From positions 6,264,501 to 6,328,500 of the forward strand of contig OY821750.1 in NCBI GenBank assembly GCA_963682055.1: a DNA stretch of 64,000 bases. The letters are read 5' to 3'. The notes beneath the pieces are model-generated. The model had not been told where the DNA came from and ran no database searches. It saw nothing but the letters and a program-made list of their open reading frames with translations. The stretch is from Primula veris. Lineage: Eukaryota; Streptophyta; Magnoliopsida; Ericales; Primulaceae. Positions within the stretch are counted from its first letter, which is position 1, and each line of letters opens with the position of its first letter. A program made the position numbers and the translations under genes. Positions 1 through 64,000 of the stretch are shown here, one piece after another.

Positions 1-1
1 A

Positions 2-3000
2 TTTCGTTACACACAACCCCCATCGAAGGTGCTCCATTTGAGAAACTTGCCATGGGAGTGCACAGAAGAGGAGCTAATCGAACTAGGAAAACCTTTCGGT
101 AAAGTTGTTAACACTAAGTGCAACGTTGGCGCAAATCGAAATCAAGCTTTTATAGAGTTTGTAAGTAAACATGGATCTCCCAGTTACTATCATAAGTCTG
201 TTTATAATTTATGGAAAATATTAGTTTTGTAAACCAAGCTGTTGTCTTTTAATAATTAATACATTATGCGGTTAAATGTCACATTTTAGGTATCAATTTA
301 CACAATATCGAACAATTAGTTTACAGATGTTAAAGATCAGCTCTTAAGTAGTATTTGTTTTATCACACTAGTGTAATAGGCACTAATCTAAAACAATATC
401 AAACAATTTTTACACCGAAGTTATACAATTAACTTGTAAGCACTCATGAGTTCTGAAAGGTTGGTTTACTTTTGTTTAACTTGGTGTCAAAATTGTGTAG
501 TGCACTAATTCTTCGACTGTGTATAACTTGGTGTCTGAATTAAGAAGTTTAACAATAAGGTGCTGTGATTCTTAAAAGCTAATAAGTGCGGTGTACAGGA
601 GCTATTTTGCTATAAATTATTTGTGTTCTTACTTTTAATTTCCCCTTTTACAGGCGGATCAGAATCAAGCTATCTCTATGATATCGTATTACGCATCTTC
701 CTCCGAACCAGCTCAGGTACGAGGGAAAACTGTGTACCTACAATACTCCAACAGAGCGGAAATAGTGAATAATAAAACCACTGCTGATATACCTGGGAAT
801 GTTTTATTGGTGACGATTGAGGGTGATGATGCACGGCTTGTCAGCATTGATGTATTGCATTTGGTAAGTTGTTTACTTTTTAGTTGCTATTTTAGTAGAC
901 AAAGTCCTTGCCTAGAGAATCATAGTGTATGGTTTTGTCATTTGGTATGTACAGATTTATAGCTTGTATTTTGCAAATACTTTTAGTTTGACCTAAATGT
1001 GCATATATCCAGGAGACCCATATCAAGGTGGCAGCTAAATTGCATTAGGAGAAAGAGCGCATGTGTGTTTGTCTTCTTTCTCCTTGCTTAACCCTGGCTC
1101 TCCCTTTCTCCAATGACTAATATTTTATAATATCTATTCTTGGCGTGATGTTGGATTGTTATGGTTGCAACTTGCAAGAGTATTCTACTCCTTCCGTCTG
1201 TTCCTTTCGAGAACTAGCACTTGTCTTCTTTTTTCCTTGATTCAAAATTTTCTATTCAATTTAATAGTTTACACTACATATAAACTTTTATCTAGTCGGT
1301 ATTTCATCCACTATAAAGTTATGTTCTGCGCTTACTTTGGTAAATTCTAAAACTATGAGGATATTGTCAAATTAGTCAAGCACTCAGCAGTGAGGTTTGT
1401 TGTTTAAAATCTAATGGAAAAGTGGTAGCTAGGTGTTTAAAAAGTTGAACTTGTGGATTTATGCACAAAGATGCTGAACTTGGAGTATTACTTGGTTGTC
1501 CAGCATTAAATTTCAGCAAGATTTTAGCCTTTCATTTTGGAGTTTTTTTTTTTCTCTTTAATTGTTGTTTATGTACTTTCTTTTACGCTTTGATTGTTGA
1601 TTATGTAATTTATATTAAAAAATGATTATGCACTTCCTTCTTGAGTTTGATTGCATTGTTCCTAAATGGTGGCTTCCTGTTATCATTTTCTTGGCCGTGT
1701 TACAAATCTTATAGCGTGCAGCTCATGTACTCCTTTTGTGCGTCTGTGTATGTGAAGTTTCTCTACTCGATAAAATTTTGATTGGTAATATCTTTGTGTA
1801 TGTTGCAGGTATTCTCAACTTTTGGATTTGTGCACAAGATTACTACTTTTGAGAAGACTGCAGGATTTCAGGTGATGTATACTGAAATACTGTTTTGACA
1901 TGTGTTCTGTTTCTAGATTTTCCATCATTGTGACACTAATTTCTTTTTCTGTCATTTATGATTATCAGGCTCTAGTTCAATTTACGGATTCCGAAACAGC
2001 TACTCTTGCGAAGGATGCTCTTGATGGAAGAAGCATTCCGAGGTGATTAGGATTATTTTTTTGGATTGGGGTGTAAATCAACTGTTATGGGTGATATATC
2101 TGTAGATATGGTGCACTCTCATTGGGGCTGGATATCTTTGAGGTCCTTTTATAAGAAACTCCTGGAGGGGTACACCCAGACTCCTTACTGCCTCTCTCTC
2201 TCTCTCCTCTCTCCCTCATTTATCTCCTAATTTTAGTTTGCTCCATTGGAGAATACCTCTCTCTCCTTCTCTCTGTCTCTCTTCGAACGCCTTTGGTCAA
2301 ACAATTATGGGTGTCTCCTAGTTGATAAAAATGTATGTTGGCTTACCCCCTACTGAGATAGTTGACATCATCCCCTCTCTTAATGTTAGGCGAGCTTAGT
2401 GTGAAGTATTTCCGTCCACTTATTCAGTCAAACACGTGATTAACAGTTTCTCCCTCCGTCCCAATTTATTGGGGCAGTTTTCCTTTTTTCGACATCACAA
2501 TTTATTGGGGCACTTTCCAACAAGAGAAACCAATATTTTATCCCTTTCCAATTTTACCCCTTTTCCATTTTACCTCTTTCCCTTAGTTTAATTTATTCTA
2601 TACTCAAGTGTACATTTACTAAGGGCAAACTAGTCAATTTAAGCTAAAAGCAAAGCGATTATGATTTCTTGTCAATTTTTGTTAGTCCCCATACCAATAA
2701 AATGGGACGGAGGGAGTATAATTATGCAGATCTTTTAGAGATTTCACTCAATTTTAGGCCTTTCCTATTTCTGTTTTCATATTTTTTGTATGTGTTTCTG
2801 ATTAAGTTGTCTTTAAATGTGGATGCTGTGTATTTTTAACTTTGGACACTTGGTTTGTTGCAGCTATTTGATTCCAGATTTGGGACCTTGTTCTTTGAAG
2901 ATAACATATTCGGCCCATTTAGATTTAACCGTGAAATTTCAAAGTCATCGTAGCAGGTAACAATAAACTTAATCGTCTTTTTGGGATTGTTTGGTTTAAT

Positions 3001-6000
3001 TTGAATTTTTTTTTTGGAATGAAAAAATGTCTAAATTTTAAATTTTAAACGAGTGTTTAATTAAATTTTCCATATTCCCTTAAGGGAATATCTAAATTCA
3101 GAGAAGTAACTATCTTTCTTTTCAAAGCACAAGAACTAGAACTTCCTCCAAACAGGTTTCTACTTAGTTAAACTAAAATAGGTGAGAAATACTTCCTCCA
3201 TCCCATAGAAAAGGTCCAATTTGGTATTTTACTCCGTCCCAAAATAATGGTTCAATTTGCCGTTTTAAGTTTTGTTATAATTACTTTAATACCTTATTTA
3301 GTTTGGTTTGGTAATCTACAAATGTATCGATCAACGTCTATACCATCATCTAATATTTTTGACTTATCCATAAAACTTTTCACACACATGTTAAACCACT
3401 ACTTTTATAGACCTCAAGAAGTTGTTATACTTGCTCGAATTCACCATGACTGAAAAGATCAAATAGCAGCAGGATCTCCACTAATGTTTTAACAACACTC
3501 ATGAAACAAGTAGCATAAACACTCATTGTTTCAGAAATAGCTCTCTTTTTATTGCAAGTCATTTATTTTTTTCGTCCCATGACTTGCATTTTTTTCGGTG
3601 TATGATATTATCGAACTAGTAGCATCTTATGAAAAATGGTCACTATCAGTTCGAGCAAATTATTGTGAATAAGAATAAAATTCATAATCTGAGAAGCCTT
3701 TTAATAAAAATTCTTAAGGTCGTTATGTGTACTTTTTGATGAATCTTCATTATACAGATTGTAGTGTATATCTAAATGTATTTTTAGTTTTGTACTTGGG
3801 CTGCAACTTATTGAGCTGGAAAGTAATGGCGACGGTAAAATTAAAAATTGGTAAACAAGTTTAGAAATATGTTGAGGGAAGGAGTAGAACAAGTTCATAA
3901 GTATGTTTTTAGTTCTTGGAATTTTAATTCACATCAGCTTCCATAGTCTCTAATTACGGTATCTACATATTTGATGCATTGAGGATGCAAACGTTTAGTT
4001 TCAAGAACATGTGAGCAAATCGATGACTATCTACTTTTAACAAATATTACGTAGGGGTAAATGTGGGAAAACATTTTTTAAATTTATTAAACTATGTGCA
4101 AACCCTAATTGGACCATTTTTATGGGATAGAAGGGGTAATTAATTAGTTCAGTAGCTAGCAATTAGCTTAATGTGAGTGCACAGTGACTGGGTCGCATGC
4201 TAGTTACTATCTTTGTTTTTTTTTTCCTTTATTTCCCCAGTTGGTTGGTTTACGATCATATCAACTTTAGCTCTTATGTCCATAAGCAGATGACACGACC
4301 AATTCTATGGTGGTTAAAAAAAAATGTCGGGATTAATGTGGGAAAACATCATTTTCTTTATTACATTATCTAATTTTGTTAAATCTTGTGAAACCCCTAT
4401 TGGACCATTTTTTATGGGACGGATTGAAACGATTAATTACTTGGCAATTAGCTTAATGTAAGTGCACAAGTACTTGGCCACATGATAGTTACTGTCTTTA
4501 GTTTTTTTATCTCTTTGGTCGGTTGGTTTTTGGATCATATTAGCATTAATTCTTGGATACATAATAGGATGATCCGATGATGGCCAACTCTTTGGTATAC
4601 AAGGTCTTGGTTGTGTGGGCTTATTTCCTCAATTCTTTTTCTTTTTTAAATAAGTAAGAAATTTACCCGGGTTTTGTTTCTGCAGGGACTACACAAATCC
4701 CCACCTGCCTGTTGCCCCCTCAGCTATTGACGCTGCTGGTCAGGTAAATATCGGTATCTGGCAACTTATTGGTTTAAATGCAAATTTTTAATTTTGCGAG
4801 TTATTAACTGAACGCGTTCAGCTATGACTGCTTGGGATAAAGGCTAGGTTGAGTTGAGTTCAAGGAAAGGCATTCACCCACCCTCCCACCAGACACACAC
4901 ATAAAAAACACAATGATGAAGTTTTTATATGTAATTTTTTCATTTGCTTATTTGAGTTTTCAAGTCTAATAGAACTTTGTTATTAATTATTGGTCACAGG
5001 TTAGTTTTGGTGTGGATGGAAAGAAGCAAGAGCCTGAGAGCAACGTTCTTCTTGCCTCCATCGAGAACATGCAATATGCTGTGACCTTGGATGTTTTACA
5101 TATGGTATCTTTTTCTTCTTCTATTTTGAGCCTGAAGCTCCGCTTTCCAGTAATTAATCATTTCCTCTGCTGTTTTTCTCTTGTTCTTTCTGTGGTTCTG
5201 TACCAGGTCTTTTCTTCCTTTGGGGCCGTCATGAAGATTGCCATGTTTGATAAAAATGGGGGTCTCCAAGCCTTGATTCAGTATCCTGGTAAGTGGTAAT
5301 TTTTTGTTGTTATAACAGTGAACTAGATAGCACTATTTATTCCTCAATTTTTACCATCTTATATTCATGGAACTATGTATACGTTTTTGCAGATGTTCCG
5401 ACAGCGGTAGCTGCAAAGGAAGCGCTTGAAGGACACTGCATATATGATGGAGGCTTTTGCAAGCTTCATCTTTCTTATTCCAGGCATACAGATCTTAGTA
5501 TAAAGGTACTTGATATATACTATGGTGGTTGGGTTATTGAGCATGGTACAGTCGCTTGAATGCTTTGCAACTTATTTGTCAAGTCTGTGCATGTAACATA
5601 TGTGAAATATCATGTTGACGTCTTTAAGTGCTCCTTTAGTTCCATGTGGTCTGTCCAGCATTCTTTTATGGAAGGGTTCCAATTCCTTTGTGTTCCCACA
5701 GTCGCTTGAATGCTTTGCAACTTATTTGTTAAGACTTAAGTTTGTGCACCTAATATATGTGAAATATCATGTTGGTGTCTTTAAGTGCTCCTTTAGTTCC
5801 ATTTTGTTGTCCACCATTCTTTTTTGGAAGGTTCCAATTCCTTTGTGTTCCTTCCTAAATGAAGAAAAAAAATATTGCTAAACGTCTACTTTTACCCTTT
5901 AGGTAAAGATTGTTATTGAGGGATAATTAGTCAAGTTGATATAAAGAGATGGAACGGTTGATGTTTTCCTTATTTGTCCTTCTGTGTCGTGGTGGACTAA

Positions 6001-6791
6001 CAAATTTGAGTGGGAGTTAGGATTGATTGGCCAGTTCATTTAGGAAGAATTTGGTTAAATCCTTTAACGAAATCTCTTCCTTGCTGTAGTCAAACCTTGA
6101 TGCCACATACAACAATCTCTTCCTTCAATAATAAGATTTGAGTTTTTATGAGAAGTTATGGCAGTGGACCTTGTGGAGGTTTGTAAATCATCTTTGTGAT
6201 ATGTGTCCTTTGATGGAAACTCTTATCTTTGATACTTGCATTACAATAGTATTTACATTATTTGACCCATTTTGAAGAAAATGTTAGGCTGTTTGCTTTA
6301 TTTTTGAAACTTGCATTACAGTATTACATTATTGATCCATTTTGAAGATGGTGTTAGGCCATTTACATTATTTTCTTTGAGATAGCAAGTCCCTTTATCT
6401 GAAATGCACCTCTTTGATTTTCTTAATTCTAATAAATTTGTCATCACTCCAAATGTAGATCAACAATGATCGAAGCAGAGACTACACGCTACCAGCTATT
6501 CCAGTGTTGAATGTTCCTCAACCTTTGCTTCCAGGACCACCACCGCAACATCAGCAGATGATGGGTCCTGCTTCTAATCAATACGGTGCGTCCCCATATC
6601 CTCCAGCGCCAGGTGGCCAACCGCCAGCTGGTTGGGCTCCAGGTCCCTCATCAGGTCCTTATTCTATGCCCTCGCATATGCAAAATCAACAACAGTACCC
6701 TCCCATGGGACCTGGAATGGGGCAGCAGCAGTTTCATCCCCAAAATGGTGCTCCACCACAACACTCGATGCCTCCTTATCAACACCAGTAG
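2..6791 (+). CDS. Polypyrimidine tract-binding protein homolog (PTB1/PTB2 class), 5' end cut by window edge
   Basis: RNA-binding splicing regulator that binds pyrimidine-rich RNA, mainly in the nucleus. Exons by frame and GT-AG: 2-160, 654-863, 1809-1871, 1969-2042, 2864-2956, 4686-4743, 5000-5104, 5207-5288, 5393-5505, 6459-6791 (stop TAG). That gives about 429 residues; I expect some 10 N-terminal codons left of base 1. Three RRM units are visible: the first with KVLHLRNLPWECTEEEL and NQAFIEF, the second starting NVLLVTIEGDDAR, the third starting NVLLASIENMQYAV; the two latter each end in an (H/R)HTDL(T/S)(V/I)K-type strand. A SRDYT linker follows RRM2 and RRM3. The C-terminal ~90 residues are rich in Pro, Gln, Gly and Met. 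All exon phases agree. Layout and sequence match Arabidopsis PTB1/PTB2 from memory; I cannot say which of the two is the orthologue. The 3' UTR probably runs to about 7050. Confidence 0.94.
2450..2716. mobile_element. Stowaway-like MITE in PTB intron 4
   Basis: A 267-bp segment starts CTCCCTCCGTCCCAATTTA and ends with the inverse (AAAATGGGACGGAGGGAG). This is the terminal inverted repeat typical of Stowaway (Tc1/Mariner) MITEs. A TA follows the right end; the left TA target base pair is not clear. It lies wholly in an intron. Confidence 0.8.
3192..4138. mobile_element. Larger Stowaway-like element with degenerate inverted ends, PTB intron 5
   Basis: The left end (ACTTCCTCCATCCCATAGAA then AAGGTCCAATTTGG) is the approximate inverse complement of the right end (AATTGGACCATTTTTATGGG then ATAGAAGGGG). 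TA flanks both sides. A second CTCCGTCCC start sits nested at about 3231. The ~870 bp between the ends show no coding signal. Confidence 0.55.
4050..4600. repeat. Imperfect tandem duplication, unit about 275-285 bp
   Basis: Segments from about 4050-4320 and 4325-4600 align along their length: both have ATGTGGGAAAACAT, TTGGACCATTTTTATGGGA, GGCAATTAGCTTAATGT-like runs, AGTGCACA and GGTTGGTTT. The right end of the Stowaway-like element lies within the unit, so the duplication copied part of it. All of it is in PTB intron 5. Confidence 0.7.
5548..5852. repeat. Tandem duplication of about 150 bp in PTB intron 9
   Basis: GTCGCTTGAATGCTTTGCAA occurs at 5551 and again at 5701, and the 150-bp units continue in parallel through CCTTTGTGTTCC with a few substitutions and small indels. 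The intron (5506-6458) keeps normal splice ends. Confidence 0.88.
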
Positions 6792-7049
6792 TAGGATCCA
6801 GAGAGGGGTAGTTTGGTAATTCATCCTGCAACGAGTTTTGCAAATTTGGGAAACGAACTCCTTTTCTTTTTCTTGTTCTCTTTTGATGTTCTCAAATTTC
6901 TCATCAAAATTGTTTGAGACCTTTCCTTCTGAAAGACATCGCCAGTGATGTGCTTTACATATTCAGAGATTTGTGTTATGGCTTAAAATTATGTACATTG
7001 TGGTTGTATGTTTGAATATTATGACAAATGTTATGCTTTTTCACCATCT

Positions 7050-8480
7050 TCGGTTCTTGTTTAAGATGATTTATTTCTTTTATTGAAAGTTGAAACCATT
7101 GAATGTGTTTAGAAATGTTGTACGTATTTGCGACTGTTGGACTAGCTAGATTTTCTTCTCATAGGATACAAATCAACAATGTGGTTTACGGATCATAAAT
7201 CACATTCAACAAATTTTTCATGTTAAAACGCTTTACTTTCAGGGTAGAAGCTGCAAATTTATTATTGTTTTTTGCTACTTTTTACTTTACAAAGTGCAGT
7301 GTATTCGTTATAAAGATGTTTCAGGGTATGAACTATAAAGTATGAACCTTCATTCAGTTTGACCTTTTTGTCTTTTCCCCCATAAAGGTTTGATTCAGTC
7401 GTTTTATCAACTGAGGTAATATTTCTATTCAGGAAAATATCCAGAAGCAAAGCTGAATCAACCCAATCTTTATCAAAAAAGTCAACTTACTTAATAAATG
7501 CAGCCAAACAGGAACTTTTAGTCTGAGTAGTAGTTTAAGTGATATTTTCAAGTGCACGAAGAGTCTATGCTCCAACCTCCAAATCTCCCTTTTTTTTTTT
7601 TTTTTTCTTATCTTGTGTGGTTGCAGGGTCTTTTTCATTGTGTGATAGCAGATGCATTAATCCATGACCATTACACTAAAAGAAATTATGAGGTTAAAAG
7701 AGAGAGTTGACAAATAATGAGCAATTATGACAGATTCTTAAAAAGGAAATAAAGAATAAGATTCAGTACCCCATGAAAAGTATAAGCAAAAGAGGCTCAC
7801 AATGGAAAAAAGTTCACATGATTCAACCCTTCTAAATAAGGGATAAATCCTTGTTTCAACCACTATTGGATAAGTTATACTATATAAGTTTACTAAGAAC
7901 TAGAAGGCAGGAGAATATAATGTTTTCCTGAATAAAATGGTTTGTTGATAGCTTCTTACCCTAAGCTACACAAGCTGTAGATACAACCTTATCAGAACAG
8001 ATTGAAATTTCAACGAGGTTTGCACCATGTTCTGTTTAACTTTGAAATTCTCCATGTAAAGGAGTGAACATTGCAAGTAAATTTGAGATTGATGTCGTAA
8101 GTGATGTTAGTTCGGATCAATTTATCATTTTCTGTAAAATTTGGGTTATTTTATGTGCCTTGCGACTGGTTCCTCTTCTACTATGCGAATAATATGAATT
8201 TTAACAAGCAAAAGGAGATCGGGTGAATAGACAATTAAGGTATAAAAAAGACGATAAAAAGAACTTTGATACAGCTTGATATAGGTTCAATTTCACGACA
8301 CATTAACAACAATACAAGAAGCTACAACTACTAAACGTTGGAACGAAAGTTGAAGATCTACAAACACAACCACTTCCCTTAATGAGTATATACACCTTAT
8401 ACCATTTTATGAACGAAACCAGGGAACATTGGATAGTGATCACAGGAACATCCTACTCTTTTCTTTTTCTACCTTCAATT
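7050..8480. other. Convergent intergenic spacer between PTB and PYL genes
   Basis: AT-rich DNA between the 3' end of PTB and the 3' end of the PYL gene. It includes a poly(T) run near 7590-7606. I see no exon-like ORF, RNA gene or clear mobile element here. Confidence 0.5.
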
Positions 8481-8659
8481 GTGGTCTGCAGTTCCAGAAC
8501 CATTTATGACAAAAATCCAACTTAACTTCGAAACAAATAAGAAAATAAGGGAAACAAAAGATAACGCATGGATTTATCTAGAAACTAATGATAAGCTGAG
8601 GAGAAGCTTCTTTTTCAAGGATGGAACTTAAAAGCCAAAATTTGCTTGTACCCCAACAT

Positions 8660-11600
8660 CTACATTCGATCAATGGGACCAGTCCTGTCTTGTACCGCCA
8701 ATCTCTCCGAAACCTCGGCAAGTGATTTGAGGTTGCACTTTATCAGGGCTTCTATGAAATAGCACGTTTCATCTTTTGTGTTCCCTTCGGGAATATCGAC
8801 AATAAATGATTCTATGACCATAGTACCAGGCCTTCCATCAATGGTTTCTGAATGGACAGATACGATCGAAGAGTAATTCTGCAAATAGGCAAAAGTGGTC
8901 AAAATAGGAAAATATCAAATTAATTAGCTTAGGGGAATTCTTATATTGAAGGTTCTAAATGTAAAGCTAGTTGTCGCAGATTCATGACGGCAAAAGCAGC
9001 AGTCTATAAATTGTCTGCTAAAGTTGATGGAATTACACAGGAAATATGTGCACTGAATTCTTACACAGGAGTAAAAACTTGAAGAGCACATCTCTAGTAT
9101 TTTTTCCAACGTGGCACTTTCACTCATAAATTCTAGTTGAGTTTCGATTTTTTGTCACACGGTACCACTGTTAGATGGTAACTAATTTCCTTAATGATAG
9201 TGTTAGTCAACCAACCTTTCACAATTTGAGAAACTTAAAGTCACCGTGTGTTTTCTACATGGTTATTTGACATATTTGTGGTGGTTATTTCCAATAGAAT
9301 CCAATGTTTTGTTCTGGCACATTTTTACTTCTAATTTCTAGTCGAGTTTTGAAATATGCTCGATGGTACTAGTAGACTGTAATTAATTTCATTAATGACA
9401 GTGTTAGTCTATCTTGCTTAGTTTTACTTTTTTAGCACTCCTAACCTCTTTACTAGCGTGATTTTTGCAACTACACTATCTCTAAAGTTCTGTTGCGGTT
9501 CTACGTTTGTGATCCTACTAGATTCCCCTCTCGCGCTCCCTTTTGAACAAACTTAAGTCTCCCATTCTCACTCAGGAAAGAGAAAAAGACAAACATTTTA
9601 ATATAGTTACACTGTAGTAACTTGCCCACTTAAATCTGGGAACTTGACAAATACCATAATTTACATCTGCACTTAGTTCTCAACACAAGCATCTGATAAT
9701 TTACAAAAGAAAATATGCCAATAACATTATCTCATAAACAAATACATCTTGGATATTTTCTGTTTTACGATTTTATCACGTGTGTATAACGGCTGAATCA
9801 CCCACTTTAATGTAAACCTAACTAAAAGGTATGCTCCACCGTTTTGCATACACATCCAATAATGATTTAGTTTGATCACATACCCGCGGAGTAACGATTG
9901 GCAAACAAATATAACCCACAACATTAAAACATTCAATAGTGCGTCAAACCACTTTTTGATTATACATCAAATACCAAGCTGACATATCACAAGTAAGTAT
10001 GTATTTGTGTTTGTGTTTTAGTTGTTTGCCAACCATCACTCTCATTCATAACCCAACATGTAGCCAGCATGGAGATTTCAAGACAAAATTTTAAAAAATT
10101 CAAAAACAAGGAAAACGTGCTGTTTTAAGTAAAGTACCTTGAGTCTGTGATCGCCACCAACGATCCTCATGCTAAGGACATGTTCTTCTTCATCGATATA
10201 TTCCAATCTTTCTGTGCTAGTAGTGGCTGGCAACCCAGATTTAACATTAACTTCTCTAAGACTTCCAATTTCTAGGTTTCCCCTCATTATGCATCTGCTT
10301 ATAAAAGGCTTATACTTTTGTGGTTGATCAAATCTCCTCACCAGAGACCAGACCTAGGGAAAAAAACATCAATTCATGATTCACAGGAAAAGAAAACAGA
10401 CTAAATTTCATATTAAGAGAGTGCACGATCTTTAACAAGAGAATAAGGGGTTCGTGAACAATAAACTTGTTATGGAGGTTCCATAACGCGTTATGAACAC
10501 AAGATTAAGGGGCGATGGAGCAACTTAAGCAAACCACCTTGCATAGGAACATAAGGGAGCACTTACAGGTAGAGAAAATGAACTTAATGTTCGTATTAAA
10601 TGAACGTATGATGCTAGACAAAAGAATACGGAGATTAGGTAATTCATTTGTGCAAAATAAACTTCAGGTCTTTTGGCTTAAGTTTTTTTTTGAAAATAAG
10701 ATATGAGCTGGAACTTTTAAGGCTGAAAAAGAAGATAGGTTCATCCAGCTTAGTTCTTCTAGCTTTTTCAAGTTAAAAAACCAAGGAAAAAATTTATTTT
10801 TCGTTGATTAGCCAAATGCATTCCAGTTTTTTTCTGTTTTCTTTTAAAAGGTGAGCTTAAAAAAGCAACAAGTTCACTTATTAAGAGTACAATTTCAAGG
10901 TACACAATCAACTTCCAAAGATTTTCCATGTGAAGGGGAGTATTTTACAACTCTTAAGCAGATAAAAAAGCTTTTCCAGACAAAACATAAATCATACTCC
11001 ATACTTTTCAAGATTTCCATGTGAAGGGGGTGTTTATGCAACCCTTTAAAGCAAGTAAAAAGAGTTTTCCCAAATAAAAGAGACATCATACTCCATATGA
11101 TTTCCCCTTAGTTTGAAAAAGAACTACCAGAAGAAGAGTGAGTGGACCTACCAAGAAACAAATCTACAGCCCTTATATAAGCTTTTGCTAATATAAACCA
11201 AACTCGGTGTAGAACTACACCTTAAAAGTTTCCTCGTTTCAACGCAAGAAAACGATTTCTACCATTCGTCAAGACTCAAGAACATTAAACCTCTATTTTC
11301 TTCAAGAAAAACGCTACCGGAAAATAATTCTGAGGAGAAACCCTCTTTTCCAGATTTAGGCTGGAAAAAGAGTTGGGGTGGATTTACTTTAAAGATTCTA
11401 GCTTTTCAGGCCATAAAAAGAACAATCTATGATCAACCAAATGAAGTACTGTTCACATAATGTACAAATAGTATGAAAATAGCATAACTTAAAAGCGGTA
11501 ACCAAACAATCCCCTGGTAATCAAGAAGGGCAAGCCAAAATATCTTTACTCAAATATGACTCAGCCAAGTTATCACCAAAAACGTTGGCAACTACTGCAA

Positions 11601-12619
11601 GTTAACGATATGGATAATGTTTAACAAGTTGACAATACAACTAAATCAGAAAATTTGGAATTAAAAAAAACACAAATATTCAAAATGGGTTTTAACAAAT
11701 TTCCAAAAACAGAACAAATCTCATCAGAAAACCAAATCTGGAAAGAAATAAGCACTACCCACATACTAAAAATAGAATCAAACATCAAAACTACAAAAAG
11801 ATTTACACATAACTCAAACTTGACAAAGATTCACCATCTAAAGCCAAAAGGGTAAAAAAAAATATACAAGTAAAAAGTAAAATGGTAAATGTTTAAATAA
11901 CTATGACTAGATTCACATATTATGAAAAGAATCAATCTTGAGAAAGGTTCACCATCTAAAGCCAAAAGGGTAAAAAAAAAATACAAGTAAAAAAAAAATG
12001 ATAAATTCCTATAACTAGATTCAGGTGTTATGAAAAGAATCAATCTTCACAAAGATTCACCATCTAAAGCCTAAAGTGTCAAAAAATATACATGTAAAAA
12101 AAATAAAAAATTGATAAAAGGGTAAAATAGTAAATTTCTATAACTTCACATATTATGAACTGAATCAATCTTGACAGATTCACCAAGACAATTAAAAAAG
12201 AAAAAAAAAGAATTGATGAAAGAAGGGGAAAAATGCTAAATTCCTATAACTAGATTCACATGTTATGAAAAGAATCAATCTTGACAAAGATTCACCATTT
12301 AAAGCCTAAAGGGTAAAAAAAAAAAATACAAGTAAAAAGTAAACTGGCAAATAACTAACTAGATTCACATAATATGAAATTTATCAATCTTGACTAACCA
12401 TCTAAAGCATCAAGGGTCAAAACAAATACCAGAAGAAAAAAAAAAGTAGTAGTAAAATAGTAAAAAAAAAGACAGAAAATAAAAAGGTGAAATTAAAATA
12501 AATACCAAATGAAGAGGTGCTTTGATATGCTTAATAAGAGCAGAAGTGCATTGATTTTCTTTTGGGTTATATTTATGATGCTTTCTTATCAACTCTGTTT
12601 CTTCCACACTTGCATTCAT
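8660..12619 (-). CDS. Abscisic acid receptor, PYR/PYL/RCAR family, PYL7-10 type (182 aa)
   Basis: Soluble hormone receptor: ABA in the START-fold pocket closes the gate and latch loops so that the receptor inhibits clade A PP2C phosphatases, releasing SnRK2 kinases. Minus-strand exons: 12506-12619 (ATG, 38 codons), 10138-10353 (72 codons), 8660-8878 (72 codons plus stop); both introns are phase 0. Key residues visible: the gate loop [13 protein letters not shown] at about 77-89, the latch GGDHRL at 105-109, the ligand carboxylate Lys in QKYKPF (about residue 53), and [22 protein letters not shown] and [15 protein letters not shown] in exon 3. The length fits PYL8/PYL9 (about 187-188 residues). 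The three-exon layout and [18 protein letters not shown] junction are those I recall for the PYL7-10 group. No key residue is missing. Confidence 0.96.
9141..9420. repeat. Diverged duplicate pair in PYL intron 2
   Basis: Two ~85-bp segments (about 9131-9217 and 9337-9418) share TTCTAGT(T/C)GAGTTT, GGTA(C)...TGTAA(C/T)TAATTTC and AATGA(T/C)AGTGTTAGTC, about 200 bp apart. Confidence 0.6.
10900..11098. repeat. Tandem duplication of about 90 bp in PYL intron 1
   Basis: TTTCCATGTGAAGGGG occurs near 10923 and 11017, followed in each case by parallel text ending CATACTCCATA. The two units differ at many sites, so the duplication is not recent. Confidence 0.75.
11800..12420. repeat. Minisatellite in PYL intron 1, unit about 105-120 bp, about 6 copies
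   Basis: The phrase TTCACCATCTAAAGCC(A/T)AAA recurs near 11829, 11949, 12056, 12291 and partly at 12178 and 12400. Each is followed by a poly(A)-rich block, ATACAAGTAAAAA, TAACTAGATTCACAT and ATGAAAAGAATCAATCTTGA. Copies differ mainly in A-run length. Confidence 0.85.
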
Positions 12620-12859
12620 CTTTTTATATATGTTTCTCTCTCTAAAATGAGTTGACTCAAATTCACACCGCCATTGCCAAAAAGGGTATAAGAGAATGAG
12701 AGTTTTATTAGCTGGGTTTCCTGCAATTTTTTTTATTATTATTATAGTACACTATTATATATTATTATTATTATTTGTTCATTTTGTTTATGCCCATGAC
12801 ATAACATGAATGGAGTACATAAGTAGATAGATACATACAGATTTTGTTTATATATATTT

Positions 12860-14210
12860 AGCATATTCATTGATTGGTGCTTTTATGCAACTTGTATGTG
12901 CTTTTTAGCTCATTTTTTTAAAACACTCCCCCTTATAGTTTTGGTTTTATCTACTTTTAGTGGTACTTTATATCTTTTGATTGTTATAAGGTTTTGTTTA
13001 ATGTCATGTTTGTATTTAGACGGCGCCTATCGAATAATTCTGTCTAATTTCGTTTAATCATCGTTTAATCTGTCTAATCCCGTCTATAATCTGTTAGGCT
13101 TCTATACTCCGTCTACTGTATAGGTTTCGTCTAATTTCCGCGTAGACACGCTTTTTAAAACACTAGTACTAGTTTGGTGGTAATTTTTGAGTTTTTATTT
13201 TTACGTTTTGCCTTAAAATATATGGTTGGTGTTTTGTGCAACTTGTATGTGGGTTTGGACAATTTAATACACCCTTGTAGTTTTGGAATTATGTACTTTA
13301 TGATCTTTGTACTTTTTGTAGTGATGAGGATTTGTTTGGTTGCAACTTTTTAACTTTTTTTTCCCTTTTGGCTTAAAACATGGTTGGTGTTTTATGCAAC
13401 TTGACTTGTATATGATTTTGGGTAAATTTTTTAAGCACCCCTTATAGTTTTGGAATTATGTACTTTATTTCCTTTTATTTTTGGTAGTTATAAGGTTTTG
13501 TTTGGTGGCGACTTTTAAGCTTTTCATTTTTATATTTTGGCTTAAGATATGGTTGGTGTTTTATGCAACTTGTATGTGGTTTTGGGTAAAATTTCAAAAC
13601 ACTCCTTCTAGTTTTTGGAATTATGTACTTACATTTTATTTTTGTAGTTATAAGGTTTTGTTTGGTGGCAACTTTAAGCTTTTCTTTTTTGTGTTTTGGC
13701 TTAAAATATGGTTGGTGCTTTCTGTAACTTGTACTATATTATTTTGGGTAAAATTTTAATACTCCCCTTATAGTTTTGGAATTATGTACTTTATTACCTT
13801 GTATTTTTGGTGGTTATGAGGTTTTGTTTGGTGGCAACTTTTAAGCTTTTCTTTTTTGTTTTTTGGCTTAAAATAAGATTGGTGTTTTATGCAACTTGTA
13901 TGTGGTTTTAGGTAGACTTTTAATACACTCCTCCTAGTTTTGGAATTATGTACTTTAGTAATACGTTATATATTTTTGTAGTTATTAGGTTTTGTTTGAT
14001 GGCAACTTTTAAGCTTTTCTTTTTTGTGTTTTGGCTTAAAATATGGTTGATGCTTTATGCAACTTGTATATGGTTTTGGGTAAATTTTTAAAACACTCCT
14101 TCTAGTTTTGGATTTATGTACTTTAGTAGTACCTTATGTTAGTTATAAGTTTTTTTTTTTGTTGGCAACTTTTATGTTTTTCTTTTGCCTTTTGCCTTGA
14201 AATATCTAGA
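12860..14210. repeat. Tandem array of about 165-bp units upstream of the PYL gene, about 7 copies
   Basis: Each unit contains GGTTGGTGTTTTATGCAACT, TATGTGGTTTTGGGTAAA, ACTCCCCTTATAGTTTTGGA, ATTATGTACTTTA, GTTATAAGGTTTTGTTTGGT and GGCAACTTTTAAGCTTTTC. Anchors at about 13396, 13565, 13724, 13891 and 14059 give spacings of 158-170 bp. The interval 13016-13166 interrupts the array with unrelated DNA containing several GTCTAAT runs. The array begins about 240 bp upstream of the PYL ATG. Confidence 0.9.
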
Positions 14211-14909
14211 ATTTATTGGTTTGATCAGATAAAAAAAACGTTTGAGTATATCTCCCGAAATAGCAGTTTAGCTTCCGAAATCCAGCCCCCATTTCTTAAT
14301 CCTAGCTCCGCCACTAGCCATATGTATTGTAAGCTTGGGGTTGATATGTTTGGTTATATCTATAAATACAGTACATTCATAAGCTTGCAATGCCATGTTT
14401 GGTTAATGTATGGAAAAATGATACTATGTTGACGTTGTCGTTTTATCCGAAGATAAATGAGAATGGGAGATTATCAACATCACTTATGAGAATAGAGTAA
14501 AAATTGGAAACAAAGGGAATCTCCAATTTAAAATATATTCTGTAAGTATAAGACCATAAAGTTTAAGGCTAAAACTCATGTGTACTAAAATGTACTATAA
14601 CTATACATGTGGTCCTACTAATTTTAGTTTGTAAACATAAAAGGGGTCAGTATAGAACTTTATTAAACTACAATGGTATTTTATAGTATTCTTTATCAAA
14701 CCTTTGATGTAAGAGTATAGTTTTAAGTTTAATTTATGCAACTTGCAGTCTTTTTTTTTTAATTTAAGGTTGTGAATTTACAATAAAGCCATCAACTAAT
14801 TCTGTTTGTAATGTTTGTTTGTTTGTATATGCCAATTAGTTTCTAAATGACAAAATTGCTCTCACACTGAAACTTATCCGTATTAACAGTTATTTAGTAA
14901 AACGTGAAA
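14211..14909. other. Intergenic AT-rich DNA, no gene seen
   Basis: No exon-like ORF or repeat structure that I can support between the array and the hAT element. Confidence 0.45.
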
Positions 14910-14917
14910 TAATCCTT

Positions 14918-15776
14918 TAGGGGTGGGCACGGGTGGATTGGGGCGGATTGGTCTCAATCCTAATCTGTCCCGTAAAATAAATGGCGGGACGGATTGGGGC
15001 GGATTAGTGAAATTCAAATCCCAACCCAACCCATTATAATTAAAACCTCAACTCAACCCAACCCAATCCAAATCAAGCGGGGCGGATTGAGTGCGGGTTG
15101 TTTCTTGAATTTTCATTTTAGTCATTAATTTTTTATTATTTCGCATAATTTACCTAAATATTTTTAAAAAAATAAATCTTTCAAATAGAAATGTAAACTA
15201 AAAGTCAACCAAAATACGTTTAGAATGTTCGGAACAAGTAACAAAGCTAAAACAAAACAAAACAAAACACAACAAAACAAAACAAAACAAATTGTTTTTC
15301 ATCAATATAATCAAAATCAGAAAACTACATAACAATTGAAATCAAAATTAATAATCCACTGAGTATGACCATCAACCGGGATTATTTATGCAGTGTCGAA
15401 CAATTGTTTAAGGCTTGAAGGTAGGGTAGTGACATCTTTGAACTGTAAAAATTTACAATGAAAAGTTGAATTGGTATATGACAACATATTGAAATTCCAT
15501 TAAGAGTTTACATCAATTTTATTACATTTTGCATCTCGTTTTGTTAGATAATAGATAGTAATTAAAAAAGATCTTGAAATTTTTTTTATATTTATATGCG
15601 GATTGAAACGGGTTGGGGTGGATTAACTCGCGGTTTGGAAATCTCAACCCACGAATTTTTTTACGGATTGGGGTGGAACGGATTTAACTTTTTTTGACAC
15701 TCAACCCACCCCAACCCGCCCCAATCCGCACGGATTGAATTACGAGGCGGATTTGCGAATTTTTTGCCCACCCCTA
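14918..15776. mobile_element. Non-autonomous hAT-superfamily DNA transposon, 859 bp
   Basis: Ends are perfect 12-bp inverted repeats, TAGGGGTGGGCA and TGCCCACCCCTA. An 8-bp target duplication TAATCCTT flanks it exactly (14910-14917 and 15777-15784), which is the hAT signature. Subterminal regions are rich in GGGGCGGATT and its inverse (AATCCGCCCC, AACCCAACCC), so the ends could fold back. The middle is AT-rich and has no transposase ORF, so it needs a transposase from elsewhere. Confidence 0.93.
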
Positions 15777-15784
15777 TAATCCTT

Positions 15785-16924
15785 AACAAAAAGGAAAATG
15801 CCTAATGATTATCTAAGTTGTCAATTTTCTCTTAATTATTCAATCCGATACAGATGTTATGAAAATTTCCAATCTTCATTTCAAATTGTCTTCTACTATC
15901 TTTATATGTAATAAAATCGTACTAGTATTTAAAAGACTACTCTAAATAATAGTCAAAATCGAAGGCAAACAATGTCGATGCTCGTCGATGAGACGACAAA
16001 TCCATCAAAAATTTCAGTAGTTTTTACAGAAACTTAGTTGGTGAAAACCATGAAAGACCGGTCCTCATCGAGGCTTATATGTTGTTATATAACTCTCGAT
16101 ATGCCAATGACTATATTAACTCTCGATATGTCAATGAATAGCGGAAGTCTGTAAAGATTATTTTAAAGAAATTGTCTAAAGACTCTATAAACATTATTTT
16201 AAATAATGTAATTTGTTGGTTGTTAAATGTTCAAGTGTTATGTAGAAAATGAGATCTCTCTGTATAATATTGATTGATTTATATATATATAAACGTATTT
16301 AGGGATGAATATTTATAGAGAGAGAGTAATTGTAAAAATGAATTTTCATATATGAATAATAAAATTGAGAAACTATTTATAATATAGTTTCTCCTAATTA
16401 CAAATAGGTCATTCAAAATACAGAATATACTCAATTGGTCTATCAAAGCCCAATTTACATATTTTACAGAAGTTTGCAATTGAGTCCCTTAAACATATAA
16501 TGTTACAGATAAACATAATTACAAACAGACACTTATACTTTACAGAAGTTTATAATACAGTCCTTTAAACAAACACTTAATACACTTATATTAATATGTT
16601 ACGGTCTTTGTAAAGTACGACCTTGAGCGTTCATCCCTCTCCTCGTCATGAGTAAATTGTACTTAATTTAGTGTAAGCAATAACTATAAGCATCATTTGC
16701 ATCCCTACGAACTCCGGTGTATCATGTTCATAATCAAGATTCATAGTTGTCACCTTTGGTTAAAAATTTCTTAATTGTTTAAAAATGGTGTGTAAGCATC
16801 ATAAAATTTCTTAATTGTTTAAAAATGGTGTGTAAGCATCATGATCTATAAGTTTAAAACTTTAACCTTCTTGAATGTTGCTTAAACGGAGAAGCAAATG
16901 GTGGAATGATTGAGCAAATGTAAT
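15785..16924. other. Intergenic DNA left of the retrotransposon
   Basis: AT-rich with no supported gene. A perfect-looking 40-bp tandem duplication at 16763-16842 contains AAAATTTCTTAATTGTTTAA and ATGGTGTGTAAGCATCAT twice. Confidence 0.5.
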
Positions 16925-16929
16925 GAACG

Positions 16930-17497
16930 TGATAGAACATAAAAATTAGACCCGAATATTTTATTCGGGTAATAATCAACCCACTTTATAAATGGGTATC
17001 CAACGCTTAAATGGGTCATCTCATACTTTTTATAGGAATTGAGGTGTTACTACCAAAAGCCCAAACCCAATCAAATGGGGACCCATGTCTGAAAAATCAC
17101 TGGGATGAAGACATTTGTCAATATCTTAGAAGGCGCAGTTGCCTATAAATAGCCAACTACCCCTCCTAGAAAAGGACCAGAAAATCTATCCAAAAAATAT
17201 AGAGAGAAGTTAAGAAAAGAGAGAAACTAACCAAAGCATATCACTTCGAGAAATAAACCGAGAAAAGACAGCCGAGCACCGAATAAAAGGGGAGAAAGAT
17301 CAAGACGAGAGATTAAATAGTCATATCGAGCACAATTGTAAAACCGAAATACTAATCCGAGCAAATGTAATAGTCCGAACAAGGACAATAATCCGAGCAA
17401 TAATAAAGATCAGGAAGTATCCTTTATTCACGGTTGATTTACCATTATATCATTGTTGAAAAGCCTAACGCGACCGACCAAAGTTATGGCTTTATCA
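16930..17497 (+). repeat. 5' LTR (568 bp) with TATA box
   Basis: TG...CA ends. GCCTATAAATAGCC at 17151-17164 is a good TATA box for the genomic transcript, and AATAATAAAG near 17398 may serve as a poly(A) signal. The same boxes are present in the 3' LTR. Confidence 0.95.
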
Positions 17498-17499
17498 AA

Positions 17500-17519
17500 T
17501 GGCGCCGTCTCCGGGAATC
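17500..17519 (+). other. Primer binding site, tRNA-Asp-like
   Basis: TGGCGCCGTCTCCGGGAATC begins two bases after the LTR. It matches the complement of the plant tRNA-Asp 3' end (TGGCGCCGTTGCCGGGGATC, from memory) at about 17 of 20 bases. Confidence 0.75.
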
Positions 17520-17576
17520 ATCTAGTTCCCAACTAGTTTAGAATTCGAATACCAATACTCTGCCAGACGAGCGACA

Positions 17577-19340
17577 ATGGTTACCAATGTAGAGGAAACC
17601 CATCCCGAGATAGTAGAAACCAATAACCAAAACACGCAAATTAGCCAACAAGACCTCGACGATCTACTCGCTATCCGCGACAGATATGAAGCTATCCAAT
17701 CCGGAAACCAACCAACAACCTCCTACGTCAACCAAGAACAACCGGTCGAACCACCCCGACATTTCATCGAAGGGATTGTCGACGAACACCTTTCGTCCTC
17801 GGAGGACGAACAAGACGTGCCCGTATTAAGGCGTGCACGAAGACGCTTAACCGGGTCCCAAGCAGGGCCGAGCTCAAGAGTCCCTTTGCCTACAGCCTCG
17901 GTCAACTCCGGTGCTCGTTTACAAACGGACGAAGCTCATCAGTTTGGCATGCCCGAGGATCATGTACTCGGACAGTCGCCCCGACTACCGACTAATTCTC
18001 CGAGGATGATTACACCACCCACGGTGGAGGTACAACATGTTGTTCCGTTAGCCGATGAAAGGAACTACGCCCAGCTACAAGCTCAGCTGGCGGCATGCAT
18101 GACGGCCATGACAGCGGCCGGCATCGTATTGCCAGTTATCCAACCCGACAAGGACCCACGCCATGAAGTGGAAGATTCTGCCTACAGGGCCGCCCTGGAG
18201 GCAGCGGGTCGGCGACCCGATACAAGAGTCCCCCACCAAGGGGGCAATGTCCCAATAACTATCGTCCATCCGAACACTCATATGGAACGTGTCCACACAA
18301 ACACGAAGGACGGTAGATATCCCGAATACAGGATCGGGGAAGGATATGGCCCATCACCACATCAGGGAGGATACCCTCCCCCCTACCAAGTCACGGATGA
18401 CGCGTTTCAACAGGCTTGGAACGTATGCCAAGAAACCCCGTGTGCTGAACAGATCACGCGGTACCGCAATCCTATGGGATTCGTCATCCCCGAATTCAGG
18501 CTCTATGATGGGAAGAGTTGCCCTATCGACCATCTGAGGCACTACAAGACGAAGATGGAACTGTGGAGTGATGACCATGCACTGATGTGCAAATTTTTCA
18601 AAAACAGCTTGGGTCAAGAGGCTTCGTCATGGTATCATAACTTACCACGGGGCTCCATTAGAAACTGGGCAGAATTGCTAAGAGCATACTCCACCCGATA
18701 CGCTGCTCATCGGAAAAAGAAGGTTAGTATCGAAACCCTTCTTAAAATGGCGATGATGCCAAATGAAAGGCTCAACGATTACTGCATACGTTTTATCGAC
18801 GTAGCAAACCAGATTCCACGATATGCCAATAATATAGCCATCCAAAACTTTATCAATTCCATCCCTAATGGCTATTGGGCGAGAAGGAAGTTCATAGGCA
18901 AAAACTTACAGACCACTGATTCCCTGCTAGCCTATTTTACCCACCTCACCGATAAAAACGACGAACTGCGTTTCCTCAACCGAACTCTACCGAGAAGAGA
19001 GTCGGTCCGCGAGGCACAGGTGGGTCGCAAAAGAGTTAGGAATAACCAGGAAGAAGCATTCCAACCGACCAGAAAGGGCAAAGAGCCCGAGGTCCATAGC
19101 AGGGTAGAGCGACCACGAGCACTAGAGCTCAAACCGCTCCAGATCGCATACCCAACACCGACCAACGAACATAAACCGCACCAGCTCACCTACCCGATGC
19201 CACCCAAGCCATTTCAACAAGTTCGGCCCCAAGAGAGGGAACACCGAAACACTTTCGGACCGGTCGAGCTGCGATACACTTTCAACCTATCTGCTGAAGA
19301 TATCCTCAAGGATATATGCAGGGAAAGTTGGTATTCCTGA
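17577..19340 (+). CDS. Retrotransposon gag (587 aa), ended by an in-frame TGA
   Basis: Capsid protein of the element. The central retrotransposon-gag fold is visible at about residues 300-450: FRLYDGKSCPIDHLRHYKT, WYHNLPRGSIRNW, AYSTRY, ETLLKMAMMPNERLNDYCIR and NFINSIP. The N-terminal ~270 residues are polar and poorly conserved. The frame stops at TGA (19338-19340), but the same frame stays open beyond it and encodes the nucleocapsid-like CAYHEDHGHLTEHC motif at about 19391-19432. The TGA therefore lies inside gag, before its nucleic-acid-binding part. A nonsense mutation is the simplest reading; readthrough is possible because the stop is followed by C. Confidence 0.9.
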   Translation: MVTNVEETHPEIVETNNQNTQISQQDLDDLLAIRDRYEAIQSGNQPTTSYVNQEQPVEPPRHFIEGIVDEHLSSSEDEQDVPVLRRARRRLTGSQAGPSSRVPLPTASVNSGARLQTDEAHQFGMPEDHVLGQSPRLPTNSPRMITPPTVEVQHVVPLADERNYAQLQAQLAACMTAMTAAGIVLPVIQPDKDPRHEVEDSAYRAALEAAGRRPDTRVPHQGGNVPITIVHPNTHMERVHTNTKDGRYPEYRIGEGYGPSPHQGGYPPPYQVTDDAFQQAWNVCQETPCAEQITRYRNPMGFVIPEFRLYDGKSCPIDHLRHYKTKMELWSDDHALMCKFFKNSLGQEASSWYHNLPRGSIRNWAELLRAYSTRYAAHRKKKVSIETLLKMAMMPNERLNDYCIRFIDVANQIPRYANNIAIQNFINSIPNGYWARRKFIGKNLQTTDSLLAYFTHLTDKNDELRFLNRTLPRRESVREAQVGRKRVRNNQEEAFQPTRKGKEPEVHSRVERPRALELKPLQIAYPTPTNEHKPHQLTYPMPPKPFQQVRPQEREHRNTFGPVELRYTFNLSAEDILKDICRESWYS

Positions 19341-22300
19341 CCACAACCGATCATCTCTCCCCCCAATCAGAGAGATTCCAAGCTCTTCTGCGCATATCAC
19401 GAGGATCACGGCCATCTCACTGAGCATTGCCGTAACATGCGATGGAGAATGAACCAGTGGGGCGATGCAGGATACCTAGCCAAGTTCATCAAAGGAGCTG
19501 GGAATAAAGGCAAACAACTGGCCATCGAAGGATCCGACAATCGGCAAGGCAAAACGATCAACGTCGTTCATATGACAAGACCCAAGGGTCCAGGCGGGGA
19601 ACGATCGCGACAACGGCAGTTGGCCCACTTTGGCCAAGTATCCAAGGCATCACAGGCGTCGACCTTTAAACGACAATGCACACAACGACGACTTCCGCCC
19701 ATTTCTTTCTCGGATCTTGACGAAGAAGGGGTGATTTACCCCCATGGAGACGCCATTAACCTCCAAGTTCAAATTGGCCTAGACATGGTCGGCAGGGTAC
19801 TTGTCGACCAAGGAGCCTCTTGTGATATCATGTACAGGGAGCTCTTCGACAAAATGGAACTCAAGCTGCAAGATCTACGGCCTACTGACGTCACACTGAT
19901 CGGATTCATCTCCGAAACGACTAAACCGTTGGGTAAGATCGTCCTCAGTGTCACAACCGGGTCCGTGTCGGTTCCCGTGGAGTTCTTAGTGGTTAATGAC
20001 CACTCCGGTCACAATGCAATATTGGGCCGACCTTGGTTACATGCCATGAAGGCCATACCCTCGACCTATCACCAAAAGGTCAAATACCCAAATGACAGGG
20101 GAGAGATCGAGACAGCCAGAGGATGTCAAGAGGATTCAAGACGCTGCGAGGAAATCACCGCGACTCTCCAAAAACAACGAAGCATGGTGGAACAACCCAC
20201 CAGCACCAAGAAGCTGATCAACCAAATATCCAAAGCCGAAAGGGTTGTCGAAGAACAAGTAGGAGAGACACTCAGGAAGGTGTATATACCAGGTATGGAC
20301 GAGGAGCATTACTTCCTCCTCGGCGACAACCTTCCAAAACAGGAATCCGAGGAGTTGAAAGCATTCCTTCTCAACAACACTGATAAATTCGCCTGGAGTC
20401 CTAAAGATATGTCGGGCCTAGACCCCAATACGGCATGCCACCACCTAAGTGTAAACACCGAGTACAAGCCGATAGCACAGAGAAGCAGGAAAGTGTCTGT
20501 ACAGCACAGAGCAGCTATAATCGCTGAAGTACAAAAGTTATTGGAGGCTGGAGCCATAAGAGAGGTTTACTATCCAAAATGGTTGTCCAACCCGGTTGTC
20601 GTCCCTAAGAAGAACGGGAAGGAGAGAGTATGTATAGACTTCACAAACCTCAACAAAGCCTGCCCGAGGGACCACTTTCCCCTTCCGAGGATTGATCAAC
20701 TGGTGGACGCAACTGCGGGGGCAGAACGGATGACCTTCCTTGACGCATATTCAGGATACCATCAAATTCTCCTCGCCCGCGAAGATCAAGAAAAGACTTC
20801 GTTTATATCACCTTTGGGAAATTATTGCTATACGGTAATGTCGTTCGGCCTACGCAATGCGGGAGCAACATACCAAAGGATGATAACAAGAGTATGTCGA
20901 GATCATATAGGGAAGACGATGGAGGTATACATAGACGACATGGTCGTCAAGAGCGAAAGAGCCACATCCCACCTTCAAGATATCAGGGACGTTTTCCGAA
21001 CGCTGGGCGAGCACAAACTGAAACTCAATGCGAGCAAGTGTGCATTTGGCATCAGCAAAGGGAAATTCTTGGGGCATATGGTTAGCCGACGAGGAATAGA
21101 GGCTAATCCCGATCAAATAACGGCTCTACGAAACCTAGCAGCGCCCAAGAATAAGAAACAGGTACAAGAGCTCACGGGAATGATGGCCGCGCTGAGCAGG
21201 TTCATTAGCCGATCCGTAGATAAGGGATGGCCATTTTTCGAATCACTCAAGAAGGATAGAAAATTCGTCTGGGACCCGGAATGTGAAGCTTCATTCAACA
21301 ATCTCAAAGAGTACTTGAGGACATTGCCACTGCTAGTAAGGCCGAACAGAGGAGACATTCTGGCATGCTACCTAGCAGTTTCCGCTACAGCTGTGAGCGC
21401 GGTCATCCTAAGAGAAGAAGGTCGCGAACAATTTCCAATCTACTTCGTCAGCAAGACTCTGGTCGAAGCCGAAACCGTTATCTACCCTTGGAAAAGCTGT
21501 GCCTGGCATTGGTCGTCACAACCAGGAAGTTGCCACACTATTTCATAACTCATCAGGTCCGGGTATACACAAAATTTCATATTAAAGAGTCACTTCGACG
21601 GACGGACATTAGCGGCCGAGTTGCCGCCTGGGGGGTCGAGCTATCCCAATTTCATATCGAGTTCGCACCCCGCCATGCCATAAAGGGACAAGTCCTGGCC
21701 GATTTCGTCGCAGAATTCACCGAAGGCTATGACGAGCCTTTGGCACTCTCTCCACAATCACACTGGCAGATACATGTCGACGGATCAGCCACCAAGGACG
21801 GATCAGGAGCAGGGATCGTCCTAAAGTCTAGAGAGGGAGCAATCATCGAAAAAAGCATAAAACTGGGCTTCCGAGCTACCAACAATGAGGCAGAATACGA
21901 GGCCATGATAAATGGCATGCTTATTGCCCGGTCCCTCGGATGCTCCCACTTAATTGCAAGCTCAGACTCCATGCTCATCGTCAATCAAGCCATCGGCGAG
22001 TACCAAGCGAAAGATGATAGAATGATCCTCTACCAAGAGAAAGTCCAAAGCTTGATGGCAACCTTCGAACAGTGCGAGTTAGTAAGAATCAATCGCACCG
22101 AGAATGCACATGCCGATGCATTGGCCACCCTAGCCTCGACATTAACATTGACCGACACCCGGTCGATCACAGTGGAACTACTGCCGACCCCGAGCATAAT
22201 AAAAAGGGTAAACCAGGTGACATCGATACAGTACGAACTAGGATGGATGGAGGACATGACCCATTATCTGCGAAGTGGAACGTTTCCGGTCGACAAGATA

Positions 22301-23494
22301 AAAGCGCTGAAAATTACAAGAAAAGCTCCTCGCTTCTGGCTATCCGAGGACGATAAACTATACAAATCCAGTTACCGGGGACCACATCTACTGTGCGTCC
22401 CGACCGAGCTACAACTGCCGGTCTTGGAGGAAATCCACGAAGGATCTTGCGGAGCACACATCAAAGGGCGATCCCTTGCAAACAAGGCAGTGACCCAAGG
22501 ATATTGGTGGCCCTATATCAAGCGAGACGCCGATGCATACGTCCAACGATGCGACAAGTGCCAACGATTCGCCAAGATACCACGGCTCCCTTCATCTATG
22601 ATGACCCCGGTATCAGCACCATGGCCGTTCGCTCAATGGGCAATTGATTTGGTCGGTAAACTCCCAAGAGCACCTGGGAATGTGGAATATCTGATCATTG
22701 CGACTGATTATTTCACCAAATGGGTCGAAGCTAAACCCCTCCGAGAAATCAAAGCCAGCAACGTCAAACAATTCATTTGGGAATACATCATAACTAGGTT
22801 CGATATACCGTACGCTATAGTCGCCGACAACGGAACCCAGTTCAAAGATGTCAATTTACAGCTGTGGTACAAGGAACTCGGTATCCGAAAATTCTATTCG
22901 ACGCCGACATACCCACAAGGGAACTGGCAAGCCGAAGTGTCAAACCGAACAATATTAGACGGCATCAAGACCACCCTTGAACAGGCAAAGGGGAGGTGGC
23001 CCGAGCGGCTACTCAACGTTTTATGGTCGTGCCGAACTACACCCAAGACGGGCACCAAGGAAACCCCGTTTAGCTTAGCATACGGTGTTGAGGCCATCAT
23101 ACCGACAGAGATCGGGCTACCCACGCTCCGAACGATGTTGGTCGAGCAGGGAAATAATGAACAAAGAATGAGAGAAGAGCTCGACATGATAGACGAGAAA
23201 CGAGAGATAGCGGCCCTTACCCTAGCTAAGTACCAACAAAGCGTGAAGCAAACCTATGACAAGAGAGTAAAAGGGTCTAAAGAATTCATGGTAGGAGAAC
23301 TGGTGCTGCGACGAGTGACGGTCTATACCCGCAACGAAATACATGGCAAACTAAGCCCTACCTGGGAAGGCCCATACGAAATCGTCAAGCAAACAAATCC
23401 AGTCTCTTACAAAATCAAAAGCGTCCTGTTCGCCAACAGCCAAGGGGAAAAGAATTCTTGGAATGTGGCTAACTTAAAGAAGTACTACGTATAG
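19341..23494 (+). pseudogene. Retrotransposon end of gag plus pol: protease, RT, RNase H, second RNase H, integrase; frameshifted
   Basis: The frame continues from gag: CAYHEDHGHLTEHC motif, then aspartic protease (LVDQGASCDIMY, about 19800-19833), reverse transcriptase (PVVVPKKNGKERVCIDF, FLDAYSGYHQI, catalytic YIDD at about 20928) and the first RNase H (YFVSKTL). Near 21474 one base appears to be missing, so this frame ends at 21548 and the protein resumes one frame over up to 23494. The second frame has EFAPRHAIKGQVLADF, then an archaeal-type RNase H (IHVDGSATKDGSGAGIVL, TNNEAEYEA, ASSDSML, HADALA), integrase zinc motif (HEGSCGAH..., CDKCQRF) and catalytic core (AIDLVG, ADNGTQF, PQGNWQAEVSNR), ending LKKYYV. 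The double RNase H supports the Tat lineage. With two lesions this copy is unlikely to make a full polyprotein. Confidence 0.93.
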
Positions 23495-23589
23495 GCAATG
23501 CTCCGAATACAAGTACAGGTGCTACCTTACCCTTCTTGCTTAATGGCATTATCTTTCTTCTTTTGAATGAATAAAATATATTATTATGT

Positions 23590-24557
23590 TGTCTACTAAT
23601 ACTATGAAATTCCCAACATGGCCGAAGTGCCTAGGAATACTATGAAATTCCGTAAATGGCGTGTTACCGAAGGAACGTCTAGGAATACTATGAAATTCTC
23701 AACATGGCCGAAGTGCCTAGAAATACTATGAAATTCCGTAAATGGCGTGTTACCGAAGGAACATCTAGGAATACTATGAAATTCTCAACATGGCCGAAGT
23801 GCCTAGAAATACTATGAAATTCCGTAAATGGCGTGATACCGAAGGAACGTCTAGGAATACTATGAAATTCTCAACATGGCCGAAGTGCCTAGAAATACTA
23901 TGAAATTCCGTAAATGGCGTGTTACCGAAGGAACGTCTAGGAATACTATGAAATTCTCAACATGGCCGAAGTGCCTAGAAATACTATGAAATTCCATAAA
24001 TGGCGTGTTACCGAAGGAACGTCTAGGAATACTATGAAATTCTCAACATGGCCGAAGTGCCTAGAAATACTATGAAATTCCGTAAATGGCGTGTTACCGA
24101 AGGAACGTCTAGGAATACTATGAAATTCTCAACATGGCCGAAGTGCCTAGGAATACTATGAAATTCCGTAAATGGCGTGTTACCGAATGAACGTCTAGGA
24201 ATACTATGAAATTCTCAACATGGCCGAAGTGCCTAGAAATACTATGAAATTCCGTAAATGGCGTGTTACCGAAGGAACGTCTAGGAATACTATGAAATTC
24301 TCAACATGGCCGAAGTGCCTAGAAATACTATGAAATTCCGTAAATGGCGTGTTACCGAAGGAACGTCTAGGAATACTATGAAATTCTCAACATGGCCGAA
24401 GTGCCTAGGAATACTATGAAATTCCATAAATGGCGTGTTACCGAAGGAACGTCTAGGAATACTATGAAATTCCCAACATGGCCGAAGTGCCTAGGAATAC
24501 TATGAAATTCCCAACATGGCGTGTTACCGAAGGAACGCCTAGGAATACTATGAAATT
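23590..24557 (+). repeat. 86-bp satellite array inside the retrotransposon, about 11 units
   Basis: Each 86-bp unit holds two related halves: GGAATACTATGAAATTCTCA plus ACATGGCCGAAGTGCCTA (38 bp), and GAAATACTATGAAATTCCGT plus AAATGGCGTGTTACCGAAGG plus AACGTCTA (48 bp). Anchors at 23682, 23768 and 23853 give an 85-86-bp step. Units are nearly identical, so the array was homogenised recently. It starts about 95 bp after the pol stop. Confidence 0.95.
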
Positions 24558-24972
24558 TATATGCAGGTACAATGCAAGGAATTATTCAGGTCCACATTAC
24601 GGCGGCGATGCAATATAAATTGGCTAAAACAATGAAGGAGAATCAATCTAAACAACAAAATATCAACAAGAAGCATCTCCAAAACAGGAATAACGAAATA
24701 ACAAATGATTTAGCAAGGAAAAATCGATCCAAGCAATTAAATAGCAATACGGCAATGGAAAGGTACAAAATAGGAATAAAGAAATAACATAAATAGTCCT
24801 CGCCCGCATTACGGAGGCAACAAGAAGATCATCGACACTAAAGAGATTCATTTAAGAAGAGCTACTGCAGGAGGAGCACGACGGTAATTGACCGAGCTCA
24901 ATCTCTTCGTCATCCGTCGTTGTGTACCCATCAGACTCATCACCATCAAAACGCTCCTCAGAAATGAGGGCA

Positions 24973-25485
24973 TCAAAATTGGTCGTATGAGCCCCAAGTC
25001 AGCGTCTGAAGCCGCGCGTTGAACTCGGCTTCTTTCGCGAACTCGTGAGCATCCGAGGCCGCTTTACGGCGATCATCGTCAAAGGAGAGGTTACGGCGAG
25101 CTTCGATCATAGCTGCGGAAGCATCGTATCTGGCACGGGACAAACGGAAATACTTCACCAACACGTTGGCCTTGGTCACAAGCAACTTTAATTTGCCGAA
25201 GTACTCGTCCTTTGCACGCCAATATCGATCCAAACGACGCTCCTGAACCTCAACAGCATGCTCGGCACGGTGAACGTATTCTCGAAAAGAGGCCGCCTGG
25301 GTTTTCAGCTTGGTCCGCAGTCGAGCACATTGGTCGGTCAATTTGACATTTTTGCTCATCAAAACAATGTAGGGCCACCTGTCAGGCACCTCACTAGCCG
25401 CACCAGATGAGACCTCGTCCCGGGCAGCACTAGTAGGTCCTAACCCCGGGTTAACTAGGCATGGAGAACCAGCCTGGTGCGACAT
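24973..25485 (-). CDS. Antisense ORF H of the retrotransposon, coiled-coil protein (170 aa)
   Basis: Function unknown. Starts MSHQAGSPCLVNP; the rest is charged and helix-prone (RLRTKLKTQAASF, AEHAVEVQERRLDRY, AKEAEFNARLQTL). No membrane segment or catalytic motif. A TATA box (TATAAA on the minus strand, 25607-25612) lies 122 bp upstream. A pyrimidine tract followed by TATAG just before the ATG could also be a 3' splice site. It is the antisense ORF nearest pol and shares a strand and direction with seven others. Confidence 0.65.
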   Translation of the reverse strand: MSHQAGSPCLVNPGLGPTSAARDEVSSGAASEVPDRWPYIVLMSKNVKLTDQCARLRTKLKTQAASFREYVHRAEHAVEVQERRLDRYWRAKDEYFGKLKLLVTKANVLVKYFRLSRARYDASAAMIEARRNLSFDDDRRKAASDAHEFAKEAEFNARLQTLTWGSYDQF

Positions 25486-25499
25486 AGTAGCATGTGCCT

Positions 25500-25620
25500 A
25501 TAAAAAAAGAGGGGGGGAGAAGAACGAGAAGAGATGAATATAAAAAAAAAAAAAAAGAGGGAAAAAAGAGAAAAAAAAGAAGCTACAAAAAAAAGGGAGA
25601 GAATTTTTTATACAAGCTAC
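25500..25620. repeat. Purine-rich low-complexity tract
   Basis: The plus strand is almost all A and G (GAGGGGGGGAGAAGAACGAG, then A runs). On the antisense transcript it is a pyrimidine tract between ORFs G and H. Confidence 0.7.
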
Positions 25621-25648
25621 AAAGAAAACGACAAAACAAGCTATTTTA

Positions 25649-26221
25649 TTAATCCGACAACCCCTCAACAGACGCCGAAGTCTCTACTACATCGGCAAAA
25701 TGAATATCTCGCAATGAATTAATTCGCGTCCCCAAACGCTCACGAATGACCGCCTCGATTCGGTTCAAGGCAACAGTGGTTTCAGTTACCCCGGCCTTCG
25801 CATCCACCATGCGCTCTGCCCGGGACACACCACTCATTCCTTTTATATGCTCCAGCACCTCTAAGGCGCGAGCTCGGGCCCAATACGCTTTGGCAAAGGA
25901 TAGCAGCAGATCCGCGTCCTCGAAAACGGCCCCAAGGACCAAGCTCAAGCTCGTCACACGACCTCGGGCTTCATCACGAGAGCGTCGTAGGGCACCGAGA
26001 AGTTCCTTTGCTTTACCCTTATTTGCCGTATAATGGGCGGTCTTTTTACTAAATTTCTCTCCCAAATCACGTAACCGGATCGCCAAGTTGGAAATATGAA
26101 TATTCAGACCCTCGATTTCCTGATAAGCACAAGTCAATTTCGCGATAAGGGACGCGTTAGATCTTTCCAAATCTTCCATTACGTCACCTACACTACGACT
26201 AGGCGAGGTCCAGACCACCAT
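25649..26221 (-). CDS. Antisense ORF G of the retrotransposon, helical protein (190 aa)
   Basis: Function unknown. I take the ATG at 26219-26221 (MVVWTSPSRSVGDVMEDLE); the frame is open upstream to 26314, but TATTGTCAG just before base 26242 may be a splice acceptor. The protein is Ala-, Arg- and Glu-rich and helical (ERSNASLIAKLTCAYQEIEG, KAKELLGALRRSRDEARGR, ALEVLEHIKGMSG). No strong TATA is seen. It could instead be a downstream exon of the spliced antisense gene that ends at 26434, though that gene has its own stop. Confidence 0.6.
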   Translation of the reverse strand: MVVWTSPSRSVGDVMEDLERSNASLIAKLTCAYQEIEGLNIHISNLAIRLRDLGEKFSKKTAHYTANKGKAKELLGALRRSRDEARGRVTSLSLVLGAVFEDADLLLSFAKAYWARARALEVLEHIKGMSGVSRAERMVDAKAGVTETTVALNRIEAVIRERLGTRINSLRDIHFADVVETSASVEGLSD

Positions 26222-26433
26222 GGCAAGGGGGTTATTTGGTACCTGACAATATTTTGTTTTCACATCCTTCAAAATATGACGACCATCAAAAGAAATTAAC
26301 CCAAGAAAGCCCAACAGAAAGAAACCACAGCACCTATATTATCACTTCCCCAAAAGAATCTGTTTCTCGATACACAAGAGACCAAAAAAAAAATAAAAAT
26401 AAAAATAAAATATACATACTGCTAGAAAGATAG

Positions 26434-28874
26434 TCAAGGTTCCACCTGAGGAGATACTGGTGGGGGAACAACAGTAGCATCCGGTCGAGGAGTGGACGGG
26501 GCCGACATAGAGTGAGGACGCAGCGCTGTCGAAATTGTCTGTCCCGGTAGCCGAGGAAGCTCTTCTTCACGAAGATTCGCCCAGTCCAAGGGTTTCGGCG
26601 GTGCACCATGCGGACACGGATACACCAACTCCGACCACGCCCTATCCGACAAAGGAACATTCGCGAAATTGAGCGCCCGCACATGAGCACAGTATACAGC
26701 GAAGTTGGCCATCATCGCTAACTTTGTCTGCTCCTCCGCATGTGCCGTTTTCAGGGCAGACACCTTAGCCTTTTCGGCTTCCACGTCCTCTGCCAGGAGC
26801 AAGTTCTCCTCCTCTAGTTCGCCGTACTTAACGACCATGCTCTCTTTTTCCGCCTTCAATTTCTCGACATCCTCGGTCAGGTGCAGAAAGTCCACCGACA
26901 GCTTGTCATAATTCTCGCCCAGGGTTTTCTTCGCGGCGACCACTTTCTCCTTCTCGGCCACCAGCTTCTCTTTCTCAGCCCCTAGAGCTCCCAGCTGATC
27001 CTGTAGCGCCACGGTACTCACAGCAATCTGCACTTCAACACATTAGATTCCAAATAAAATACAAGTAGCAGACCTATATAGCGAAATACGAGCCCCACGT
27101 ACCCTCAGCGCATCCGCGTGGGCCTGCTCTATAACCGACATTATAGGTTGGGCAGATAGTCTTTCTGCATCCTTGAACACAAGGGGTTTCAGAGCCGTAT
27201 ACCCCATCTTCAAGGTTCGCGGTTGCTCCAGCAGTTCACCCCTACATCGGTCAATGTAACGGGTCATTGCAACCCCGTCAACCAACACCTTCTCGGATCC
27301 GTCGAGAGCCTCATCCTCGACACCCGTCACAACATCCCCGGCATTCTCTTCGCTGCCTTCCATTTCCACCCCCACGTCCTCCTCCAACTGATCAATCTCA
27401 GGGGCCCTATGCTCGATCTCTTCCTCAGTACGGAGGGGCGAGCAAACGGGCAAATCTATCGGACCCTCGGTGGGGATAGGCGAGATGACAGGCAAAGTCA
27501 TCGTACCCTCTCCCATGTTAGTCAAGAGGTTCATATGTCCGAATACATCGTCGATCGACCCCTGAAACACAATAATACCCATAAACCGGGCAAGAGCGAG
27601 GGTAACCAATGGAGAAGTCAGTAGCTGAAACAAGATGACTAATAAAGCAAAGCACTAGCGAACAAAATGACAAACAACCAAAAGACAAGAAAATCATAAT
27701 ACATATACACATACTTCGCCCGGCGCAGAGGCATCCTCGGCGGTATCCCCTTCGGCGGCAGCCACCGCCCCCTCGCCTGAGCCAACGATATCAGCCTCCT
27801 CGGTAACCGATGTATCGGTTCCCCTGGCCCTCTTCGTTACTCCACCAACAGGGTCAGACGCATGACGCTTAGACCGAACGAGCTTCTTCCTGAGCCGAGC
27901 AGCACTTCGAGCCCGGACCACTTTCAAGAACTCTTCCTCGGGCTCTTTGGGGATCTCGGGCGCAGGATTCCCCTTGGTCACCGACCCCATCGGGTACCCG
28001 AGCAGCATCGGGGCACTACGACTAGCCGGATCCGGCGTCGGTCCCGGCCCCCACCATTTCCAAAGAGCTAACAGAGCCTCTACATTGGGAGCGCCGAGGT
28101 CTGGCATAGTGGGAGCATTGGTAGCCGGCTCAGGAATTTGGTGTCCCGGACAAGCCCATTCACCAGACGCAATAACAATACCAAGATTGCGCTCTTTGTT
28201 GGTATCCGGCAAACCGATAACGAGCCGGCAAAAGGAACGCAAGGTTTTCAGATACGAGCTGCGACGCTCAAAGCTCAAACTATAGACTCCGAAGACATCC
28301 TTCAGTTCAATCGGTATTCCGGACAGCTCCGATAACCTTTGGATACCATTCAGAGTACGGTAACCATTTAGAGCCAGTTGGGCCGGAGCAATCTGGACGG
28401 CCTCAAAGAACGAAGCCACCCAGTTTGTAAAGGGCAGTCGAAGACCCCCAGTGAAGAATGCCGAAGAGCGCACAGCCACCTCGCCGGCAGGAACAAATCC
28501 CAGCACCTCCTCGTCAGAAATAGGAAGCCGGATATGTATGTTGTCAGGTATTCCGGCAAGCTCCTTAAAATCCTTTTCTACGAATGTGCCAATTTGGGCC
28601 ACACTTTGGCTCAGAATTTCCTATCCAAACATCATCAAAAGTCCATCAATATACTAACCAAATACACAAACAAGAACCACATCAATATAACGAGCGCCAC
28701 CCCCCCCCCCCCCCCCCACACACACACACATTAACCAGATACATAAGAATCATCAGACATATATAGATAACCTGAACCATATACCAACGACACACCTATG
28801 ACCACAACGACAAATCAAATACAACTCCTAAAAGAGGGAAGGGGGGAGAACGAAAAATCACTTACAGTAATCAT
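26434..28874 (-). CDS. Antisense spliced gene F: gypsy-type Transposase_28-like domain plus coiled coil (about 655-676 aa)
   Basis: Proposed minus-strand exons: 28866-28874 (ATG ATT ACT, donor GTAAGT), 27715-28620 (302 codons, donor GTATGT), 27103-27624 or 27103-27561 (two in-frame acceptors, both after TTTCAG), and 26434-27027 (197 codons plus stop). All joins are phase 0. The second exon has FFTGGLRLPFTNWVASFFEA, LALNGYRTLNGIQRL and LVIGLPDTNKE...GEWACPG, the pattern I recall from plant proteins labelled 'putative gypsy type transposon/Transposase_28'. It continues into a basic stretch (RARSAARLRKKLVRSKRH), an acidic middle and a long coiled coil in exon 4 (EKEKLVAEKEKVVAAKK, ENLLLAEDVEAEKAKV). 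Function is unknown; the domain name does not show transposase activity. The tiny first exon is the least certain part. Confidence 0.72.
28699..28731. repeat. Poly(C) run joined to a CA microsatellite
   Basis: A run of about 19 C is followed by (CA)7. On the antisense strand it falls in the proposed first intron of gene F. Confidence 0.9.
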
Positions 28875-29574
28875 TATGAGCAAGCAAGCGCGAACAACAG
28901 CAAGTCTTCCAACAAAACCGCGAAACCCTAGATCAAGCGGCCGCACTCTTTTCCTTTTTGGCGGGAAGAATATGCTTTAGAGAGAGAGATATTTTCTTCA
29001 GCAAAATTCTGTGATAAAAATAAAACAGGATTACTTGGCACAATAGAAAGGAGTGGAGTCACAAAAAGAATAAAATAATAACCGTCCTTTCGTGTAACAG
29101 AGGTTTACCTTTTTTTCCAACCATACAAAAGTCAACAACCGCTGCTCTTTTTAACATATAAACGCTCCAGATTTCGCCACGTCAGCGCGTATCCCACTAC
29201 CCAAGGCAGTTCACATCATTAGACCTAAATAAACGGCCAGTGGACCCTACCACGAAAACCTTCCCACATACGCTACCACTACTATCACACCGAGAATATC
29301 CCCCGATTAAAGTTCCTCGACTCCCAACCAATCCTTACCAAAAGGGCACACCGAACAAGGTGGACGAAGACCGTTTCTAGCTTGATGGCAGGGAGCATCA
29401 AGTCTAACAACGCTCCGGGGGGATAACCGGGCATATTGTTCGGTGTATGCTCAGAAACATAAAAGAGAAGCAAACAGGAAATAAAATAGGATAGAATCAA
29501 GTGCAAGACAAGTTTTATTCATCCACAAAGGGGGAAACACAAACAATACAACAGAAAAAGAAAATACACCCATC

Positions 29575-29937
29575 CTACTTTTTCGAACTATCCCCCATAG
29601 CAACATCCCTCTTCGCCAAAAGTTCCTCCAGACGCTCCTTCTCCCTAACCAAACGAGAAATCGCCATCTCAGCCTGTTTCAAGGCGTAAGACTGAGACTC
29701 GCATTTTTGCTCGGCCTTGAAACGAGCAGTGCCCTCCTCGTCCCAATATTGTTTAAACCTCCTCGCTTCAGTCCGAGCACACATGAGATCATGTTTCAGC
29801 CATGACATCTCAATTTCTTTTAGTTGAAGAGGAGTCAAATCCTCCTCCCCAAAGCCAGGGGGACGAGGTAGCAAAAAAGTAGGCTCCTCTTCCATAAGGG
29901 CTTTCTTTTTGGAGGCAGACCTAGTGATGGGAGCCAT
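29575..29937 (-). CDS. Antisense ORF E of the retrotransposon, coiled-coil protein (120 aa)
   Basis: Function unknown. Starts MAPITRSASKKKALMEEEP; the frame opens five codons earlier but this ATG has the better context. A basic Ser/Arg start resembles a nuclear signal. Residues about 45-115 are helical (EARRFKQYWDEEGTARFKAE, SRLVREKERLEELLAKRD). TATA box TCTATAAATGCTCCC lies about 85 bp upstream (30021-30029 region) and AATAAA is present on the minus strand about 60 bp after the stop (29513-29518). It looks like a self-contained short gene. Confidence 0.68.
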   Translation of the reverse strand: MAPITRSASKKKALMEEEPTFLLPRPPGFGEEDLTPLQLKEIEMSWLKHDLMCARTEARRFKQYWDEEGTARFKAEQKCESQSYALKQAEMAISRLVREKERLEELLAKRDVAMGDSSKK

Positions 29938-30169
29938 CTCACGCAAAAGCAAGTTAGAAGCAAATTATAAAACAAGAGAGAGAGGAAGAATTTGTAACGA
30001 GATACAGGCAATAGGGAGCATTTATAGAAAATCAAAAGGCACAAAGTACGAAGCGTTACAATGGCTCACAAGACAGGCACGAGATACGAGAAGATACAAC
30101 TGATTCATCAAATACAGAAAATAAAACACAAATGGCAAAAGGGGAAATACATAAGAAAACCAGCCCAAT

Positions 30170-30616
30170 CTAAGGATCAATGGGTGGAAAAACCGAACTG
30201 CCAGACCGAGAGAAAGCAAAACGAGCAGAACAATTCAACCGAGCTTGGTAGGAATCGTTCATGGCGACCAAATTGTCATTCTCCGAGGAGAGCCTGTTGT
30301 TTTCCGTAGTAAGAACCCTGACGCGCTCCACGAGCCGAGCATTCTTTACCATTATGCTAGCTAGGCCTTGAGGAGAGTTGTCAAACTCATCTTGAGAATG
30401 GTCCCAAATTTCCTCGGCATCATACCAGGAGTTGGCCAGATGGTTTCTCTGTAGCAACAAGTGATCGAGCTGGCGACTCAGTGCCGAGATCTCGGTCCAC
30501 TTCACCGTCTCTTCGGGATAAGAGCCGAACAAGCTCAAGGCCAAAACGCCATACTCTTTCTCAAGCCTTGCCATCCGACGGCGGACCTGAGATACCTCAG
30601 TGTCCAAGCCCTTCAT
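30170..30616 (-). CDS. Antisense ORF D of the retrotransposon, coiled-coil protein (148 aa)
   Basis: Function unknown. Starts MKGLDTEVSQVRRRMARLEK; the middle has EISALSRQLDHLLLQRNHLA and the end NARLVERVRVLTTENNRLSS. The frame is open further upstream, where an SGP peptide aligns with the true start region of ORF C, but D has ATA where C has ATG, so the ancestral start seems lost. TATA TCTATAAGTAC (around 30744-30754) is about 85 bp before that lost start. Confidence 0.62.
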   Translation of the reverse strand: MKGLDTEVSQVRRRMARLEKEYGVLALSLFGSYPEETVKWTEISALSRQLDHLLLQRNHLANSWYDAEEIWDHSQDEFDNSPQGLASIMVKNARLVERVRVLTTENNRLSSENDNLVAMNDSYQARLNCSARFAFSRSGSSVFPPIDP

Positions 30617-31029
30617 CTGAGCATGATATCTCACCACAGGTCCAGATATTCTGGGAAATTGTTTAGTACGGAGGAAAATAAAGGGCTGAGGAAGAGAGAA
30701 GCAAAAAGAAAAAAGAGATGATAAACTACCAAAGAAAAGAGAAGTACTTATAGAACGGAGAGTATGATATTTTATGACCTTGCTTGGGAAATTGCATATT
30801 TCCTGACCTACTAGGGAGCATGCACATATGTTTGACAGTGATGGGGACATCTACTGACATCTGAGACTACAGTGCAGAAGAAATAAAGACGAGATATTCA
30901 AAGATCTAGATTCCAGACAAACAACAAACCACAGGTACAATATAAAAAGAAATGCAAAAATAAAAGGGCAAAAATACTTTTCATTAATGAAGATGGAATA
31001 CATCATTGTTCATTACATCAAAAGACAAT

Positions 31030-31165
31030 ATTACATCGAGGTCTGTTACATCAAGGTCTATTACATCCGAGATAAAAACCTATTACATCCGAAAAGAAAA
31101 CCTATTACATCCGAAAAGAAAACCTATTACATCCGAAAAGATCTATTACATCCGAGAAGAGCTAG
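31030..31165. repeat. Short tandem repeats, unit about 22 bp (CTATTACATCCGAAAAGAAA)
   Basis: The motif CTATTACATCCGA(A/G)A(A/G) recurs about five times, preceded by two related GTCTATTACATC(G/A)(A/G)G units. It lies between antisense ORFs C and D. Confidence 0.85.
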
Positions 31166-31199
31166 TACAGAAGATCAGGCAAAGGATCAACTATATCAG

Positions 31200-31710
31200 C
31201 TGACCAAGTGAGCAGGAGACGCCAAAAAGAAAAAGTAAGAAGAATGAGAAAGGAAAAGCAAGAAGAGGAAAAGAAGAAGAGTGCAAGAAAAGAAGAAGTG
31301 ATAAGAAAGAAGAGTCAAAAAGAAAAATGACCAACCCTAAATGTAACACAAAACCCTTTGGATCACAGGGCTGATTGTTACATCGTAGTGGTGCAAAAAA
31401 AAAAAGAAAAAAGAAAAAAGAAAAAGAGTGATGGGAGAGAAGATGAAGAAAAAGAAAGAGGAGGCACAGAAGAAAAACAGATGAGAAGAAGATAAAGAAA
31501 TGAAGGAGACAGACAACTAAAAAGGAAGTCAATGAAACAAAAAAGAAAGGGGAAAAGAAAAGAATAAAAAGTACGAGAGAACAGAGTATAAAAAAAAACA
31601 CAAGAGAGGAAGAGGAAGAAATGAGGGAAACTGAGAAATAAAAAGAAGAAAAAGAAAGAGATGGGAAAAGATGGGGAAAAGCAGAGAAAAATAAAAAAAA
31701 GAAGGGGGAA
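31200..31710. repeat. Long purine-rich (GA) tract, about 500 bp
   Basis: The plus strand is mostly A and G (for example GAAGAGGAAAAGAAGAAGAG), broken only near 31320-31400. It directly follows the stop codon of antisense ORF C, whose transcript would carry it as a polypyrimidine tail. Confidence 0.85.
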
Positions 31711-31712
31711 GG

Positions 31713-32006
31713 TTAGGGGGAAGTCGATCGGTATCGATGAGAGGGCCCGGCAGAGACATCACTGTCCCTCAGTGTCGGGTTCCCCCTTAGCATCTCATTC
31801 TCTTCGACTAGAGCCTGACGAGCACGTCGGCAGTAAGCCAGTTCGGATCTTAGCCAAGTTAATTCCTGAACCATCTCGGTATGGTGATAACGCATCACCT
31901 TCAATTCCTCCTCGGCATCCCTCAACAGCCTTTGTACATGGTTATAGGAGGCTTCAAATGCCTCCACTTACAAAGCTAATGCTGATTGGGTGAAAGGACC
32001 AGACAT
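31713..32006 (-). pseudogene. Antisense ORF C of the retrotransposon, interrupted coiled-coil gene
   Basis: An ATG at 32004-32006 opens MSGPFTQSALAL, then an in-frame TAA (31968-31970) stops it, and the same frame continues 84 codons (VEAFEASYNHVQRLLRDAEE ... ELAYCRRARQALVEENEML). TATA TCTATAAATACC (about 32091-32100) sits about 90 bp upstream, as in ORFs D and E. A single nonsense change in an otherwise intact short gene is the simplest reading. Confidence 0.62.
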
Positions 32007-32640
32007 CTTAGGGAAATTATAAGATGAGGGTCTATATATGGGGGAAAATAATATGATAAGAATTGTGGATGTAACCATGCTGTAAGCAGGTATTTATAGA
32101 TCAATTAGATGAGGGCTGGTATTGAGAGTCGCAACCGTTCGCCAATGGGTACTAAGAAGCGATGGCAATTAAAAGATGTCTGTTCAAGAAAGAACGTTTG
32201 GATTCCCCAAAGGTTCTAAAAAAGCGTGAGTAATTAAAAGCCACTCTTGTTCATAAAACGCTTGGATTCTTACCAATATTTAAAGGGGGTAAGTAATAAT
32301 GGCAGCAAAACACGCGTCATTTTTGGGAAGGGCAGCGGTTCAAATAAATATCCCAGATCTTTTGCACAAAGCTCAAGAAAACTCTGGTGAATAAGATTTT
32401 TTATGCACAAGGCTCAAGAAATCCTATTGGTCCCTAGATATAAAGAGTAAGAAGGTCCAATGGATAAGATCAAACGCAAGGCCCAAGAAAAGCATTAATG
32501 AGGCCACAAGCGTGCGCAGTCAAAATAAATTGCATTGGGAAAGTAATTCAGATATAAAAAAGAAAAAGAAATCTTTATTGATTGGTTGATACTTCGTTAC
32601 AGAAGAAGCACAAAGAGGAAATACAATGAAAACAATAAAA

Positions 32641-32979
32641 TCATTTCATAGAAGGGCCCGCTTCATCATTCGGCTTCCTTTTCGACCGAGCATACACTTC
32701 CTTAAGGGCCAATTTGTAAGCCCTCTTGGAAGCAAGCTGCCTATCTCTGGAGGCCTCGAGCTCTTTGATCCGGGCACGAGCGCGAATACTGTCGAGCAAA
32801 GACCTCTGGTGCTCCTTCTCCAGGGCATCCAATCGCTCGTCTAGTTCGGCGGCCCGACGAGCTTCCACCGACAGACGGGCAACCCTCTTCTCGAGATAAC
32901 GCACCTTCTGAACTTCCTCTTCCAGACGGGCAACGTATTCAGGAAGGTTGTCACCATAGTTTTCAAGAGAAGAAGCCAT
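32641..32979 (-). CDS. Antisense ORF B of the retrotransposon, coiled-coil protein (112 aa)
   Basis: Function unknown. MASSLENYGDNLPEYVARLE, then a long coiled coil (VRYLEKRVARLSVEARRAAE, RARARIKELEASRDRQLA) and the tail KRAYKLALKEVYARSKRK. The tail matches ORF A (KRAYKLAFKELHARSK), and both start MASS, so A and B are paralogues. TATA CTTATAAAAGGGG (33031-33038 region) is about 52 bp before the ATG and AATAAAG lies about 65 bp past the stop (near 32572). Confidence 0.7.
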   Translation of the reverse strand: MASSLENYGDNLPEYVARLEEEVQKVRYLEKRVARLSVEARRAAELDERLDALEKEHQRSLLDSIRARARIKELEASRDRQLASKRAYKLALKEVYARSKRKPNDEAGPSMK

Positions 32980-33282
32980 TTGTTCGTTAATAAAGAATGA
33001 ACTGCATAAAGAATACTGGGACAGTCCCCTTTTATAAGAAGAAACAAGGAGTAGATCAAAGGTCATCTCGAATAAATACAACCTCTTGAACTTCCCAAGA
33101 GCATTTACGGCGAATTAACCACAGTTCCAAATCCAATTAAAGTCATCCAAAAAGACATCAAGAAGATAAACAGACAAGAACAAGGAAAGGGAAATATTTT
33201 ATTAATTTCAAAAACTTCGATTACAACTGAGGAGAAGACTCCCCATTCAAGAGAAATTACGACAGAAATTACAAAAGACTAA

Positions 33283-33603
33283 TTATTTCGAGGAAGAGCC
33301 TTCTTCATCGTCATCCGAACTCGGTTTAGACCGAGCATGCAACTCCTTGAAGGCAAGCTTATAGGCCCTTTTTGCTGCCTTCTGCTTAGCCAGATTAGCC
33401 TCGAGCTTCTTTATATGCTCGTAGGCCCAATCCCGATCGGCCATCGTCACATGATGATCAGAATCCATGTCAGACAACCTTTTCTTGTAGTCTGAAACCT
33501 TGGCCACGAGTTTCTTATTCGCGGTACGAGATTTCTTGATTTCCGTTTCTAAATATGAAATATAATTAAAGGAGCTCTCAACAGTAGAACCTGAAGAAGC
33601 CAT
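33283..33603 (-). CDS. Antisense ORF A of the retrotransposon, coiled-coil protein (106 aa)
   Basis: Function unknown. MASSGSTVESSFNYISYLET, coiled coil (TANKKLVAKVSDYKKRLSD, YEHIKKLEANLAKQKAAKR), conserved KRAYKLAFKELHARSK, and an acidic-Ser tail (DDDEEGSSSK). TATA CCTATAAAGGGG (33655-33667 region) is about 56 bp before the ATG; AATAAAA follows the stop by about 75 bp (near 33203). First antisense gene next to the 3' LTR; paralogue of ORF B. Confidence 0.7.
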   Translation of the reverse strand: MASSGSTVESSFNYISYLETEIKKSRTANKKLVAKVSDYKKRLSDMDSDHHVTMADRDWAYEHIKKLEANLAKQKAAKRAYKLAFKELHARSKPSSDDDEEGSSSK

Positions 33604-33654
33604 TATGTCACGAGCAAATTAGTAAGTAAAATGTCTAAGTATGGAGGGAGCACA

Positions 33655-33667
33655 CCCCTTTATAGGA
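33655..33667 (-). promoter_or_regulatory. TATA box of antisense ORF A
   Basis: Minus-strand CCTATAAAGGGG, followed by GTGCTCCCT. Closely related boxes precede ORF B (33028-33040), C (32091-32100), D (30744-30754) and E (30019-30030), and resemble the LTR box CCTATAAATAGC. Confidence 0.6.
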
Positions 33668-33846
33668 TTTTTCCTCGAAGAAAGATATTAGGATAGAAAA
33701 CATTAAATGTGCCCCCCGGGAACCGTCATAAGTCTATTACGTTTCTCGATGAAGCATTGGGAAGGACAAGACCGAAGTAACGTTATCGACAAACCAAACA
33801 TGACTCCCCCGACATGGAAACCACGCCGAGGAAGTCAGGGAGCACT

Positions 33847-34414
33847 TGATAGAACATAAAAATTAGACCCGAATATTTTATTCGGGTAATAATCAACCCA
33901 CTTTATAAATGGGTATCCAACGCTTAAATGGGTCATCTCATACTTTTTATAGGAATTGAGGTGTTACTACCAAAATCCCAAGCCCAATCAAATGGGGACC
34001 CATGTCTGAAAAATCCCTGGGATGAAGACATTTGTCAATATCTTAGAAGGCGCAGTTGCCTATAAATAGCCAACTACCCCTCCTAGAAAAGGACCAGAAA
34101 ATCTATCCAAAAAATATAGAGAGAAGTTAAGAAAAGAGAGAAACTAACCAAAGCATATCACTTCGAGAAATAAACCGAGAAAAGACAGCCGAACACCGAA
34201 TAAAAGGGGAGAAAGATCAAGACGAGAGATTAAATAGTCATATCGAGCACAATTGTAAAACCGAAATACTAATCCGAGCAAATGTAATAGTTCGAACAAG
34301 GACAATAATCCGAGTAATAATAAAGATCAAGAAGTATCTTTTATTTACGGTTGATTTACCATTATATCATTGTTGAAAAGCCTAACGCGACCGACCAAAA
34401 TTATGGGTTTATCA
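33847..34414 (+). repeat. 3' LTR (568 bp)
   Basis: Same length and ends as the 5' LTR, with about 11 single-base differences by eye, mostly C/T and G/A. Target duplicate GAACG follows at 34415-34419. The purine-rich GAGGAAGTCAGGGAG just before it (33821-33843 region) is the likely polypurine tract. Confidence 0.95.
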
Positions 34415-34419
34415 GAACG

Positions 34420-37269
34420 AGAAATAAATTATATTCGTATGATTAGATTTAGATTTTAGGAATGAAACTAATGTCCATATTCTGCAATACAAATACTTTT
34501 CCTAGTCAAAAATGGATTTCTTTAAAAATGCTTGTAAATTGTAAAACAAACTAATATTTTTCAACCTTGACATGTCATCATTTGTAAGTATGTAAACTAA
34601 AATAACAAATCTAAATGTAAAAACAACAAGTCCCCAAGTTAGACGTGAATTATGGTTATTTTGTCGCTAAGTGGATGTAGCCAAATCTATTTTTTGTTTT
34701 GCTAATTTATGCACATGTTCACATAATAACTTATATCGTTATTCTATAGTAGTATGAAAACTAGATAAACTAGATGAAAATTTAGGCATAGATGTGATCA
34801 TTAGTGAAACGAGAATCAATTCCCTAATTAATTTGATATTTGACCCGTGGCGGAACTAAGATGTTGATGTGACTGGTGCTGAATTAAATAAATAAACTGT
34901 ATTTTAATTATTTGGGTGCTAAAAGCCTATAATCTTCAAAATTTTAATAAAATATATGATTTTTTTAAATCATTTTCTCAATATGATAGGTGTTTTAGGT
35001 CATTTTTAACCCGTAACCCGTAACTATTTCCTGCCCTACATATTTGGGTAATTATGTGGCCATCTGAAAGTCAAAGATTGCTAATTTTTGGTTAATAATA
35101 AATAAAACTTAAAAAGAAGAAGTCCTCATATGCAAGTTGCAACGGGAGAGTAGACAAAACTGCTGAGTGAAAAGATAATGTGATGTTTGTGATTGATTTA
35201 AATTATTTATTATTATTTTTATTTTTATTTGGTAATCATGTGATTGATTTGACTATATTTAAAATGTGATTGATTCTATTTTCTTTGGAATCCTCAACAA
35301 ACTCAAGTTGTTGTTTTTTTACTATAATTAATCAGTTCTAGTTATAACAATATCTTTCTTAATTTCGTTATTTTTTTTTTTATTACTCTCGACTTCATAC
35401 ATGCCAAAGAAGGAATAAAATTTAAAAAATAAAATAAAGGAAACAGACAGTTTATCCTCCACCTATTTTAGGCCATGCGCTCACAAATTGACAAAAAACC
35501 ATTATTAATTTTTAGGTCCATTATTAATTAATTAAACAAGCGGTAGCAAAAAACTAGCCGTATTCAGTTGTTGTTCTTAGACTTTTTCTTTTTCTTTTTG
35601 TAATGTCTCTAAGTGTATAACACCGGTACCGGCCCGAAGCGGTAGCAAAAAACTAGCCGTATTCACGTTGTTGTTCTTAGACTTTTTCTTTTTTTTTGTA
35701 ATGTCTGTAAGTGTATAACACCGGTACCGATCCGGAATATCAGAATGCCTAATTCTTTAATTTTGTTTGTTACTCGATAAATATAAATTAAAATAAAAAC
35801 AAAATTAAGTTGTAACTAAAAAGTTTGGAACTCATGATCTTCTATGTAAACTATCAACTACTCTACAATTTTAGATATTATAAAATATTATAAACAAATT
35901 GGTGTTTGATATATTTATTTTAACTAACAAGTATATTAAAAGTATAGTCACATGTTGCATATAAAAAAAAAATTGAACGAATTACCCGAGACTCATGTCT
36001 TACTCAACTTAAATATGACCCGCCCCTATATAACACTCTTGTGTCGCCTCATTCCATGTTGAATATAGTAAAAAAATTCCGGCAAATGAAACTAATATCG
36101 GTTGATGAAACCAATGTACTTTTAGTAACGTACCCAAATGTCTTTTATACAATTGGTAAAAGTTAAAATCAATATATTAGTTTTATATTACCAATAATTT
36201 ACTTTTTTTTTAAAAACTGTTGATATTGCTCGATTACTATTAAAATTTAGCGACACTCACTTTACGTACTAACGGTTTTCAAAAACTAAACTGATGGTAT
36301 ATGAATTTTTTCATGTATGGTATAATCTTAAAAAAATAAATATAGTCACTACACACTGGACAACATTTTTATATAAACATTATTAATATTAGTGGTGCAT
36401 ACACACAAAAAGAGTAGATAATTGGTGGCATGACAAAGTGACAAGAGAGATAAGTTGGGCCATTTTCAGAGAGGCATGCATGGTGGGGGGGAAAAGGCAG
36501 CTTTTTTTACTAACATCTTATACACCAGACATTTTTGGCATCGTTTGATTTTTTTAAAAACAAAAAATCTAATAACTCACTCTAGGCCTCCTAAAATACT
36601 TGTCCCTTGTTGGGTGTTTTTGTTTATGATGTGGATATGTTAGTTTAATTATAATGTAATGTTGCAGTGGAATATATATGTGTAACACTATTAACTATAA
36701 TGTGGTTACATGGTTTATTTACAAGACTATGTTTTATCCCCTTTTAGTCCCTGTGATACAAAAAAAAAAAAAAGGTTTCAACCAGAAACGGATGAATTTG
36801 TTACAAATATATCGCTAAATGACAGTATATGTCAGTAAAACATAAATTTGTCATCGTGTCGTTCCCGATTACGACATTGAGCAGTAAAATGTGTCACTAT
36901 TCCGCCTGCAACAGTAGTGCCCGTTAGAGACTATGATTACTCTATTTACTGGTAAATTCAAAAATTCATTACACGAACCAGATAATGAAGTTGGTTAGTA
37001 GGTAATTGGAGTATGAATAAGTGAAGAAACTAGATAATATATATAATTGCAATTTGGAATTTTAAGTAAATTATGGTGAATGTTCAATCATTTTTATGAT
37101 TCTTTGCAAATAGGGTTGGCGTAGCGGGACGCGGTCCTCGTGTTATCTATCACCGACTTTACCAAAACTTTATCACCCAAACGTAATTCGATGAAGATAG
37201 AGAATTGGTACACATATACAATAGTTTTTTATAAATCTTTTTATTTGCTTAGTAAATACTCTAGTACTT
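34420..37269. other. Intergenic DNA, no gene seen
   Basis: AT-rich. The only clear structure is a tandem duplication at 35535-35737. Short open frames here lack family similarity that I can recognise. Confidence 0.5.
35535..35737. repeat. Tandem duplication of about 102 bp
   Basis: AAGCGGTAGCAAAAAACTAG occurs near 35538 and 35638; both units run in parallel through GTATAACACCGGTACCG, with few differences. Confidence 0.9.
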
Positions 37270-37272
37270 TTA

Positions 37273-37549
37273 AGCCTCGTTTGGTTGTATCATTAGTACC
37301 TCGGGATCGGACTACTAATCTCGTGGACCCCACAAATGTTATGTTTGGCAAAACATTAGACTCCGGACTAGTTATCTGGTCCGGACTATAAATGATGGCA
37401 AAAAGGTACATTTCCAATACCATAGAGGGAGGCATTAGGAATAGTCCAATCCCGGATGTATTACTTATCCGGCCTTATTTTCAAATCTCATTCATAATAC
37501 TATCGGATTGTTAATACCGAGATTAGTAATCCCGCAACCAAACGAGGCC
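37273..37549. mobile_element. Tourist-like MITE (PIF/Harbinger), 277 bp
   Basis: Inverted ends AGCCTCGTTTGGTTG and CAACCAAACGAGGCC with a TTA target duplication on both sides (37270-37272, 37550-37552). No ORF of its own. Confidence 0.9.
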
Positions 37550-37689
37550 TTACGTTGTTACTTCAACTTATGATAAAAAGAGATTTTAAGTATGGAGAAA
37601 AGGTCCTTTTTAAAAGAACAAGTATCATAATGTTCAAAAAGATTTCTCAAATTAATTTAAACTGTCATCTTACATTGGCCCTTTCACAG

Positions 37690-37795
37690 TTTAATAATAT
37701 ATCGTCTACTTATTTGCTAACATTTCATAGTTTAATATATTGTCTACTTATTTGCTAACATTTCATAGTTTAATATATCGTCTACTTATTTGATG
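37690..37795. repeat. Tandem repeat, unit 38 bp, about 2.5 copies
   Basis: TTTAATATAT(C/T)GTCTACTTATTTGCTAACATTTCATAG is repeated with the last copy cut short. Confidence 0.8.
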
Positions 37796-40500
37796 GACTG
37801 GTTAAGTGATTATTTTTGGTTGAACATTTTCTAACTTATTGACGGACATAATCACTTTTGGTATGAATAGTTTAACGATATGGGCATGGATTTTTCTTAT
37901 TTGGACATCTAAATTATTGGATTATATGTTCTCAATTTTCTGGCGGGGCTATTGACAGGAATTGATTGAAACTTTAACAAGGATTCATGAACTTGCACCT
38001 TTGGCCAATTTGCCTCGATGGAGACGAAGTCGACCCAAAATAAATTCTTTCGATAGGTTGCCTAGAGGCAAATAAATTTTGTTTTGCCAATTTTTATGTT
38101 TATATGGAGTATAACATTTCAAGTTCATTTTTTACCTGATTTTACTTTATTTTATTTTCCGTGATATTTTTCGGGTTTTAAACAAACCATAACTGTTGTT
38201 TTGCTAACAGGTACATAAACTTTTTGACTACTTCTACACTCTGTTTGAGAGAGAGGAACAAAGGATAGAACATGAAATGAAACATAAACCTGCTACATGA
38301 TTATACAAAGACTAAAGAATGGTAAAATGAATGTAGAAATTCATAATTTTTTTTTAAGTTTTTTTAGGCAAATTAACTCTATAAATACGATGTTATTACA
38401 CATGAGTTTGAGATAATCGGACAACAAACTGTGTCGACAGTCCTCTTTGTATAGTAAATTCTAACATTCGGAACACATATTTAGCCGAATCCGCAGTCAA
38501 CACATTATTATTCATAAATGAGTTTGTTTGTATACTTTGATATGAACAAATATCAAATAAGTTTTGCTTGTACTTTTATTTAGCTTTGTTGATCTAACAA
38601 TCTCGGAGTCAACAATTTAAGCTAAGGTGGTATAATATATAAACAATTCTAAACTCTTTTATATACCAAATTAATTCACCTTTGCAACTTTTAACCCCAT
38701 TATTATCAGATTCTACCAGAATTCTACATTTTTTAGCACACTTTTATGCTTCCACTAAAACTAATATTTTAAATCCAAAATCTGAAGTTTATGGCACATG
38801 TACGCACTTTGCATTAGAAAATATAAATATCATTATAAAGAAGAACACAATATTCAATTATTCGTATATTGAATAGGACACACGTACTTTTCCAGGAAAA
38901 AAACAAAAGGTGTGTAGTACAAATGTGATGGCCAATAAGAACACTATAGGAATGTTATATGTTGGTATCAATAGTTTAGCTTTTACAAATTTTATATAGT
39001 TCCCAAAATTCCACTAACATCCGCATATTAATTAGCAAAAGAAATTATAATTGAAGAAATATTGTCGAGTTTTTGGTAGTGCACTCCGATTTGTGTCGTG
39101 TATCTAAGATCTGATTTGCGAGGATCGTAGATTCTTAGAGTTTGTTTAGTTGTAGTGTTTTAAAATGTTAAGTTTAACCTACTTGAAACTGGAAATAAAA
39201 AATGGCAACACATTTCTGGTAATTAACAGATCTTCCAAAAAATTAAACATGGATTTGCGTCTTAAAAGTTAGAATACAGTGGCTAAGTAAGGCCTACAAC
39301 CTTCGGAATTATTAGTCGTATTTCCTATATATAAACAATATCTAAACTCGATCATCGTATACAATGAACCCCTCAAATTCTGAAACATATACAATTAATC
39401 AACAGCTATATAGAATATATATAGTTTTCCCTTTCATTTTATCACAATATCCCTCTACTGTATAGAGTAGAGGCTTATTTGAAGATGGTAAATATCATTT
39501 GGGTCAAATCTTTTAACATTTGCGTGCTAATATGATCTGCTCTACAGATTATAAGAAAATAAGCCAAACCTAAAGACCTCATCATCTTTCCAATTATTTT
39601 AACTTTTCCTGTTCTAATTTGAAGAAAACGTAAGCCAAATGCGATTTGAAGATTCGGCATAAAAGAAACTGACCTGCATGTTGGAAATAATAAAGCCTAT
39701 ACATAACTTTTTCAGGAAAGAAAAGCAAAGTCTTCTGAACATGCTTCTTAAAATGAAAAACATCAAGAGATTATGGACTACCACCCTTTTGAATTTGCTT
39801 ATATTCTTCTACCTTTTCTTTTATTGAAAAAGAAATGAAAAAGACTGAGAACGAACAAGATCAGGCTGCTTAAAGGCTTAGTTGACTACACCTGTTAAGG
39901 AAATAAGCTGGTTTGTTTGAGACTCCACGATATTTTACATTCATTTCGGTGAAAAGACTTCAAGAAAATACACCACAAATAGTAAGCAAATAAGCTGAAT
40001 CCAAACAACTCTAAATACTGACAAATTTTTTTTATACATATAAGCATACAGGAAGCAATCGGGGAATTTTTTTTAATTTTTTTTTGCCAAAGCACGAGCT
40101 AATTAGAGGAGAGCAGCTTAATTAATTATCCAAGCACAAACAAGAGAGCGGCAGCTAATTAGCTAAATTCACTGAGAAAATGCAATTGAAGATTCCAAGT
40201 AACTAAAACAACCACTATTAGATGCTGTATTAGCACAATATCCATGAGTCAGATCAATAAAAATAAACTGGCAACAAATGAGATACTGAAACCATGTACT
40301 GAATCATGTACCCTATAATCCCATTTGGAAAAAACAAAAACTGTTTCTGACCTCAAGTTACCCTTTTTCCCTTTTGCAAAATGTAAACAGATTTCAACTT
40401 TGACAACCTGTAAATATATCTATTTTTATAAATACACCACAAAAGAAGGTATCGCAGCAAAAAGTAATTAACTTCCAGCAACATTTAACACTCCTATCTA
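37796..40500. other. Intergenic DNA and likely DnaJ 3' flank
   Basis: No gene, RNA or mobile element that I can support. The 3' UTR of the DnaJ gene probably ends within the last few hundred bases. Confidence 0.45.
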
Positions 40501-40511
40501 ACTCCCATATG

Positions 40512-42557
40512 TTAATCTTTTTTCTTAGTGTCTTCCTCCATTTCCATATCAATATTTTCTGTGACAAGTTCCATAAATTCTAAAGGCGTACATGCGGTGT
40601 CCAACTCTTGCAATCCCTTTGGAGCGCCTTCAGCTTCTTCACCAGTTAACAAATGATTCGGAATCTGATGTGAAAATCGTAACATTTCTTCTTTTGGTAT
40701 TTTTTGTATATACTCGGGACCATTACATGTACGAAACACTGATCTAAAACCAGAGACCTTTACAAGCGGGGCAATAGATATGCCTTGACTTTCATTATAA
40801 TCTTCGAGAACTTCAAACATATCATACTTATGTATCACTTCATCTGGGGTAAGCTCAGTCCAATCTTTGGACCAGTTCCGATAAAGGGCCCACACTTCCC
40901 CTTTCTTGGGAATTATACAAATAGACCCTGTTGAGCTTTTCACCCACTTAACTCTATGTGAAAAGGAGTTCAAAGACTTGGTGAACTCGGGCTTACCGGT
41001 TTTGAATTCACCACATGATTTGTAAAAACCGCAACCTACCCATTTCATGCTACTAAATTCAGCATTGGACTTCGATTCGAGCCAACTAATTCGCATCTTA
41101 AATGGATTTAACGATATTACATTATGAACCATAGCATAGAAACGAGGCATCCCATCATCGTCATCATAAGCAGCCCAAACTTGATTTTCTGCAAAAGAAC
41201 TATCCAAACGGTCCTGGTCGAATTCGTAGAAATCCGGATCTGGTACATTAATCTCCTCATCAGCTTTTTCAGCATCATTAGAAGTTTTATTAGCAGAATT
41301 TTTAGCTTCAACTCCTCCCTTAATACTCTTAGAAACTCCATTTTTCTTTGGTTTGCTGGTGTCTGATTTTACAGAGTTTTTCTGCTTCACATTACTCGCA
41401 CTATTCCCTTTCTTTAAGTCAACACCCTTAGTTAAAGCCTCCGAGTCCAATTGCCTCATTTTCTGGAGAATTTCAGTTCTGGCTCTTTTCATCAACATGT
41501 TATAAGTTTCAAGTGGAGATAACTCTCTGGTACTCATGTTAGCATACTTAACTTTTTGTTCCCATCCAAATACACCTTGAGCCTCCTTTCCAGCTCTCTT
41601 CATTCTTTCACTAGCTTGCTTTACGACATGTGCAGCTTTAGCAGCTACAGAAGCGGAGGAAACCGTGGAACCTACCGAAGCCAATTTACCAAATTGAAAA
41701 TGGGGGAAATTAGCACCAGCAGACCTTCCTGATCCAGTATTTGGAACAGGTGCAGGATTACGAATATCGGCATAATTACTTTGCGGAAATTTAGCACCAC
41801 AAATCCCTCCTGATCCTGTGTTTGAAACAGGCGCAGGGTTCCGAATATTGGGTGCATTACTTTTTTGTGGAAACGAATTAGGAGGCTTAGGCTTTCGATG
41901 GCTCTGATTTGCGGTCGAATTTGGTTGCTGGCAATATTTTGAAGGTGGAGTCATCTCTACAGCCTTAAAAGGTGTGCGGCATTTAGTGCAAACAAGGTTA
42001 CTATCGAGATAAATCCTAAGATACTCGTAATGCATTTTGCAGGTTTGACATGTAGTCCAAAAACTATTAGCATTTCTTTGAACAGAAGGGCGAGGGGTAG
42101 AATTGGGATTTACCTGAGGCATAGTATTCGGTGGTTTTACGTTTGAACTATGAGACCTATCCAAACTTCTCTTTTGATCATATGCTAATCTTTTAGATTT
42201 ATCAGATAATAAACTCCAGGCTTCTGAGATAAGCTTAAAAGCACCATCAGCGCCAATACATTTGTTTTTATCAGGATGAAGCAATAGAGCAAGTTTACGA
42301 AATTGTTTCCTAATAGTTTCATCATCCGCATTTGGGGTTACACGGAGTACTGCATACCAATCAACTACCCCATTAACCTTTTTTTCTGCAAATACGTATA
42401 CATCGATTGCCATCATTAGTTGAGAGAGACCCTCGGTTCCTGGATAAAGAGATTCTGCCTTTAAGGCAAATTTTTTGGCACCTGCAAAATCTTTCTCGGT
42501 CAATTTCCGCTCGGCAATTTCTTTCGCCTTGCTGGCCTCGTCTTTGTTGCATTCCAT
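40512..42557 (-). CDS. DnaJ (Hsp40) protein with DUF3444 domain, single coding exon (681 aa)
   Basis: Co-chaperone of the plant J-domain/DUF3444 family; partner Hsp70 is inferred. Residues 1-60 form the usual N-terminal helical start (KAKEIAERKL, FAGAKKFALKAESLYP). The J domain covers about 66-130 with HPD at 94-96. A zinc-ribbon-like site has C170, C173, C190 and C193 (FWTTCQTC, LVCTKC). A low-complexity region holds an internal duplication (IRNPAPVSNTGSG and IRNPAPVPNTGSG). A Lys-rich stretch at about 385-425 could be a nuclear signal. The DUF3444 domain starts near DPDFYEFDQDR (about 440) and includes FAENQVWAAYDDDDGMPRFY. The ATG sits 9 bp after a likely splice acceptor (TTTGTAG), so a 5' UTR intron is expected. 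Length is typical for the family. Confidence 0.95.
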   Translation of the reverse strand: MECNKDEASKAKEIAERKLTEKDFAGAKKFALKAESLYPGTEGLSQLMMAIDVYVFAEKKVNGVVDWYAVLRVTPNADDETIRKQFRKLALLLHPDKNKCIGADGAFKLISEAWSLLSDKSKRLAYDQKRSLDRSHSSNVKPPNTMPQVNPNSTPRPSVQRNANSFWTTCQTCKMHYEYLRIYLDSNLVCTKCRTPFKAVEMTPPSKYCQQPNSTANQSHRKPKPPNSFPQKSNAPNIRNPAPVSNTGSGGICGAKFPQSNYADIRNPAPVPNTGSGRSAGANFPHFQFGKLASVGSTVSSASVAAKAAHVVKQASERMKRAGKEAQGVFGWEQKVKYANMSTRELSPLETYNMLMKRARTEILQKMRQLDSEALTKGVDLKKGNSASNVKQKNSVKSDTSKPKKNGVSKSIKGGVEAKNSANKTSNDAEKADEEINVPDPDFYEFDQDRLDSSFAENQVWAAYDDDDGMPRFYAMVHNVISLNPFKMRISWLESKSNAEFSSMKWVGCGFYKSCGEFKTGKPEFTKSLNSFSHRVKWVKSSTGSICIIPKKGEVWALYRNWSKDWTELTPDEVIHKYDMFEVLEDYNESQGISIAPLVKVSGFRSVFRTCNGPEYIQKIPKEEMLRFSHQIPNHLLTGEEAEGAPKGLQELDTACTPLEFMELVTENIDMEMEEDTKKKD

Positions 42558-42567
42558 GGCTACAGCC

Positions 42568-45500
42568 TACAAATTGTAAATACCCAATGTTAGTATCGTG
42601 AAAAACGTCAGGAAATTTTTAAAACAGCTATGCCACATAAGTCAAACACTTCTTAGCAAAAAAAGTAGTTTCATAATCAAATTATGCATTAGTTATTCAG
42701 AGGGAAAAAAACTAGAAAGTATAATAGGCAAAATTTTGTTGTTTGATTAAAAGAGGGAGTTCATTCTGATTCCATAAACATATACATACATGACAATGTT
42801 TTAATAAATTAAATATTATCGACAGCTACGCTTAACAGATTCAAGTTCCAAAATTGAACATACAAACGATCAAGTCAAACTTTACATTCAATAAAAATAA
42901 TCAATGGCTGGAGATTACCATTGCTGTCTTAGCATAAACTTAAGTAAAACACTGGTATGCTCATAAACTCAACAACTATGTGCAGTTGCTTCCTATTTTA
43001 CCTCTACAAACCTACTATAATAACAAACTTATTGTGCGTCCAACTAAGCAATAATTACAAACATTTGAAGAGACATGTGACAAGCGCGTATTTTGGTGAT
43101 GCGAATAGAACGAAATCTTTTTTTTTTTTTTGTAAGAAAGGTTATTTTGATACATAAGAGAATCATAACAAGAGTAAGATATAGGAATATCAAACTGTAG
43201 AATGGGAATGTAGTAGTTATCAGAAGTTATGGAATGCTCCTCTCAATTGAAACATACTTATGCTACAAAACAGCATTCTCTCGTATTGTATGGTATGAGC
43301 CCTAATATCTAAACAAATTGAGTTACGAGTTGAGCCTGTGTAGACGTATAGGTCTGATGCATTGATAATGCTACAAAGGTTAATAGAATAGAGCTAGTAA
43401 GTCTAATACTTTCTCTTACGATAATTGGACTGAAACCCATTATTTAAATCCAATACAAGTGTAAAACATTGTATGTTCAAGTTCAACACATTTTGTTATT
43501 GCTAACACAAAACAACAAATTGAGGCAACCCAGATGAATCATAACCCAAGCTTTTTAAATAAAAATGTTGGACCTCTTCTATCACATATTTCCCACAAGA
43601 ATGGTGCAAAAACAAAACTAACTAGTTAGATAAAAGTGGCATACATAACAATCTTAGAGTTCCAAATTCTAACATGATGAACACAATAATTAAATGCATC
43701 AAACAAAAATTCCAAGTAGTAACTGGTAGAGTTAGATAAGTGACATAAATAACAATCCTAGGGTTCAAAACTCTAATGTGATGGTGAAACCAATTTTTAT
43801 ATATACCCAAGCAGACATAGCTTGCCTAAGTTGTCTACCAGTAACACTAACATCCTAAGGCTGACTGCTACGTATCTCCCTATCAAATTTCCTTATGATA
43901 TACCGAGTAAGATATAAATAACTAATGGAAATGCAAAAATTAACTCAAGATTTTATAAAGAATTTGTGTTTGTAGGTAAAATACTACCAAGGAAGCCACA
44001 AAGGCATTCGGTCTCTTCTACCTTATAGAGCCCCAAAAAATGACTCAAAAGGAACACTGGATAGCTATATAATGTAAACTCAGTATGCAAGATAACCAAC
44101 TAAACGCACTGCAATTTATGAGCATAAAATAAAGGTAAAAGACACGGGCTGAAAAGCTGAAACCACATGAGACCAAAATTACAAAGAGTACAACACAAGC
44201 ACATCCTGCCTACTCAGTTCTACAAAACCCCCAAGATAAACAGAAAAAAAGAACTCACTGGTTCTATAAACTAACAAATATAGCATCTTTAACAATAACA
44301 AAAACAAAATTCAGCAGTTGAGATTGTGGAACTGAATTTATCATGTTCATATAACTTCATAATCTTAAATTATTAGCACAAAAAACCATCATAGATACAT
44401 AGAGACTTAAGAATCAAGCCCATAACAAATATATGAAACCGACCTGTAATCAAAAAATTCAAATAGATTGAGCGTTACGAGCCCTTTGTTTAAGATGGAA
44501 AATCACAAACGGGTTGGCATCTCCTATCTCAACCTATCCCACAATTATTTCAAAAAATAACTAATCTAATTAGATAAACTAACAAATACACCATCTAAAC
44601 ACTAATAGAAACAAACGAAACAAAATCTAGCTGTGGTAGTGTACATTTTTCATGTTCATAATACTTCGTATTTGTAAATCAATATCAGCACAAATCAGTC
44701 ATGTATAGATACATAATAAACATTTACTCGTCAAACATATAAGTGAACATACACGTCATTGTTGGGTCCCTTGTATCTTATAGAACCAGAAAAAATGACT
44801 CAGAAACAAAAACTGGCTAACTATATGATAATATAATACAGGATGAGTTTAATTCAGAACTTCTAACTTTACACGGGAAAATTACTAATGAATACCCCTT
44901 TAATTGATTATGAAAACAAATTGACAAGTTATACAAACTACCAAGTTTAGCATTTCAAGATTTCAACAGTGACAGAACAGACCCTCTACGTTGTTTGGCT
45001 GCAGAATTTAAGCAAAAAAAAAAAAGTTGACTCATTCTAGTCCAAAGAAAATCTTAGACCTTTTAAAGTCAGGAGAAAAAAAAACACCCAATTTCTAAGA
45101 TGACCAACCAAACACGCTGCAAGTTATAAGCAAAAGGAAACAATTAACATAGCAAATCAAATGACCCCTAAATACGATGAAACATCACAAACACATTTGG
45201 CCTCTTTGATTACATACAAACCCCTATAAAAGAATTTGGAATACAAAACTCACAAAAGCATATATAGCATACCAACAATAACAAAAGCCAGATGGGCTGT
45301 TGAGATTGTTAATCCACATTTATCATGATAATAGGATTTCATATCTGAAAAGTCAAGTATCAGCACAAATCTATCACAAAATTAGAGAAGTTTAATAATC
45401 TAGCCCCAAGTTGAAGATTGAAAATTACAAACCGCTTAGCAACTTCTGATTCTTACTAGTTACCAGTTACCACCCGACTAAATTACAAAAACACAACTGA

Positions 45501-46613
45501 GAAGTTGTATAAGTTAGCAAACATAGCATCTAAACACTTATAAATATAATATAACTACACAAAATGGACCATTTGAGACTGCGATAGTACATTTCTCGGG
45601 AACTATCAAATATAAGCATCTAAGCACTAAAATAATCTGGAATTTAAGACTGTAATATTAAATTCCTCAGAAAACTAACATATTTAGCATCTAAGACTAA
45701 AATAAATAAGTAAAAACTAGCATATTTAGCATCTAACACTAAAATAAATAAATAAAAATCAAGCATTTGAGCCCCTAATGTTATATTCCTCAGAAAACTA
45801 GCATATTTGGCATCATTTTACACTAAAATAGATAGAAATCAAGTTTCCGAGGCTCTATTGTTATATTCCTCAGGAAACTAGCATATTTATCATCTTATAA
45901 CACTTAAATAAATAAACAAAAACTAGCATTTGAGACTCTAATATTTCATTCCTCAGAAAACTAGCATGTTTAGCATTTAACACTAAAATAAATAAAAAAT
46001 CAACAATTTGAGACTGTTATATCATATTCCCCAGAAAACTAGCATCCCATATTTAGCATCTTCTAACACTAAAATGATAAATAAAAACTAGCATTCAATA
46101 TTTAGCATCTAACACTAAAATAAATAAATAAATAAATAAAACAAGCTTTTGAGCCTGTAATATTATATTCCTCTGAAAACCATCATATTTAGCATCTAAC
46201 ACTAAAACAAATAAATACAACTAGCATTTGAGACTCTAATATTTTATTCCTCATAAAACTAGCATATTTAGCATTTAACACTAGAATAAATAAAAAAATC
46301 AAGCTTTTGAGACTAAAATATTATATTCCCCAGTAAACTAGCATATAACACTAAAATAAATAAATAAATAAAAACTAGTATCACATATTTAGCATCTAAC
46401 ACTAAAATGAATAAATAAAACTAGAATTTGAGACTTATAAATAATTTATCCTCTGAAAACTAACATATTCAACATCTTCTAACACTAAAAATAAGTAAAT
46501 AAAAACAAGGTTTATAATAATACACAAATTATGAGCACAAATCAAGTAATATACAGATACATAAATAATATTAAATAAACATATAAAAGTACAGAAATGA
46601 CACGTCATCAAAT
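42568..46613 (-). other. Probable long 5' UTR intron of the DnaJ gene
   Basis: An acceptor TTTGTAG ends at about 42567 on the minus strand. A donor candidate AAAAAG/GTATTTG lies at about 46613, and ATTAG/GTATCTG is another about 40 bp further upstream. The upstream exon would then lie in about 46614-46900. The intron is AT-rich with no ORF. Splice ends are inferred, not proven. Confidence 0.45.
45520..46510. repeat. Interspersed short tandem repeats, about 14 copies, period 45-85 bp
   Basis: The phrase CATATTTAGCATCTAACACT plus AAAATAAATAAATAAAA, and CTCTAATATTATATTCCTCA plus GAAAACTAGCAT, recur through the region with variable spacing. It lies in the proposed DnaJ 5' UTR intron. Confidence 0.85.
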
Positions 46614-46673
46614 ACCTTTTTCACCCCAAACGTATACAAAATCAGCAGATACCTAATATTCAAGAAATGGGTT

Positions 46674-46721
46674 TCTCTCTCTATATCTATATCTATATAT
46701 ATAGAGAGAGAGAGAGAGAAT
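46674..46721. repeat. CT / TA / GA microsatellite
   Basis: CTCTCTCTATATC, TATATATA and (GA)9 in sequence; the arms could pair as a hairpin in the likely DnaJ 5' UTR. Confidence 0.85.
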
Positions 46722-46938
46722 ATTTGGAGCGAGATTTGAAAAGATAATGAAAATTTCTTGTAATGTTTTTTTGGCTCTAAAAACTTTTATTTTTCCCACC
46801 AAATTATTATTGCAAAATGATCCCTGAAAATGAGAGATGGTGGAGAAAAGTGGGGGAAAGATGGTTTTTTTTTTGGTACAATCTGGTTTTTGGGATTTTG
46901 GCAAACCCTAAGTTTTTTACACTAAATTTGGATATTCT

Positions 46939-46990
46939 AACCATGGTTGAGTTACTTCTAACCATGGTTAAATTAATTTAAACCATGGTT
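46939..46990. promoter_or_regulatory. Three AACCATGGTT palindromes at 21-bp steps upstream of DnaJ gene
   Basis: Perfect 10-bp palindromes start at 46939, 46960 and 46981. The spacers between them differ in sequence, so the regular spacing is not a simple tandem copy. They sit within about 100 bp of the likely DnaJ transcription start. A dimeric factor site is an inference. Confidence 0.4.
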
Positions 46991-46999
46991 ATTATTTTT

Positions 47000-49982
47000 A
47001 TTTTTTTATAATACGAGAGTGAGGGTATTTTGGTCATTTCAACGTTAACGTGGGTCCGTATCTAGAAAGTTCCATATGGAATACAAGTGGATAAGTATGC
47101 ACATAAAATGTGTTTTTAACTGCATGAAACTTTGACTTTCAAAAAAATTTCACTTTATTAAAAATTCAAAAATTATTCAGTTATATAACTATTTGATTAA
47201 CTTTAAAAAAAATTAATTTTAGCAATTTGGATATAAAATTTTCTACTTTCATAGTGGCTAATTGACTTCCACTTCCTTCAAACGTGTTTCTCCACGTAAT
47301 AAAATGTTCTAAGGAGCATGACGATAGCAGTAGTAAATAACGGTTCTTATCTAAGTTATTGATCGAGGGACGGATGTAGGTTAAGATTAAATTGTATTTT
47401 GAAGGAATTTAAATATTAGAAAGGGTTGGATCTACTTAGAAAGAATCCTTAATGGACAAATACGGAGCTTTTGACGAATCATTCTCTTCCTACGAGATAA
47501 ATATTGACAGTTTTTAATGGCTTTTACAACGTTCTCAATATTAGGGTCGTCAATCTTAATCATGCAATTACGTGCGAAGTTGTTGTGGACGAATTAACGA
47601 GTTGGAAATGGTGATCAATCTTAGTCGATTAGATCCGTTTTCCAGAAGGTTCTTTGGGCTGGACTTCTCTTGTCTTGTTGGGCTTCACTTGATCTGGCCG
47701 TTTTGATTCTAATGTGGATTGATTTCTGACCATTCATCTTATGGTTTCTTCCTTTAGGTCCTTTTTTAGGTCCTAATTCGCCTTGATATCATTTTTGTGC
47801 TAATTTCATGCGTTTTACTGCAAAAATGTGCAAATAACCCAGGAAAAACGCATAAAACACCAAATATCGCTTAAATAAGTTGTAATAGTAATAAAACCAC
47901 GCTAATAAACATCATTTTAACCCATAAAATCTGCAATTTCATGGTCCAATCAGTAATTATATGACGAATAGTGATTAATTCTCTTTTATCTTTTCATATT
48001 TCTAAAATTATGGATAATATTTTCAAATTAGGGTCTCTCCAAGTTAAGGTACTTATTTTACTCTGATTAGGAGATCCTAACTTCGGCTGGTTTCATGTTT
48101 CAACAGTGTTTAGGATTTTATTACTTAAAGAACAATATGAGTATTTGAATGAACTACCTGAAAGGTTACATGTGAGAATGAATGATCCAAAATGAACGTT
48201 TTTTTGTTAATTTTACATTTAGATTACGTTATATGCTAATGTTGTTTTCCCACTTATTGAGTACGATTAATACGTTTTAGCATTAAATTTGTGCATTAGC
48301 TCAACATAACATCATTTAAGTAGCGTTTAACCATTATTTCAAAACCGTAAATCAAGTTGCGTCGTCAATGAAGCATCATCCCTTCCAATATGTCCTCTTA
48401 ATTATCGAAATCATTTACGTAAATTTGGACATTTCATCTTATTGATCTTGATTGATGGAGATACGGTTTGGACGTCTTTCAAAGAGCGAAAACTCGTAGA
48501 AAGGTGGAATTATGCAGGTGTCACGACCTGGGCTTGGATAAAAAGAAATAGACGATATATAAAAATAATAGACATTAAATTAAAGATGGATAATCAAATA
48601 TAAGATATGCTAACATTTTTAATGAGATAAATAGAAAGTTAAGTGGATGCACTTCCACATCGCTTTTCCACATCCCTTACTATATATATATATATATATT
48701 TGGATATATATATAAGTTCTCTTTTATAATATTTTACAAAGGGTCCGTTTGTCATCAATTTTTTTGATCAAAAAGTTTCTTTCGAAAAGCAGTAGTAAAA
48801 AAAGTTAATTTAGAAAACATGTAATGAGTGTTTAGCAAAAACTTAAAAAATCTAACTTTCATTATATTGATGTTTGACATTAACTAATATGTTTTTACTT
48901 TTTCAATCAAAATTGATTTATAAAACATTTATTTTGATAAAATTTTAAAACATTATGTCGAAACGAGCAAGTAACACATCCGGTATACGAATAAAATTTT
49001 AGTTAAGATAAGATCAATATTCAACTAAATTCTGAAAACGGTGTCGAAAAAACTATCAAAATCTCAAAAATGTGTTGTTTTTTTACTTTTAGCTTTTCTA
49101 GTTATGTTTCTCTAAAATCTATATTTTTAAAAGCTAAAAAAAGCAGTGATAACAAACGCACGGGACTTTTTAAAAGCAAAAAGCTAAAAAGACAAAAAAA
49201 AAAAGACAAAAACGCACGTGATTTTTTTAAATTGAAGTTATTACATACATTATTATATAGTAGAACATCTAAAATACATCTCATCTCTATAGAATACTAT
49301 TCAAATAAATAAATGACAAGAAAAAACAAATGACCAGAATAAATAAATAAATAAGTAGGACAATGACCAATGCATGTTTTTACATATAAAAAAAGTCCTC
49401 AAGATGGACTTTTACAAAATAATACCAAGCATGTTATTACATAAAACAATAATATTATCAAGTTATTTTGAGTTATAAAGGATACACAAACTTTATATAT
49501 AAACATATACCTTATTTCATATATTAAACTTTAAGTATCTAATTTGTTATTATAAATTTACCTAACCTATAAGGAGAATCTCGAGCGTATATGGGTATGT
49601 ATATAGTAAGTATGCGTATTATCGTGGATTAAGAAATTAGGTTTTGCTAGTGAATGTCCCCGATGCACCGTTTTATCATTTAATATATTTTCAAAATAAA
49701 AATGTATTAAATACAAAAATAGGTGTATAAGTATTCATAATTTATAATCATTACATACTACCCTATACCTTTATATCATTACCATATATAATTATGTATT
49801 TAATTTAATAACTTGATATACTAAACATTATTAACTAATGCTGGATTATCCTAAAAATGTTTATATAATAAAGAAAAACTAACTTGGCCCCCGCCAAACG
49901 GTTAAGAGCGTTAAATGCGATCTCATCCATTATCTATTATTTAATTATACCACTGTTATGGAAATTAATTGATATGATATTG
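47000..49982. other. Intergenic DNA
   Basis: No gene seen. A possible degenerate MITE spans about 48739-49168 (GGGTCCGTTTGTCATC against the inverse of GTGATAACAAACGCACGGGA). A TA microsatellite lies at 48682-48715. Confidence 0.4.
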
Positions 49983-49987
49983 ATTAC

Positions 49988-51168
49988 TGTTGGTCCGTGT
50001 GCGGCTAAACCTTAGAGGGGGCTGAATAAAGTTTATGACGATTTTCGCCTAATTAAAACTTAAGTGCAACTAACACCCCAACTTACGCAATTCTAAGCTT
50101 ACGCGTTAATAATCGTTAATAAATTCAAACGCAAGCAAGTAAGAATAAATATTTGCGGAAAATAAAAGTTTAAGGGAAGAAGATGACACCGTGATTTATA
50201 GAGGTTCGGCAAAACGCGCCTACGTCCTCTCCTCGGTACTACCGAGTATTTCACTAAAAATTCTTTTCCCGGATATTACAATCCTAATGAGCTAATCAAC
50301 CGATTAAGCTCCCCCTCACTTTATGAGTGTCCCGAAATGAAAAACCTAGAGCTTTTAAGCTTCACTTGCTTACAAAGCCTCTACCCGATCACTCGCTCAC
50401 AAAAATGAGTTTATAAAATACTCGTTACAATTTTGTTACAAAAATATAACTACACTCACTATTCTATTTGCTTCTAAATAAGCTAATTGGTGAGTTTTTG
50501 TTGTTGTTCGAGCTTGAATCGCTTTCTTCTTTATTTCCTCTTTTTCGAATATTTTCACCAAAATGGTGATAATTTGGGTTTTGATTAAGAGAGGTTTTTT
50601 AGGATAATGGATTGTTGTATTTGAAGAAAGATGTTTGAGGTATATATGGTCACAAAGTCTGTTTTTCTGTGTTATGACCGTTGGAAGTGGTTGAGGCTAT
50701 TTTTCAGAGGTTTTAAGCTGTTTTCCAGAAAAAGCTGAAAAGCTATTTTCGAAATCTGTAGAAAACGATCGGTCGTTTTCTACAGTCGATCGGTCGTTTT
50801 CAGAAAACGATCGGTCGTTTCCGAGAAACGATCGGTCCTTTTTTCGATCTGCTCACTGGAAGAATTTGGACCAAAAACGATCGGTCGTTTTTGTCCAGTT
50901 GATCGGTCGACTGTTCTTCTGGTAGTTTTCTTGGTCTTCTCGCTATTCTTCGAAAGCTCATAACTTCTTCGTTTTAGCTCCGATTCTGGTTCCGCTTGAA
51001 CCTGTAGCTTCTTTTTTCTGTGCTCTATCTTTCTGGCGTTCTGAAATTTTCATTTACTTTTTTTGGAAAAGACAAGCGTTATATCATCGAAAATAGAGAA
51101 ATCGTAAAATCATTAAAAACATAATCAAAGTTATAATCAAAATCTATTATTGAACTCTAAGTTCAACA
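49988..51168. mobile_element. Solo LTR of a probable Ty1/copia element, 1,181 bp
   Basis: Begins TGTTGGTCCG and ends AAGTTCAACA, with a perfect 5-bp duplication ATTAC on both sides (49983-49987, 51169-51173). No coding sequence. TTTATAGAGGTTCGGCA and the CTCCTCGGTACTACCGAG stretch are reminiscent of copia LTRs I have seen; superfamily is inferred. Unequal recombination between two LTRs would explain it. Confidence 0.85.
50767..50908. repeat. Six GATCGGTC repeats, mostly 21-22 bp apart, inside the solo LTR
   Basis: GATCGGTC occurs at 50767, 50788, 50809, 50830, 50879 and 50901, usually within AAACGATCGGTCGTTTTC. Steps are 21, 21, 21, 49 and 22 bp. Confidence 0.9.
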
Positions 51169-51173
51169 ATTAC

Positions 51174-54100
51174 ATTAGATCTTGTAACATGTCGTTTTTA
51201 TATTTTGTATTAAATATTTTGCTATAACATTAAATATTGTAGATCCACATTCATTATATATATATACTACTAAGTAAACGATACATATCTATTGCGTGTG
51301 ATACGTTACAAATTGTGATGATGATACAAATATAAAGTAAAAAAAATATAGGATATAAGAAAAAATTATGATATAAATTGTGATGATGATACAAATATTT
51401 AGAGAAAAAAATATAAGATATAAGAAATTTTGCGGAGTTAAAAAGTTGTTAAAAAGGGAGAAAAAGTGTAATTAGTTTTTATTTTTATATTTTTTATAAA
51501 AGTAGTTAATATGGTAATTAAGAAAAAAATATAAGAGTATTTTTGAAAATAAAGAGTAAAATTGGGCAGTCTCAACTTTTCTTGAGTTTTCTTATATTAA
51601 TAGTATGATATTTATTACATTTTAAAGTAAAATGTTATGTTTACGTTTAATGTGAATAGTTCTAGTGTACCTTAACATTACTAAATTACATTACCATTTT
51701 TTTCTACGGAAACAATTTTCATCAATTTTATTTATTTTGTTAAACTTGCATCTATTATTTTTAATTCTAAAATTGGACAAATAAGGATTGCACAAGTATT
51801 TCACAATTCTCAAAGGTTTGTAAATTATTTATCTCTGATTCTATTATCTTGTAGTTTTTGTTTATGGATTAAATTTATTATTTCGGATGCTTTCAATTTT
51901 TGATATTTTTGTTTCATAAGTTATATAAAAACTTTAGTATTTTTACAGATTTTTTTTTCATATATACCAATTTAGGGACTGTATTTATTTAAATATTAAT
52001 TAGTTCTGATTAGCCAAAATCTCCAATTACATATATGTTTAATTTTGAATATTTGAATAATAATTATGATAGTTGTTAACATTAAATGTTATTATCATTG
52101 TCAATAACAACTATCATACTATGTGTATCTTAACATTCTCTAAAGACACATGCTAGCAGAACCGTATCAAATATATACAATTGAAGTTACAAAGAAAACC
52201 AATTGACATAAGCTTTTATAATCAATTTTTTAACACTTCTGTGGATTTTTCTAGAGTGTCGCTGACCCAAATGACGGGAAACAGAATTGCCAAAGTCGGT
52301 CTTGAATGCCATCCGAGCAAACTAGGCAACCCACCCCAACAAAAAATAATTTCCGAAAAGAAATAAAATTTATACTATTTTATTTCTAGGTTTTCTTTAC
52401 ATGGGCAATAACAATTTTTAAACCACTAGCTAAGCAACCCACAAAAAATATTTTTTTTGGACCGGCTCTGCGAATTATACACTCGGTATAAATTAATTTT
52501 AACAAAAAACTAAAACCATAATTTTTTTGAGATAGAACAACAGTAACGTATGAGACAGAAAGACAAATTAAGATAGTAGAGAGAGATAGATGAGGAGCTT
52601 GTGGACGAGATAAAGGACCATCGATAAGAGATAGAGGTAGCTATCTGGCCCGCCTTGAGTTTCACACCGGAGACATTTGTGGCTGTCATGTCGACGACGA
52701 AAAACATGGCAATGGGAGAGAATAGAACACTTGTGTGGATTTCTCTAGAGCGATAAAAAAAACTATAAATTAATTTATTTTTTTTAAACTAAAACCATAT
52801 TTTTTGAGTTTTTTCTTATTTTGTCTAATATCATTTTCTTAACGAAACTACAGGTTTTATATATTCGCTCTCTTATGTCAACTGCTTGAAATTATGCCTT
52901 ACACTTTATTAAACTTCTCAATTTGCTATTGCTAAAGAAACAATTTATTATTATTGTAACAGTTGGATAAATTTTTATCATACAAATACTCATACATGCA
53001 AATATTACGGAGAATCATTGATTAATATATAAAAACATGCTTAATTTCTAAAATCTCAAATTTTCAAGTTTTATTTAAAATTTGGTACATATAATGCAGC
53101 ATCATTTAACATCAAAGTTAAAAACAAATAGTAAAAAGAAGCAGCATCATGTAGCATATGTACTAATATTTAAAAGTGTTTTAGGAACCGAATTTTTGAT
53201 AATTAAGTACCACTTACATGTACATTTTCATCAAATATTATCTTACGAATATTGTAAATTACCTATTTATTAGTAAGAAAATGTAATTAAACGTACTCTT
53301 ACAACTTACACTTACCTATATATTAGTAAGAAAATGTAATTAAACGTCCTCTTACAACTTACACTTTTAATAAAGTAATAAATTAACGAAGAAGTAGTAA
53401 AGACGTCGATTTGACATTTAATATTATGTAATATTATAGTAGATTGACATCGGTTTCTAGAAGAAATAGATTTTTTCATCTAATTTTGAAGCGCCTAATC
53501 TTCGTCTATCATTTTATTTACGTATATATATACATGCTTTTTAGAACACTACACGTATGTATTAAGTAAAGTATAATTTATCCATGCGCAAATTTTTTAA
53601 TTTAATTTGAGATTTCTTAAATGATAAATAAATTTTAACATACGAAGTGTATAAATGTTCTATTCGTTTCATATCTTTTTTAAGCCAAAATTAAACCTAA
53701 CCTACCCAAAAGTATGTTTAGCTGAAGCTTAAACAAACGTGATCATAAACAAAAAAACTAAACACAAACTAAAACCACCATTTTAAGTGTATCATTATTG
53801 ATGGATTCATTTTTACTACCCTACTTTTTCTATTGTAGTCTATTCTAGTTTTTCACGAGTCTTGAATAAAAAACAATCCAATCCAATCCGATGGTCAACA
53901 AAAAAATATGAAAAAAAAGTAAAAAAAAAGGTTGAGATACTGTGTGCCAACCAATAGGATATTTTAGTTTTAATTTTAGGATAGTAATTATTTTGGGTTC
54001 ATTAATATATGTTGAGTTTTAAGTGGGTGTCAGACATTTACGGGTAATGTAACTCTAAAATAACGTAGCGTAATGACATTGTTTTTTTTAACTATTTATG

Positions 54101-54480
54101 TTATCGATAAGTGTACGTATGCAATACTAAATATTAATATTTGCATAATTTTTATTGAAATTTGAAAGAGAATGATTTTGATACAATGAATCAACAAAAT
54201 TAAGACAACCTATCTGGAAAAAAAAAAAAAAACAGTAGGGGGGCAAAAATATAGAATATTGACTGACTGGTAGGTTGCATTGTAAACTAACATTATTAAA
54301 TTCTTTATCAATAACCAAAGTAAAACAAAGAAAGATTGACTGACAATCATGTTTGTCATTTATGGCAAAATATGTTTAAACAACTGTAACATAAAAGTCA
54401 CAAGACTTTAACTGCTTGAGTTTATTATATGACAATATTTGACTATATGACTATTTGACTTCTTCTCCTATCTTCTCTCT
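51174..54480. other. Intergenic DNA, AT-rich
   Basis: No gene seen. Two small tandem duplications are present: about 75 bp at 51300-51425 (ATTGTGATGATGATACAAAT twice) and about 51 bp at 53262-53366 (TTAGTAAGAAAATGTAATTA twice). Confidence 0.5.
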
Positions 54481-54512
54481 CTCTCTCTCTGTATATATAT
54501 ATATATATTTAA
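54477..54512. repeat. CT and TA microsatellite near the CNGC transcription start
   Basis: (TC)n followed by (TA)7 then TTTAATATCC. The TA run may double as the TATA region of the CNGC gene. Confidence 0.6.
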
Positions 54513-54624
54513 TATCCACTGTGGAAATTTCAAAAAGTTAGTTTGGACCATCCTCGAAATTTCCTTATAACTGCCCCCTTTTTCTACAAAGAAACTTCTT
54601 ATTTATTTTCAACAGTACAGAAAA

Positions 54625-54872
54625 GACCCATTATTCTTTACTTGCATCTTTTCTTGCAAAATTCATACTTGTATTATTGGTATGTTTAATGTTTACAGTT
54701 TCACTTTTTTTTTTTTTTTTTGGTTCAATCTTTTTTGTTTAAGTGCTATATATGTAAGTATATTATTTACTTGCATCTTCTCCTGCAAAATTCCATATTT
54801 GTATTATTGGTATGTTTAATGTTTACACTTTCCCTTTCTTTTTTTGGTTCAATCTTTTTTGTTCAAGTGTTA
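54625..54872. repeat. Tandem duplication of about 130 bp in CNGC 5' leader
   Basis: TACTTGCATCTT(T/C)TC(T/C)TGCAAAAT, TTGTATTATTGGTATGTTTA and GGTTCAATCTTTTTTGTT each occur twice in the same order, about 128-135 bp apart. Confidence 0.88.
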
Positions 54873-55671
54873 AATATCTGGGTAAGTGGTATTTTGTAGG
54901 ATTTTGAAGTGTAGCTTATGATTTTTATAGTTTATCATTTGACTTTTCCCATGAATAGATTGTTAATTTCGATTTTCTCTCCTATTTTAAAGGCTTTACA
55001 CTTAAAAAATTTGATTTGCATAGCTAATTTGTTTGGTATATTGATGAACTGGTGATTGTAAGATGAATTTAAAATTTAGAGTAAAGTTTTAACTTTTAAT
55101 ATTAATGTATCATGCACTTGAATTCATAATTGGGAAATTACAGGTTTTGATGACAGTGATGGATTTTTGTTTTTATTTTCTCAGCTTTCGTGTTTCCCTG
55201 CTCGGTGAGAAATATTTCTATACCCCTATTGGGCAAAACTTTTTGTAGACTTAGAACTTGTTTGGTTGCAACTTTTAAGTTTAACATCATTTTTTTGTAA
55301 GTTGTCGAACTCGTACATTTGGTTGGTAAGTTTAACTATGTAGGAATTTTTCTGTTCCCCTGGCCGGAAAAATCTAGTAGTTTTAAGTAGAACAACCCAA
55401 GTTTTTTTCAGTTTCAAATAAAGTGGATTATTTTCTTAGAAGTTGCAGTTTTAAAAGCTTTAACTTAGTTATATTGCTACTTGTGCGCTACCCGAGCTTG
55501 ACAGTAACTTATTTACTAACAGAATTGGCACACTGGAAAAGGTTATTGTAACTAAAGGTTTTATTGTTATTTTCCAGGGCTTGATGTTGCAAAGGTTGAT
55601 AAATACTCAAAAAGTGTAAATTTTGTGACAATAAGTGCTATCCCTGTAGACCATCACAACTAACTTGATCT

Positions 55672-58600
55672 ATGGCTTTTGGTCCAAAGAAGTTTGTGAG
55701 GTCAGATTTAATCCTTTATACCTATTAATTATCTTGTTTTAGTGCCTTTGTGATTGTTGTATGACTGTATCTATTGATGATTGCAACTTTTGTGCCTTTT
55801 CATTTCAGATTTTATTACATTCATATTAGTATCACTACTGTTTGCCTATATTGAAGTTAGTTTGTTCACCAAGGTCTTTTAATTTTTTTGTAAATAAGAG
55901 GAGGAAAAAGTATGTTCTGGTTGATGTATGTTACGAAACTGTTACACTATATATATATATATATTTGTAAATAAGAAGAGGAAAATGTATGTCCTGATTG
56001 ATGTATGTAACAAACTATTACTCTCTCTCTATATATATATGTATGTATATATATACGCGTTAATTGATAATATTTTGTCTTGAGTTTTCTGTATACACGG
56101 GGTTGTTTATTTGTTTCAACTGATTGTAGCTACAAATAACAATACATTTTAAAAAAAAAATATTCTTACAGGTTCTAAGGATTATAACGAGGTTCTAATA
56201 GCCTTTTTGAAAGTTTAAGCTGCTATCGTTATTTGATTTTGTGTTAAAAATTTCAGGTTCAAGGATTCTGAATCCGCCAAAAGTAGTGAAGCTCAGTTCT
56301 TGCCTCGACATGAAGGACGCTTAACAAATATCAGAAATGCAATATATGAAATTACTGATAAGTTCCAAAGTGGAATATATAATGGCTACCGAAGAATTAA
56401 AAGCATAAAAGGATCATTTAAATCTTCTTCATTCAGTAGTTCCCTGGTCGAAAGATTAGGTTCGAAGAAAAATATTCTAGACCCACAAGGGTCATTTCTC
56501 CAAAAGTGGAATAGAATATTCGTACTATCGTGTATACTTGCAGTTTCTATCGACCCCTTGTTTTTTTACATTCCTGTGCTATACGATGACAGAAAGTGTC
56601 TTGGTCTGGACAAAAAATTGGAGATTACAGCTATTGTTCTACGTTCGTTTACTGATATATTTTACGTGGCTCATATTGTTCTTCAATTTCGAACTGGTTT
56701 TATTGCTCCTCCTTCGAGAGTGTTCGGAAGAGGTGTGTTGGTTGATGATGCTTGGACTATAGCTAAGAGATATATCTCTTCTTCTTTTTGGATCGATATT
56801 CTTTCTGTTCTTCCTCTTCCACAGGTTATTGATTTTCTTTTGTAATATTTGTAGACTTTGCTAAAATAAGGCAGATCTAATTGTTTTTGTTAAACTGTAA
56901 ATGAACATACAATTAGCAATACACTACTTTTCTATTGAATCAATACTTAACACGCTTCTACTTCTGTCAAAAGGCCTAGGTGATATCGTTTTTAAGATTA
57001 GTATTTTTGTACAAAAACTGTAAGTTAGATGGGTTTTTGGTCTTTTTTTTGAATACTAATCATAATGTAGAAAATAGAAACGCTCAAGCTGGAACCTTGA
57101 TAACGAAGATTTCTAGGAGTTAAGGGTTCGTTAACCAACTAAGTGCAATACCGAATACATGGAGCATAAAAGTTGCAACCAAAAAAGTTTCTAAAATCTC
57201 ATTTTGGGGAGACCGTACTTGTAGTCCTATTTTTGTGTATTTAGCCACTTAAATAACTTGATTTCCACTTTCTCTACAGTGGATCTTATTTTCATGTTTC
57301 GTACAAATAGAAGTGGTGACACCTTAGTCAATATTATTAGTAAATGCATGCTAATTATTATTTGTAGTGATTCCTTGATTCTCCATTTTTTTTCATATAT
57401 AATTATATATAAGTAAATTTTGTGTTCTTTATAGGTGGTAGTCCTATCTATTGTTCCACGTTTGAAAGGGTCACCGTCGTTGAATACGAAGAACTGGTTA
57501 AAATTTGTGGTCATATTTCAATATATACCTCGGGTGCTTCGTATTTTCCCATTGTATAAAGAAGTCACGAGAACCTCTGGCATATTCGCTGAAACTGCTT
57601 GGGCTGGAGCTGCTTTAAATCTTGTCCTCTACATGCTCGCTAGTCATGTAAGTACATATTCGCAAAATACGTCCTTCTTTTATCTTAAAAAATGTAAGTT
57701 TTTTTCAAGGCTCTCAAGGATTGTCCAACCAGTTGTGACAATTCCCTCAATTAGTCTCTTAATTGCTTCCTGATGCATAAATTGAAGCCAAAGAATTTTA
57801 TGTGAAATTCATCATATCATCATTCATCAAACTATGCCTTTATCCCTATTATTTGGGGTCGGCTCTAACCATATGAAATATCATTCTTTTTTGCAACAAT
57901 GGATTTTCTTCCGCCATTAGCTTCTATCCGATACTATTTGTTCATTGATTTATCTTATGCTCATTTCATTATGAATCACTTACATCCCAGTTTTTAAGGG
58001 TATTCCTGTACTGTTATTTTGGTTTCCTTAACTAATATCTTCGCTCTTTCTAACCGGTAGGTCTCATTTTATGTGAAATTATGATGGAATATATATAATA
58101 TCTAGACTTGCTTCATGGCGAATGTATGCAGAATTCCTTTTTGTATTTACTCAATTTCAACTCCGATGTTTAGCTGAAAAGTTAAGGCATATAATCTGGC
58201 TTATTTGAGGCCGAGAAAGAAGCCAAGTTAATCTAGCTAAATATGTTTAGCTTTTTCAGAATAGAAAGCCTAAAATGCTTTGATTTAAGATGACCACTAC
58301 GGCATTGTTTGGTTGCAACTTTTGTGCTCTATATTTTTAGGGGGGTGTTTATTTACTTCTAAGTTTCTGGACTAGATTTGGTTGACTTTTCCTGTTTTTT
58401 TAAAGCTTGAAGCTTTAAGATGGATCGATCAGCTTTTCCCCAACGCCAAAAATCATAATCAATTTGGTTAAATGCTGCAACTAAAGAAGCCTTTATACAG
58501 TGGAACCTTAGTAAAACCTCGAGCTTAAAAGCTGCAAGAAAACTATCAGTGTTTGCTTGTTAGACCTCTAATATGGGTAACTGAAGAAATAGAAACAAGA

Positions 58601-61600
58601 CTCAAGTTTGTCTTCTTGTTTTCTCCGAATTAATACTATACAATTTGATGTCCTTGGAGCTTTTAAAGGAAAAACAAATAAAAAAACCGAGCTTACAATA
58701 TGAAACCAAACAAGGCCTATGTATGCTAAACTTGGATTAAAAACCCGACAACCAATTCCACATCATTTGAAAGCAACAATTTAAACTCTAACAAATCAGT
58801 TGTCATACATTTCGTTTACCATTTATTTGAAAGTTTAATGTATGCAATTTGCTGTCCTTTAGGTACTTGGAGCTTTTTGGTATCTATTGTCCATAGAACA
58901 AGCAGCTGTATGTTGGAAAAGCGCATGTAAAAACATTGATGGATGTTTTAGCTTTACCGTATATTGTGGAAATAATACCGAATTTCACACTATAGTCGAA
59001 ACTAAGTGCCCGGTGCAGAAGGAAAATACCACAGCATTTGATTTTGGGATTTTCCTCGACGCACTTCAGTCCGGTGTCGTTGGGTCGAAAGATTTTCCGG
59101 AAAAGTTCTTTTACTGTTTTTGGTGGGGTCTACAGAATCTGAGGTCTGTATCTAGTCATTTCTTTTTTGTTCATATAATAACTACTTTCATCCACATACA
59201 TAACTAGGTGTATTTCAGAAAAATGTGAAAGTGCTTGCTGATTTTTTTTGCTTATGTGAAGAAAAGGGTGATATTTGAGTTTTCCTAAAGAAATCCCTCA
59301 AAGTGCCTGATATTTTTTTTTTGGGTATTAGAGGTAAAAACTTTTTTTCTACTGTCCTGCAAAGCTCAATCAGTGCAGATGTTATGGTTTCCTTGTTTCG
59401 ACTTTTGAAGTTCACTGTTTACGCTGTTTGCGCCCCAAAGTGTTAAGAGTTAAAGAAGATTATTATCTAAAAAATTAATTATCAAACTTACTAGTTGTAA
59501 GTGTAGAAAATGAAGTATGTTTGATGCTTGTATATTTTGATCATTTCTTCCGGGAAGGTGTTATATGATGTCGTTAAATATCATGATTGAATTTTTATTT
59601 TAAACATTGTATTTTTTACTGTATGATTGTATTGAGTTAAGCGTTTTATTGCTTTAAGTGCCTATATAATCATCACAAATTGCGCGTTGTTGCTATATAG
59701 ATATAAATATCTTATAGCAAAGCTTACATTTACGCATTGACCATTATGCTTTTGTGAATCTTTTATGGAACGCTTTAGCTACACTTTTGTGTTTATAAAC
59801 ATTGCTTATAATAAGCTTTAGTGAATCTTTTGTGGGAACAATTCAGGTATGCTTTCGCATTTATATAAGTTACCATGCTGTTTCTTACCCACTCTGAATT
59901 CCCTTTTACTCGTCAAATGTTTGCAGTTCACTTGGTCAAAATCTGGAGACGAGTACTTGTGTCTGGGAAATCTGCTTTGCGGTTTTCATTTCCATCTCTG
60001 GACTTGTGTTGTTTTCCCTTCTGATTGGAAATATGCAGGTTGGTTACATATTTCCGCCTCCTTGTTTATCCTTTTCTTAGGTCATTATGTTAAGAGCTTG
60101 TTTTCTTTCAAGTTGCCAGCTTATTGACGCGGAGAAAAATGGACTGATTTAGTTATCCACTTTATGCCTATTGAGCAAGAAAACCAAGACATGATCAGCT
60201 TTGAAGCTAGCCAATCAAGTGTTTTGCAACTTATAAGATAAAAAACCAAAATCCTTAGCTGAGAAGCTTCTTAGACATTGTTTGATTATTTTTTTATTTA
60301 TTTTTTGCTTTTTTATTTAAATGCCGACACTGTTTTTTTTTTTGTTCCTTTTTTCTGAGAATAGGCTGCATTTGGTTTATATGCTTAATTGGTACTACCA
60401 AAATGCCCTTGGGAATAATTTTTAACTAATACAATCTGCTTTGGTGTAATAGACGTATTTACAATCGACAACTTTAAGACTTGAAGAGATGAGGATTAAA
60501 AGACGAGATGCGGAACAGTGGATGTCACACAGATTACTTCCAGAGAGCCTTAGAGAGAGAATTAGGCGTTACGAACAGTACAAGTGGCAAGAAACTAGAG
60601 GTGTTGATGAACAAAATTTGACGCATAATCTTCCAAAAGATTTAAGGAGGGATATAAAACGTCACCTTTGTTTGGCTCTTCTGACTAGAGTATGTTTTTT
60701 CTTTTTCTGTTCTCTCTTTTTTCATGCAATCAATTGTTTTAGCTTTATGCTGTGGCTACTCTTGCATTTGAGGTTTGATTTTCTGTTTGGACGTTGGTAA
60801 ATCAAACGTATTTTGTTCTGTTTTGGCAACCAGAAAACATGATAATCCCACTCCATCAGTCGCTATATGTAGTGGTTGTACATTACATATGAAAAGAAGA
60901 TAACAGAAACGTAAAAAGATAATAATACCCTTATTTCACAATGCACTGTTATATAAGTTGATGAACTGTTAGTATCATCTCTCGAAAACATGCTATGAAG
61001 CTGAAAACAGAACTCTCGAACATGGGAATTGGGCTTTTTACGAGTTGTGAGAACCAAATCAGCAAACAAATCTTTCTACTAGTATCTACTTCTCTCGGTT
61101 CTTTAACCTTTCAATCTCCCATTTTCATATAATTAGCAAAACATACTGCATTAAACATTTTCTTGCTGCTTTCTTTCAATAATTCTTTTCCAAATCGAAA
61201 CTCAAAACCAATTTTTAGAAGCACTAAATAGAGGTTAGATTGATTGGTTTTCTTTTATTTTTTGCTTTAACGGCATTAATAGGAATATTTAAACTCTGGT
61301 TATTATTATATCTTTCAATAAGCCCTATTCGTAGCAACAACGATAAATGTTGACAGATTAAATCTCAAATGCTCTTAGAAACAAAAAATAATGCGATATC
61401 TAACTGTTTTCTTCTATTCTCATGCTTGAATGTTTTCACTTTCTCCTCCTAAACAATAATATTTCTATCTCTCACGGTCTCACGGTTATATGTTGGCATG
61501 TTGCTATGTTAATCTGAACTGCAATTCTTTTGTGTGTTTTTTCAGGTCCCTATGTTTGAAAAAATGGACGACCAGCTCCTAGACGCAATGTGCGACCGAC

Positions 61601-62232
61601 TAAAACCCTCTCTCTACACCGAAGGAAGCTTCATCGTACGAGAAGGCGACCCAGTAGACGAAATGCTTTTCATAATGAGAGGAAAATTATTAACCGTAAC
61701 AACAAACGGAGGTCGAACTGGTTTCATAAACTCAGATCACTTAAAAGCTGGCGATTTTTGCGGAGAAGAGCTCTTAACATGGGCTCTCGATCCCCACACC
61801 TCGACAAATCTTCCAATCTCAACAAGAACAGTAAAGGCATTATCCGAAGTCGAAGCATTTGCATTAGTAGCTGATGATTTGAAATTTGTTGCGAGCCAAT
61901 ATAGGCGGTTACATAGTAAACAACTAAGGCATATTTTTAGATTTTATTCGCAGCAGTGGAGGACGTGGGGCGCATGTTTCATACAGGCTGCATGGAGACG
62001 GCATTGTAGAAAGAGGTCAGAGGAAGCGTTGAGGAGAGAGGAGGGTAGGTTGAAAGAGGCGTTGGCGAAAGGAGAGGAGAACAAAACTAGTTTTGGTGCC
62101 ATGGTTTATGCGTCTCAGTTTGCTGCAAATGCTCTACGAGGGTTGAGGAGAGGGGGTGGGATGAGGGAGAGACTTCCGGCTATGATGCTTCAGAAACCGG
62201 ATGAGCCGGATTTCGGTGTTGAGGATAAATAA
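55672..62232 (+). CDS. Cyclic nucleotide-gated ion channel, group I (CNGC1/10/13-like), 708 aa
   Basis: Plasma-membrane cation channel, Ca2+ permeable in characterised relatives and controlled by calmodulin. Exons: 55672-55700, 56257-56824, 57435-57647, 58863-59143, 59927-60038, 60453-60689, 61546-62232 (stop TAA); all phases agree. It starts MAFGPKKFVRFKDSE, close to CNGC1. S1 is near residues 94-119 (WNRIFVLSCILAVSIDPLFF). The pore motif GLQNLSSLGQNLETS (about 358-372) is built across the exon 4/5 join through a split Ser codon. The C-linker has KRRDAEQWMSHRLLPE. The nucleotide-binding fold has GDFCGEELLTWALDP (about 549-563), and an IQ-type calmodulin site is FIQAAWRRH (about 625-633). It ends LQKPDEPDF, a family tail. 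Length fits CNGC1 (about 716). An untranslated leader exon with an intron ending near 55577 (TTTTCCAG) is likely. Confidence 0.96.
55885..56040. repeat. Tandem duplication of about 78 bp with TA microsatellites, CNGC intron 1
   Basis: TTTGTAAATAAGA(G/A)GAGGAAAA and GATTGATGTATGT-like text occur twice, each followed by a TA run. Confidence 0.85.
57820..58000. mobile_element. Possible SINE-derived fragment in CNGC intron 3
   Basis: ATGCCTTTATCCCTATTATT followed by TGGGGTCGGCT resembles the conserved 3' part of Au-like plant SINEs as I recall them. Ends are not defined. Confidence 0.3.
58301..58717. mobile_element. Degenerate Tourist-like element in CNGC intron 3, about 417 bp
   Basis: Left end GGCATTGTTTGGTTGCAA pairs with right end GAAACCAAACAAGGCC. 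Flanking trinucleotides TAC and TAT do not match exactly, so it is older than the one at 37273. Confidence 0.55.
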
Positions 62233-63033
62233 ATGAAAATTGGTTTTGTTATTTGCGTAGATTATGTGTCTGTATATGTTTAATAATATATGTACTCGAG
62301 AGTTTTTATTGTTTTGTAGAGAAATAAGTATGTTTTGCAAGTGTTAATAAGGCACTTTTTTCTCTAGAAATGCTAGGAGCTTGCTTGTCACTTGATAGCA
62401 AATAAGCTGGATTGTTTTTAGTTTTTCTGACCATGGGAAAAAAATTGATTTCATCAAACTTGACACCCATCTTTCGAAAGCCGAAGAACCATAAAGACTC
62501 TGGTTCTAACTTCTAAGCTATTTAATCAAATACGTCCAGCTTTTTAGCAAAATATTGGATGAAATTTCAAGCTTAAAGGGTGAACAAATCGATGGCATTC
62601 CAGTAATAGTCTTATTTAAAAAAAAGTAAAATACATGCATGAAATCATTTTTCACTACATTCCTCGTTAAAAATCAGTACCACAAAGGCACAAACATATC
62701 GTCAAAAGATCTTTGGTTATTTATTTAGATTAATTGAACGAAGCCTGAGCCAAGCCCAACCTTCTTTTGACGATATGTTGGGTTTGGCTCAGGCCTCGTT
62801 CAGCTAAAATTAGAAACTCATCGGTCATTCAAAAGCCTCACAAGTCACAAGTCGGTTGTCTCGTAGATATGATTTCAAAACAGTAAATACTCTTTCTCAC
62901 CTTGGTATGTCGTCCTAACATTTCTACAAGTAATAGCAACATCTCTAATTCCATTCCTAATGGTTTAACAGCGCATATGCATTTACATAATAAAAGAATG
63001 ACATCTTTATAAAATTAAATTCTCATTAGAAAA
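62233..63033. other. Convergent spacer between CNGC and RING-H2 genes
   Basis: Holds both 3' UTRs. The CNGC 3' end is probably within about 150 bp of its stop. The only notable structure is the interleaved inverted repeats at 62695-62801. Confidence 0.5.
62695..62801. repeat. Two interleaved inverted repeats
   Basis: CATATCGTCAAAAGA (62695-62709) pairs with TCTTTTGACGATATG (62763-62777). GAACGAAGCCTGAGCCAAGC plus CCAAC (62736-62760) pairs with GTTGGGTTTGGCTCAGGCCT plus CGTTC (62777-62801) with two mismatches. Confidence 0.85.
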
Positions 63034-64000
63034 TTATTGATCAGGTAAGTTTCGGCAAACAGGACAAGAGGGATTTAAGCGAAGCCATCCATCTATACAA
63101 TCAACATGAAAGCAGTGTTGACACTGAGGTATACTCCTCAGAACATCTTTAGGCATATATTCAGACAAACATATAGCACACGTATCCGAATCGATCTTAG
63201 ACAGGCTTTGGCCCACTATGACTTTTGTAAACGACTCTATCGTGTGCTCATCTAGGCCCAAAACAGCAACGGGCTGTAAAACAACTTCAGCGTCAGTTAC
63301 TGGGCTTGGCTCATCACGGTCATAGGCCGACTGAATTCGCCCACATAAGAAGCAAAGTAGCCCAACGACGAACACGAGTACTACTCCGGCTGCCGCTGAT
63401 ATGGCATATCGAGCTTTTATTGGTAATCCTGATAAATTTCATGAGCATTTTTTTCAACATTTTAAACAAATTAATATATTTATCAACTTCAAATTATAGA
63501 AATAATATTGTTCTTGACATTATTATATTCAATAGCTACAATTAAGCATGTTATTAAATAGAACCACATAGTTACTGTCACCTAATACTATGCATACTAA
63601 GAAACAAGTCAATATGTTCTCTACGAGACCCATGTATTGCTAAAAACTTAAGTAACTCTTGAATGGAGATTACCATAACTCGGTTAAAATGCGATCACAT
63701 GGTTGATGGTTCTATGGACGAGAAATTTGAAAATACTTTGTTTGAACACCATAGCAAATAATTACCGCCGTAGACTTGCTCTTACACATTTTTCTCGTGA
63801 ATTAAGTACAAAAAAAGTGATTATGCAATCTTTAAACGGTACGAGGAAACTAGAAAGACTAAAAGGCAAAGCAATAATTTCTCCAAAAAAAAAACATGTC
63901 TTACCATGTTTGGTATTCCCTATGCATTCAACTTCAAGGTTAGAAGAACTCTTTAACCCGCACCGTTCTCCTCTCCTCTCACACTTTCCACATGAAGGTG
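63034..64000 (-). CDS. ATL-type RING-H2 E3 ubiquitin ligase, ATL20/21/22-like, 5' part outside window
   Basis: Membrane-anchored E3 ligase that passes ubiquitin from E2 to substrates. Minus-strand exons: 63905->64000 and 63034-63428, joined in phase 1 (CAT G/GA TTA). The upstream exon reads CGKCERRGERCGL, the Cys-rich end of the extracellular GUB_WAK-like domain. The second exon has a transmembrane helix (ISAAAGVVLVFVVGLLCFLC), the ATL GLD motif (LGLDEHTIESFTKV) and a full RING-H2: CAICLSEY...CQHCFHVDCIDGWLRLNPSCPVC, with His in the fourth and fifth metal positions and the conserved Trp. The intron is 63429-63904. The start codon and most of the extracellular domain lie beyond base 64000. Confidence 0.9.

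Follow-up and report, generated by a model that had tools for sequence, protein, structure and literature searches.

Antisense open reading frames (ORFs) with TRP28 are described as a hallmark of the Retand lineage of plant LTR retrotransposons, so that the kind of arrangement considered here is already known in print (Vicient, 2025, PMC11963269). According to the text of that survey, a Transposase_28 antisense ORF lies between pol and the 3' LTR in 97% of Retand clusters, 104 antisense ORFs of at least 600 bp occur in 63 clusters, and the elements measure 2,933-6,566 bp from pol to the 3' LTR and 7,380-12,869 bp over the internal region (PMC11963269). Angiosperm Ogre/Retand elements have an additional RNase H (aRH) between the RNase H and the integrase, and an aRH besides the RNase H marks Tat elements (PMC6317226). 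For gene23 of maize Grande, which is located in antisense between pol and the 3' LTR, an own promoter and a nuclear protein have been reported (PMC7264820). In these accounts, no function is assigned to the antisense genes that Retand elements carry (PMC11963269, PMC7264820). Here, we describe a 17.5-kb Ty3/gypsy Tat element in a window of 64,000 nucleotides from Primula veris (contig OY821750.1, positions 6,264,501 to 6,328,500), in which a row of minus-strand genes is situated between pol and the 3' LTR (Table 1).

Structure of the element

The two LTRs differ at 11 of 568 positions, eight of the differences being transitions, and a 5-bp target site duplication (GAACG) is found on both flanks, as in Retand elements. 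A 5-bp duplication together with an LTR pair is common to most plant LTR elements. Within pol, the RT region has an RVT_1 match, and an RT_RNaseH piece is followed in order by RVT_3 (1.6e-18) and by Integrase_H2C2 and rve; the protease match is slightly under the Pfam cut-off. The additional RNase H ahead of the integrase bears out the Tat-type assignment of the original prediction.

In the window copy, the frame that stops at the end of gag resumes into pol past this stop, and pol has one frame shift near 21,500. These lesions are not family-wide: the open gag-pol frame spans 1,927-1,989 codons in 11 of 79 scored matches, compared with 735 in the window copy, and given the LTR divergence a young, decaying copy accounts for them. 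The original prediction had set intact antisense genes against a broken gag-pol, a contrast that did not hold, since one in-frame stop and one frame shift in gag-pol stand beside three lesions over about 1,650 codons in the antisense units, and much longer open frames exist in other copies.

Table 1. Features of the element, in positions of the window.
Feature	Position	Strand	Remarks
5' LTR	16930..17497	+	568 bp; 98% identity to 3' LTR
Primer binding site region	17500..17517	+	adjoins 5' LTR; starts TGGCGCC
gag part of gag-pol frame	17577..19340	+	PF03732, 1.2e-10; in-frame stop at end in window copy
pol	19437..23494	+	protease, RT, RNase H, additional RNase H (RVT_3), integrase; Pfam matches in order
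Tandem array	23591..24557	.	86-bp unit x 11.2, 97% matches; between convergent gene sets
Unit H	24973..25485	-	170 aa in window copy, shifted near end; TATA box 127 bp upstream
Unit G	25649..26221	-	190 aa
Unit F	26434..28874	-	four exons (28874-28866, 28620-27715, 27561-27103, 27027-26434); 655 aa
Unit E	29575..29937	-	120 aa; TATA box 89 bp upstream, AATAAA 56 bp downstream
Unit D	30170..30649	-	159 codons; TATAAG 103 bp upstream
Unit C	31713..32006	-	97 codons from chosen start; premature stop in window copy; TATA box 92 bp upstream
Unit B	32641..32979	-	112 aa, paralogue of A; TATA box 57 bp upstream, AATAAA 62 bp downstream
Unit A	33283..33603	-	106 aa; TATA box 61 bp upstream, AATAAA 80 bp downstream
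3' LTR	33847..34414	+	568 bp

The antisense row

The minus strand of positions 24973-33603 holds 10 ATG ORFs of at least 100 aa, against a mean of 0.67 and a maximum of 4 in 200 shuffles, while the plus strand holds one, against 0.8 by shuffle; the minus-strand ORFs are located as predicted, and the excess over shuffles is confined to that strand. Nine of these correspond to units A, B, D, E, G and H together with exons 2-4 of unit F, and the tenth (26684-26334) overlaps exon 4 of F in a different frame; unit C is missing from this list because of its early in-frame stop in the window copy. Chance or shadow ORFs were ruled out by the shuffles together with frame-shifted controls. The row consists of one TRP28-like gene with four exons (F) and seven single-exon units encoding short, mostly helical proteins, of which A is predicted to form one 90-residue helix with a short tail (mean pLDDT 84). 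As to the expected clear paralogues, A and B are the sole pair for which paralogy was shown (40% identity, E 2e-16).

In unit F, GT-AG sites join all four exons into one 655-aa frame, and the splice dinucleotides are kept in 20 or 21 of 21 copies. The protein comprises a TRP28-like N-terminal part, a linker, a coiled-coil-like part and a C-terminal part. Its own match to PF04195 (Transposase_28; E 0.013, 16.2 bits) is below the 26.2-bit cut-off. A protein search in which scoring was limited to the 7,995 candidates sharing most words gave a homologue in Fagus (E 5e-4; 29% identity across 18% of the query), which itself contains PF04195; another protein search with F gave no homologue. On this similarity, we count F as a divergent TRP28 member, in the place where Retand elements have their antisense TRP28 ORF. 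A structure prediction for exon 2 was discarded (mean pLDDT 32). A TAG shared within one TRP28 subfamily (22 of 145 rows starting at residue 2, one more at residue 3) was likewise set aside; in L049 it is the intron acceptor, and the remaining rows are presumed alike.

Every copy retrieved has the eight units in this order. The 20 additional ones, all of this genome, diverge from one another by just a few per cent; in one of them, a large insertion is present and the end of the row is not covered. The frames had been thought intact throughout, which applies to five of the eight in the window copy; C has an early stop, D lacks at its place the start codon that 19 of 21 copies have, and H is shifted near its end, with a stop-to-stop frame of 174 codons compared with 216 in most scored matches. 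In most copies, the frame of C is also open upstream of the chosen start. Among 20 copies (window included, L021 excluded, H scored on its first 167 codons), the units are intact as follows: A 20, B 17, C 18, D 16, E 16, F 13, G 17 and H 17. In capped lists of the best-scoring genome matches, window included, which are biased toward intact copies, stop-free matches number 150 of 150 for A, 147 of 150 for both D and G, and 141 of 150 for H.

A TATA box precedes the start of six of the eight units (A, B, C, D, E and H) at a distance of 57-127 bp. Of nine TATAA[AG] sites on the strand, six lie 55-130 bp before these six starts (circular-shift p 0.0005, for a range chosen after the distances were seen), and the boxes are kept in 18-20 of 20 copies if TATAAG is counted as kept. 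No TATAA[AG] site was found for G or F, F having only a weak TATATG 286 bp upstream, and for G no poly(A) signal was found; G and F may belong to one common transcript.

Selection on the antisense frames

Shared variation follows the reading frame of the units, nonsynonymous relative to synonymous change per site (N/S) being 0.20 in the true frame, as against 1.08 and 1.19 when the same strand is read out of frame. The three sense-strand frames give 1.20, 0.34 and 1.32, and noncoding stretches 0.66-0.88. Gaps occur in 0.45% of coding and in 15.5% of noncoding columns. Measured against the noncoding mutation spectrum, the pooled omega is 0.29 (p 7e-19), and the pooled units have no shared stops where 9.7 are expected. 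The row as a pool evolves as protein-coding sequence under purifying selection.

Units A, B and F are each under significant selection alone, the other five only when pooled: their shared omega values (C 1.15, D 0.76, E 0.50, G 0.45, H 0.45) are individually not significant, but together they give 0.58 (p 0.038), with no shared stops against 5.0 expected (p 0.007 under a Poisson assumption). Over all changes, the omega of H is 0.96. Singletons, which are expected to be near neutral, are likewise low (N/S 0.49, omega 0.69). Between subfamilies, one pair has dN 0.043 and dS 0.401 in TRP28 exon 2, one pair has dN 0.008 and dS 0.130 in A, and D has three synonymous and four nonsynonymous differences, too few to inform. 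The original prediction had named a lack of conservation between copies and a dN/dS near 1 as findings that would speak against it; the row is present in the 20 further copies and pooled N/S is well below 1, although five short units taken alone do not reach significance.

Proposed explanation and alternatives

The element is probably an ambisense Retand-type LTR retrotransposon with an accessory antisense gene set, a confidence that leaves out the anti-silencing step discussed below. The 5' LTR would act as the promoter for the genomic RNA and for gag-pol, which point rightward, and the eight accessory genes would be read in the other direction, starting on the side of the 3' LTR and six with their own TATA box in front, the two sets converging on the 86-bp tandem array. 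Each short unit would be a separate mRNA gene, and the intron-bearing antisense gene would survive the RNA stage because the sense RNA cannot splice its introns. That units remain readable in many copies suggests a benefit to the element. None of the homologues found has a named function.

If instead function were confined to the TRP28 gene and the A/B pair, C, D, E, G and H would be passengers, intact because the family is young. Individual significance for A, B and F only and copies just a few per cent apart agree with this, but each of the five is intact in 16-18 of 20 copies in spite of the many noncoding gaps, their pooled omega and missing shared stops point to constraint, and the TATA boxes ahead of C, D, E and H are kept; we regard it as unlikely, though worth keeping in mind. 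That the antisense RNA is the product that matters, as double-stranded RNA or a block of the genomic RNA, with incidental frames, has been proposed for such elements (PMC7264820), and transcripts from leftward promoters would be complementary to the genomic RNA over its 3' half. Selection bound to one frame of the strand and the absence of shared stops make this account quite improbable. RNA and protein functions could coexist.

Capture of host genes by the element (transduction) could explain the introns of unit F, which are as in host genes, but protein searches with F and G led only to the Fagus 'gypsy-type transposase' and, for G, to an unnamed ENA protein with 96% identity, and the survey text reports no TRP28 outside transposable elements (PMC11963269), so that such an origin is very hard to credit. 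A second mobile element nested in one retrotransposon copy, to which the opposite strand and the promoter-like sites might point, is contradicted, unless ancestral to the family, by the same row in the same place in 20 other copies, bar the one uncovered end, and by 1,197-2,637 first-look genome candidates for parts of the row, most of them without scoring; we give it next to no chance.

Under the accessory gene set reading, the helical proteins and the TRP28 protein would act in the nucleus, regulating or protecting the element's own expression. The role that we prefer, as a guess by analogy, is a complex bound to the element's own repeats or promoters that would keep it active against silencing. 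More specifically, the proteins might assemble on the 86-bp array or the leftward promoters as an LTR-retrotransposon counterpart of VANC, the anti-silencing protein of VANDALs, which are DNA transposons; such a system, possibly widespread in Retand, would have escaped notice in surveys that left out ORFs below 200-250 codons, but we hold this to be rather doubtful. VANC proteins of Arabidopsis have targets that often form tandem repeats (PMC5735166).

With the published thresholds, 600 bp in the survey of Vicient and 250 codons in that of Neumann, six and seven of the eight units, respectively, would be lost. This family provides eight units, a recognisable promoter site in front of six of them, purifying selection on the units as a pool and, within a single genome of modest size, many copies that closely resemble one another. 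If short genes of this type are general, plant genomes contain a layer of small proteins encoded by elements that has gone unnoticed, and an anti-silencing role becomes testable unit by unit.

Comparison with known elements

The element resembles Retand in its long region between pol and the 3' LTR, its antisense ORFs including one of TRP28 type, the array adjoining pol (PMC11963269) and the aRH before the integrase (PMC6317226). It differs in that the region from pol to the 3' LTR is 10,352 bp, outside the published 2.9-6.6 kb (a descriptive, not a defining range), in an internal region of 16,349 bp, likewise beyond the published range, and in its antisense genes, the predicted row of eight units being more than the published average and six of the units falling short of 600 bp (PMC11963269). 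In its main text, the survey does not describe short antisense genes that stand in a row and have promoters of their own, and in the open-licence literature on antisense ORFs nothing closer than this survey was found (PMC11963269). So many small antisense genes and a pol-3' LTR region of 10.35 kb are unreported in the literature searched.

VANC shares with the proposed system, as a working model only, an element-encoded accessory protein and repeat targets, the difference being that activity has been demonstrated for VANC whereas the present element is known from its sequence (PMC5735166). HBZ of deltaretroviruses, named in the Retand survey, is an antisense gene of a reverse-transcribing element, for which we claim no homology (PMC11963269). 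Grande shares the location between pol and the 3' LTR but has one antisense gene (PMC7264820), and in Silene Retand-2 ORF3/4 are antisense (PMC11728184), compared with eight units in the Primula element.

Architecture and age of the element

The window holds one Tat-like (Retand-type) Ty3/gypsy element, which is bordered on both sides by the 5-bp repeat GAACG and has LTRs of 568 bp each that differ at 11 sites, eight of them transitions. At assumed substitution rates of 1.3e-8 and 7e-9 per site per year, these differences would place the insertion at about 0.75–1.4 million years ago. The region between pol and the 3' LTR spans 10,352 bp, and its substantial frames all run leftward, forming eight units lettered A to H from the 3' LTR.

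Features of the element and its surroundings in the window
Feature	Position	Size	Strand or remark
Whole element	16930-34414	17,485 bp
gag, protease, RT, RNase H, additional RNase H (RVT_3), integrase			rightward, in this order
Tandem array	23591-24557	86-bp unit, 11.2 copies, 97% matches	3' of integrase
Leftward frames	24973-33603		minus
Unit A		106 aa	minus
Unit B		112 aa	minus
Unit C		97 codons	minus
Unit D		159 codons	minus
Unit E		120 aa	minus
Unit F		655 aa, four exons	minus
Unit G		190 aa	minus
Unit H		170 aa in window copy; 216 codons from stop to stop in most scored matches	minus
Alternative frame over F	27712-27518		minus, across intron 2
Alternative frame over F	26684-26334		minus
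Short tandem repeats	31029-31158	15- and 22-bp units	between units C and D
Tandem arrays outside element	13172-14186; 45671-46419	periods about 168 and 80 bp, among others
Host-gene-like ORFs (presumed)	40512-42557; 56300-62232

By eye, the unit of the array behind integrase resembles a doubled motif of about 43 bp with two similar ATACTATGAAATTC halves; the short repeats between C and D read GGATGTAATAG on the minus strand. Among the ORFs outside the element that look like host genes, a long minus-strand frame looks DnaJ-like and plus-strand frames resemble a cyclic-nucleotide-gated channel, both by eye. Together with the type of the element, these ORFs suggest a flowering-plant host.

Coding units and their signals

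Dinucleotide shuffles predict 0.67 ATG ORFs of 100 aa or more on the minus strand (never above 4 in 200 shuffles) and 0.8 on the plus strand; the observed numbers are ten and one. Nine of the ten are parts of the eight units and the other is a different frame over exon 4 of F. TATAA[AG] occurs only nine times on the minus strand over 9.2 kb. Six of these sites lie 57–127 bp upstream of the start codon in A, B, C, D, E, and H, a placement matched by 0.05% of circular shifts with a range of 55–130 bp that was fixed after the distances had been seen. These six are retained in 18–20 of 20 copies, TATAAG being counted as kept. As start codon of the short units we took the ATG that follows the TATA box; in many copies the frames of B, C, and E extend further upstream. 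AATAAA follows A, B, and E. Neither signal was found for unit G, which may share the transcript of F.

The exons of F join in one frame through three GT-AG introns, whose splice dinucleotides are retained in 20 or 21 of 21 copies. Its match to the Transposase_28 family PF04195 falls below the cut-off, and a PF04195-bearing protein from Fagus aligns to it with the common stretch TGGLRLPF; judged by sequence likeness, F is a divergent Transposase_28-like (TRP28) protein. Unit A is predicted to form a single 90-residue helix, and the other short units appear helical from their composition and, for some, weak sub-threshold matches to coiled-coil families. The clear paralogues of the original prediction come down to A and B (40% identity, E 2e-16), since BLAST and profile comparison found no other related pair among the eight units. 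Unit G is matched at 96% identity by an unnamed 190-aa protein in ENA, which lies on a contig of 1,087 bp.

Conservation among copies

Copies were sought in the genome (436.5 Mb, 34 contigs), and the first 20 of 39 further top-matching places, picked by DNA similarity to 26000-27000, were compared with the window element. The ORFs are conserved between copies: the row is colinear in every one of the 20, and each unit is intact in 13–20 of 20 copies including the window (A 20, B 17, C 18, D 16, E 16, F 13, G 17, H 17, the last scored on its first 167 codons). Locus L021, with an insertion inside F and compared sequence ending before A, was excluded from most counts. Frames of at least 60 codons common to at least 8 of 21 copies are, on the minus strand, the eight units or the two alternative frames over F, the one not crossing intron 2 being open in 10 copies; those on the plus strand mostly overlap units.

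In genome-wide protein searches, among the best-scored matches with the window included, no internal stop occurs in 150/150 for A, 147/150 for D, 147/150 for G, and 141/150 for H. For TRP28 exon 2, 109 of 145 rows lack a stop, 13 have another stop, and 23 have one TAG in rows starting inside the intron, the TAG being the intron acceptor in the one such row inspected. A large share of the 150 best-scored matches to A, on many chromosomes, have equal score and 98% identity, which suggests a recent burst of one subfamily.

Intact antisense frames beside a broken gag-pol had been taken to hint at either very recent decay of pol or a separate reason for keeping the antisense genes. In the window copy, gag-pol is interrupted by an in-frame stop and a frame shift, the pol part being open for 735 codons. 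Lesion density is alike, three per about 1,650 antisense codons versus two per about 1,989 gag-pol codons, so this copy gives no sign of such a separate reason. Other copies have different stops, and 57 of 79 scored matches (window included) lack a stop inside the query part, 11 of these having an open frame of 1,927–1,989 codons, read stop to stop; the element family thus has unbroken frames in other copies.

Selection on the units

For shared changes (variants in at least two copies), the nonsynonymous/synonymous ratio per site is 0.20 in the true frame versus 1.08 and 1.19 in shifted frames of the same strand, 1.20, 0.34, and 1.32 on the sense strand, and 0.66–0.88 in noncoding stretches; the 0.34 frame probably shares its degenerate positions with the true frame. 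Among singletons the ratio is 0.49 for the true frame versus 0.58–1.03 for control frames, and a first count set 0.20 for shared changes against 0.52 for singletons (Fisher p 8e-9). Gaps touch 0.45% of coding versus 15.5% of noncoding columns. After scaling to the noncoding mutation spectrum, shared changes give a pooled omega of 0.29 (p 7e-19) and singletons one of 0.69, with no shared stops versus 9.7 expected.

Selection on each ORF held in part: shared omega is significant alone for A (0.17), B (0.13), and F (0.25), and not for C (1.15), D (0.76), E (0.50), G (0.45), or H (0.45), which reach significance only when pooled (0.58, p 0.038). Single between-subfamily comparisons gave dN 0.043 and dS 0.401 for TRP28 exon 2, dN 0.008 and dS 0.130 for A, and three synonymous and four nonsynonymous differences for D. 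On these per-unit, pooled, and between-subfamily figures, A, B, and F have a firm case, and that of C, D, E, G, and H is suggestive. Divergence from the window at three other loci (L049, L050, L051) is unequal along the row (dS 0.40 in exon 2 and 0.13 in A, from the same element, and 0.03 in D, from a different one), as if modules had been exchanged between subfamilies.

Working model and known Retand-type elements

We propose that the leftward genes, several with their own promoters, would encode small helical proteins which, together with a TRP28 protein, act on the element that carries them, and that antisense orientation would let the four-exon gene retain its introns through the RNA stage. 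By analogy with VANC proteins, whose targets are often tandem repeats (PMC5735166), the antisense proteins might have an anti-silencing role.

Ogre and Retand are angiosperm lineages, and elements of up to 24.1 kb, surveyed with a 250-codon cut-off, make the total length here unexceptional (Neumann 2019, PMC6317226). Antisense ORFs are reported in all surveyed Retand clusters, with TRP28 in 97% (Vicient 2025, PMC11963269), and antisense genes in Grande and others (Vicient and Casacuberta 2020, PMC7264820), so the kind of element is known. However, the surveyed Retand regions between pol and the 3' LTR measure 2,933–6,566 bp, with an ORF cut-off of 600 bp (PMC11963269), against 10,352 bp here, and a row of eight units in such a region is, as far as open-literature searches reach, new.
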